A DNA stretch of 38,222 nucleotides from Glycomyces salinus (lineage in GTDB: Bacteria; Actinomycetota; Actinomycetes; Mycobacteriales; Micromonosporaceae). The position numbers and the translations under genes are program-made. The DNA lies in contig NZ_JAELXW010000065.1 of assembly GCF_016428645.1 (NCBI RefSeq), positions 1-38,222 on the forward strand, read 5' to 3'. Every line of letters starts with the position of its first letter. Positions within the stretch are counted from its first letter, which is position 1. The notes under the pieces are model-generated. The model had not been told where the DNA came from and did not search any database. It worked only from the letters and a program-made list of their open reading frames with translations. Below, one piece after another: positions 1 to 38,222 of the stretch.

Positions 1-996
1 CTGTCGGGGAGACGTGCCGGGGCCAGGATGGGTCCGCCGAGGTTCAAGCGGCGCTCGAACACGCAGTCGGCCCGGTACACCCGCAACGGTTTCGCCCTCC
101 GGTCGAACGGCCGGTTGTACGTAGCGAAGGTCGGAGAGCTCAAGGTCGCCTGGTCGCGGGAACTGCCGTCAGCACCGAGCTCAGTGACAGTAGTCAAGAC
201 GCCGACCGGCAAGTACTATGCCTCGTTCGTGGTCGCGCTCGATGATGGCGCGGAACTGCTGGAGCCACTGGCCGACCCCGAATCGGCGACCGGGATCGAC
301 CTGGGGCTGGGGTCGTTCGCGGTGTTGCGGGGCGGGAAGGTCATCGAGTCGCCGAAGTTCTTCCGCAGGATGGAGCGGAAGCTAAGGAAAGCGCAGCGGG
401 AACTCTCCCGCAAGGAGAAGGGCTCGAAGAACCGGGCGAAGGCCCGCGTCGAAGTCGCGAGAGTGCATGAACTGGTCAGGAACCGAAGGGACGACTGGCT
501 CCACAAACAGGTCAAGACGATTGTTGCCGAGAACCAAAGCATCTACGTCGAAGACCTGTGCGTACAGGGCCTGGCCCGTGGCCGAGGCGCGAAGAGCGTG
601 CACGATGCCGCGCTCGGCCGGTTCCTGACGTTGCTGGAGTCGAAAGCGGCCCGTGCGGGCCGGACGTTCGCGCGCGTGGACCGGTTCTTCCCGTCCACGC
701 GGTTGTGCTCTGCATGCGGATCGCTGACCGGCCCGAAGGGCCTGAACGGCCTGTCGGTTCGGAAGTGGGCGTGCGGATGCGGCGCGGTCCATGACCGCGA
801 CGGCAACGCGGAGATCAATATCCGGCGCGAAGGACAGCGCCTGGTGCAAGAACACATGGTCGCCGCCGGGCAGGCGGAGACTCTAAACGCCCGTGGACAG
901 GACGTAAGACCAGGTGTGCCTGGCGGACCTGGAAACCCCCGCGATGGGAAGAAGCAGGAACCCACCCGTACCCTCACCGCTCAAGCGGTGAGCTAG
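1..996 (+). CDS. tnpB: TnpB (IS200/IS605-family RNA-guided nuclease), 5' partial
   Basis: This is the transposon-encoded TnpB protein, an omegaRNA-guided RuvC-type nuclease related to Cas12. The reading frame is open to the first base of the window, so the N-terminus is missing; the first in-frame ATG is at position 28. Counting from that ATG, the RuvC residues are Asp91 in GIDLG, Glu175 in VEDL and an Asp in HDRDGNAEINI near 256-258. A zinc ribbon with CSACG (Cys227, Cys230) and ACGCG (Cys249, Cys251) lies between the second and third motifs. Between RuvC motifs I and II is a basic helix rich in Arg and Lys. The catalytic set looks complete, so the nuclease may be active. No TnpA transposase is visible, but it could lie left of the window. 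The family assignment is secure; mobility of the element is not known. Confidence 0.93.
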   Translation: MSGRRAGARMGPPRFKRRSNTQSARYTRNGFALRSNGRLYVAKVGELKVAWSRELPSAPSSVTVVKTPTGKYYASFVVALDDGAELLEPLADPESATGIDLGLGSFAVLRGGKVIESPKFFRRMERKLRKAQRELSRKEKGSKNRAKARVEVARVHELVRNRRDDWLHKQVKTIVAENQSIYVEDLCVQGLARGRGAKSVHDAALGRFLTLLESKAARAGRTFARVDRFFPSTRLCSACGSLTGPKGLNGLSVRKWACGCGAVHDRDGNAEINIRREGQRLVQEHMVAAGQAETLNARGQDVRPGVPGGPGNPRDGKKQEPTRTLTAQAVS

Positions 997-1035
997 CCGG
1001 GAATCTCCGTCCTTTAAAGGCGGAGAGGATGTCAA
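973..1035 (+). mobile_element. Right end of the IS200/IS605-type element with two hairpins (omegaRNA 3' end)
   Basis: Two hairpins overlap and follow the tnpB stop codon. The first is CTCACCGC-TCAA-GCGGTGAG at 973-992, a perfect 8-bp stem that spans into the stop region. The second is at 1005-1025, with CTCCG pairing to CGGAG around the palindrome CCTTTAAAGG and one bulged T. It is followed by GGATGTCAA, ending at 1035. A subterminal hairpin followed by TCAA is the usual right-end cleavage layout of this family. In TnpB systems the same region forms the 3' scaffold of the omegaRNA, and the bases just outside the element (from 1036) would act as guide. The exact end is inferred from the TCAA tetranucleotide. 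Confidence 0.75.
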
Positions 1036-1868
1036 TGGGGCAGTGTAGCGGTGGCTTCGACCTGCTGGACGCGGCGACCGCGCGGCACCAGATGGCCGCG
1101 GCGGTGGGCGATCCACAGGAACACGCCGGTCCTCACCAGGGCGAAGACGAGTGTGTACAGGCTGGCCTCGGGGCCGAAATCGCCGCCGGAGAGCAGGACC
1201 GGGCCGGAAGTGGAGGCGTCGAGGATGCTCTGCGGAGTGCCGTTGCCGGAGACCTCGGTGCTGAAGATCCCGGAGGCGGCGAAGTTCCAACCGAAGTGGA
1301 TGCCGATGGGAAGCCACAGTTTGCGGGTGGCGATGTAGGCGGCCCCGAGCATCGTGCCGGCGGTGAGGGCTATGACGACCGCGCCCCACAGGCTGGCGTT
1401 CGGGTTGAGCAGATGCATCGCACCGGAGACGACGCTGGTGAACGCCAAGGAGATCCAGGTGCCGACGCGCTCCTCGAGGATCCGCTGCACCACGCCGCGA
1501 AACAGCAGTTCCTCGGTCACAGCGGCGGCGGCCATGAATCCCACCAGCCCCACCGCGCTGGGGGCCGAGCCCATGCCGTGGACGTGGTAGCCGCCGAGGA
1601 ATGCGATGTTGAGGATGACCATCACGAACAGCCCGATGCCGATCAGCGTTCCCCAACTGGTCGAGGCCACTGCGCCCTTGCGCCCCACCTCAGTAGTCGG
1701 ACGCTTCTCGGTGCGCCGCACCACCCACCCGTAGATCAGCACCCCAATCGCGCTGACCAGCAGGCCGAGACCGAGGGTAGTCCAGGGATTGTCCTGAACC
1801 GCGGCAACGGCCATCCCACCGAACGCGAAGACCGCGAAGACGGCCAGAAACTGCCAAACGAACCTCAT
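1032..1868 (-). CDS. CPBP-family intramembrane metalloprotease, C-terminus abutting an IS end
   Basis: A polytopic membrane protein of the CPBP (CAAX protease / bacteriocin-processing, Abi) family. Its motifs are EELLFR (Glu119, Glu120, Arg124), His152 in MHLLNP, and HFGWNF (His191, Asn195), which make up the intramembrane active site. Hydrophobic segments flank these motifs and two more form the N-terminal part. The ATG at 1868 has a strong GGAGGAGGAG ribosome site just upstream. The final TGA (1034-1032) lies inside the right-end TCAA of the neighbouring IS element, so the insertion sits at or within the original 3' end and the last residue is transposon-derived. All catalytic motifs are upstream of that point, so the enzyme could still work. 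Members process peptides or act in self-immunity; the substrate here is unknown. Confidence 0.88.
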   Translation of the reverse strand: MRFVWQFLAVFAVFAFGGMAVAAVQDNPWTTLGLGLLVSAIGVLIYGWVVRRTEKRPTTEVGRKGAVASTSWGTLIGIGLFVMVILNIAFLGGYHVHGMGSAPSAVGLVGFMAAAAVTEELLFRGVVQRILEERVGTWISLAFTSVVSGAMHLLNPNASLWGAVVIALTAGTMLGAAYIATRKLWLPIGIHFGWNFAASGIFSTEVSGNGTPQSILDASTSGPVLLSGGDFGPEASLYTLVFALVRTGVFLWIAHRRGHLVPRGRRVQQVEATATLPH

Positions 1869-2007
1869 GAAGACTCCTCCTCCAGTGACGCGGCCGGGGT
1901 GCCGCGACTGGTCAAAACGCTACGGAGCAGCGTGCCCGGAGTCGTCACCAAAAGGAAGACACTTGCAAGTAGCTCGCAAGGGGGACAACCTCACCAGGGC
2001 AACGAGA

Positions 2008-2037
2008 AGCGGCTCCCGGCGGGAACCGGAAGCCGCT
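2008..2037 (-). terminator. Hairpin downstream of the DUF397 gene
   Basis: AGCGGCT at 2008-2014 pairs with AGCCGCT at 2031-2037, giving a 7-bp stem around a GC-rich loop. It lies about 70 bp past the stop of the DUF397 gene. No T-run follows, so it may be a weak or factor-dependent terminator. Confidence 0.35.
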
Positions 2038-2107
2038 AATCTGGGTCGAGATGTCGAGTCGAAGATGCGTCGCTCGGTGGTGGAATGCCGGAGGGAGCCG
2101 ACAATCG

Positions 2108-2284
2108 CTACCGGGCGGCGCGCTTCAGGTTCTCGAAGTCGGTGAGCGTGAGATCGAAAATCGGGGACTCGTCCCCCAGCTTCGAGTCACGCACCTGGAA
2201 CCCGCCCTCGACAAGACGCAGCTCAACGCAGTTGCTCTGCTGGTTGCCCTGGCTTCGCGACGACTTCCGCCACGGCGTTGTCAT
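2108..2284 (-). CDS. DUF397 small protein (partner of the XRE regulator)
   Basis: A 58-residue protein starting MTTPWRKSSRSQGNQQSNCV and carrying the usual DUF397 features: an N-terminal W-(R/K)-KSSRS-type motif, the NCVEL stretch, V-R-D-S-K and a C-terminal F-D-L helix region. Its ATG (2284-2282) overlaps the TGA of the upstream regulator gene in the 4-bp pattern ATGA, so the two are almost certainly co-translated. DUF397 proteins are small partners of XRE-DUF5753 regulators in the WhiJ/AbaA-type loci of Streptomyces, where they influence development and antibiotic production. Their biochemical role is poorly defined. The gene is short, but the motif match and coupling make it convincing. 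Confidence 0.88.
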   Translation of the reverse strand: MTTPWRKSSRSQGNQQSNCVELRLVEGGFQVRDSKLGDESPIFDLTLTDFENLKRAAR

Positions 2285-3108
2285 TTCAGGTACTCCCTAA
2301 TCGATTCGGATCGTTCCCGGGCACCCTCAAAGGTGCGCTCGTAGAGAGACACTACGTCGGGCTGCTCGATATAACGACAGCCGTCCACCGAGTCGAGATA
2401 CACGAACGGGGGCAAGTCAGGTGAGGCCGTAAGGAGAGTGAACGATCCGGCTACAGCGGCGTGGAGGCCGGTAAGCACGCGGATCGAGGCATTCGGCATC
2501 GCATCGACTTCGAGCATCCTCTCAATCTGGCCGTCACGGACCTTTCGCGGCAGCTTGGAAAGGTAGACCATTGCGGCTTCGCCGAGGAGGAACTCAATCC
2601 CGGGGCGGTGGTTGTCGCCGAAGATGAGCTTCTGGCGATGGGCCCGCAGGCCGAGGATCTGCTCGGCTACCTCTTCAGGTGCCGGAAGCTGGACGGCCTG
2701 CAACTCGACGAGATATTCGGGAACTTGAAGCAGCCCGGGGATGATCTCGGCCTCAAAGGTCCTAATCAGCGTCGCGACCTGCTCGGATTCGAGGAACAAG
2801 GGGAAGTCCGGGTTGACACTCTCTCGACTGCCGGTGTCGAAGTATGCCTCCCACCAGCCTCGCTCTCCGCTGCGGACGAACAACGAGAAGATATGCGAGC
2901 GCTCCTGATCGGCCACTTCGAAGTGGTCGCACAGCGCCTTGATGACCGGCTGCTTGGTGCCCTGAGTGCCCTTCTCGATCCGGTCGATGGTCTTGCGGCC
3001 CATCCCGATCGCTGCAGCAGTCTGCGCCGGAGTCTCACCTTTGGCTTCCCGCAGGCGCCGGAACCGGATACCCATTGCCCTACGCGCGAGAGTCGGATGC
3101 TCACTCAT
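2281..3108 (-). CDS. XRE-family regulator with DUF5753 domain (WhiJ-like)
   Basis: A 275-residue DNA-binding regulator. Residues about 13-69 form a helix-turn-helix (RRLREAKGETPAQTAAAIGM, then RKTIDRIEKG), and the remaining ~180 residues fit the DUF5753 ligand/partner domain with its GLLQVPEY motif. I chose the ATG at 3108 (MSEHPTLARR) over the longer frame opening at 3126 because family members usually begin about ten residues before the first helix. The start codon lies inside a perfect 7-bp inverted repeat (3102-3118), a plausible autoregulatory operator. The gene is translationally coupled to the DUF397 gene and divergent from an orphan gene at 3327. Many actinomycetes carry dozens of such pairs. 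Confidence 0.9.
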   Translation of the reverse strand: MSEHPTLARRAMGIRFRRLREAKGETPAQTAAAIGMGRKTIDRIEKGTQGTKQPVIKALCDHFEVADQERSHIFSLFVRSGERGWWEAYFDTGSRESVNPDFPLFLESEQVATLIRTFEAEIIPGLLQVPEYLVELQAVQLPAPEEVAEQILGLRAHRQKLIFGDNHRPGIEFLLGEAAMVYLSKLPRKVRDGQIERMLEVDAMPNASIRVLTGLHAAVAGSFTLLTASPDLPPFVYLDSVDGCRYIEQPDVVSLYERTFEGARERSESIREYLK

Positions 3109-3118
3109 TGTATGAGTG
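3102..3118. promoter_or_regulatory. Palindrome overlapping the XRE start codon, candidate operator
   Basis: CACTCAT-TGT-ATGAGTG is a perfect 7-bp inverted repeat with a 3-bp centre. The ATG of the regulator is inside the left arm. The position would suit autorepression, but binding is an inference. Confidence 0.45.
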
Positions 3119-3326
3119 TCGCACATGCGGCGCCCATGGCCGTCTCCGGCATGGTCGTAATGGCATGGGCCAAAACGGCCACTGCGTTTTCTCTTCCCTC
3201 AGGGTTACATTCCGTCCTACGGTCGACCTGTGGCCGCCGAGCGCAACCACGAAGAATGGCGGGTCGCCGGTCCGAATGACATCTACCCGGCGGCCCGCCT
3301 CCCGACCAACAGAGACGGAACCTCTG

Positions 3327-3713
3327 ATGACGAGCACACCTAGCGTACGGACGACTTCACCCGGCAGACAAACACCCAAGGCTCCCGACCGCATGGACCT
3401 CGTGACCGAATGGGAGACCCGCAGTCGCGACAAGATCGAGGTCTACGCCGACCGCGCCGAGCACGACGGCTACGTGATCGCGATCGGCCCCTACGGCGCC
3501 GAGACCGCCGCCTACCTCAACGACATCGATCTCGATTCACCCCACATCGAATGGTGCGGGCGCTTCTCCAACCTCTCCGAGCTCTGGCGATCCGACCAGA
3601 CCCTGATCGTCCGGGCGGTCCTCGCCGCCTGGGAGTCCGCGGTCTTATCCGGTCGTCTCGAGGTCGACTTCCCAACTTCCCTTCCCGGGGCCGCCGCGCG
3701 CCAAGGTCACTGA
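3327..3713 (+). CDS. Hypothetical protein beside the XRE/DUF397 pair
   Basis: A 128-residue soluble protein that I do not recognise. I chose the ATG at 3327 because AGAGACGGAA upstream can serve as ribosome site and because codon use becomes typical from there; the frame is open further upstream to 3075 but shows no coding character. The N-terminal ~30 residues are rich in Ser, Thr and Pro and look disordered. The rest is acidic, with a region reading VIAIGPYGAETAAYLNDIDL and a later WCGRFSNLSELWRSDQ. It is transcribed away from the regulator, with a 218-bp shared spacer, and is followed by a good hairpin terminator. A regulated target or accessory partner of the XRE protein is possible but untested. 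Confidence 0.6.
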   Translation: MTSTPSVRTTSPGRQTPKAPDRMDLVTEWETRSRDKIEVYADRAEHDGYVIAIGPYGAETAAYLNDIDLDSPHIEWCGRFSNLSELWRSDQTLIVRAVLAAWESAVLSGRLEVDFPTSLPGAAARQGH

Positions 3714-3714
3714 G

Positions 3715-3739
3715 CGGCGGCCCCACCCCCGGGCCGCCG
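3715..3739 (+). terminator. Hairpin after the 3327-3713 gene
   Basis: CGGCGGCCC (3715-3723) pairs with GGGCCGCCG (3731-3739), a 9-bp stem with a 7-base loop, placed directly after the stop codon. No U-tract follows. The remaining ~230 bp up to the ATPase gene show no further gene. Confidence 0.55.
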
Positions 3740-3973
3740 TGTCAACCTCCCAGAACACGGCGGCCCACCCAGGCCCGGCGCGATCCGCCGGCGAGCGCAC
3801 TCGGTGTGCACAGGCCGGGGCCCGGCCCTTCGATCCCGTCCCGATCCGAGGAGCCGGGCAGCGCTCGACAACCAGACTCCGGCAGCGGGGAAGGGGCCGC
3901 CGCCGGAACCCCGGGGCCGCCGCTGACCCGCTGGCCCCAGGCATATCTCATCCCCGTAGAGGCGACAGACCGA

Positions 3974-5422
3974 CTATCTCCATGCTGCGAGGACGTCTTC
4001 GGGCCGCCAGATCAAATCGATGTCGCTGACGTCGGTCCGGGCGTCGATACCTGAGCGGGTGACCACGACTAGACCAGTGGTCGACTCGTCGAACCCGGGA
4101 ACCAGTGGTGCCGATCGCAGCAGTTGGCTCCGGTCGTGGCCGTCGAAAGGACTGTTCAGCCACTTGATGGATCCGATGAAGCCGATCCGCCCTGCGACGG
4201 GAGTTCGATCGGTTCCGATCAGGTCGAGTTCGGGGTCGAATTGCCGATTCCACCAACCTCCAACCGCGTCGATGCCGTCCCAAGGCAGGGACCCTTCAGC
4301 GGCGGCCATCTGGAGCGAATCCCTCACCACCGGTTCGACGGCTCGTCCGCGCCACGACTCCCAGCTCCGTCGTACATACTGATACGCCTGCTCGGGGCGC
4401 CCGCGCTGCACCATGTCGAACGCGTGGCGAAGGCAAGCCAGATAGAACTGGAGATTCGTATTGCCGATCCGATACAACGCCGGTTTCCCCGGTCTGGTCG
4501 AGAGCGGAGAGTCTTCGACCACCGCGTGCCTCTCCCGCATCAGGCGATTCATGATCGGCGTCAAGGCACCCGACGGCAGACTTCCCTCGGCATTGCCTGC
4601 GGCCGAGGCGATATTCTGGCGGGTGCGACTGCCACCGCCGATCGCCTCGATGACCCGGCGAGTGTGATCCGGGGAGGGAAACTCCGCCATCAAGGACTGT
4701 GCGGGCACCCCGAACAGGCTCGATCCGGGATCCTCGCATTCTGACCGGAGGAAGTCCAGTGCCGTCGCGCCGTGTGCCCACTCCTGAAGGATTCCCGGCA
4801 GCCCCCCGCTGACAAGGTGGGCGTCTATGGCGTCAGCGGCTTCAAGACCAATAGCCGTAGCGACTTCCGCCGGGTTCAACGGCAGTAGTCGCAGCGTGTC
4901 GGCCCGGCCGTAGAAGGGGCGGTCATAGGCGGTGAAACGCTCCATCATATGCAGATCGCTACCGAGCAACAGAAGCAGCACCGGCTTGGAACTGAGTCTG
5001 CGGTCCCAAGCGGTCTGGAGCGCTCCGTCAAACATCTTGTCCTGCTCTGCGGCCCAAGGCACCTCGTCCAGAACGACTATCGAAGGCGCCTGCGGCAACA
5101 GAGAATCGAGGGCGCGGAAGGCATCCGGCCAACTGCCGGACCGCACTGACGGCACCGGCGGGCGGTCAGCGGCCAACGACGACGCTCGCAGTTCGTCCAC
5201 GAAGTCGTCGACCGCGAGCGCCGGGGCAGCCCCCTTGGAGGCCGTCCAGAAGCAGTAGGGCAACCCCGATCGGTCGCAGAACTCCTGCACAAGCCTGGAC
5301 TTACCGACCTGACGACGCCCACGGATCGCCATCGCGGCCCCTCTGTCGGTACGGTCGATCCGATCAACACGTTTTTGCAGAACTGCAAACTCCCGCAATC
5401 GCCCAACAAACTCGCTGTTCAC
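3974..5422 (-). CDS. AAA-type ATPase with C-terminal DUF234-like domain
   Basis: A 482-residue P-loop ATPase of the archaeal-ATPase / DUF234 type. Walker A is GRRQVGKS (residues 35-42) and Walker B is IVVLDE (115-120), followed by a LLLLLGSDLHMMERF strand that fits the sensor region. A winged-helix-like linker (about 260-330) leads to a C-terminal domain like the PD-(D/E)xK fold of DUF234, with FDPELDLIG and GSIKW. In the usual domain the last motif is ExK; here Ser replaces that Glu, so nuclease activity may be lost. The start is a GTG at 5422 with GGAGGG nine bases upstream. Such proteins are scattered by horizontal transfer and have no settled function. No partner gene is adjacent. Confidence 0.8.
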   Translation of the reverse strand: MNSEFVGRLREFAVLQKRVDRIDRTDRGAAMAIRGRRQVGKSRLVQEFCDRSGLPYCFWTASKGAAPALAVDDFVDELRASSLAADRPPVPSVRSGSWPDAFRALDSLLPQAPSIVVLDEVPWAAEQDKMFDGALQTAWDRRLSSKPVLLLLLGSDLHMMERFTAYDRPFYGRADTLRLLPLNPAEVATAIGLEAADAIDAHLVSGGLPGILQEWAHGATALDFLRSECEDPGSSLFGVPAQSLMAEFPSPDHTRRVIEAIGGGSRTRQNIASAAGNAEGSLPSGALTPIMNRLMRERHAVVEDSPLSTRPGKPALYRIGNTNLQFYLACLRHAFDMVQRGRPEQAYQYVRRSWESWRGRAVEPVVRDSLQMAAAEGSLPWDGIDAVGGWWNRQFDPELDLIGTDRTPVAGRIGFIGSIKWLNSPFDGHDRSQLLRSAPLVPGFDESTTGLVVVTRSGIDARTDVSDIDLIWRPEDVLAAWR

Positions 5423-5452
5423 CAGCGCCCTCCATCCAGTAAATTGAATCTA

Positions 5453-5469
5453 GCTAAAAATATTTTAGC
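5453..5469. promoter_or_regulatory. AT-rich palindrome upstream of the ATPase gene
   Basis: GCTAAAA-ATA-TTTTAGC, a perfect 7-bp inverted repeat, lies about 30 bp upstream of the ATPase start. It is strikingly AT-rich for this genome. It may be an operator or part of the promoter; I see no clear -35/-10 pair with normal spacing. Confidence 0.45.
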
Positions 5470-6110
5470 AAAGTGAGGACGAAAGTCAGGCACCATGCGG
5501 GTATGTCGTCCGCCCGGGAAGTCCCGAACGGCACCGTCACGACCTCGATGCGGGCTGATCATCATCATGGCGAGGAAGAGGGCTGCAACACACAGAAGTC
5601 TCCAGGCCGCCGAGACCTTGGGATCGCCTACGGGCTCAGGGCCGAGCCTGCCGACCGCCGTTAGCTCAGTCAGTCATGCACACCCCAGGGAGCTGCCAGA
5701 GAATCACTCCTTGATGCGCCTGTGATCGTTGATGCTCAGCGCCAGACTCCGTATTCCACCGGCAGCTTCACGAAGCATGCGAACTCGCCCGTTAACGCCG
5801 CCCCAAGTCGCCAACAAACTACTGTCCGGATTCTCCAAGGCCACTCACGCACATGATCGCCCAGGCCGTGCTTGCGCTGTCATTGGGCCCCAACCGATCT
5901 CAAACCACCCCTGCCCGGCGAGCCACCCGCAAGGCAAACTCACCCACGCCCTGCTTCCGCAAGCTCGCGATCGGCGCCCTCCGCCTCGCCGGGCTCACCA
6001 ACCTCGCCAAAACGACCAGGAACAACCGCTACGAACACACCCGAACATTCCATTCATCGGAATACCAACATAGCCGTCAGCAAGCAAACCCGCCCACGCC
6101 CTGTCATAGG
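5470..6110. other. Gene-poor spacer of about 640 bp
   Basis: No convincing gene is present. The frames that stay open lack recognisable motifs or ribosome sites. The only identifiable item is a short transposase-like scrap at about 5958-6050. The segment separates the ATPase gene from the toxin/immunity locus and looks like accumulated debris. Confidence 0.6.
5958..6050 (+). pseudogene. Remnant of a DDE transposase C-terminus (ISAs1-like)
   Basis: The plus-strand reading RKLAIGALRLAGLTNLAKTT followed by a basic stretch and YEHTRTF resembles the final helix of ISAs1-type transposases, which typically reads RNLAIS.LRLAG.TNIA...R..RD..R.L. No DDE catalytic part is present and nothing upstream in frame matches. 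The full ISAs1 copy at 22765-24076 is too diverged to be its direct source. This is a motif-memory call from about 30 residues only. Confidence 0.45.
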
Positions 6111-6572
6111 TCATGACCTTCGCCGCATCCCATTCTTTCGCTGGCGCCTTCGCAGTTCCAGTCCAGCCGGATTCTCCCTATCATATCTCGGCACCAGGAA
6201 TCTCGGTCTCCCATATAGAATTAGGACGAGAGCCGCAATTGGCCACAGAATCGAGCTCAATACAATTATTGCTATAACCACGTTTCTCACAGTTCCAATG
6301 TCGGACTCAGGAAATACCCCAGCGAACATAAGCATTGATGCACACGATATCGACAGAAAAATCAAGCCAAAGTATCCTACTAGGACAATGTGGGCGCGAT
6401 GCAAATTCGCCGATACCCACTCTGGCAAGAAATACTGTCTTCCAATAGTTCGAATTCGGTGGAGCACCTTTGCATTTCCTCGCCAAATTTTGACTGCGGC
6501 GACCAGGCTCACAATCAAAGGGATTCCCATGACAAGCCCCACCTTCAGAAAGTCAGTAGCAGCTTCATTCAT
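6111..6572 (-). CDS. Three-TM membrane protein, probable immunity protein for the Rhs toxin
   Basis: A 153-residue membrane protein with three strong hydrophobic segments, beginning at GIPLIVSLVAAV, VLVGYFGLIFLSISC and VVIAIIVLSSILWPIA, and a very basic C-terminal tail. I do not recognise the family. It starts 21 bp after the stop of the giant Rhs gene on the same strand and shares that gene tip's lower GC content. A small gene directly downstream of a polymorphic toxin, with matching base composition, is the standard place for the cognate immunity gene. A membrane immunity protein would fit a membrane-acting toxin, as the glycine-rich hydrophobic toxin end suggests. Function is inferred from position only. 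Confidence 0.65.
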   Translation of the reverse strand: MNEAATDFLKVGLVMGIPLIVSLVAAVKIWRGNAKVLHRIRTIGRQYFLPEWVSANLHRAHIVLVGYFGLIFLSISCASMLMFAGVFPESDIGTVRNVVIAIIVLSSILWPIAALVLILYGRPRFLVPRYDRENPAGLELRRRQRKNGMRRRS

Positions 6573-6593
6573 CGATTGACCCCAGAATTCCTA

Positions 6594-7450
6594 TCATTCT
6601 TCCGGTTTACAGCCGCAGATCTCGTCGTATGCCCATCCAGCTACAAATGCACTTCCGACCCCAATCGCTGCCGAGCAGGTCCATACACAGAACGCACCGG
6701 CAATAAGCCCGACACCGACCCCAACACCTCCCATTGTTGTAGCTTTTCCAATAGCATGTCCAGTCGAGTATCCGGACGCGTAGTTGACTCCAGTGTCAAC
6801 CGCGACTCCGACCGCAGGGAAGAATTTCGCAGCATTTGAGAGCGTCCCAAACTCTTGAGATCCGACAAGATCAGCAAATACTCCTGCGACCGTGTTCGAG
6901 CTACCATAGTCTCCGGCATCGAGTCCTGGAATTTCTCCTGAATTTGACGGCGCTGCCGCAATGCTCATAACATTCATCGCGTTCGGATTCTCGTATGCCA
7001 GTTGCGATCCGCTACCGTCCTTGCGGAGAAGTGTGATCGATAGCAAGACAAGGAACTCATCACCCACGCAGATGTCCATATCCTTGTGACAGCTGGTCCC
7101 CTGGAGAAATTTCATCTGGGCATAATGATCGCTGTCCCAGTCAAGAGTTATCTCCCAGGTCCCCGTATGACCCGCATAATATGCGTCGTTCCACGCGGCC
7201 AATCCGCCGACGTCAAGGACTTCTGCGCCGAATAGAGTCTCAATTTCTTCAGGAGTCACTTCAGGGTAAATGTGCGGACCGTAGACGGGACCGGACCCAC
7301 CAGTGTATTGGCTTGAGGTGGTCGCTCCGGTGCCGTAGCCTTGGCCGCACTTGACTTGTTGACACTGTTCACGAGTTTTGGGACTACCATCTCCGTTGTG
7401 ATACGAGCAGTCCCCGTCGATGCAGGATTGTCCGTTTATAAAACCGGGAG
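6594..7450 (-). other. Variable C-terminal toxin module of the Rhs protein
   Basis: This segment, after the DPTGL motif, has visibly lower GC content than the Rhs body, as does the following immunity candidate, consistent with toxin-module exchange. It carries pairs of cysteines (GQSCIDGDC, FCVWTC, CGC) and a tail beginning FFPAVGVAVDTGVNYASG, then a TMGGVGVGVGLIAGAF hydrophobic stretch and AIGVGSAFVAGWAYD. That glycine-zipper style is seen in membrane-inserting toxins. The boundary is approximate. Confidence 0.65.
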
Positions 7451-10400
7451 TCAGTCCGGTAGGGTCGGTCATGCCGATTGGGTTGTTGTTGGCGTAGGCG
7501 TAGCCGTTGATTTGCTGGGAATCCGTGAAGTGCTGGATGGGGTCTCGGGAGATGAACCTTCCTGTAGTTGGATCGTAGAAGCGGGCTCCCATGCTGACCA
7601 GGCCGGTGGGGTCTTCTGTGCCGGTGTGGAAGCCTTGTTGGGTGGCTGTCCAGTCGACCGATTCGCCTCGGGTTTTGCCGAAGGGGTCTTGGCGGCGGTA
7701 GGTCAGGACCATCGTGGCGGCGCTGATCGCCCAGGCCGCTGTTCCCTGGTGGGTCGTTCCGATCCAGGTCAGGCCCTCGTCGGTGGAGCGGGTGGCGATC
7801 ATGTCCCCATTGTGGCTGTAGGTGCGCGTCGCATGCACGATGCCCTGCAGGTCGACCGAGATCTCGTGGCCGGCCACGAACAGGTTCTGGGCGCCGTCCG
7901 GGTCGATACGACCGATGCGGTTGCCCTCGCCGTCGTAGACCATGCTCGTCGTGCCCTCGTCATCAGTGATCGATGCGAGTTTGCCCTGCGCGTTCCAGTC
8001 CAGGGTCTCCGTGGCTCCGTCGATGGTCCGTTCGGTCAGGTTCCCGGCCTCGTCCCACGCGTAGTCGTTGGAGCCGGTCTCGGTGGTGACCGTGTCGATC
8101 AGGTGGGCCTCGGTGTCGGTGTAGTCGTACGTGGCGGTCTCACTGCCGCCTACGATGTCGTGCTGCGTGACCGAGGTGCGGTTACCAGTGACGTCGTAGT
8201 CGTACTCGGTCCAGTACGCGCCCGGACCACCGACGTCGTCGCTGTCAAGCGCGGCCTCGTCGACGCACTCGCCGGTCCCGGCCTGTGCCCAGGCATCGGT
8301 CAGCCGTTGCAGGTAGTCGTAGACGAAGCACTGCCGCTCCGGCTCGCCCGGCGAGTCCGTGACGCTGTCGGCAATCGAGGTTATGTTCCCGGCCTCGTCG
8401 TACTCGTACGACAAGTGCGCCACCAGCGGGCTGGAAACCGAGTCACGCGAGAGCCGGTGCTCGTCCACTCGCCGAGTGCCGTCCTCATACGTCCAGGTCT
8501 GATAGACCTTTTCACCCGCGACATCGCCCAGGACCCGCTGGGCCAGTTCACCCCAGGCCGTGTACGTCGCCTCGGAGACGTAGTCGACATCAGGCGTCCC
8601 GTTCTGGAACATGCCGAAGACGCGTTCGACCTGCCCCAGGTCGTTGTAGTGGTAGGCCACCGTTTCACTACCGATTCCCGAGACCTGCGGCAGATTGGTG
8701 TTGGACACCGAACCGTCCGGCAGGTAGAACTGCTGAACGTTGTAGGAACCGGCCAAGTCCTCTAGGCCGGAGAGTTCGGGGATCCACTGGGTCACCGACG
8801 TCGGTCGGCCCGCTTGGTCGTACTTGCGGACCTGGGTGATGATGTTCTGCCCGTCGACGATCGAGACCGACAGATAAGGCAGGCCGAGGCCGCCTTCGAC
8901 GCTGTCGTAGCGCCAGGCGTTGATCCACTCGCCGGTCTCCTCGTCACCCGCGAACAGGTTGCGCTTGCGGCCCAGCTCATCGTAGGTGGTGGTGAGGGTC
9001 TGACCCCTCGCGTCGGTCGTCTGGACCAACTGCCCGGCCACGTCATAGACCGCGGTGGTGGTGCCGGTGTCGGGGTCGGTGGCGCTGGTCTGGCGGCCCC
9101 GCAGGTCGTACTCGTACGACCATTCGTTGTCGGCCGGGTCGGTCACTGTCGCCAGGTTGCCGCGGTGGGTGTAGTCGTAGACCGTGGCATCGAACTCGCC
9201 CGAAGCGGTATCACCGTGGAAATCGCGTTTCTCGATCAACTCGCCTCGGGCGTTGGTGATCTCAGCGGTCGGCGTCGCCCCGTCTGGCGGGATTGTCGAG
9301 ACCATCCAGCCTTCGGTCGAACCGCCGTAGACCGTCTCGGTCGCATGCAGGATCTCCTGATGCGACATGAACTCCTCCAGCACCGGGCGGCCCGCGCCGT
9401 CATAGGTGTAGAAGGTGCGAGCCTGGTCCTCGCCTTGCGAGACGGCGACCAGACCGGTCCCGGGTTCGGCCTCGACATCCCAGTTCGGTCCGGAAGTCCA
9501 CAGCGTCAGACCACGGGTGTCGTACTCGACGCCGGTCACGAGCCTGCCGCCGACCGGGGTCGGAGTCTGCGTCTGGACCTCACGCAGCAGCGAGTCGTAC
9601 AGCACGACCCCATCGAGCCTCTGGGTACCGGAGGGCGTGACGGCGTAGCTGGTCACCGCCGACGGCTCGGTGTTCGAGACCTTGTATTCGTATGCGGCCG
9701 TCGGGACATCGGGGTACTCGGCCTTGTCCCACCCGGGCGCCCACGCGGCGACGGTCCGGCCCAGCGGGTCGTAGTCGATCTCGGTGACCCGGCCGTTGGC
9801 GTCTTCGGTTTTGACCGGAAGGCCCCTGGTCTGGTCGGAATACACGGTGGCCGCGTGGCCCAAAGGATTCGACGTCGTGACCGACTCGAGCAGACCGCCG
9901 TCGGCTGGAGTGTAGGCGGTAGTGGTCGTCCGGTCGAGCGCATCGCTGGCGGATATGACGCGGCCGAGCTCGTCGTAAGTCGCGCTCATCGTCTCGACCA
10001 GCTCCGGAGTACCGCCCTCGTAGGCGTCGACGACTTCGGTGGAGGTGAGCAGGCCCCGCGTGGGCTCGGCATCGCCGGAGGGGTCGCCGTCGTAGTGGAA
10101 CCGTGCGTCACTGACCAGGTCGTCGGGATAGGACGGGGTCTGGTCGCAGGCGACGGCCACGGTCTCGGTGCGGCCGGGCAGGTCGTAGCGGTTCGCTTCG
10201 GGGTTGTCGTTATACCAGGTGCGGGTGCATCGCTGGTCGTCGCCCACGTCAAGATCGCCCAGGTCGGAGACGGTCGTCGGGCGGCCGAGGTCGTCGAACT
10301 CGGTGACCGTGCGGGTGCGGCGCCAGGTATCGGAGTCCGCGTCGAGGAATTGACGGGAGTCGCTTCGTTCTTGGCCCACATACCAGGCCTTGACGCTGCC

Positions 10401-12470
10401 GCCGTCGTGCTCTCGTTCGGCGGCGAGGCTGGTCCAGTAGCGCGACACGCTGGAAGAGATGATGCCCGACTCGTCGAAGGAGGCCGTCTCGAATCCGGAC
10501 CCGGTCAGCGCTTCGTGGTCGGCGACCGTGTTGCCTTCGGCGTCGGTCAGGTCCACGCTCATCGTTCCGGTGCCGTCGGCTGCGGTCGGTTGGCCGTCCA
10601 TGCCGCGGTAGTAACGGGTCCGCTCGGTCAGTTGCGGTCCGTCGTTCGCATCGCCGGTCTTGGTGGTGACTTGGGCAAAACCGCGCCACTGGTTGAATGT
10701 ACGCAGGTCATCGGCGGTGTGCTCCGAGTCATCCCAGGCCCAGAGTTGCGAGGTACCGCCGCCGGAAGAACCGTAGGTGTAGTGCGTGCGCACCGGCACC
10801 TGCCCGCCCGTGGTGTCGAACTCGGCGACCTGGGTGACCACGTACTTGTGGAACCACTCTTCCTCGTTGCCCTCGTCGGCCAGCACCGGATAGCAGCGCT
10901 GGTCGTTGGCGGTCGCATCGGGCAGGTCGTCCCAGACGCACTGCGGTGAGGAGTACCAGATGCCGGTGACCGAGCCGGTCTCGGAGACGATCGCGGTCAT
11001 GCGGGTGCGCCACATCGACGGTGTGCCCTCGGAGTGCTCGACCCGGTTGGGGAAGGCGATGCCGGCGAAGGTGACCGGCGGGGTCGACTCAGTGCCGCCC
11101 ACGTGACCGGTGTGCTGGATCGACTTCAGCCACAGCACGGTGTCTTCGCCGTCGCCGTAGTCAAGGAACTCCTGGGTCAGGGCCCACGAGTCGACCTTGG
11201 TGAACGATCCAGTGCCGTCGGGCACGTGCGTGGCGATCTCGGAGAGCCGTTTGGACGAGAAGAACGCCGGAGCCAACTGGTCGGTGCATGGGGCGAGGCC
11301 GCAGTCGGTGTCCCAGGGGGTCTCGGGCCAGCTGTCCTCGATCGGATCGTCGCCGTCGTAGCAGTCCGACTCGCATCGGTCGGTGTAGTCGAAGGTCACC
11401 CGTCCCGCCTGGACGGTCTCGTCGTCGGCGCGGAGCCCGTAGTCGATGCGGTCCAGCCGCACCGAGCGGTCGAACACGGCCCGGTTCTCCTCATCGGCCG
11501 CCGCACCGTAGTGGCCGGTCTCGGCCGTCCATTCGAACCGGGCCCGGTTGCCGTGGACGTCGGTGATCTCATCGAGCATCCACCGGTACGCCTGGGAGCA
11601 GTCCGAGCCGGCGAAGTCGTCGGCTTTGTAGCATGCTTCCCCGGAGTGGTTGCCGAACACCGGGACCGTCAACCGCGAATCGGTCTCCCCCGCGCGTCCG
11701 GCGAAGGTGTACTCGGTGCCGTCGGCGGCGGTGAGGCGCCACCGTTCGGTAGTCGCCTCCGAGGCCGAGGCGGGATCACCGAGCCGTTCCACCTTCCAGT
11801 TCGGGTCGGCCGCGGCCACCCATTCACCGGAGTCGTCGTCGAGCACCAGCGGCGAGTTGGTCCCGTTGAGCACCAGCGTGATCGACGGCGAATCGCCGTC
11901 CCAGCAGCGGTCGGCTGTCGCCGCGGGAGTGTTGCCGCCCTCCTCGGAAGCGCAGGACGCATAGGTCCGCTCGATGTAGCCGGGCGTGTAGGACCAGCCG
12001 TCGCCGATCACACCGGCCTGGTTGTTCGACGAGGACGTGTGCCCGTCGACGGCCTGCGAAGAGTACGACAGACCGACAGAGGGCACCGGTCCCTCGGCCG
12101 GCGGAAGCTCGATGCCGTAGCCGTAGTTGAACGAGCCGGTCGAACCCCCTTGCGACCACGAGCCCGCGTGCGACAGGTCCGTCGCCGACCAGTCCCCCTT
12201 GGCGCTCGAACCTCCAGAGCCACCGGGCGAGGGGACCTCGATCTTCCCCGACTCGGTCGCCAGCCCCTGCTCGATCAGGTCCACCGGCGAGGCCGGCACC
12301 GGAGTGGTCGAGACCGGCGTACCCGGGTCGGGTTCGGTCGCGCCCGATTGCGCCTGGGCCGGCGTCTGGTAGGCGAACAGCGCCGCCGCGGCGGTCACGG
12401 CCACCGCAGTGAAGTAACGGACGGCGGTCGTGCCGCGCTTGCGCCAAGTGGTCGAGGAGTGCAGATCCAT
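6594..12470 (-). CDS. Secreted Rhs/YD-repeat polymorphic toxin with glycine-rich C-terminal tip
   Basis: A giant secreted protein (about 1958 residues from this start). I chose the ATG at 12470 because GGAAAGG lies seven bases upstream and the product opens with a clean signal peptide: a WRKRG basic region, a TAVAVTAAAALF core and AQA. An alternative GTG at 12527 overlaps the upstream stop in a GTGA pattern. The body is a chain of YD repeats (YDELGR, YDPLGR, YDEAGN types) that form a hollow beta-cocoon in this family. The Rhs core ends with ARFYDPTTGRFISRDP and the DPTGL motif at about 7450. The last ~285 residues are the variable toxin, lower in GC, ending in two glycine-rich hydrophobic stretches and CGCKPEE. 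No enzyme motif is seen there. Pore formation is a guess. Confidence 0.9.
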   Translation of the reverse strand: MDLHSSTTWRKRGTTAVRYFTAVAVTAAAALFAYQTPAQAQSGATEPDPGTPVSTTPVPASPVDLIEQGLATESGKIEVPSPGGSGGSSAKGDWSATDLSHAGSWSQGGSTGSFNYGYGIELPPAEGPVPSVGLSYSSQAVDGHTSSSNNQAGVIGDGWSYTPGYIERTYASCASEEGGNTPAATADRCWDGDSPSITLVLNGTNSPLVLDDDSGEWVAAADPNWKVERLGDPASASEATTERWRLTAADGTEYTFAGRAGETDSRLTVPVFGNHSGEACYKADDFAGSDCSQAYRWMLDEITDVHGNRARFEWTAETGHYGAAADEENRAVFDRSVRLDRIDYGLRADDETVQAGRVTFDYTDRCESDCYDGDDPIEDSWPETPWDTDCGLAPCTDQLAPAFFSSKRLSEIATHVPDGTGSFTKVDSWALTQEFLDYGDGEDTVLWLKSIQHTGHVGGTESTPPVTFAGIAFPNRVEHSEGTPSMWRTRMTAIVSETGSVTGIWYSSPQCVWDDLPDATANDQRCYPVLADEGNEEEWFHKYVVTQVAEFDTTGGQVPVRTHYTYGSSGGGTSQLWAWDDSEHTADDLRTFNQWRGFAQVTTKTGDANDGPQLTERTRYYRGMDGQPTAADGTGTMSVDLTDAEGNTVADHEALTGSGFETASFDESGIISSSVSRYWTSLAAEREHDGGSVKAWYVGQERSDSRQFLDADSDTWRRTRTVTEFDDLGRPTTVSDLGDLDVGDDQRCTRTWYNDNPEANRYDLPGRTETVAVACDQTPSYPDDLVSDARFHYDGDPSGDAEPTRGLLTSTEVVDAYEGGTPELVETMSATYDELGRVISASDALDRTTTTAYTPADGGLLESVTTSNPLGHAATVYSDQTRGLPVKTEDANGRVTEIDYDPLGRTVAAWAPGWDKAEYPDVPTAAYEYKVSNTEPSAVTSYAVTPSGTQRLDGVVLYDSLLREVQTQTPTPVGGRLVTGVEYDTRGLTLWTSGPNWDVEAEPGTGLVAVSQGEDQARTFYTYDGAGRPVLEEFMSHQEILHATETVYGGSTEGWMVSTIPPDGATPTAEITNARGELIEKRDFHGDTASGEFDATVYDYTHRGNLATVTDPADNEWSYEYDLRGRQTSATDPDTGTTTAVYDVAGQLVQTTDARGQTLTTTYDELGRKRNLFAGDEETGEWINAWRYDSVEGGLGLPYLSVSIVDGQNIITQVRKYDQAGRPTSVTQWIPELSGLEDLAGSYNVQQFYLPDGSVSNTNLPQVSGIGSETVAYHYNDLGQVERVFGMFQNGTPDVDYVSEATYTAWGELAQRVLGDVAGEKVYQTWTYEDGTRRVDEHRLSRDSVSSPLVAHLSYEYDEAGNITSIADSVTDSPGEPERQCFVYDYLQRLTDAWAQAGTGECVDEAALDSDDVGGPGAYWTEYDYDVTGNRTSVTQHDIVGGSETATYDYTDTEAHLIDTVTTETGSNDYAWDEAGNLTERTIDGATETLDWNAQGKLASITDDEGTTSMVYDGEGNRIGRIDPDGAQNLFVAGHEISVDLQGIVHATRTYSHNGDMIATRSTDEGLTWIGTTHQGTAAWAISAATMVLTYRRQDPFGKTRGESVDWTATQQGFHTGTEDPTGLVSMGARFYDPTTGRFISRDPIQHFTDSQQINGYAYANNNPIGMTDPTGLTPGFINGQSCIDGDCSYHNGDGSPKTREQCQQVKCGQGYGTGATTSSQYTGGSGPVYGPHIYPEVTPEEIETLFGAEVLDVGGLAAWNDAYYAGHTGTWEITLDWDSDHYAQMKFLQGTSCHKDMDICVGDEFLVLLSITLLRKDGSGSQLAYENPNAMNVMSIAAAPSNSGEIPGLDAGDYGSSNTVAGVFADLVGSQEFGTLSNAAKFFPAVGVAVDTGVNYASGYSTGHAIGKATTMGGVGVGVGLIAGAFCVWTCSAAIGVGSAFVAGWAYDEICGCKPEE

Positions 12471-12523
12471 CAGGGGGCCTTTCCACGTTCGAGAGGCTGG
12501 TCTTGCGGGGAGGGGTTCCTGCG

Positions 12524-15500
12524 TCACAGATCCACGGGGGGTTCCTCACTGTCTTCACACTCGGCGTTGTTCGGGTCCTTCTCGAACTCGGGTCGCTGAG
12601 CGGCGAGTGCCGCGATGGTCAGCGGATCAAGCGCTCCCGACCAGGTCTGCACCTGGTCGATGCCGCCGACCATCCGATTGGTCACGGCCCCCTCCAGTTC
12701 GGCGGCACCGATCGTGAACGATCCGTCTGCGTGCCACGGGGAGTTGACGACCGGTGCCTCGCCTTGCAGTTCGCCGTCGACAAAGAGACGTATGACACCG
12801 GCACCGAGATCGACCTGCCCCACCAGGTGGTACCAGCGACCCAATTCCGTCGACTGGTCGATGTCCGGGGGCTCGTGAGCGACTACCCGCGTCCATGTGC
12901 CGGTGCCGTCGCTGTTCTGCGGCATCGAGAACTGGAAGACTCCGTCGAGCGGGCTGTAATTGAGATTGAAGGCCCCGTAATCGCCGCCGGTCTGGGAGGC
13001 GATCGTCCGGTAATCGTCCAGGTTGTCGACTCTCGCCCATGCGGCGACGGTGAACGAGTCATCGGTGGTGATCACTGGGCCCGCTGTCTCGGCGTGACTG
13101 GCGCCGTCGAGCGCCAGACCATAGGCCGCCCAGCATTCGTTCCAACGGTCGACCTCCCACGAGGGGTCCCCGTCAAAGGCCAGGTCGTTCGATCCCCAAC
13201 CATCGGTTCCCTGGGCCTCCTGTCCGAGCGCCCACGTCGAGAGCCGCTCGACATGCGAGGCCGCGACCTCGTCGGCGTCGAGTGCGCCGCGCCAGATGCG
13301 GACGTCGCTGATCGCGCCCTCCCAGTGCGCGCCTCGTGAACCGTCGGCCAGGCCGGAGCAGCCCACGACGAACTCCGACGCCCGCCATGGCGCCCAAGAG
13401 TCGGCGATCATCCCCTCATCGGAGAGGTCACCGTCGACGAACAACTGGAGTTCGTTGTTGTCCGGATCCACGGTCACGGTGATCTGCGTCCAAGCTTCCT
13501 GGGAGGCGACCTCGGTGCTGGCCGCTCCTTCACTCCAAGCCGGATCTGCGGCGTCGGAGTCGGTGACCGACAAGTTCCACCGATTAGTGGAGGCGTTGTA
13601 CTTGGCCATCACCGAGAACGACTGTGCCCCGTTGAAACTGAATACGCGCGGGTGCGAGACCACATGATCGTCATCCAGACGGACCCAGGCCGACACAGTG
13701 AAGGCCGCATCAGTGCGCACCGGCACCGTCCCGGACGTCGGGCAGGAGGTCCCGTCGAACTCAAGCGCGCTCTCCTCGCGCCCGTACTGGTCCGACAGCC
13801 ACACCGGGGACGCCGGCATCGAGGTCAGGTCACTGCCGCGCCCCGAATGGTCGGTGCCATCTCCGCGCAGCGGATACCATGCCTGCAACGCCGAGGGCAT
13901 AACCACACCTCCCGTCAGTTCGCCAATCTGCTCGGCGGTGAGCACGCCCTGGAAGATCACCGCATCATCGACCGCGCCGGTGAAGTGACCGAAGCTGCCG
14001 CTGCTACTGGTGATCCCACAGCCGATCGAATACGTGCCGGTTGCCTCCCATGCTTGGTAGGTCCACGGCCTCGACGCCTCCAACGAGCCGTCGACGTAGA
14101 CGCGCATCCGCTCGGCGACCGCGTCGTAGACGGCCGCCACATGCGTCCAAGAGCCGTACTCGGTCACCGACGCATCGGCCAGCAACCTCACGCTTTCACG
14201 CTCACTCGCATCGGCCGAGAACATCACCGCACCCCAACGCCCTTCGGGAGTGAGCACCAGCTTCATATTGCTGGAGACCTCTCCGGCCACATCCATGACC
14301 GCGACCTCGGCAGTAGGAGCGGCATCCACATATACCCATCCTGCGATGGTGTAGGAATCGGTCGTGTCGACCACCGGGGCACCAGCGGCGAGGCACGTGT
14401 CGGCCGTGCCGTCGAAGACTGCGGCCGCATCTGCCCGGCCGGCCTCATCCGCGCCGAAACTCTCAGTACCGACCGCGGCCAGCTCACGGCCGCCGCCGTC
14501 ATCGAGCAGGTCGCCGTCGAACCGCCAAGCCCCGACCGCCTCGATTGGTTGGACGGCGATCGTGGTGAACCAATGTGCAGTCGGACTTGATGTGTTTCCA
14601 GCCGTATCGACCGCCCAGACTTGCAGCACATGATCTGTTGAACCTGTGGTCGGGGTGACGGTCACCTTCGTCTGACCGTCGGCGGCAGAGACCGACTGCC
14701 GGGTCTGCCCCTCCAGGGCGTACTCGAATGCGGTCACTCCGTCACCGCCGACAAGCTCGAATTCCACCGGATCGCCAGGTAGTGGCTGATCGGTCACTTG
14801 GACCACGTCGGGCGGTTCGGGTGCGGTCGTATCGACCTCGATCCAACAGTAGCTAGACCACACGCTGGTCCTGAACGAATCTACTGTGCGCGCCCGCCAT
14901 CGATACACCCCATCAGCCCCGGTCAATCCCGACAGCACCCGAGTGGCCACCTCTAGCCCCTCGGGGCCGGCCTCGTCCCACTCAGCCAGCAGGGTGCCAG
15001 CCTCGTTGTAGAACCCGAACCGGGTCTCGACCGTGCCCCCATCGGGATCATGCGGCGTGGCGAACAGCTTCGGAACCGCCGTGGTCACCGGCGTCGGAGA
15101 CGTCTGAGTCCCGCATCCGAGTCCTTCGGTGGATGTCTCCGTCGGTACCTGCGGAAACTCGCTGACCCGGAAATAGCACCGGCTCGACCACTCACCGTTC
15201 AGCGCGGACTCACTGTCGTAGTCGCGGATCCGTGCCTTCCAGTAGTAGATCTGCCCCCGCACCAGCGATCCGCTAAGCATTGTCTCTGAATAAGCCGTAC
15301 TCTCGGCCACAGCGGCCACATGCAGGTCAGCGACCACCTCGTCCTCGCCGGCCACCGGCTTGACCACACGGAAGTCCATACGCGCGTTGGCTGTCAGGTT
15401 GTCGGGCGTCTTGGCCTCAAGCACCGGTGTCAACGTGTCGATCATCGTGCCCGGGCTCGAACTCGAGCAGTTCCCGCCCTCGAGCTTGAGGCTCGTCGGC

Positions 15501-16936
15501 TTCCCCGCCGCGTGCGTGACCAGCAGCACCGCCGAATCAGGATCCATCTTCCGCCACTGGAACTTGTCGCCCTCATCGTCGGAGACCACCACGAAGGGCG
15601 CCGTATTGGCGCCACCACTCACCAGCGACTCGATCCGCCGCTGCAGCGCACTGCTGTTCCAGGCGATGGTCTGGTTGCTTTCATCGTAGTTCTCATTCGA
15701 TGTTGGCACCGAGTCCTTCGCCACCCTGCCGACTACCTTCTCGTCGAAGGTGTTGCCAAAGGTCGCCGTGTCCGGGTCGAAGAAGTCCATGGCGACCAGA
15801 TGCACGTCATAGGACCTGCCCGCCCCGGCGGTATGCGTCTGCGTGACCCATACCCCTGCATCTCGGATATCGCGTCCGGTCAGCGACTGCAGGCCGCTGA
15901 AGATCATGCCCGCGCGCCAGTACCCGAGCGCAGGGTCGTCCTCCCAGGCTTGGAGTCCAGAGCACATCACCGAGCCATTGCCGCACTGGATCTCGTTCGC
16001 GTAGCTCTCGCCGTACAGGAAGTTAGTCCATGAGACCGAGGTGTCCCGGAATTTCGGGTCGATGTAGATCGGAAACTCGACCTCCGGATCGGCCAGAAGT
16101 TCAAGGTCGGGGACAACCGTCAGCGAATCGGAATCCACCTCCAACTCCATCGAGGCCGCCCGGGGCGGCGCTTCGGCGCCGTCGTCGGAGGAGTCCCACA
16201 TCCACGGCTCGGCAACGCTGTAGGCGACCTCACCCGCGGCGTCGGCCAGCGCGGCAGTGTCAGCCTCCGCGTCCGCGTGCACTGACAGTCCCTCTGTGGC
16301 CAAGCCCAACTCGATCCTTTGCAAGGACGGGTTCTCTGCCGCCTCCGGGGTTTTCACGACCAGTGCATAGGAGAAATCTGCCACTCCCGCATACACTTCG
16401 AGATCCACCTGGGGCAACACATTCGGGTACACGACGGTCGCTCTCTCGACCTCTGGTTCGGGCAGTGGCTCCGGCCACGACAGCGATACCGACTCGCCAT
16501 CGGCGTTGACCGCCGTGACGAACTCGCGCTCGCCTTCGGCCCCGAACTCCAGGTTCGAAACCGTCGCCGTCGTCTCGATCCCGCCGTCTGTGGCGACCAC
16601 GTTCGCATCAGCCTCGACCCACTCGCCGTCCTCATCCGGCACCCATTGGGGAACTGCCGAGAACTCGGTGGCCACCGTGCCATCGGGCTGCGCGAACGAT
16701 CGGCTGGTGTAGCCCTGGGAGTCATGGATCAAGACTTCGGTGCCGCACGCGGCCGCCAACTCCAGGGCGGCCGATTCGCCGCGCTCCTGCAGTCCATCGG
16801 CAGGGGCATCGCAGTCGAGACCATCGGATTCCTGCGCAAATGCCGGGCTCACCGAGAGCGTCGCGGTGACGATCCCGGCCGTCAGTGCAGTGATCAGGGC
16901 ATGTTTGAGCGTGCGGGGAGAGTGCGGGGTCTTCAC
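12524..16936 (-). CDS. Secreted LamG-domain protein upstream of the Rhs toxin
   Basis: A 1470-residue secreted protein. The GTG start has GAAGG seven bases upstream. The signal peptide (residues 1-34) ends AFA before QESD. Residues about 290-400 resemble a DNRLRE-type region (YIDPKF, then WRAGMIFSGLQ). About 480-760 holds fibronectin-like segments with conserved W and C residues (YYWKARIRD, YRWRARTVDSF). Three LamG/concanavalin-like repeats follow, recognised by YTIAGWVYVD (near 866), FTVSAWVRLD (near 1082) and FTVAAWARVD (near 1295), each followed by a strand like LFVDGEL. The C-terminus is acidic. The same arrangement, a DNRLRE-LamG protein directly upstream of an Rhs gene, is common in actinomycetes, and the stop overlaps or sits 53 bp from the Rhs start. 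It probably helps export or cell-surface binding of the Rhs protein. Confidence 0.87.
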   Translation of the reverse strand: MKTPHSPRTLKHALITALTAGIVTATLSVSPAFAQESDGLDCDAPADGLQERGESAALELAAACGTEVLIHDSQGYTSRSFAQPDGTVATEFSAVPQWVPDEDGEWVEADANVVATDGGIETTATVSNLEFGAEGEREFVTAVNADGESVSLSWPEPLPEPEVERATVVYPNVLPQVDLEVYAGVADFSYALVVKTPEAAENPSLQRIELGLATEGLSVHADAEADTAALADAAGEVAYSVAEPWMWDSSDDGAEAPPRAASMELEVDSDSLTVVPDLELLADPEVEFPIYIDPKFRDTSVSWTNFLYGESYANEIQCGNGSVMCSGLQAWEDDPALGYWRAGMIFSGLQSLTGRDIRDAGVWVTQTHTAGAGRSYDVHLVAMDFFDPDTATFGNTFDEKVVGRVAKDSVPTSNENYDESNQTIAWNSSALQRRIESLVSGGANTAPFVVVSDDEGDKFQWRKMDPDSAVLLVTHAAGKPTSLKLEGGNCSSSSPGTMIDTLTPVLEAKTPDNLTANARMDFRVVKPVAGEDEVVADLHVAAVAESTAYSETMLSGSLVRGQIYYWKARIRDYDSESALNGEWSSRCYFRVSEFPQVPTETSTEGLGCGTQTSPTPVTTAVPKLFATPHDPDGGTVETRFGFYNEAGTLLAEWDEAGPEGLEVATRVLSGLTGADGVYRWRARTVDSFRTSVWSSYCWIEVDTTAPEPPDVVQVTDQPLPGDPVEFELVGGDGVTAFEYALEGQTRQSVSAADGQTKVTVTPTTGSTDHVLQVWAVDTAGNTSSPTAHWFTTIAVQPIEAVGAWRFDGDLLDDGGGRELAAVGTESFGADEAGRADAAAVFDGTADTCLAAGAPVVDTTDSYTIAGWVYVDAAPTAEVAVMDVAGEVSSNMKLVLTPEGRWGAVMFSADASERESVRLLADASVTEYGSWTHVAAVYDAVAERMRVYVDGSLEASRPWTYQAWEATGTYSIGCGITSSSGSFGHFTGAVDDAVIFQGVLTAEQIGELTGGVVMPSALQAWYPLRGDGTDHSGRGSDLTSMPASPVWLSDQYGREESALEFDGTSCPTSGTVPVRTDAAFTVSAWVRLDDDHVVSHPRVFSFNGAQSFSVMAKYNASTNRWNLSVTDSDAADPAWSEGAASTEVASQEAWTQITVTVDPDNNELQLFVDGDLSDEGMIADSWAPWRASEFVVGCSGLADGSRGAHWEGAISDVRIWRGALDADEVAASHVERLSTWALGQEAQGTDGWGSNDLAFDGDPSWEVDRWNECWAAYGLALDGASHAETAGPVITTDDSFTVAAWARVDNLDDYRTIASQTGGDYGAFNLNYSPLDGVFQFSMPQNSDGTGTWTRVVAHEPPDIDQSTELGRWYHLVGQVDLGAGVIRLFVDGELQGEAPVVNSPWHADGSFTIGAAELEGAVTNRMVGGIDQVQTWSGALDPLTIAALAAQRPEFEKDPNNAECEDSEEPPVDL

Positions 16937-17293
16937 TTGTCAGCCTTCAGGTGGGGGCACGAGGGCTATGGGTTCGATCCAGGACTGGCTGTGACCGAAA
17001 CCGAGGCAGACGTTAGCAACATTCTGGACTTGACGCAGCCCCTCGAATCTCTCGCATCGCTTCGACCGGATTCCCAAAGGGCCTCAAGCCGACTTCGAGC
17101 TGCGAACGTAACGATTTAATAACGACCTGCTCTTGGTCGCCTATCGCCCGCATCCCCCACGTCACGGGCGGCGAGTCGGTGCGAACGATCATCGGCGCGC
17201 TGGCCGTCCACCACCGGTCCGAGCGCACAGCAGCAGATCCGCACCGGACTCGCCCCAGGTCCTGACCCACACGGATCGTAGGCGTGACTCCTG
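16937..17293. other. Spacer of about 360 bp upstream of the LamG gene
   Basis: No gene is supported. The spacer should hold the promoter of the LamG-Rhs-immunity unit (minus strand). I found no clear -35/-10 pair; the most AT-rich part is near 17115-17121. Open frames crossing it are shadows of the neighbouring lipoprotein gene. Confidence 0.5.
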
Positions 17294-18622
17294 TCAGTTC
17301 GTGCTGTAGACGTTCAATGTCGAGTCGAAGTAGTCGGCGATGTCGGGCGGCGGGGAAGAGAGCCGAAGGGAGCCGACCGTTTCGCCGAGCCAGCCCGGGA
17401 ACTCCGCGGTCTGCTCGCCGGTCACAGGGTCGTACAGGAGAGTGGTGTCCGTGGGCTCCATGTAGAAGGCGATTTGACCCTCCCAGATCAGGTACGGGAG
17501 GCGCTGGTCGTTCTCGGGCACGATCTCGATGGTGTCGAACTCGGCGGTTTCGGAGTCGTAGACCAGCATCAACGCGGGCTCCTCGTCTCCCTCGGCGGTG
17601 GGGATATAACAGGCGATCATCCGACTGCCGTCGGAGGCGCAGATGTTGGGAAGGGTGCCGCTCGGATAGGTCGCCAGCGTCTCGCCGGTCCGCGCGTCGA
17701 GGGCACGCAGCTCGGCCGCAACACCCTCGCCGACTTCGATCAGGAGCTGTTCGCCGAACAGTCCGACTACACCCGGGTCTTCGCAGGGGTCCAGCTCCCA
17801 CAGGCTATCGCCGCTGACCGGGTCGAAACCGGTGTACAGGAACTCATGGTCGAGGCCGCAGCGAGCCTGGTCAGTGCCGGCGATGTTGCGGACGCCGATG
17901 ATGGCGTTCCGTGTCGACCTGGTCATCTCGATAGACCGCTGCTTCCACAGGACTTCGCCGGAATCCAGTGCGATCGCGACGCTCATCAACGGCGCGTCCG
18001 GGGCGCCGCCTGAACCGTTCAGGACCGCCACGGAGTCGGTGGTGATCAAGTGGTGGTGGAAGATCGGCGCACAGCTGTTCTCAGGCGAAGGCGGGTCCGG
18101 ATGGCCGACCCAGAGAACGGTCCCAGAAGACGCCTCTATCGCGACCAGCGCATGCTGCGAGTCCAGTTCGTCGCATTCGGACGAGGCGTCGCCCAGATCC
18201 CGGTCGAGACCTCGAGCGAGGACCGCAGGGACTCCATCGACATTGACCACCTCCACCGTGGAGGGATTCGGCGGCAGCCACCAGCTGATTTCCGTGCCGC
18301 CGATGTCTTCGCCGGTGCCTCCCAGCTCCCACAGCACCTCTCCGGTCCCCGGTTCGGATCCGACGAGGACCAAGTCGCTGTCGTCGTTCTCGGTGTAGTA
18401 GACGACCACGTCCCCCGCGACGGCGGCCATTCCCGACGTCACATCGGCCGACCAGGCGAGCTCATCGGTTTGCGAAACCGTGCCGACTTCGAGCGGCGGA
18501 CCGAAATCGGCCGCAGGTGTATCGGCACTGTCGGCCGTGTTGCTCGCCTCATCGGCTCCATCGTCCGAGCAGGCGCTCAACAGCAGCGCGGCAGCACAAA
18601 GAGTGAGGATCAGGGCTTTCAA
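17294..18622 (-). CDS. Lipoprotein with PQQ-like beta-propeller repeats
   Basis: A 442-residue exported lipoprotein. I chose a TTG start at 18622 because GGAGGAGG lies seven bases upstream and it gives a proper lipoprotein signal: MKALILTLCAAALLLSAC, with lipobox LSAC and Cys18. The mature part has the blade signature of PQQ-like propellers, repeated as TGEVLWELGG, SGTVLWVGHP, SGEVLWKQRS, SGDSLWELDP and TGETLATYPS. Such proteins act as extracytoplasmic scaffolds or binding proteins; no enzymatic PQQ site is evident. It is upstream of and on the same strand as the LamG/Rhs genes, but the ~360-bp gap argues for separate transcription. The exact role is unknown. Confidence 0.82.
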   Translation of the reverse strand: MKALILTLCAAALLLSACSDDGADEASNTADSADTPAADFGPPLEVGTVSQTDELAWSADVTSGMAAVAGDVVVYYTENDDSDLVLVGSEPGTGEVLWELGGTGEDIGGTEISWWLPPNPSTVEVVNVDGVPAVLARGLDRDLGDASSECDELDSQHALVAIEASSGTVLWVGHPDPPSPENSCAPIFHHHLITTDSVAVLNGSGGAPDAPLMSVAIALDSGEVLWKQRSIEMTRSTRNAIIGVRNIAGTDQARCGLDHEFLYTGFDPVSGDSLWELDPCEDPGVVGLFGEQLLIEVGEGVAAELRALDARTGETLATYPSGTLPNICASDGSRMIACYIPTAEGDEEPALMLVYDSETAEFDTIEIVPENDQRLPYLIWEGQIAFYMEPTDTTLLYDPVTGEQTAEFPGWLGETVGSLRLSSPPPDIADYFDSTLNVYSTN

Positions 18623-18827
18623 TGGGATACCTCCTCCGATCGGCACCCCGGGCTGGCTCCGAACGACGCCCACAGCGTACCGCAGTCAGCGATCCGCCCA
18701 GTCCCTTCGACCGCGTGTGACGGCGCGTCAGCCGCTGTCGTCCAACTGGTTTGGAGGAAGACCGAGAGCCTGGAACGGATCACGAACCGGCCGTAGACGT
18801 CGTGCTGCCCCATTGGGGTACGAGCGG

Positions 18828-18875
18828 TATGGTGGCGGCATGATGTTCAACGAAACGAGCACTTCAGGTTCATGA
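18828..18875 (+). CDS. Probable leaderless 11-codon ORF coupled to the next gene
   Basis: TATGGT (18828-18833) is followed after six bases by ATG (18840), the spacing typical of leaderless actinobacterial transcripts. The ORF reads MMFNETSTSGS and its TGA (18873-18875) overlaps the ATG of the 595-aa gene in an ATGA pattern. That gene has no ribosome site of its own, so translation could depend on termination and reinitiation. The CDS proper is 18840-18875. It may be a coupling device rather than a functional peptide. Confidence 0.45.
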   Translation, partial: YGGGMMFNETSTSGS

Positions 18876-20659
18876 CGAGGTCCGGCGAGCGCAGTGCGCT
18901 CGATCCCGACCTCATCCCCCTTCACCAACGCATTCGCGAACTGCTCCTATGTCATCCCGACGGTCCGATTCCCCCCGGGGCGATCAAGGCACTGCGTGAG
19001 AGCGCAGCTCGATCGAGGCCCGGCAGCCGTCGGCTCGTTCCTGAACGACCCGAACTCGGCCCCGAAGGGCTCGAATCCAACCGCAAGCACAGGCGAGCGG
19101 GACTCGCGGTAATGCGGGATCTCCTCCGAGCCGCGGCACCCGGCTCGGCGGACGATCTCGATCGACTCTGCGAACGACTGCGCGGAATCCAATACAACCA
19201 GGTGCTGCGGCTCAAGCATCCCGACACCGAACTCGGACTCGAACCCGAACTGAGCCGCGTCATCGCCCTCCATCTGCTGCGAACTGGGCGCACCCGATTG
19301 GAGATCATGACCGGTCTCGATCTGCTGGCCACCGATCTCCGCGAAGAAGACATCGACCTCGTCCGCGAGATCGCGTTGCTCCAACACGGCTACGGTTTCA
19401 CCGCATCGGAGATGCTCCGGGCAAGCCAGAGACCGGGACATTCGCTGTACTGGCTTGCGGTACGCTCCTCGCCCCCCGATCAGGCCCTTTACGCGGATCT
19501 GCTCGGAATGCTTTCAGCCGAGGACATGGAGGAACTGCTCACTGGGCTGAGCGTCCCGGATTCGATCGAGATCCTCCGGATGATGAGCCATCGGAGCCAG
19601 ACTCCTAAATGGATCAAAGGCAGCAAGCACTTCACCACCGCATTGGCCCAGGCGGCGAAGCGGCCAGAACTGTTCGGCTCGGGCATCACCGGCCTGGTGG
19701 CGATAACGCAAGTGCGCGACGACCTCCTCTACGGCCACAGCGCTCTCCTCGACCTGGAGCAAGGCACCCGCGCCACCGTCGCTCGCGACCTACTCACGGC
19801 GCTCCGCGCCCCACAGGCGCGCGAACTCGTATCGTCGGCATTGGCGGACGACCCCCAAGACAGCGAGGCCATCTGGCTGCACCGATACATCGAAAACGCA
19901 GACGACCGGGACGGAGACTTCCCGCCCGGTCTGGCGATCCGCATCGCCACACCGGCACCAAGTACGCGGCAGGCGCCAAGGACGCACCTGGTTGTCGACG
20001 GCGTCCCTCTGGTCACGAGCCTCTTCGACCACGGTGCGGCGGGGATTCCACCTGTTCTGCTGCATAGAAATCAGGGACTTCGGACATCGGCAGAAGTACA
20101 CGAGGTCTGGCTCGCCGAGGCCGACTGCACGGAAGGCTGCTGCGGAGTTCTGGCGGTCCGCATCAGAAGAGACGAGGCGACCGGTCGTGTCCTCTGGGAC
20201 GTGAAGGCGACACGCGGCGGCACCGAAACCGCGCAGTTCGCGTTCGATGCACGAGAGTACGACGCCGAGGTGGCCCGTGCCGAAGCAGACTATTCGTGGG
20301 AATGGCCCGCACTGCGGGCCGCCCGAATGCTCAACCGGCGACTGCGGGATGATCCATCACTGCTGAGCCGTTGGGACTGTTGCAACTACGGGGCAGTTTC
20401 ATGGAACTTCGATCGTTCTATCCTGCGGTTGATCCTGTGGCACCCCGAACCGCCCAATCCCGATCGGCCCTGGCTCCAGTTCCAGTACCGGACCGAGATC
20501 CCCGACGCGACCTCCGTCGATGACGATGCCGTAGCCGCCACAGTCGAAGAGATTCTCGAGCGGCTCCGCACCAACGACCCGAAATCGATCGGCAAACTCT
20601 GCGGCGGCTCCGAGGAGAACGCGAAGGCCCTGGGATACCCGTGGCCACCGGTTCGCTGA
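18872..20659 (+). CDS. 595-residue protein of unknown function
   Basis: A soluble protein I do not recognise by name. The N-terminal half is largely helical and contains RRLVPERPELGPEGLESNRK and LGLLATDLREEDIDLVREI-like leucine-rich helices. The C-terminal half looks like a separate domain, with DGVPLVTSLFDHGAAGIPPV, then HEVWLAEADCTEGCCGVLAV, RIRRDE and VLWDVKATRGG, and later WDCCNYG. The Cys-rich CTEGCCG element recurs in actinomycete hypothetical proteins in my memory, without a known role. The ATG at 18872 overlaps the stop of an 11-codon ORF. There is no signal peptide or membrane segment. A hairpin terminator follows. Coding evidence is strong (long frame, GC-rich third positions); function is open. 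Confidence 0.75.
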   Translation: MTRSGERSALDPDLIPLHQRIRELLLCHPDGPIPPGAIKALRESAARSRPGSRRLVPERPELGPEGLESNRKHRRAGLAVMRDLLRAAAPGSADDLDRLCERLRGIQYNQVLRLKHPDTELGLEPELSRVIALHLLRTGRTRLEIMTGLDLLATDLREEDIDLVREIALLQHGYGFTASEMLRASQRPGHSLYWLAVRSSPPDQALYADLLGMLSAEDMEELLTGLSVPDSIEILRMMSHRSQTPKWIKGSKHFTTALAQAAKRPELFGSGITGLVAITQVRDDLLYGHSALLDLEQGTRATVARDLLTALRAPQARELVSSALADDPQDSEAIWLHRYIENADDRDGDFPPGLAIRIATPAPSTRQAPRTHLVVDGVPLVTSLFDHGAAGIPPVLLHRNQGLRTSAEVHEVWLAEADCTEGCCGVLAVRIRRDEATGRVLWDVKATRGGTETAQFAFDAREYDAEVARAEADYSWEWPALRAARMLNRRLRDDPSLLSRWDCCNYGAVSWNFDRSILRLILWHPEPPNPDRPWLQFQYRTEIPDATSVDDDAVAATVEEILERLRTNDPKSIGKLCGGSEENAKALGYPWPPVR

Positions 20660-20685
20660 AGCCACCAAGACCATCGCCTCTGTCC

Positions 20686-20708
20686 AGGGCCGCTTCGTCA
20701 GCGGCCCT
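20686..20708 (+). terminator. Hairpin terminator after the 595-aa gene
   Basis: AGGGCCGC (20686-20693) pairs perfectly with GCGGCCCT (20701-20708) around TTCGTCA. It lies 27 bp after the stop codon, without a long T-run. Confidence 0.6.
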
Positions 20709-20789
20709 ATACAGGGATACCGGACGAACCAGGTCCCGGGTGGGTGCGGCCGGCCCTACGATCAAATGAGCGGCACCGTCGCCTCAACA

Positions 20790-21484
20790 TGCCGGAACTC
20801 CTGGGCATCGCATTCGGTCAGTCGGAACGATCCCTGAGAGTCCATTCGTTGCACTCGGACCTCGAACAGTTCGCCTCCGCCCGGTGGCGCTGGCGCGCCT
20901 ACTCCTCGAGGAGAGGATCGAAGGGCGAGCGGGCCTACGCCCGGTACTGGCTCGACACCGCCGAAGGTGGCCACACGCTGCTGATCCGCAGACACCGATC
21001 CTCGGGGAAACTCGCCCTCCACTACTGCTGGACCCCACCAGGACAGGCCATCACCCTGCGCCTGCTCATCCGCGCCGCCGGGCTCCGCTGGCCTGCCGAG
21101 GAAACATTCGAACTCGGCAAGGACAATTTCGGGCTCGACCAATCCCAGGTCAGGACCTACACCGCGATCCGCCGCCACACCATCCTCACCTGCGCAGCCC
21201 TCACCGTCGGCGCTATCGTCGCCGCCGCACAGGCCACACGGACCAACTACCGTGCCCGGCCCGCGCGCCGACCAGACGAAGGCTCTCCCACCGATCCCGG
21301 CCTGATCCCGTTGAGCGTCTGCGAGGCTCGACGCCTCTGGTCCTTTCGCTACCGGCCCGAGCACCACGAATCCCACCGCTGGCACTGGTCATGGTGGACG
21401 CGGCGCCACCAGGCCCGAGCTGGATAGTTGCACCATCGCCGCAACCTCACCGTCTGGGACGAGTTCGACCAGGTCACAGACTGA
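20790..21484 (+). pseudogene. Decayed IS701-family transposase, C-terminal part only
   Basis: The frame encodes the last third of an IS701-type DDE transposase. Recognisable parts are a GSKGERAYARYWLD segment, HTLLIRRHRSSGKLALHYCW, RWPAEETFELGKDNFGLDQ with its catalytic-type Glu, and the terminal WSWWTRRHQARAG. An in-frame TAG at 21425-21427 interrupts it, yet the same frame continues as LHHRRNLTVWDEFDQVTD to a TGA at 21482-21484, like the natural C-terminus. The N-terminal part with the two catalytic Asp residues is absent upstream. It is therefore a dead fragment. The 5' limit is approximate. Confidence 0.75.
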
Positions 21485-21561
21485 ATATGGCTTCGGGTCA
21501 TGTCCGCGCATCGATCAGATCGATGCGCACTCCGGCCACCGGGCGACAAGTGGCCGTTCCG

Positions 21562-21567
21562 TAGAAT
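21562..21567 (+). promoter_or_regulatory. -10 element for a leaderless transcript (kinase-like gene)
   Basis: TAGAAT lies seven bases before the ATG at 21575 and there is no ribosome site between them. This fits the TANNNT-plus-6/7 layout of leaderless actinobacterial mRNAs and supports the chosen start. Confidence 0.55.
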
Positions 21568-21574
21568 CGCCTCG

Positions 21575-22129
21575 ATGATCGACGAACTGAGCGAGCGGAT
21601 CACCGCAAGGTCACCCAAGAACGGCGAGTTCCGGATGGTGGCCGTCGACGGACGCGGCGGGTCCGGCAAGTCGACCTTGACCGACAAGCTCGCGCGCTTC
21701 CTTCCGGGCTTCACCATCATTCACGGTGACGACTACTGGGAGCCGAGCCAAGACAGCGAATTCGGGTGGTTCAACGAGGATCGTTTCCACCACGACGTCG
21801 TCGAACCGCTGGGCAAGGGTCAGCGTCGCCTGGCATATCGCCCCTACATCTGGGAATCCGAGCCGCACCTGCGGTCCCAGGAGCTGGTCGTGGACGCCGG
21901 GATCGTCATCGAGCGCTGCTACTCGATCGGCCTGCCGCTCGATTGGGACTACACCATCTGGGTCGATGCCACCCCCGAACTGGCCCTCGAGCGCGGCATC
22001 GGCCGCGAACCGCACCAGGCCGAGGTCTGGGCGAACCTCTGGCTCCCCAGAGAAGACGCCTACATCGAACGCGAACAACCGAAAACCCGCGCCGACACCG
22101 TCATCGACGCAACCCTGCCCTTCGCATGA
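21575..22129 (+). CDS. Uridine-kinase-like P-loop protein
   Basis: A 184-residue P-loop kinase related to uridine kinases and similar small nucleoside or phosphoribulokinase-type proteins. Walker A is GRGGSGKST (residues 26-34). HGDDYWEP supplies the conserved acidic pair after strand two, and a RYRPYIW-like region (AYRPYIWESE) follows. VVDAGIVIERCYS and YTIWVDATPELALERGIGRE are the late strand and the lid helix. The start is the ATG at 21575 behind a leaderless-type -10 element; upstream frame is not needed for any motif. The substrate cannot be deduced. Neighbours are an IS remnant and a broken ATP-grasp gene, so no pathway is evident. Confidence 0.8.
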   Translation: MIDELSERITARSPKNGEFRMVAVDGRGGSGKSTLTDKLARFLPGFTIIHGDDYWEPSQDSEFGWFNEDRFHHDVVEPLGKGQRRLAYRPYIWESEPHLRSQELVVDAGIVIERCYSIGLPLDWDYTIWVDATPELALERGIGREPHQAEVWANLWLPREDAYIEREQPKTRADTVIDATLPFA

Positions 22130-22178
22130 ACCAGTCCCGGCAGCCTCAAAGCCGACCAGCGTCACACCCGCTCTTGAA

Positions 22179-22247
22179 TCAAATTGCGGCCGTAGTACCG
22201 GCTCCGCGGCGCCGGGTGTACGACGGGTCGAGACGGAGCGTTGTCAT
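22179..22247 (-). CDS. Possible 22-codon peptide ORF coupled to the ATP-grasp fragment
   Basis: The ATG at 22247-22245 overlaps the ATP-grasp TGA in an ATGA pattern and opens a 22-codon ORF beginning MTTLRLDPSYTRRRGAG. Coupled short ORFs next to ATP-grasp ligases can encode peptide substrates, but ligase substrates normally have Thr/Glu/Asp-rich cores, which this does not. It could be chance. Confidence 0.25.
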   Translation of the reverse strand: MTTLRLDPSYTRRRGAGTTAAI

Positions 22248-22764
22248 GCGTCGTCTCCGCTGAAACAGCGCTGCACTGCCGCCCTGTAGACGTTCACCGC
22301 CAAGGCTCTGTGCTCGGCGGAGACGGCAGCGAAATGGTTCAAGCTGACACCGCTGTTGATCTCCATCACTCGCATGCCTTCCGAAGTAGCGACGATGTCG
22401 ACGCTCATGAACGCGCCCCCAACCGCACGGATAGCGGCCATTCCCAGATCAGCCAGCTCCGAGCACAGCCGCCGCGACGTCTCGAGGCGAGGTTCGGCAC
22501 CGAACCTCAGATTATGACGCCATTCGGTCGAATCGTGCGAGTCGCGGACCTTTTCGTATGTCAACAGCGCATCCCCATCGAGGAGCACGACACGGTGTTC
22601 GGACAAAATCTCCTCGAAGGGTGACACCGCCAATATGCGGTAGCGTTCCGACAGAAAGCGCGCCACCAACTCGGCCACTGAACGATTCGGTGCCCGGTAA
22701 ACATCGATGCCACCGGATTCCTTACACGGCTTGATGACCACCTCACCGGGAAAGCGGGCGAGCG
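22244..22764 (-). pseudogene. ATP-grasp ligase, C-terminal part, N-terminus lost at an IS
   Basis: About 173 residues of an ATP-grasp (RimK-like) ligase. FPGEVVIKPCKESGG is the nucleotide-binding Lys strand and glycine loop; HRVVLLDGDALLTYEK and a Met/Glu strand near the end, MRVMEINSGVSLNHF, carry the metal-binding Glu-x-Asn. The N-terminal pre-ATP-grasp domain is missing. The frame runs upstream directly into the inverted repeat of the ISAs1 element at 22765, and no matching N-terminal part is visible on the other side of that element. The gene is therefore truncated, probably by insertion plus deletion. The original substrate is unknown; peptide or amino-acid ligation is the family's theme. 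Confidence 0.75.
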
Positions 22765-24076
22765 CACGGCTTTCACGAGAAGTGGTCGGGTGTGTGTTTC
22801 GCCTGGTGAAGCCGTTACATGATGGCGGGCTCGCTCGTTGAGATGTTCGTACACGATGCGTCTTGATGGAGGAAGCCCTTGTCTGGCAAGGACATGACCG
22901 AGTCGTTTGGTATCGCGCGGTTTGAGGAGTGCGTCGCCGAGTTGTCTGACCCTCGCGGTGCGCAGGGGCGCTGCTATCCCCTTGCCGTGTTCGTGGCGGT
23001 CGCGTTGGCGGGGTTGTTGTGCGGCAAGAACACTCCGGCGCAGTGGGCCAGGTGGGCCGCTGACGCACCGGACGCGGTCGTGCGGGCCCTCGGTGGCATC
23101 GGCCTGGAGGTCGGCGGTGCGGCCTGGTGGTCGCTGCCGTCCTACGACCGTCTGATCGAGGTGCTGTCCGGGCTCGATCCGGACGAGCTGGCCCGCTTCG
23201 CCGCCCGGATCGTCCCCGCGGCGCAAGCGGCGAGCGCGACCACGACCCGGCAGGTGCGCATCGACGGCAAGCGTCCGGTGACGGCCGGGCGCGTCACCGG
23301 CGAGGGTTCGAACCTGATATTGGTGGGCGCGTTGGGCCCCGACGGCCGTATGGCCGACCAGGTTTGCATCGACGATGGTGACGAGATCGACGCGCTCCGA
23401 GCGGTGTGCGAACGCCTCGATGCCGAGGGAGCGCTGGTGTCCGCGGACGAGTTGCACTGCAACGAGGACACCGCAGCGGCGATCGTGGAGGCCGGGGCTG
23501 ATTACTGCCTGGCGCTGAAGGGGAACCACCCGGGCCTGTACGCGGCGGCGAAGGCCTTGCCGTGGAGCGAGATCGACAACGCCGTCCAGACCCGCGAGAC
23601 CGGGCACGGGCGCAGCGAGACCCGCACCGTGAAGATCCTCGCTGTAGGCGGAGCAGTGCGCTTGCCCTTCCCCGGCGTGGCCCAGATCGCCCGGGTCCGC
23701 CGCTGGACCCACGACGAGGCCACCGGCGAGGTCGTCCACCATGTCATGTTTTACCTGACCAGCAGGGACGCTACCGCGTTGCGGCCGGTCGAGTTCGCCG
23801 AGGCCGTCCGGAACCATTGGGGCGTCGAATCGTGGCACTGGGTGAAGGATGTCGTCTTCGACGAGGACCGGTCCACTGCGACGGCCGGAAACCTGACCGC
23901 CAACCTTGCCAGCCTCCGCGCCGCTGCCATCGCGATCCTGACCCGTTTGGGCGGCAAGGGCATCACCGCCTGCCGCGACCATATCGGCTGCCATCCTTAC
24001 ACCAAACCGCTAGAAATCCTCGGCATCGCCCACATCAAACAAGAGTTCCAAATGTGCTTATCTCGTGAATGCCGTG
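22765..24076 (+). mobile_element. ISAs1-family insertion sequence
   Basis: The element is bounded by imperfect inverted repeats: CACGGCTTTCACGAGA at 22765-22780 and the reverse complement CACGGCATTCACGAGA at 24061-24076, 15 of 16 bases identical. The enclosed length, about 1.3 kb, fits the family. No direct target duplication is visible just outside the repeats. The true ends may lie a few bases further in or out. Confidence 0.65.
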
Positions 24077-24123
24077 GTCGGGGCCGCGGAAATCGAGGAG
24101 AAGGTCAGCGCCACTCGTCCTGA
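22879..24123 (+). CDS. ISAs1-family transposase
   Basis: A DDE transposase of 414 codons. Catalytic positions fit Asp129 in RIDGKR, Asp190 in SADELHCN and Glu317 in NHWGVESWHWVKDVVF; the ALKGNHPGL strand is also diagnostic. I chose the TTG at 22879 because GGAGG lies six bases upstream; an ATG follows five codons later. The frame passes straight through the right inverted repeat and stops about 45 bp outside it, so the last ~16 residues (after QMCLS) are probably encoded by flanking DNA. Apart from that tail the protein looks intact. The element has cut off the neighbouring ATP-grasp gene. Confidence 0.88.
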   Translation: MSGKDMTESFGIARFEECVAELSDPRGAQGRCYPLAVFVAVALAGLLCGKNTPAQWARWAADAPDAVVRALGGIGLEVGGAAWWSLPSYDRLIEVLSGLDPDELARFAARIVPAAQAASATTTRQVRIDGKRPVTAGRVTGEGSNLILVGALGPDGRMADQVCIDDGDEIDALRAVCERLDAEGALVSADELHCNEDTAAAIVEAGADYCLALKGNHPGLYAAAKALPWSEIDNAVQTRETGHGRSETRTVKILAVGGAVRLPFPGVAQIARVRRWTHDEATGEVVHHVMFYLTSRDATALRPVEFAEAVRNHWGVESWHWVKDVVFDEDRSTATAGNLTANLASLRAAAIAILTRLGGKGITACRDHIGCHPYTKPLEILGIAHIKQEFQMCLSRECRGRGRGNRGEGQRHSS

Positions 24124-24249
24124 TCCCGGTGCTGACAACTTCACGATTGTGAAGCTTCACCCAGGATGAAGGCAGACAACGAGTAGCCGCGCTCACAGTC
24201 GTCGAAACCGAAGTCACCGGTTGATGCACCCGAACCTTCTACTGCTCGG

Positions 24250-24672
24250 CTACGGAGTGCTGCTGTTCCATGTGTCGCGGTGCATCTTCCAGACACCGCC
24301 GTCGTTCTTCCACAGGACCATGATCTTTCCTCGGCCCAGGAGTGCGCCGTCCGCTCCGTACACGGAGGATTCGCCTACCTCGAGCGCGTATTCGCCCATC
24401 GGGATTACTTCCAAGGTATGCGGTCGGGCGTCGGTTATGCCGAGTTCGAAGAAGCCCCGCCAGTACTGCGCGATGGCGTCCGCGCCGCTGACGGCGTCCG
24501 CGTTCGGGTGCAGAATGATGGCATCGTCGGTGTAGAGGGAGGGCATGGCCGCACTGTCGGCGGTGCGGATTGCCTCCATGAACCGCTCGTTGCCCTCACG
24601 GATGCCTGTTGTCGCGTCCTTGCTGCCGTCCCACGTCGAGTTTCCGATTCCATGCTGATGGTACGACCGCAA
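24250..24672 (-). CDS. SnoaL-like / DUF4440 (NTF2-fold) protein
   Basis: A 140-residue protein with the cystatin-like NTF2 fold typical of SnoaL, ketosteroid-isomerase-like and DUF4440 proteins. Characteristic parts are FMEAIRTADSAAMPSLYTDD, AIILHPNADAVSGADAIAQY, WRGFFELGI and the C-terminal GKIMVLWKNDGGVWKMHRD. This fold forms a small cavity for hydrophobic substrates, and many members have no known reaction. The frame opens with a TTG at 24672 with no good ribosome site, so the start is uncertain and the gene could be trimmed at the 5' end. It lies 74 bp from a nucS remnant that reads away from it. Confidence 0.75.
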   Translation of the reverse strand: MRSYHQHGIGNSTWDGSKDATTGIREGNERFMEAIRTADSAAMPSLYTDDAIILHPNADAVSGADAIAQYWRGFFELGITDARPHTLEVIPMGEYALEVGESSVYGADGALLGRGKIMVLWKNDGGVWKMHRDTWNSSTP

Positions 24673-24727
24673 CCGCCGCGTGTAATCGGTTCACGCCAAT
24701 CCCACCGGCCAGGGTCGCGTCGGCAGG

Positions 24728-24851
24728 CGTCGGTAGGGTGCTGGGCATGCGTCTGTTGGTGGCACGGTGCCAGGTTGATTAGACTGGCCGTTTTTCTGCA
24801 CATTTGCCCACGGCTGACCGTTTGAAAATATGGAAAGTGGACGGGAGCGCG
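24728..24851 (+). pseudogene. Decayed duplicate of the nucS promoter and 5' end
   Basis: From ATG at 24747 this reads [32 protein letters not shown], almost the start of NucS at 31498. By hand I count 16 differences in 105 aligned bases, and the upstream leader with TAGGGT in place of TAAGGT also aligns. Codon 12 is TAG where nucS has TAC. Similarity ends at about 24851, and the rest of nucS is absent. Most of the differences are synonymous, so the two copies diverged while both were functional. It forms the left border of the peptide/P450 cluster. Confidence 0.88.
24728..24851 (+). repeat. Left direct repeat of the 6.6-kb cluster (nucS 5' end)
   Basis: Direct repeat of 31479-31602, offset by 6751 bp, with about 85% identity over the coding part. 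It has the same orientation as the right copy. Together the copies bracket eight genes. Confidence 0.8.
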
Positions 24852-24876
24852 ATCAACATGCTTGCGTCCAGGGGCT

Positions 24877-25368
24877 TCAGTTGCCTAGCCCGTCCCGTAT
24901 TCGAGCCGCGCGTCGAAGGTACTCGTGCTCGGCGACGAGTACAGGACGTTCGGGGTCACCGAGAAGCGGACGTCCGGGTGCCGGATCTCCCCAGTAGCGA
25001 GGGATCACATGGCAGTGGGTGTGCGGTACCGAGTTCCCCAGTATTTGGTAGTTCATCTTGTCGGCCTCGAAGACTCGTTGCACGACAGCTCCCACCCGTA
25101 CCACCTCGGTGAAGAACAGCGCCCGCTCCGCGTCCGGCAGATCGTGCGGCTCAGCGGCGTGCGTCTTGCAGACTACGATGCAGTATCCGGTTGCGAACTG
25201 ATCCCTGCCGAGCTTGACTACTGATACCTCCAGTTCGGCGATGGTAAATCCGATGAGATCGGACGCGTCCGCCTCCATCGAGCCGGGCTCGGTCAGGGAC
25301 GCGCACAGTCGGCACCCCTCACCGGCCACGAGCCGGTCCCATTCGCGCCTCGGCATCCAGCCGTCCAT
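24877..25368 (-). CDS. HIT-family nucleotide hydrolase/transferase
   Basis: A 163-residue histidine-triad protein. The signature HTHCHVIPR (His116, His118, His120) has the catalytic central His, and an upstream KTH followed by HDL (CIVVCKTHAAEPHDLPDA) fits the substrate pocket. The N-terminal CRLC pair recalls the zinc-binding CxxC of many HIT proteins. Members cleave or transfer nucleoside monophosphates from phosphoramidates, phosphosulfates or dinucleotides. The gene follows the second permease with a 12-bp gap and AGAAGAGG as ribosome site, and is the last gene of the operon. With a nucleotidyltransferase-like and a dTMP-kinase-like protein in the same operon, a nucleotidylated intermediate is conceivable, with HIT removing the nucleotide; that is an inference. 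Confidence 0.87.
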   Translation of the reverse strand: MDGWMPRREWDRLVAGEGCRLCASLTEPGSMEADASDLIGFTIAELEVSVVKLGRDQFATGYCIVVCKTHAAEPHDLPDAERALFFTEVVRVGAVVQRVFEADKMNYQILGNSVPHTHCHVIPRYWGDPAPGRPLLGDPERPVLVAEHEYLRRAARIRDGLGN

Positions 25369-25380
25369 GCTTGCCTCTTC

Positions 25381-26181
25381 TCAGCTCCCGAACTCTATAG
25401 CCCCGGAACGACGGCCTGACTCGGCGAATCGCTTGAATCCGAGAATCGCTACTCCCAGGCTCGCCGTCCCTACGATCGCTTCCATCCCTACATGCATCAG
25501 GACCTCGGTGAATCCCATTTCCGCTGAGAGCACGCCCCTGATGGCGGCCAGACCATGGTGCACCGGCAGCACGGCGGAGAGAGCCTGGAGCCAATCGGGC
25601 CACACCGACACCGGGACCTGTGCGCCGCTGATGGCCATAAGGGAGAGCATCGTGAGGTTGCCGACGACGTTCCGCAGAGAGTCCGCGCGCAATACCAGGC
25701 CGCCGAGGATGAGTCCGAAGCAGTAGGTGGAGAGTCCGACGAGCGCTATCAGTGGGATGACCACCAGCGCCATGGGCAATCGGAGGTCGACGCCGAACAG
25801 CGGTGACAGCAGGAACAGTGCCAACGTCGCGCTGGCCGTCCCGCTCGCCAGCCATTGCACGCTTCGCCCGCAGAGGACCAGTGCCAGGCTGGCAGGCGCG
25901 GCGATCAGCAGGGGGACACTGCCGGTCCAACGCTCCCAGGAGGTGGAGGCCACCACGAACAGGCTCTCCATCGCGGCGATCATGACCGCGTTGCCGATGA
26001 GCAGGTACTCGGTGTACTCGGGGGAATCGATCAGCCTTCCGATCAGCGCAAAGAAGGAGACCTGGCACAACACTCGAAACAGCCAACCGGTGATCCAGGT
26101 CCGGACGGTGTAGATGGTTCGGAAGTCGGCGAAGCCGGACGCTGCCGCGTAGCGCAGGATGCGGAGTCCATCGCTGATCAT
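25381..26181 (-). CDS. ABC-2-type transporter permease (second subunit)
   Basis: A 266-residue integral membrane protein with about six hydrophobic segments, arranged like ABC-2 exporter permeases. Recognisable parts are the WITGWLFRVLCQVSFFALIG first helix, AVMIAAMESLFVVASTSWER, a conserved-looking short motif MLSLMAISGAQVPVSVWPDW before the last helices, and HHGLAAIRGVL. The ATG at 26181 overlaps the TGA of the first permease as ATGA. The frame remains open far upstream, but that part is a shadow of the first permease. It should pair with the first permease and the ATPase as a heteromeric exporter of the cluster's product, possibly also giving self-resistance. Confidence 0.85.
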   Translation of the reverse strand: MISDGLRILRYAAASGFADFRTIYTVRTWITGWLFRVLCQVSFFALIGRLIDSPEYTEYLLIGNAVMIAAMESLFVVASTSWERWTGSVPLLIAAPASLALVLCGRSVQWLASGTASATLALFLLSPLFGVDLRLPMALVVIPLIALVGLSTYCFGLILGGLVLRADSLRNVVGNLTMLSLMAISGAQVPVSVWPDWLQALSAVLPVHHGLAAIRGVLSAEMGFTEVLMHVGMEAIVGTASLGVAILGFKRFAESGRRSGAIEFGS

Positions 26182-26948
26182 GCGTGGGAGACCGTCCCGT
26201 CGTTGCGAACCTTGAGCAGTACGCGATGAATCAGCCATGCTCCTAGCAGAAACCCGGTGCCGCCCAGGACAATCACGGCCGCAATGCGCGGCAACACCCG
26301 TTGAACCGGAGCCTCCGAGAGGCTGTCGCGTAGCAGATCGGTGCCCCAGGAGAGGAATACGACCTGTGTCAGTGGACGCAGCCACTCCGGCAGCAGTGCG
26401 GGGGGAACGAGTACGCCGCCGAGAATGTAGAAGGGGTACGACAGCGAGTTCTGAAAGGTTCTCGCCGATCGGGTGAGCACGAACAGACCGGCCATCGCGC
26501 TGGCAGTTCCGGCCATCGCGAGACCGATCGCCGCCAGAGTACCGACGAACAACCATGGATGCGGCACCGCGACGGCTTTGCCGAACAGGACCCTGGCCAC
26601 CAGCCAGCACTCGGCCACCGAAACCAGACTGACCAGGGTGATCATGGCGATCCGGCTCAATACGACTACCGCGACCGGGGAAGGGGAGGCGACAAGCAGT
26701 TCTAGGCGCCCGTCTGTTCGGTCGTTGGCTATGATCTCGCCCGAGGCCAGCAGTGCCATGGCGAACACCGTGATCATCGCAGGAGCCAGGACGGCGTACC
26801 CGGTGAGATCATCGCGACCCGTATACCGGACGATGGCAAGGAAAATTACTGTGAACAGTGGAGCGTTCACCAGAGCCATGAGATCGTGCGGGGACCGCCG
26901 CATGGCGGCGATCTGGAATCTGGCCATCGCCAACGCGAGCCGAATCAT
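26178..26948 (-). CDS. ABC-2-type transporter permease (first subunit)
   Basis: A 256-residue membrane protein with about six transmembrane segments. The IIANDRTDGRLELLVASP stretch resembles the conserved E-(K/R)-x-x-G-x-LE-L region of ABC-2 permeases, which lies in the coupling loop facing the ATPase. SYPFYILGGVLVPPALLP and LRPLTQVVFLSWGTDLLR form the typical ABC-2 tail. Its ATG overlaps the ATPase TGA (ATGA), and its own TGA overlaps the next permease start. It forms an exporter with its two neighbours. The substrate is not known; the adjacent peptide gene is the obvious candidate. Confidence 0.87.
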   Translation of the reverse strand: MIRLALAMARFQIAAMRRSPHDLMALVNAPLFTVIFLAIVRYTGRDDLTGYAVLAPAMITVFAMALLASGEIIANDRTDGRLELLVASPSPVAVVVLSRIAMITLVSLVSVAECWLVARVLFGKAVAVPHPWLFVGTLAAIGLAMAGTASAMAGLFVLTRSARTFQNSLSYPFYILGGVLVPPALLPEWLRPLTQVVFLSWGTDLLRDSLSEAPVQRVLPRIAAVIVLGGTGFLLGAWLIHRVLLKVRNDGTVSHA

Positions 26949-27940
26949 CCTACGTTCAGACCCCGGCTGCCGATGAGGTGCAGATAGACCTCCTCAAGGC
27001 TGGGTCGAGAGGTCGACAGTGAGGTTACCCCACCGTCGACGAGGAGGCTCAGCACAGCGGCAGAGGTGCCGTCTCCGGCAGTCTCGACGGTGATACGACC
27101 CTCCGAGTCGATCTCTACCCCGGCCACTCCCTCAACCTTCCGGATGCGGTCGATCAATTCGGCAGGTACTCCTTCGGCCGTGACTCGCTCCCAGGCCGAG
27201 AGCCATTCACCGATGGTCCGCGGGTCCTCCGTGCCGAGCAGCTTCCCGGAGTCGATGAGAGTGACTCGGTCGCAGAGTTCCTCGGCCTCGGTCATGTCGT
27301 GAGTGGTCAGCAGAATGGTTCGCCCCTCGGCCCGCAGCTGCCGCACGAGGCCCCGAAAGTCCCTGGCGGCCGCCGGGTCCAGCCCGACGGTGGGCTCATC
27401 GAGAATGAGCAGCCGTGGATTCCCGACCAGTCCGCGTGCCAGATGCAGGCGTTGCTTCATCCCGCGTGAAAAGGTCTCCACGCGCTCGTCGGCGCGCTCC
27501 TCCAATCCGAGTCGTTCCAGGAGCTTCGCGGTTCTCTCGGCACCCTCGGATGTGGGCTGCCGGTAGAGGGCCGACCAGTACATGAGGTTCTGCCGTGCGG
27601 TGAGACGGGTATACAGTCCGCGCTCACCGCCGAGAACGACTCCGACCAGCGGTCGCACCCGGGTGGTACTGACGACCACATCGTGGCCGAAGACCTTCGC
27701 GATTCCGGAGGTCGGAATCAACACGGTGGAGAGAATCTTGCACAGGGTGGTCTTTCCGGCGCCGTTGGGTCCGAGAAGGCCGTGTACCTCGCCGCTCGGG
27801 ACGGTCAAGGTGATGGCGTCGAGCGCGGTTCTGGATTCGGGAGGACGACGTTTCAGCCGCCCCGGCAATCGGGACCTGCTTCGTACGAAGGTCCTCGTCA
27901 GATCAGCGACGGCGACGGCGAGTGGTGAGGATTCGGTCAT
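26945..27940 (-). CDS. ABC exporter ATPase subunit
   Basis: A 331-residue ATPase of the DrrA/NatA type. Walker A is GPNGAGKTT (residues 57-65), the signature is FSRGMKQR, Walker B is LLILDEPTVGLDP and the H-loop is TTHDMTEAEEL. A C-terminal ~90-residue extension with a YLHLIG end is normal for ABC-2 exporter ATPases. I chose the ATG at 27940 (MTESSPLAV) because it overlaps the upstream TGA as ATGA; the frame is open beyond it without coding character. A basic insert of about 15 residues (RSRSRLPGRLKRRPPESR) sits between the first strand and Walker A, longer than usual. It energises the two permeases encoded directly downstream. Confidence 0.93.
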   Translation of the reverse strand: MTESSPLAVAVADLTRTFVRSRSRLPGRLKRRPPESRTALDAITLTVPSGEVHGLLGPNGAGKTTLCKILSTVLIPTSGIAKVFGHDVVVSTTRVRPLVGVVLGGERGLYTRLTARQNLMYWSALYRQPTSEGAERTAKLLERLGLEERADERVETFSRGMKQRLHLARGLVGNPRLLILDEPTVGLDPAAARDFRGLVRQLRAEGRTILLTTHDMTEAEELCDRVTLIDSGKLLGTEDPRTIGEWLSAWERVTAEGVPAELIDRIRKVEGVAGVEIDSEGRITVETAGDGTSAAVLSLLVDGGVTSLSTSRPSLEEVYLHLIGSRGLNVG

Positions 27941-29124
27941 TCGGGCCCTCTCATAGCGGCTCGGTCCGGTCGTCGGTCGGTCGCCTCCTCCAACCATTCC
28001 GAGCGGCAGGCGCCTCCGACCAGGATGAAGCTGCCTATGGGAGTGAGCGCCACGGTTCGGCGACGTCGCTGGACGAGTTCGAAGCCACGATATCGGTTGT
28101 CGTCCAACGGGATTCCATAAGCAGCCAGTCCCGCGCTCATCAGCCGTCGCACACCGATCCGTTCGTGCACCACCAGGGAGACCCAGTCCGCCACTCGACC
28201 CCGGTCGGCGTCGACCGTCGTCGCCGCGATACGTCCCGGTACCTGCAGCGGCCTCCAGCCACGAAGCGAACGCAGAACGCGTCTCGCGCGATCCCGCGCG
28301 GCGAGGCCGCGAGCCCGATCGGCCAGCGGCAGGCCACCCAGATCCGCACGCGCGACTCGCTTGCAGAGCTCGAGCCACTCCGGCCACAAGCCTATTTCGG
28401 TCAGCGCCTCTTCCAGGAGGCCCAATTCGACATCAGAGGACGAGTTGGTCAGCAATACCGCGTCCAAGAGGTCCCGACTCGCGAACGGCCGCTCGAATCG
28501 TTCGGCTGCCAGCGCCACCAGGCTCCCGCAGGTGCCCGACCGTGCCGCCGCCGGCAGCGTTCGCACGGCGGTGTTCAGGCTGGTCGCCACATCCACGGTG
28601 GAGATCCCAACAACGTACGGAACGCCGAGCCGCTCCCGTTCCGGTGTTCGCAACTCGACCATGAGGTCGTTCCACCGAGACTCGCGACGCGATCCGGGCA
28701 GCACAGTGAATGCGGTGACCTCCCAAGACCGGTCGAGGAGAGTTCTGACGACACTCCAGAGGTCGTCTTGGCCGTCACAGATCAGATCGAGGTCACCTGC
28801 GGCCCGCACCACGTCCTTCGGATAGCGTGCGGCGATGTCCGGTCCCTTGACGATCCTTACAGCCGCCCGCTCACCGAGGGTCCTCGCGAGCCGTTCGTAG
28901 AAGTCGGCGCGGCTTCTGTGGGCGGCAAGGTTTTCGGCGCCACCGGGCGGAAGGTTCCGTCGCTCGGCCGCCCATGCACTCAGCAGCGTCGCTCCTAGCT
29001 TGTGGCGCGGCGATCGGGCCTCACTCAGAAGCATCGCGTCGTCGGCATCCGCGGAGGCTCCTCGCGCGATCAATAGTCGGCGGAGTCTCCTGCCGGTGAA
29101 CAAGTCGACTTCTGTTGTGTTCAC
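27937..29124 (-). CDS. Nucleotidyltransferase-like protein (NTP_transf_5 type)
   Basis: A 395-residue protein with the nucleotidyltransferase core seen in uncharacterised PF14907-type proteins: IVKGPDIAARYP (residues 91-102) followed by VRAAGDLDLICDG (106-118), where Asp111 and Asp113 would bind metal. This K-G-x..YP..R..GDLDL pattern is found in proteins encoded beside various peptide and polysaccharide clusters, including some lasso-peptide loci. The start is a GTG at 29124, overlapping the kinase stop as GTGA; the end overlaps the ABC ATPase start. It might attach a nucleotide to the peptide or to a small molecule. The acceptor is unknown, and the fold call rests on one motif region. Confidence 0.7.
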   Translation of the reverse strand: MNTTEVDLFTGRRLRRLLIARGASADADDAMLLSEARSPRHKLGATLLSAWAAERRNLPPGGAENLAAHRSRADFYERLARTLGERAAVRIVKGPDIAARYPKDVVRAAGDLDLICDGQDDLWSVVRTLLDRSWEVTAFTVLPGSRRESRWNDLMVELRTPERERLGVPYVVGISTVDVATSLNTAVRTLPAAARSGTCGSLVALAAERFERPFASRDLLDAVLLTNSSSDVELGLLEEALTEIGLWPEWLELCKRVARADLGGLPLADRARGLAARDRARRVLRSLRGWRPLQVPGRIAATTVDADRGRVADWVSLVVHERIGVRRLMSAGLAAYGIPLDDNRYRGFELVQRRRRTVALTPIGSFILVGGACRSEWLEEATDRRPDRAAMRGPE

Positions 29125-29792
29125 GAAGGCTCGGACCTCATCTCGGCACGCCGGGCAACATCTGGAAACCGACGTGCGATCTGGCTGCGGACAGCTCTTC
29201 CGACAGCGGCGGTGTCCTCGCTTCCGTCTATCACCGTGAAATTCTCGGATTCGGGGATCTCGTCGTATTCATGCGCGAACGCCTTGAGATACTCGGGATA
29301 TTCATGATCGACTCCGCGTCGACGCAGCCGTTCCAGGGCCGTCTCCGGCTCGACCCGAACCAGAATGGTCATATGGGGCACAGGAAGGTTCCGGAACATA
29401 CGGCGCAGCAGGTTCTCATTACCTGTCCCCATAGCTCTCACAGAAGCATAGAAACAAGCAACGTAGCGGTCTACGACGACGAAATCGTCACGCTCGAGAG
29501 CGGGGAGCAACGTCTCATTCCAGTCCCGGTATCGGACCATTGCTCCCACGAATCTTGTCATGGCAGGGCCGACGACGTCCATGTGATCGCCCAGACCTGC
29601 CTCGGCGGCCATGTCAGTGAGAACCCTCCGGGTGAACGATGGGCTCTGGGAGGCGACGACCGCAGTCCTATAGCCGAGGTCGCGGAGCCACGATCCAGCG
29701 AGTTCGGCCTGGGTGGTCTTGCCAGACCCGTCGGTTCCGGCGAACGCGATGAAGCGAGCCGGAAGAGCATCGGGAGCGTTTATCGTTTCCAT
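29121..29792 (-). CDS. dTMP-kinase-like P-loop kinase
   Basis: A 223-residue protein of the thymidylate kinase family. GTDGSGKTT (residues 19-27) is the P-loop, FVVVDRYVAC carries the Asp-Arg-Tyr motif, and VRVEPETALERLRRRG is the late strand with the Arg-rich lid. The family's length is about 210, so this is complete. In a peptide operon it is unlikely to be the housekeeping kinase and may phosphorylate a pathway intermediate or supply a nucleotide. The ATG at 29792 has no clear ribosome site; the spacer to the peptide stop is 56 bp. The stop overlaps the nucleotidyltransferase start. Substrate choice (dTMP or something else) cannot be read from the sequence. Confidence 0.85.
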   Translation of the reverse strand: METINAPDALPARFIAFAGTDGSGKTTQAELAGSWLRDLGYRTAVVASQSPSFTRRVLTDMAAEAGLGDHMDVVGPAMTRFVGAMVRYRDWNETLLPALERDDFVVVDRYVACFYASVRAMGTGNENLLRRMFRNLPVPHMTILVRVEPETALERLRRRGVDHEYPEYLKAFAHEYDEIPESENFTVIDGSEDTAAVGRAVRSQIARRFPDVARRAEMRSEPS

Positions 29793-29848
29793 TGCGTTGA
29801 GCGCAGCGGCCCCGAGTGCGGAGCCACTGCACCTGACTTGTGGCCAGT

Positions 29849-29932
29849 CTACTTCTTCTTGTCTTCGGGGGGCTTGGCCAGCACTCTTACCTTCTTGAGC
29901 GAGACATGACGGCCCATAAACTTGGCGTTCAT
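29849..29932 (-). CDS. 27-residue peptide, candidate ribosomal-peptide precursor
   Basis: The peptide opens MNAKFMGRHVSLKK and ends with PPEDKKK; the middle is a basic, Val/Leu-containing stretch. The evidence for a real gene is its setting: GGAAGGAG lies about eight bases before the ATG, and a consensus-like promoter is 40 bp further up. It is the first ORF of the seven-gene operon. It has one Phe, one His and no Tyr, Trp or Cys, so it fits neither lasso, lanthipeptide nor the Tyr-His/Trp biarylitide pattern. It might be a modified peptide, a signalling peptide or a leader ORF. The product class is not recognised. Confidence 0.6.
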   Translation of the reverse strand: MNAKFMGRHVSLKKVRVLAKPPEDKKK

Positions 29933-29972
29933 GGTTGCTTCTCCTTCCTGTCGGAATGCGCGTACCCGAAAG

Positions 29973-30001
29973 AGCATAGAATCCATCTCACCGGGAGTCA
30001 A
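29973..30001 (-). promoter_or_regulatory. Promoter of the peptide/kinase/ABC operon
   Basis: On the minus strand TTGACT (30001-29996) and TATGCT (29978-29973) are separated by 17 bp. Each matches the housekeeping sigma consensus at five of six or four of six positions. Transcription would start near 29966, leaving a ~34-base leader with the ribosome site GGAAGGAG before the peptide ATG at 29932. Confidence 0.7.
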
Positions 30002-30231
30002 TATCCAACTCCATGATCATTTTAGACCGGTACCTCCATGCGTTGGCAATGTTCCCATTGTTATCGAGTGAGAACACTGAGGCAGTTGCGATCAGAGATG
30101 ACTCTGCCAAGTGGCGGCCTCCGCACTAGTCCGCACACCTCTGCCGTGCGACAATCGCCTGGTTTATACAGCTGCACCCGTCCCGGACCATCGCCAACCG
30201 ATCCAGGATTCCTTGGGCCGAGAGGATCACC

Positions 30232-31455
30232 ATGCCGAAGATTGACTTCCCCTTCCCTGACGGCGCATCACCGTACGCCGAATTCAATGCGATTCGCGAG
30301 AAGACCAGAGTTCATCGCACACAACTTCCCGACGGTCCCCATGTTTGGATCGTCACCCGTTATCAGGACGCGCTGGAAATCTTCTCGGAGAAATCTGTCA
30401 CCAAAAGCTACAGAGAAGCCAAGCATTATATGAACACATCGGGAGCACAGACGATCGACGACACTGACATTCCCGATTACGAGGACATGATCACCTCTGA
30501 CTCCTCACGGCACGAGCACCTGCGACGCAGCGTGACCGCGGCGTTCACTCCTCGCCGGATACGGTCACTGCGGCCACGGATCGAGCAGCTCACGCATGAT
30601 CTGATCGACGAGTTCGCGGCCCGAGGCGCATCCGATCTCATGGCGGAATTCGCCTACCCCCTGCCCATTGCCGTGATCTGCGAATTGCTCGGCGTCCCCA
30701 AAGAAGACGGTGAATCCTTCAAGCACTGGGCGATTGCGCTCGTAGACGAAGCGGCCCCGGAGGCCGGGCACGCATACGCGGAGCTCTCTGATTACCTGCG
30801 CGAGCTGCTCCTCACCAAGAAGAAGCGGCGAGACGATGACCTGCTCGGCGCCCTGCTCGCGGAGCCCGCGGAGCCGTTGGCGTTCGATGACGTCCACGCG
30901 ACGGCCGTGCTCCTGCTGTGGGCCGGATTCGCGACCACCGCGAACCTCATCGGCAACGGAGTCCACGCCCTGATCCAACGACCCGAGCTCACGAAGCCGG
31001 TGCTCGCACGCCCTGAGGCCCTTTCCGGTCTGGTGGAGGAGCTACTGCGCCTGTACCCACCCGCTCAGCTCAGCACGCTCCGGTGCGCCACCCGGCCCTT
31101 GTCGATCGGCGAGATCGACATACCGACCGGTTCAGTAGTGCTCGTCAACATCGCCAGCGCGAACCGCGACCCGCGCCAGTTCCGTGAACCCGACCGCATC
31201 GACCCGAAGCGCGAACCCAATCGGCATATGAGCTTCGGTCATGGCATCCACAACTGCCTCGGCGCAGCCCTGGCCCGACTCGAGGGCGACATCGCGTTCC
31301 GGGCACTTCTCGAGCGGCTTCCCAACCTCGCCTTCGATTCAACGACCGCTGAACCACCTTGGCGCCCAAGTGGATTCATGCGTGGATTGGCCAAGCTCTC
31401 CGTTACGTTCAACTCCCCCACCGGAACGATCGCGATCCCTTCCGGGGAGGCATGA
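30232..31455 (+). CDS. Cytochrome P450
   Basis: A 407-residue bacterial class I P450. The heme loop is FGHGIHNCLG with the ligand Cys342, ExxR is Glu270-Leu-Leu-Arg273, and the I-helix motif is AGFATT (231-236), in which Phe-Ala replaces the usual His-Glu before Thr. C-helix HEHLRR is present. The start ATG has GAGAGG six bases upstream. No ferredoxin or reductase gene is nearby, so redox partners must be supplied elsewhere. It is divergent from the peptide operon across 299 bp and is the only oxidase in the cluster, so it is a candidate peptide or small-molecule tailoring enzyme. The altered acid residue in the I-helix suggests altered proton delivery or non-hydroxylating chemistry such as cross-linking; that is an inference. 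Confidence 0.92.
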   Translation: MPKIDFPFPDGASPYAEFNAIREKTRVHRTQLPDGPHVWIVTRYQDALEIFSEKSVTKSYREAKHYMNTSGAQTIDDTDIPDYEDMITSDSSRHEHLRRSVTAAFTPRRIRSLRPRIEQLTHDLIDEFAARGASDLMAEFAYPLPIAVICELLGVPKEDGESFKHWAIALVDEAAPEAGHAYAELSDYLRELLLTKKKRRDDDLLGALLAEPAEPLAFDDVHATAVLLLWAGFATTANLIGNGVHALIQRPELTKPVLARPEALSGLVEELLRLYPPAQLSTLRCATRPLSIGEIDIPTGSVVLVNIASANRDPRQFREPDRIDPKREPNRHMSFGHGIHNCLGAALARLEGDIAFRALLERLPNLAFDSTTAEPPWRPSGFMRGLAKLSVTFNSPTGTIAIPSGEA

Positions 31456-31478
31456 CCGGCACCGACGCAACACCTCCG

Positions 31479-31602
31479 GGCCGATAAGGTGGCGCGCATG
31501 CGTTTGTTGGTGGCACGGTGCCAGGTTGATTACACTGGTCGGCTTTCAGCTCATTTGCCCATGGCCGACCGTTTGATAATTTGGAAGGCCGACGGGAGTG
31601 TG
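31479..31602 (+). repeat. Right direct repeat of the 6.6-kb cluster (nucS 5' end)
   Basis: The intact copy, covering the promoter and the first 35 codons of nucS. Its partner is 24728-24851. The coding part differs at 16 of 105 positions by hand count. Confidence 0.8.
31485..31490 (+). promoter_or_regulatory. -10 element for leaderless nucS transcript
   Basis: TAAGGT is seven bases before the nucS ATG with no ribosome site between. This is the normal spacing for a leaderless start and supports 31498 rather than the frame's earlier ATG at 31489. Confidence 0.55.
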
Positions 31603-32163
31603 CTGGTGCATGCCGATGGGGGGTCTTATAAGCCGCTCAATTGGATGACGCCGCCGTGTTCGGTGGTCGAGGGGGACGGGGTTTGGACCGTCACTTCCAA
31701 GAAGTCCGGGGACCAGTTGAAGATCTCGATCGAAGAGGTCTTCCACGACTCGTCGCATGAGCTCGGCGTCGACCCGGGGCTGCAGAAGGACGGGGTCGAG
31801 GCGCATCTGCAGGAGTTGCTGGCGGCCGACACCGGTCCGCTCGGGGACGGGTGGTCGCTGGTGCGGCGGGAGTATCCGACCGCGATCGGGCCGGTGGACC
31901 TGATGTGCCGCGACGCCGACGGCGGGCATGTGGCCGTCGAGATCAAGCGGCGCGGCGAGATCGACGGCGTCGAGCAGTTGACGCGGTATCTGGAGCTGCT
32001 CAACCGCGACCCGCTGCTGTCGCCGGTCGAAGGGGTGTTCGCGGCCCAGGCGATCAAGCCGCAGGCGCGGGTCCTGGCCGAGGACCGCGGGATCCGGTGC
32101 GTGGTGCTGGACTACGACGACATGCGCGGGGCGGTCGACGAATCCCAGCCGCGCCTTTTCTGA
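31498..32163 (+). CDS. nucS: Mismatch-specific endonuclease NucS/EndoMS
   Basis: A 221-residue NucS, the enzyme of non-canonical mismatch repair in actinobacteria and archaea. It recognises G:T, G:G and T:T mismatches and cuts both strands, with help from the sliding clamp. The N-terminal DNA-binding and dimerisation part begins [16 protein letters not shown]; the C-terminal RecB-like nuclease has GPVDLMC (Asp134), VAVEIKRRG (Glu148, Lys150) and [10 protein letters not shown] (Gln160). The length matches the family. The first 35 codons occur again as a broken copy 6.75 kb upstream, so the present 5' end may have arrived with the inserted cluster. The gene is followed by a strong hairpin shared with a convergent gene. 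Confidence 0.96.
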
Positions 32164-32189
32164 ACTTCCCGGTCGAGGCGGTTTTGAGC

Positions 32190-32217
32190 GGCGGCGGGGG
32201 TACCGTTCCCCGCCGCC
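32190..32217. terminator. Bidirectional hairpin terminator between nucS and DUF4190 gene
   Basis: GGCGGCGGGG (32190-32199) pairs perfectly with CCCCGCCGCC (32208-32217) around an 8-base loop. It sits between two convergent stop codons, so it can serve both genes. Confidence 0.75.
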
Positions 32218-32225
32218 GTCGAGCA

Positions 32226-32624
32226 TCAGTTGGTCTCGAGGTCGTCGAGCTCCTGGTTGATCTGGTCGGTGCACTCGGCCGCGCTGCCGGAGTAGCCGGC
32301 CTCCTCGCAGGCGTCGCCGACCGCGTCGTAGATCACGACGGTCCAGACGATCGCGGCGGCGATCGCGAGGATGCCGAGGACGATGCCTGCGATGCCGGTG
32401 CCCTTCCCGGCCTGGTTGACGCGGTTCTTGCTGACGACGGCGCCCACGATGCCGAAGATGAGGGCCAGGATGCCCAGCGGGATGCCGATGAAGATGCCGA
32501 CGCCGGGGATCAGGCCGGCCAGCAGGCCGATGATGCCCAGGACCAGGGCGGTGACGCCGAAGCCGTTGCCGGACTTCTGCTGCGGCATGGGCTGGGCAGG
32601 GGGCGGGGCGGGGGGATAGGACAC
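32226..32624 (-). CDS. DUF4190-type small membrane protein
   Basis: A 132-residue membrane protein. A Pro/Gln-rich cytoplasmic head (MSYPPAPPPAQPMPQQ) is followed by FGVTALVLGIIGLLAGL and a glycine-rich hydrophobic stretch GIFIGIPLGILALIFGIVGA. A short basic loop follows, then a last membrane segment GIVLGILAIAAAIVW and an acidic tail with two Cys. This layout is typical of DUF4190 proteins, common in actinobacteria and of unknown role. The ATG follows a purine-rich AAGGAGA site. It is transcribed toward nucS and shares the terminator, and is divergent from manC. Confidence 0.85.
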   Translation of the reverse strand: MSYPPAPPPAQPMPQQKSGNGFGVTALVLGIIGLLAGLIPGVGIFIGIPLGILALIFGIVGAVVSKNRVNQAGKGTGIAGIVLGILAIAAAIVWTVVIYDAVGDACEEAGYSGSAAECTDQINQELDDLETN

Positions 32625-32781
32625 GGGAATCTCCTTGGTCGTGATCGTTGCGGAATGTTCTGGGCGGAACGCGAGACAGCCTAGCCGATGCCCGCAACCG
32701 CCTGGTCACCGCCGACGCCGTTCACGCGCTGGACAGCACGGCGTGAACGTCCTCGTTGAGGCGGCATGCAAGACTATTGGC

Positions 32782-33870
32782 ATGCTTCACGCGGTGGTCC
32801 CCGCAGGCGGCTCAGGTACCCGGCTCTGGCCCCTGTCGCGCGCTCAGCGGCCCAAGTTCCTGCTGCCTCTGACCGGGTCCGATTCGTCCCTGCTCCAATC
32901 GACCGTCGAGCGGGTGCGGCTGCTGTCCGGTCCCGACCACGTCTACGTGGTCACCGGCACCGCGCACGCGGTCGACGTGGCCCGCCAGCTCCCCGAGGTG
33001 CCCGGCGACAACATCCTCGTCGAGCCCAGCCCGCGCGACTCGGCCGCCGCCATCAGCCTGGCCGCGGCCGTCATCGCCGAGCGCGAGCCCCAGGCCGTCA
33101 TGGGCTCCTTCGCCGCCGACCACCTCGTGCCCGACGGCAAGGCCTTCGCCGAGACCGTCGAGCGAGCCATGGAGCTGGCCTCCACAGGCCTGCTGATGAC
33201 CATCGGCATCAACCCGACCGGCCCGGACACCGGCCTGGGGTACCTCCGCCTGGGGTCGGCGGTCGGACCCGGCTACCACCTGGACGCGTTCGTGGAGAAG
33301 CCCGACCAGGTCTCGGCCGTGGAATACGTCTCCTCGGGCAACTACCTGTGGAACGCCGGGATGTTCGTCTGGCGAGTCGACGTCTTCCTCGGCGAGCTGG
33401 CCCGGCACCGCCCGGCCCTGCACGACGCCGTCCGCGAACTGGCCTCGGCCTGGGACACCAACGGCCGCGAGGCCCTGTTCGCCAAGCTCTGGCCGACCTT
33501 GGACAAGATCTCGGTCGACTACGCGGTCATGGAGCCGGCCGCGGCGGCCGGGAAGGTCGGGGTGGTCCCCGGCGATTTCGAGTGGCACGACGTGGGCGAC
33601 TACGACACGCTCGGCCAGGTCCTCAAGGCCGCCGACCGGGTCGGCAACGTCGTCGTCGAACCGGCCGGCGCCGGGCGGGCGCACCTGACCGAGTCCAAGC
33701 GGAACGTGGTGGTGCCGGCCTCGGGGCGCCTGGTGGTCACGGTCGGGGTCGACGATCTGATCATCGTCGACACGCCCGACGCGCTCCTGGTGTGCCCCAG
33801 GGACCGCGCTCAGGAGGTCAAGGGCGTGGTCGAGGAACTGAAGCAGTCCGGCCGCACGGATCTGGTCTAA
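32782..33870 (+). CDS. manC: Mannose-1-phosphate guanylyltransferase
   Basis: A 362-residue GDP-mannose pyrophosphorylase that makes GDP-mannose from mannose-1-phosphate and GTP. The nucleotide-binding motif PAGGSGTRLWPLSRAQRPK (residues 7-25) and FVEKP of the sugar site are clear; FAADHLV carries the metal-binding Asp. I chose the ATG at 32782 because the signature begins five residues later; the frame is open upstream but codon use there is poor. The length is that of the single-domain enzyme without an isomerase domain. Its product feeds lipoglycan and protein mannosylation. manB, which makes its substrate, is 2.4 kb downstream. In Mycobacterium the orthologue (called manB there) lies near whiB2 in the same order, with fbiAB between. 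Confidence 0.94.
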   Translation: MLHAVVPAGGSGTRLWPLSRAQRPKFLLPLTGSDSSLLQSTVERVRLLSGPDHVYVVTGTAHAVDVARQLPEVPGDNILVEPSPRDSAAAISLAAAVIAEREPQAVMGSFAADHLVPDGKAFAETVERAMELASTGLLMTIGINPTGPDTGLGYLRLGSAVGPGYHLDAFVEKPDQVSAVEYVSSGNYLWNAGMFVWRVDVFLGELARHRPALHDAVRELASAWDTNGREALFAKLWPTLDKISVDYAVMEPAAAAGKVGVVPGDFEWHDVGDYDTLGQVLKAADRVGNVVVEPAGAGRAHLTESKRNVVVPASGRLVVTVGVDDLIIVDTPDALLVCPRDRAQEVKGVVEELKQSGRTDLV

Positions 33871-33878
33871 TACCGGCC

Positions 33879-34358
33879 ATGCCGTCTCAGCGCACTCGCA
33901 CCGTCGTCGCCTACGTCCTGCTGGCTGCGGCCGGCCTCTTCATCGGCGTCGCGATCTCCCAATGGCTGTTCGGGTTCACCGTCGACCCCGACCCCCGCGA
34001 CGACGCGCTGAGCCGCGCCGCGGGCATGGGCTTCACCGACGAAGCCAGGCGGACCCTGTTCTCGATCGTGCCGGTGGCGGCACCGGCCCTGGCGGCCTGG
34101 CTGGCACCGGTCGGCGACCCCGGACGGGGGATACGCCGCGGCTCCCGTATCGCCTACGCGCTCTTGATCGTTATTGGAGTGCTGCTGGCGTTGTCGGCGG
34201 CACGGTACGGATTCGACCAGGACGCGCAGTTGGTCCGCGACGGCGCGGTGTTCATCGACACGCGCGCGGCCGTGGAGCGGCTGGTCCTGGACCTGACGTG
34301 GCTGGTCTTGGCCGGTCTCGCCTGGTGGTCCGTGCGATGGAGCGCGAAACGCGAGTAA
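33879..34358 (+). CDS. Hypothetical four-TM membrane protein
   Basis: A 159-residue membrane protein beginning MPSQRTRTVVAYVLLAAAGL, eight bases after the manC stop and probably co-transcribed. Hydrophobic segments lie at about residues 9-30, 62-75, 90-108 and 132-150. I recognise no family motif. A charged middle section (DPDPRDDALSRAAGMGFTDE) sits between the first two segments. The ATG at 33879 is the first in the frame after manC; the open frame further upstream overlaps manC and is a shadow. The location next to GDP-mannose synthesis may be coincidental. Confidence 0.7.
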   Translation: MPSQRTRTVVAYVLLAAAGLFIGVAISQWLFGFTVDPDPRDDALSRAAGMGFTDEARRTLFSIVPVAAPALAAWLAPVGDPGRGIRRGSRIAYALLIVIGVLLALSAARYGFDQDAQLVRDGAVFIDTRAAVERLVLDLTWLVLAGLAWWSVRWSAKRE

Positions 34359-34707
34359 GACTCCACATTGCTCGACCGTGATCGCCTGTCCCCGAAGGGG
34401 TGAGTCCGAGGGGTCCTTCCATCGCCCAGATCACTGTGCGCTATCGTCTGATAGCGAAACGTTATCGAATAACGATGAACGCTCATCGACCAAAGTGATG
34501 AGCCTGAGCGGAGCGGCCCCATCTCAAGGCCGCCCGCGGGCACTTGGACCGGGATCTGCGCGCAGCCGGCGGCGCCGCATTTCCGGGCCGCCGCGCCACA
34601 GGGGAGGGAGCGCGTCCGGCCTGAAGGTCCGACATCTGGTGCCGCGCAAGTGATTGCAAGGGGGGAGCATCGGCACCGCCGGTGCGCACACGAGGAGGCG
34701 GACGTAT
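34359..34707. other. whiB upstream region with paired palindromes
   Basis: About 350 bp with no gene. It holds the CCCCGAAGGGG hairpin at 34391-34401 (a possible end for the preceding unit), two adjacent palindromes at 34439-34474, and GC-rich inverted sequences before whiB. whiB-type genes usually have long, heavily regulated leaders. Confidence 0.6.
34439..34474. promoter_or_regulatory. Tandem palindromes upstream of whiB
   Basis: CGCTATC-GTCT-GATAGCG (34439-34456) is a perfect 7-bp inverted repeat. CGTTAT-CGA-ATAACG (34460-34474) is a second perfect one of 6 bp, only three bases on. Both share a TATCG core. The pair looks like a double operator for a dimeric repressor; it is not an obvious BldD box. 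Confidence 0.5.
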
Positions 34708-35145
34708 ATGGACGGCCGTGACTACCTGGCCGACCTTTTGGGAAACGTTCCGGAGTGGCAGGCTCGCGCACTGTGCGCGCAGACCGACCCGGAGGCGTTC
34801 TTCCCCGAGAAAGGGGGATCCACGCGCGATGCCAAGCGCATCTGCGCCCGATGCGAAGTCAAGGAGAACTGTCTGCAATACGCGCTCGAGCACGATGAGC
34901 GCTTCGGCATCTGGGGCGGCCTGTCGGAGCGGGAGCGCCGCAAGATCAAGCGCCAGGCGCGCGAAGCGGCCCGGCGGCTCGCGGAACGCCGCGTGCCGGT
35001 CGTGGTCTGCATGCCGACCCCGATGATCAACCCCGACTTGGAGCAGCAGACCGCACTCACCGAGCCGGTCCCGGCCTCGGTCCTGACCGCGCCGCAGGAG
35101 GCGCCGGCCGAGGTCGAACGAGAACGCGTCCCGGTGGCCGCATAG
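34708..35145 (+). CDS. whiB: WhiB-family iron-sulfur transcription factor
   Basis: A 145-residue Wbl protein. The four cluster-binding cysteines are Cys23, Cys46, Cys49 and Cys55 in C-(22)-C-x2-C-x5-C, followed by the GIWGGLSERER turn (around residues 67-77) and a basic tail, RRKIKRQAREAARR, for DNA contact. The C-terminal 50 residues are acidic and Pro-rich. I chose the ATG at 34708 because GAGGAGG lies about ten bases upstream. Synteny with the metallopeptidase-like and DUF3499 genes and manB points to the orthologue of Streptomyces WhiB / mycobacterial WhiB2 (WhmD), which works with WhiA in septation and sporulation. The assignment to that subtype is by context. Confidence 0.93.
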   Translation: MDGRDYLADLLGNVPEWQARALCAQTDPEAFFPEKGGSTRDAKRICARCEVKENCLQYALEHDERFGIWGGLSERERRKIKRQAREAARRLAERRVPVVVCMPTPMINPDLEQQTALTEPVPASVLTAPQEAPAEVERERVPVAA

Positions 35146-35165
35146 GCCGAGACGGGATAACAATT

Positions 35166-35203
35166 CGCGCGAGGGCGGGGCCACGTTGCCCCGCCCTCGC
35201 GCG
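35166..35203. terminator. Bidirectional hairpin terminator after whiB
   Basis: A near-perfect 15-bp stem: CGCGCGAGGGCGGGG (35166-35180) pairs with CCCCGCCCTCGCGCG (35189-35203) around a short loop. It sits between the convergent whiB and metallopeptidase-like genes and can end both transcripts. Confidence 0.8.
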
Positions 35204-35205
35204 TC

Positions 35206-35637
35206 TCACGGCTCCAGATCCTCCGGCGGCAGGTTCAGCAACGAGGACAACTGCTCGACCAGAACGCCGCGAACCAGCAGCTCCATGTCCAGCTTGCCGT
35301 CCGAGCGCAGCTCGATGGGCCTGCGGTAGAGGACGATCCGCGGCGCGGCGGCGGCCGTGCCGGGCTGAGCCGGGTAGAGCTTGGCCAGCGGCACACCGCG
35401 GTCCTCGACGATGTCGGCGTCGTAGACCTGCACCGTCGGCGGCACCTCGTCCACGGCGAACTCGACATGCCGCAGGTCCGAGAACTTCGAACCGAGCGTC
35501 TCGATCAGGTGCCGCTCGATCGCCGTCACCGACTCCATCACCAGCGAGTCGAACTCCTCCACCGGAGTGCGCCGCAGCGGCAGCGCGCTGGGCACGAGCG
35601 GCCCGCGCATGCCTCTGCCGTGGCGGTCTCTGCGCAT
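35206..35637 (-). CDS. Metallopeptidase-family protein lacking HExxH
   Basis: A 143-residue protein of the zincin-like metallopeptidase family (PF06262 type) found between whiB and DUF3499 in many actinobacteria. The FDSLVMESVTAIERHL helix and the strand EFAVDEVPP are recognisable, as is the IVLYRRPIELRS strand. The expected HExxH zinc motif is replaced by VRGVLVEQLSSLL, so two metal-binding His are absent. Loss of the site is common in this genomic position, as far as I recall, so it may be a conserved non-enzymatic member. It starts with MRRDRHGRGM at an ATG at 35637, and a basic head precedes the domain. It is divergent from the DUF3499 gene. Confidence 0.82.
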   Translation of the reverse strand: MRRDRHGRGMRGPLVPSALPLRRTPVEEFDSLVMESVTAIERHLIETLGSKFSDLRHVEFAVDEVPPTVQVYDADIVEDRGVPLAKLYPAQPGTAAAAPRIVLYRRPIELRSDGKLDMELLVRGVLVEQLSSLLNLPPEDLEP

Positions 35638-35769
35638 GCGCCCACCTTAGCGTCCATTGAGTCGATTCGACCCCCGCCGTGGCGAGGCTCGCGGGCCGCA
35701 AATCGGCTCAGCGGGTCCGAATCGGCCGCAGTCACTGCTCAGCGCCACCGAGTTCGACACCGCGAGTGG

Positions 35770-35775
35770 TAGTTT
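35770..35775 (+). promoter_or_regulatory. -10 element for leaderless DUF3499 transcript
   Basis: TAGTTT is six bases before the GTG at 35782, without a ribosome site between. This fits leaderless initiation and supports the GTG start. Confidence 0.5.
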
Positions 35776-35781
35776 CGTGGG

Positions 35782-36219
35782 GTGAGGTCGGATCGGCGTT
35801 GCTCCCGGAACGGCTGCCGCCAGCCCGCGGTGGCCACTTTGACGTATATCTATTCTGATTCCACAGCCGTGGTGGGGCCACTGGCCACCACGCGCGAGCC
35901 GCACAGCTACGACCTGTGCGACGCGCACGCGCGCCGGCTGACGGTGCCGCACGGCTGGGAGCTGGTGCGGCACCAGGGCGACTACACCGCTCCGATGCCC
36001 ACCGACGACGACCTGGTGGCCCTGGCCAACGCCGTCCGCGAGGCCGCCGTCGGGGAACGCCACGACGCGGACCCGGCGACACTCGCCGGCCGCGGCCTGG
36101 ACGAGCCGCCACCAGCCGACCCCGGTCCGCGCCAAGGTCTCCGCGCCTCCACCGGGCCGCCGCAAAGTGCGCGGCGTCACCTGCGGGTGGTGTCCGGCGA
36201 CGAGGAGCAGCAGCGCTAG
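35782..36219 (+). CDS. DUF3499 protein
   Basis: A 145-residue protein with a zinc-finger-like N-terminus. CSRNGCRQPAVATLTYIYSD and LCDAHARRLTVPHGW give the C-x4-C ... C-x2-H arrangement typical of DUF3499, an actinobacterial family of unknown function. The last ~45 residues are Pro-rich and low in complexity, ending HLRVVSGDEEQQR. Start: GTG at 35782 behind a leaderless-type -10 element. It is followed after 49 bp by manB on the same strand, as in Mycobacterium (Rv3258c-Rv3257c) and Streptomyces. A metal-binding role is likely; nothing more can be said. Confidence 0.88.
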   Translation: MRSDRRCSRNGCRQPAVATLTYIYSDSTAVVGPLATTREPHSYDLCDAHARRLTVPHGWELVRHQGDYTAPMPTDDDLVALANAVREAAVGERHDADPATLAGRGLDEPPPADPGPRQGLRASTGPPQSARRHLRVVSGDEEQQR

Positions 36220-36268
36220 GCTCGACGTGACCGACCGGCCCACCTCTGTGAAAGGCGGACGCACTCCC

Positions 36269-37648
36269 GTGGCTCCCCAGCTCAGCGAATTCGTGAAGGC
36301 CTACGACGTCAGAGGACTCGTCGGCACCCAGTTGACACCGGAGGTCATGGAGGCGATCGGGGCCGCGGCCGTGGCCGTCACCGGGGAGAAGACCTGGGCG
36401 GTCGGCCACGACATGCGCGACTCCGGACCGGGCTTCGCCGCCGCCTTCGCCCGCGGGGCGCAGGCGGCCGGGGCCGACGTCATCGAGGCCGGGCTGTGCT
36501 CGACCGACATGCTCTACTACATCGCCGGGGCCCGCGACGTGGCCGGAGCGCAGTTCACCGCCAGCCACAACCCGGCCGAGTACAACGGCCTGAAGATGTG
36601 CCTGCCCGCCGCCCGCCCGATCGGGCTCGACACCGGCCTGGCCGACATCCGCGACAAGGCCCAGGCGATCCTCGACGGCGAGCCGGCACCGGAGGCCGCC
36701 ACGCCGGGCTCGGCCTCGCGCGAGGACTTCCTGGCCTCCTACGCCGCGTTCCTGCGCGAGCTGGTCGACCTGTCGGGCATCCGGCCGCTCAAGGTCGTGG
36801 TCGACTCCGGCAACGGCATGGGCGGCCACACCGTCCCGGCCGTCCTCGGCGATCAGCTGCTGGAGGCGCTGCCGCTGGAGATCGACCCGCTCTACTTCGA
36901 GCTCGACGGCACCTTCCCCAACCACGAGGCCAACCCGCTGGAGCCGGCGAACCTGGTCGACCTCCAGGCCCGCGTCCGCGAGACCGGCGCCGACCTCGGC
37001 CTGGCCTTCGACGGCGACGCCGACCGCTGCTTCGTCGTCGACGCCGATGGAGACCCGGTCAGCCCCTCGGCGATCACCGCGCTCATCGCCACCCGCGAGC
37101 TGGCCAAGCACCCGGGCTCGGCGATCTGCCACAACCTGATCTGCTCCAAGGCCGTCCCCGAGATCGTCGCCGAGCACGGCGGACGCCCGCTGCGCACCCG
37201 CGTCGGCCACTCGTACATCAAGGCCGTGATGGCCGACGAGCAGGCCGTCTTCGGCGGCGAGCACTCCGCGCACTACTACTTCAAGGACTTCTGGTACGCC
37301 GACACCGGCATGCTCGCGGCCTTGCACGTCCTGGCCGCCGTGGGCGAATCGGACAAGACCGTCGCCGAGCTGGCCGACGAGTTCGTCCGCTACTCCCCTT
37401 CCGGCGAGATCAACTCCAAGGTCGCCGACGCGGCCGCCAAGATCGAAGAGGTCGCCGCACACTACGGTCGCCAGGAAGGTGTCGAGACCGACCGGCTCGA
37501 CGGCCTGACCGTCTCCTTGCCCGACGGTTCCTGGGCCAACCTGCGGCCGTCCAACACCGAACCGCTGCTGCGCCTCAACGCCGAAGGCCCCGACCAGGCC
37601 ACGATGGAGCGGCTGCGCGATGACATCCTCCGCATCGTTAGGAACTAG
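36269..37648 (+). CDS. manB: Phosphomannomutase/phosphoglucomutase
   Basis: A 459-residue alpha-D-phosphohexomutase that interconverts mannose-6-phosphate and mannose-1-phosphate. The phosphoserine loop is TASHNPAEYNG (Ser99), the Mg site is DGDADR (Asp248, Asp250, Asp252), the sugar-binding loop is GEHSAHYYF (Glu331, Ser333), and the phosphate-binding loop is RPSNTEPLLR. All four family domains are present. I chose the GTG at 36269 (VAPQLSEFVKAYDVRG) because AAAGGCGG lies upstream; the frame is open before it but shows DUF3499 shadow. With manC it provides GDP-mannose. The gene is followed three bases later by the Trm112-like gene and then the SIS gene. Confidence 0.95.
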   Translation: MAPQLSEFVKAYDVRGLVGTQLTPEVMEAIGAAAVAVTGEKTWAVGHDMRDSGPGFAAAFARGAQAAGADVIEAGLCSTDMLYYIAGARDVAGAQFTASHNPAEYNGLKMCLPAARPIGLDTGLADIRDKAQAILDGEPAPEAATPGSASREDFLASYAAFLRELVDLSGIRPLKVVVDSGNGMGGHTVPAVLGDQLLEALPLEIDPLYFELDGTFPNHEANPLEPANLVDLQARVRETGADLGLAFDGDADRCFVVDADGDPVSPSAITALIATRELAKHPGSAICHNLICSKAVPEIVAEHGGRPLRTRVGHSYIKAVMADEQAVFGGEHSAHYYFKDFWYADTGMLAALHVLAAVGESDKTVAELADEFVRYSPSGEINSKVADAAAKIEEVAAHYGRQEGVETDRLDGLTVSLPDGSWANLRPSNTEPLLRLNAEGPDQATMERLRDDILRIVRN

Positions 37649-37651
37649 CCA

Positions 37652-37915
37652 ATGCCTGCCACCACCCCCGCGCCCGTGCTGCTCGAACTGCTGCGCTGCC
37701 CCGAACCCCACCACGCGCCGCTGTCGTTCGACCGTGAGGCGAGCTGCCTGACCTGCTCTGAATGCGACAAGGAGTTCCGAGTCGAGGACGGCATCCCCGT
37801 GATGCTCCTCGACGACGTCAAGGAGGAGTTACAAGCATGGGCCCAGACGACGACGGCGTGGCAGGCATCACCGGCGACCGGCAGGCCGACGAGGCCCGCA
37901 TCTCCGGGGACCTGA
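37652..37915 (+). CDS. Trm112-like zinc-ribbon protein
   Basis: An 87-residue protein of the Trm112 (YcaR) family. LLELLRCPEPHHAPLSFD is the first motif, CLTCSECDKEFRVEDGIPVM the second. Cys16, Cys32, Cys35 and Cys38 are present; the second Cys of the usual CPxC pair is replaced by Pro-His (P-E-P-H-H), so the zinc set is unusual. The last ~25 residues after MLLDD (QTTTAWQASPATGRPT) are atypical and overlap the following SIS gene by 79 bp. The start ATG is three bases after the manB stop. Members act as small activators of methyltransferases or as glycan-cluster accessory proteins; here the role is unknown. Confidence 0.82.
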   Translation: MPATTPAPVLLELLRCPEPHHAPLSFDREASCLTCSECDKEFRVEDGIPVMLLDDVKEELQAWAQTTTAWQASPATGRPTRPASPGT

Positions 37916-38222
37916 GCGAGTCCACCAATCCCGGCGGCGCCCTGTGGGCACTGGCCTCGGCCGGGCCGCAGCTGCGGGAATCGGCCGCGCTCGCGGCCGA
38001 CGCCGGGCTCGGAGTGCTCGCCGACGAGGGCCGCCCGCGCGCGGTCGTGGTCGCCGGCGTCGGCACCGCGGCCCGCACCGGCGACATCCTCGCGACCGTG
38101 GCCGGGCCCCGCTGCCCGGTGCCGGTCCTCGGACACCGCTCCGCCGGCGTCCCCGGCTGGGTCGGCGCCGCCGACGTGGTCCTGGCCGTCTCGGCCTCGG
38201 GCCGGTCCCCCGAGGCGCTCGC
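37837..38222 (+). CDS. SIS-domain sugar-phosphate isomerase, 3' partial
   Basis: The N-terminal 128 codons of a bifunctional phosphoglucose/phosphomannose-isomerase-type protein. The ATG at 37837 has AAGGAGGAG about eight bases upstream and the frame stays open to the window end. Visible parts are a helical start, then AVVVAGVGTAARTGDILATV, which resembles the glycine-rich first strand of SIS domains, and VVLAVSASGRSPEAL, the serine-rich phosphosugar-binding loop. The order manB - Trm112-like - SIS matches Rv3257c-Rv3256c. It would convert fructose-6-phosphate to mannose-6-phosphate, the substrate of manB, but the catalytic part is beyond the window. Confidence 0.82.
   Translation, partial: MGPDDDGVAGITGDRQADEARISGDLSESTNPGGALWALASAGPQLRESAALAADAGLGVLADEGRPRAVVVAGVGTAARTGDILATVAGPRCPVPVLGHRSAGVPGWVGAADVVLAVSASGRSPEAL

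Follow-up and report, generated by a model that had tools for sequence, protein, structure and literature searches.

The start of nucS as a probable integration site in Glycomyces: a cluster between two nucS 5' ends

Why should a gene cluster in Glycomyces salinus be bracketed by two copies of the beginning of nucS, one of them broken? The window (the whole stretch of DNA that we analysed, 38,222 nucleotides) comes from a lineage in which NucS carries out mismatch repair, and in our opinion its repeat exemplifies an integration hotspot at the start of nucS in Glycomyces. The features concerned are the following.

24846..31596, no strand: the complete module, core to core; 6751 bp, 63.1% GC; no gene for a recombinase found
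24731..24845, plus: left nucS 5' stump, resident side; -10-like box and codons 1-33, TAG at codon 12; 84% identical to the right copy
24687..24746, plus: stump promoter region of resident type; 48/60 identity with the nucS promoter of the stump-free relative G019 (right copy 23/60)
24845..24846, no strand: putative left crossover, after GACGGG, nt 99 of nucS; endpoint common to 12 stumps in 8 genomes
24877..25368, minus: HIT-domain protein (PF01230), cargo; 79% to the HIT gene immediately 5' of nucS in G019
25381..26181, minus: ABC-2 permease (PF01061), cargo
26178..26948, minus: ABC-2 permease (PF01061), cargo
26945..27940, minus: DrrA-like ABC ATPase (PF00005; TIGR01188 under its cut-off), cargo
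27937..29124, minus: nucleotidyltransferase-like protein, cargo; weak NTP_transf_5 match, E 0.014, under cut-off
29121..29792, minus: thymidylate-kinase-like protein (PF02223), cargo
29849..29932, minus: short gene encoding a Lys-rich peptide of 27 aa, from its translation and a Shine-Dalgarno-like sequence
30232..31455, plus: cytochrome P450 (PF00067), cargo; 42 bp between its end and nucS
31482..31596, plus: right nucS 5' copy, putatively supplied by the module; TAAGGT box at 31485-31490 and codons 1-33; 5' type discordant with the body
31596..31597, no strand: putative right crossover inside nucS, at the homology endpoint
31498..32163, plus: nucS, intact open frame, assigned by NucS_N, NucS_C, EndoMS 5gke and trees; apparent chimera, with codons 1-33 incoming and the body resident

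An earlier note on this DNA had described a direct repeat of the nucS promoter and start with a TAG at codon 12 of the left copy, and both observations hold. A repeat search gave 24731-24847 / 31482-31598 (117 nt, 84% identity) as the longest direct repeat of 19000-36000; the copies are spaced 6751 from start to start, the TAG lies at 24780-24782, and nhmmer at E up to 50 gave just these two copies, with no third in the window. The count of 16 differences has to be corrected: there are 23 across the 124-nt frame (24728-24851 vs 31479-31602), 14 of them within the 99 shared coding nucleotides. That about two thirds are silent was roughly right, as 8 of the 14 fall in synonymous codons (57%, where single changes at random would give 24%). 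The repeat had further been drawn through 35 codons to about 24851; it is real, but homology stops at nt 99 of nucS (codon 33), that is at 24845 on the left and 31596 on the right, and we take the scored match 3-4 nt beyond that point as chance.

This endpoint is not peculiar to the window. One or two truncated nucS 5' ends precede nucS in 8 of the 22 genus genomes, 12 in total, and the homology of all 12 ends after GACGGG, nt 99 of nucS (scored ends at offsets 97-102). Across GACGGG the stumps are conserved in 12, 12, 11, 12, 12 and 11 of 12, and at the next positions in 6, 3 and 5; the repeat's other edge, upstream, lies anywhere between -10 and -34. Twelve occurrences in 8 of 22 genomes of one truncated piece, always ending at this point, are more than chance. 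Among 278 family genomes outside Glycomyces no stump was found, a single nucS 5' end being present in 276 and none in two. The pattern TANGGT-N7-ATG is conserved at nucS 5' ends, and its box may be the promoter. As a separate observation, G360 and G633 each show a second nucS 5' match.

What enzyme could act here? In three species (genomes G010, G012 and G013) the gene of a large serine integrase begins 68 bp beyond nt 99 of a stump, within elements of 16-21 kb. The G010 protein scores 53.1 bits for Resolvase, 37.6 for Recombinase and 32.8 for the zinc ribbon, all over the Pfam cut-offs, and the G012 and G013 proteins are 85% identical to it. Besides the integrase, the G010 element encodes Replic_Relax, a TrwB match (41.2 bits) and an FtsK_SpoIIIE match (24.0, cut-off 24); a replication initiator was not identified in it. 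The integrase beside these three stumps, together with the common endpoint, points away from plain homologous exchange and towards site-specific recombination at nt 99, and in these species the exchange at nucS may well be the work of the stump-adjacent integrase.

For the G010 element there is an empty site, in the stump-free relative G015. Upstream of nt 99, G015 agrees with the G010 stump (promoter 50/60, coding 95/99) more closely than with the functional copy (25/60 and 89/99); downstream it matches the functional copy at 49/51 and the stump at 17/51. Module order in G013 differs from that in G010 and G012, so modules stack in either order, and promoter identity goes with module type in either order. 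The 5' coding parts are independent of module type (83-99 of 99 between types), and G012's two copies are identical (99/99), which points to gene conversion. In G005, the stump promoter is no closer to that of G001 (22/60) than the functional one is (24/60). Both the coding parts and the G005 promoters weigh against the reading proposed next.

We thus propose, with a probability of roughly three in four, that the start of nucS in Glycomyces is a site-specific integration site and that the window cluster is one such module, whose recombinase was lost or acted in trans. At its nucS-proximal end the incoming module would carry a -10-like box followed by nucS codons 1-33, as far as GACGGG. An exchange of strands immediately behind GACGGG would join this promoter and 5' end to the resident nucS body; the frame would stay open and become chimeric, and the resident promoter and 5' end would remain on the far side as the stump. 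In the rebuilt start a nucS 5' end and GACGGG would again adjoin the native right half; this would regenerate the target and allow modules to stack. The enzyme in the three species is probably the large serine integrase encoded beside the stump, and the window module of P450, ABC, kinase and peptide genes would have entered by exchange at GACGGG likewise, having lost its recombinase or moved in trans.

The window agrees with this proposal in part. That the cluster has no integrase, as had been noted before, is borne out: no recombinase gene was found in 24846..31596, nor any Replic_Relax gene, FtsK/TrwB-like gene or replication initiator, and the window's genome has no close relative of the G010-type integrase. 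Most modules of the genus, the window's included, are without recombinase, and the right arms after the core of 8 of the 12 stumps are unlike the integrase elements; that integrase may therefore not have moved them. The earlier note had suggested that the cluster entered with a foreign nucS 5' end, or an entire nucS, and left a stump. That it brought a 5' end and promoter of its own is supported by the promoters, the stump resembling G019 at 48/60 and the functional copy at 23/60. The functional 5' end also disagrees with the nucS body (AU p = 0.0006 in 5' trees of 99 columns, with row G021 on a long branch and the tested groups named after the trees had been viewed), and for this reason the NucS sequence looks chimeric. 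The stump as the old clade-I 5' end does not stand: grouping it with clade I is disfavoured in the same trees (AU p = 0.015). The two window copies belong to a single 5' type that is not clade I, both carry a private Asp24, and they are nearest relatives of each other in the tree, not firmly (61/78), so that we have to assume either a previous replacement or gene conversion. Mutually closest copies were one of two observations named beforehand as speaking against such an entry; the other was a stump in strains lacking the cluster, and every stump seen had inserted DNA behind it.

An empty site with the SnoaL-like gene adjoining nucS had also been expected. No empty site for the window module was found in the genus genomes; the upstream stretches fetched for 21 relatives contained no match to the SnoaL-like gene or the other left-flank genes, and the DNA of the SnoaL-like gene had none in 22 genus genomes. 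The left flank (17294-24730) has scattered matches in 16 other genus genomes, best in its transposase region.

The earlier note had offered homologous exchange beside a lost recombinase, and for the window this is the likeliest of the alternatives. Homologous (homeologous) recombination at the nucS 5' end could have brought the cluster, a recombinase having only made the module ends long ago. The missing recombinase and close integrase, the unrelated right arms, the homogenised 5' ends (such as those of G012) and the shared Asp24 would all be at home there, but the window too shares the common endpoint at nt 99. Moreover, work on M. smegmatis showed that NucS hinders recombination between sequences 85% alike (PMC5290159). 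We consider this course unlikely for the window module.

It is very unlikely that the crossover lay at the upstream edge of the repeat, in which case the module would have given the promoter only, the stump would belong to the module and all of the functional nucS would be resident. G005 does have a functional 5' end that fits its body clade and a stump of the other type, and coding parts barely separate the two directions (95 vs 89 of 99 in G010, 88 vs 89 in G009). However, the edge at nt 99 is sharp and common whereas the upstream edge varies, and the functional 5' end of the window is discordant with its body. As to G005, the first 33 residues of the functional nucS of G001 are those of the G005 stump, so this type did occur as resident in strains of body clade II. 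A tandem duplication arising locally at the nucS start and afterwards broken up by unrelated insertions is hardly credible despite the weak sister grouping of the window copies, with the same endpoint before different neighbours in 8 genomes, an integrase beside three stumps, promoters that differ between the two copies and no stump in the 278 family genomes outside the genus.

Returning to site-specific integration, what did the modules bring? The product of the window cluster could not be named, the P450, ABC and nucleotidyltransferase matches being generic. Relatives of the nucleotidyltransferase-like protein occur in 8 of 394 class genomes, the window's own counted. Three of five fetched neighbourhoods of these relatives also hold ABC genes, one of the three with a P450; the HIT and kinase proteins had no match in the five. 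A family search with the Lys-rich peptide gave no match, its query (29853-29933) being one base off frame. A defence-gene scan of cargo from several modules matched 2 of 10 proteins: a Schlafen/HATPase protein of G003 (part of pAgo models, E 5e-15) and a coupling-protein-like protein of G010 (mad8, HerA), neither of which we take as a defence system.

If our proposal is true, nucS is a second mismatch-repair gene, after the unrelated streptococcal mutL, whose 5' end serves as an integration site. It would suggest a large-serine-integrase system that rebuilds the promoter and N-terminus of a gene, and would yield natural NucS chimeras with known boundaries. In one relative, G014, a 43-bp deletion at the crossover shifts the frame of nucS. 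The integrase and its site are a possible genetic tool for Glycomyces. It is tempting to speculate, although we find it decidedly doubtful, that cassettes docking at nucS set the host's mutation rate and tolerance for diverged-DNA recombination by swapping its promoter and N-terminus; modules would adjust nucS or occasionally disrupt it (G014), and weaker repair would ease further module exchange via diverged nucS 5' copies. Strains that carry a module, set against strains that lack one, offer a direct way to see whether mobile elements do set these properties.

How do these modules relate to known systems? Mycobacteriophage large serine integrases (RhynO and others), which we take to be Bxb1-like, reach 32.8% identity over 93% of the protein, and the solved 'Integrase' 9iu2 matches as well; unlike theirs, the neighbours of the G010 integrase are conjugation-type, not phage genes. 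Phage or plasmid carriers of this integrase were set aside: 654 phage records match it (best 32.8%), three plasmid records match at 27-29%, and 83 pattern matches in viral contigs held no relative. The wider class gave 0 of 394 at E <= 1e-80, a strict cut applied to a set of genomes that had no positive control. Four Streptomyces relatives (38-48%) follow a ClpB-like frame at 51-179 bp (of the four, one was scanned), and no nucS stump was found at their loci. AICEs resemble the G010 element in having an integrase, Replic_Relax and FtsK/TrwB-like proteins, of which the window module has none.

SCC elements form stacks and include recombinase-free cassettes at one site. As proposed for the nucS modules, SCC and the Enterococcus cassette chromosome use a serine recombinase and one conserved target gene with sites at both ends (PMC6222049). 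Their target is the 3' region of rlmH and not the 5' end of nucS, and against the CcrB model our integrase scores 28.4 bits (cut-off 900), so it does not qualify as SCC. Closer in position is SpyCI of Streptococcus pyogenes, which integrates at the 5' end of mutL and silences that mismatch-repair gene unless excised (PMC3430984). The nucS modules differ in bringing their own nucS start, in keeping the frame open and in targeting a gene unrelated to mutL. Literature searches, in the partial texts they returned, gave no published example of nucS as an integration site.

A further close likeness is to SXT (prfC) and dusA islands, which also insert into a conserved gene at its 5' end and replace that end. 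The integrases of SXT and dusA islands are tyrosine recombinases. The nucS modules stand apart from them through actinobacterial nucS as target, a large serine integrase and tandem stacks with and without recombinase. With new 5' coding sequence joined in frame in the window, and a stump that differs from the functional copy, they nevertheless agree on this point with a 5'-end-replacing element of the prfC/dusA type.

Within the window the start of nucS is present twice, as copies of 117 nt with 84% identity at 24731-24847 and 31482-31598. The right copy heads an intact nucS (31498-32163), whose product carries NucS_N and NucS_C domains and matches the EndoMS structure 5gke; we call this the functional copy. 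The left copy is a stump, that is, a truncated nucS 5' end, and its codon 12 is TAG, just as the earlier note described. The count of 16 differences given there has to be revised: we count 23 in the 124-nt frame and 14 in the 99 shared coding nucleotides, 8 of the 14 in synonymous codons.

The arrangement is not peculiar to this strain. A NucS search finds the gene in all 22 Glycomyces genomes, and in 8 of the 22 there are short extra matches to its first 34-48 codons. In the fetched loci we counted 12 stumps: one each in the window's genome, G005, G009 and G014 (our genome handles), and two each in G003, G. niveus NEAU-S30, G. lechevalierae DSM 44724 and G. sambucus CGMCC 4.3147. An unfiltered profile search of the fetched nucS stretches gave no stump beyond these 12. 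Sampling of 278 family genomes from other genera gave exactly one nucS 5' end in 276 and none in two. The class sample has a 5' match in 339 of 394 genomes and two such matches in three of them, namely the window's genome, G360 and G633. The last two lie outside Glycomyces, and their second matches may be second gene copies, assembly duplicates or stumps.

When the 12 stumps are aligned on the start codon and scored against the nucS consensus, they share an endpoint. Across GACGGG (nt 94-99) agreement is 12, 12, 11, 12, 12 and 11 of 12, and beyond it falls to 6, 3 and 5 of 12; the scored ends (0-based offsets) are 97-100 in 11 stumps and 102 in that of the window. We infer a crossover at this core. 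The sequences that follow it are of several unlike types, closely alike in the three integrase elements only, with which G014 has a motif in common. The upstream edge of the homology is softer (-10 to -34) and holds TAGGGT-N7-ATG, with TAAGGT as the variant of the window's functional copy; by its sequence this could be a leaderless -10 box.

The DNA between two nucS 5' ends, measured from core to core, forms modules of very different size:

20,922, 17,496 and 16,014 bp: integrase elements
3,557-4,583 bp: four DUF4132 modules
2,410, 1,697, 1,221 and 935 bp: other modules
6,751 bp (24846-31596): window module, in which no recombinase gene was found

G. niveus and G. lechevalierae have the integrase element before the DUF4132 module, whereas G. 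sambucus has it after. The main gene of the four DUF4132 modules, upstream of nucS in G009 and in these three species, encodes an 1102-aa protein (L036:1390-4698, a fetched locus); many fetched genomes also have, at a greater distance upstream of nucS, another long protein whose start is similar. The stretch from -60 to -17 before a nucS copy tracks module type, with identities of 25-29/43 among integrase elements, 21-43/43 among DUF4132 modules and 9-13/43 between types. The 5' coding parts do not track it (83-99/99 between types), and hence seem to have been homogenised.

The window's cargo comprises a HIT protein, two ABC-2 permeases, a DrrA-like ATPase, a nucleotidyltransferase-like protein, a thymidylate-kinase-like protein, a P450 and a Lys-rich peptide of 27 aa (MNAKFMGRHVSLKKVRVLAKPPEDKKK):

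29849-29932, minus strand: 27-aa peptide gene, the first of the kinase/nucleotidyltransferase/ABC operon, with a Shine-Dalgarno-like sequence

Of five fetched loci around relatives of the nucleotidyltransferase, three have related ABC genes, one of the three together with a P450, and candidate genes for short Lys-rich peptides, chosen by eye among a longer list, lie upstream of related operons in two (L108, L111). All this hints weakly at a small-peptide natural-product cluster. The HIT gene (24877-25368) is 79% identical to one in G019 (G019:C44:149845-150324), which lies directly upstream of nucS on the other side of the promoter and fits no proposed scenario well. To the left of the stump is a DDE transposase (22879-24123, plus strand), in a region that recurs at 96% in G018 and at 81% in another contig of the same genome.

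In G. niveus, G. lechevalierae and G. sambucus a protein of 539-618 aa begins 68 bp past nt 99 of a stump. The G. niveus protein has Resolvase, Recombinase and zinc-ribbon domains, as in large serine integrases, with a Replic_Relax protein and a TrwB/FtsK-like protein as neighbours, and the proteins of the other two species share 85% identity with it. Other genomes of the genus hold distant relatives only (best 32%; two weak matches in the window's genome), and mycobacteriophage integrases reach 32.8%. Four Streptomyces relatives (38-48%; L089-L092, around 9800-10000) lie 51-179 bp past the end of a ClpB-like open frame, an assignment based on the one frame of four that was scanned, which is above the ClpB equivalog cut-off. 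No nucS stump was found in these four loci, and the end of the clpB-like gene suggests itself as another integration site for this integrase group. In the stumps of the three integrase-bearing species TTCCAAA occurs on both sides of the junction, beginning 11 nt to its left on the reverse strand and 15 nt to its right; G014 has it at the same places with one change each side. By analogy, this spacing might recall a published serine integrase, for which the zinc-domain motif of attB is described as 5 bp closer to the centre than that of attP (PMC3783163), but the likeness is suggestive only.

Strain G015, which has no stump, offers an empty site for comparison with G. niveus and indicates which side was replaced. 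Two blocks of its nucS upstream region, one of 315 bp (91%) and one of 142 bp (86%), have counterparts to the left of the first G. niveus stump; they adjoin in G. niveus and are about 185 bp apart in G015. Upstream of nt 99, G015 shares 50/60 promoter and 95/99 coding positions with the G. niveus stump, against 25/60 and 89/99 with the functional copy; past nt 99 its match is the functional copy (49/51) and not the stump (17/51). For G009 the promoter favours the stump (49 versus 25 of 60) and the coding part is equal (88 versus 89 of 99); when G005 is compared with G001, the stump is closer in the coding part (88 versus 72 of 99) and neither copy in the promoter (22 versus 24 of 60). Compared with G019, the window's stump is closer in the promoter (48/60 versus 23/60) and its functional copy past nt 99 (41/51 versus 16/51); in the coding part both copies belong to another type (64 and 71 of 99).

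Trees of the two parts of nucS disagree. The body places the window with G021, G006, G018, G004, G017 and G019 (99/98), and the 5' end puts both window copies in the other clade (99/99); without the window, the remaining six group together in the 5' tree (88/85). All the tests that follow use 99 columns and contain one long branch (G021), and their groups were chosen after the trees had been seen. A 5' tree of the functional copies in which the body group stays united is rejected (p = 0.0006), as is joining G001 with the six in the body tree (p = 0.026), which makes G001 the opposite mix to the window. The two G005 copies, stump and functional, do not share a type (p = 0.022 against a sister relation), and over its first 33 residues the stump is identical to G001. 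A stump of the six-genome type was also considered for the window and rejected (p = 0.015). The comparison of 5' end and body proposed in the earlier note bears out a discordant 5' end, and the window's NucS looks chimeric; its stump and functional copy pair weakly with each other (61/78).

One genome has a broken nucS:

about 313849-313960 of G014:C3 (about 13850-13960 of fetched locus L042): frameshifted nucS

Its 43-bp deletion starts no more than one base from the crossover. One way to explain it is a recombination event that failed; an assembly error is possible. No other nucS was found in the G014 genome, and going by its sequence this may possibly be a natural strain without NucS.

The anatomy fits recombination between the nucS start carried by a module and the resident one; such an exchange would rebuild the target site, so that modules could stack. 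Since a recombinase is missing from most modules and their right arms are unlike each other, the involvement of several enzymes, a loss of arms or transfer through homologous exchange all have to be considered. Among the papers listed in our literature searches, none was found to report nucS as an integration site. In M. smegmatis, loss of NucS is described as raising mutation and homeologous recombination (PMC5290159). Serine recombinases acting at rlmH are described for SCC and ECC (PMC6222049). SpyCI is described as occupying the 5' end of mutL, with an effect on mismatch repair (PMC3430984); the likeness is that in both cases the site is the 5' end of a mismatch-repair gene, mutL there and, as proposed, nucS here.
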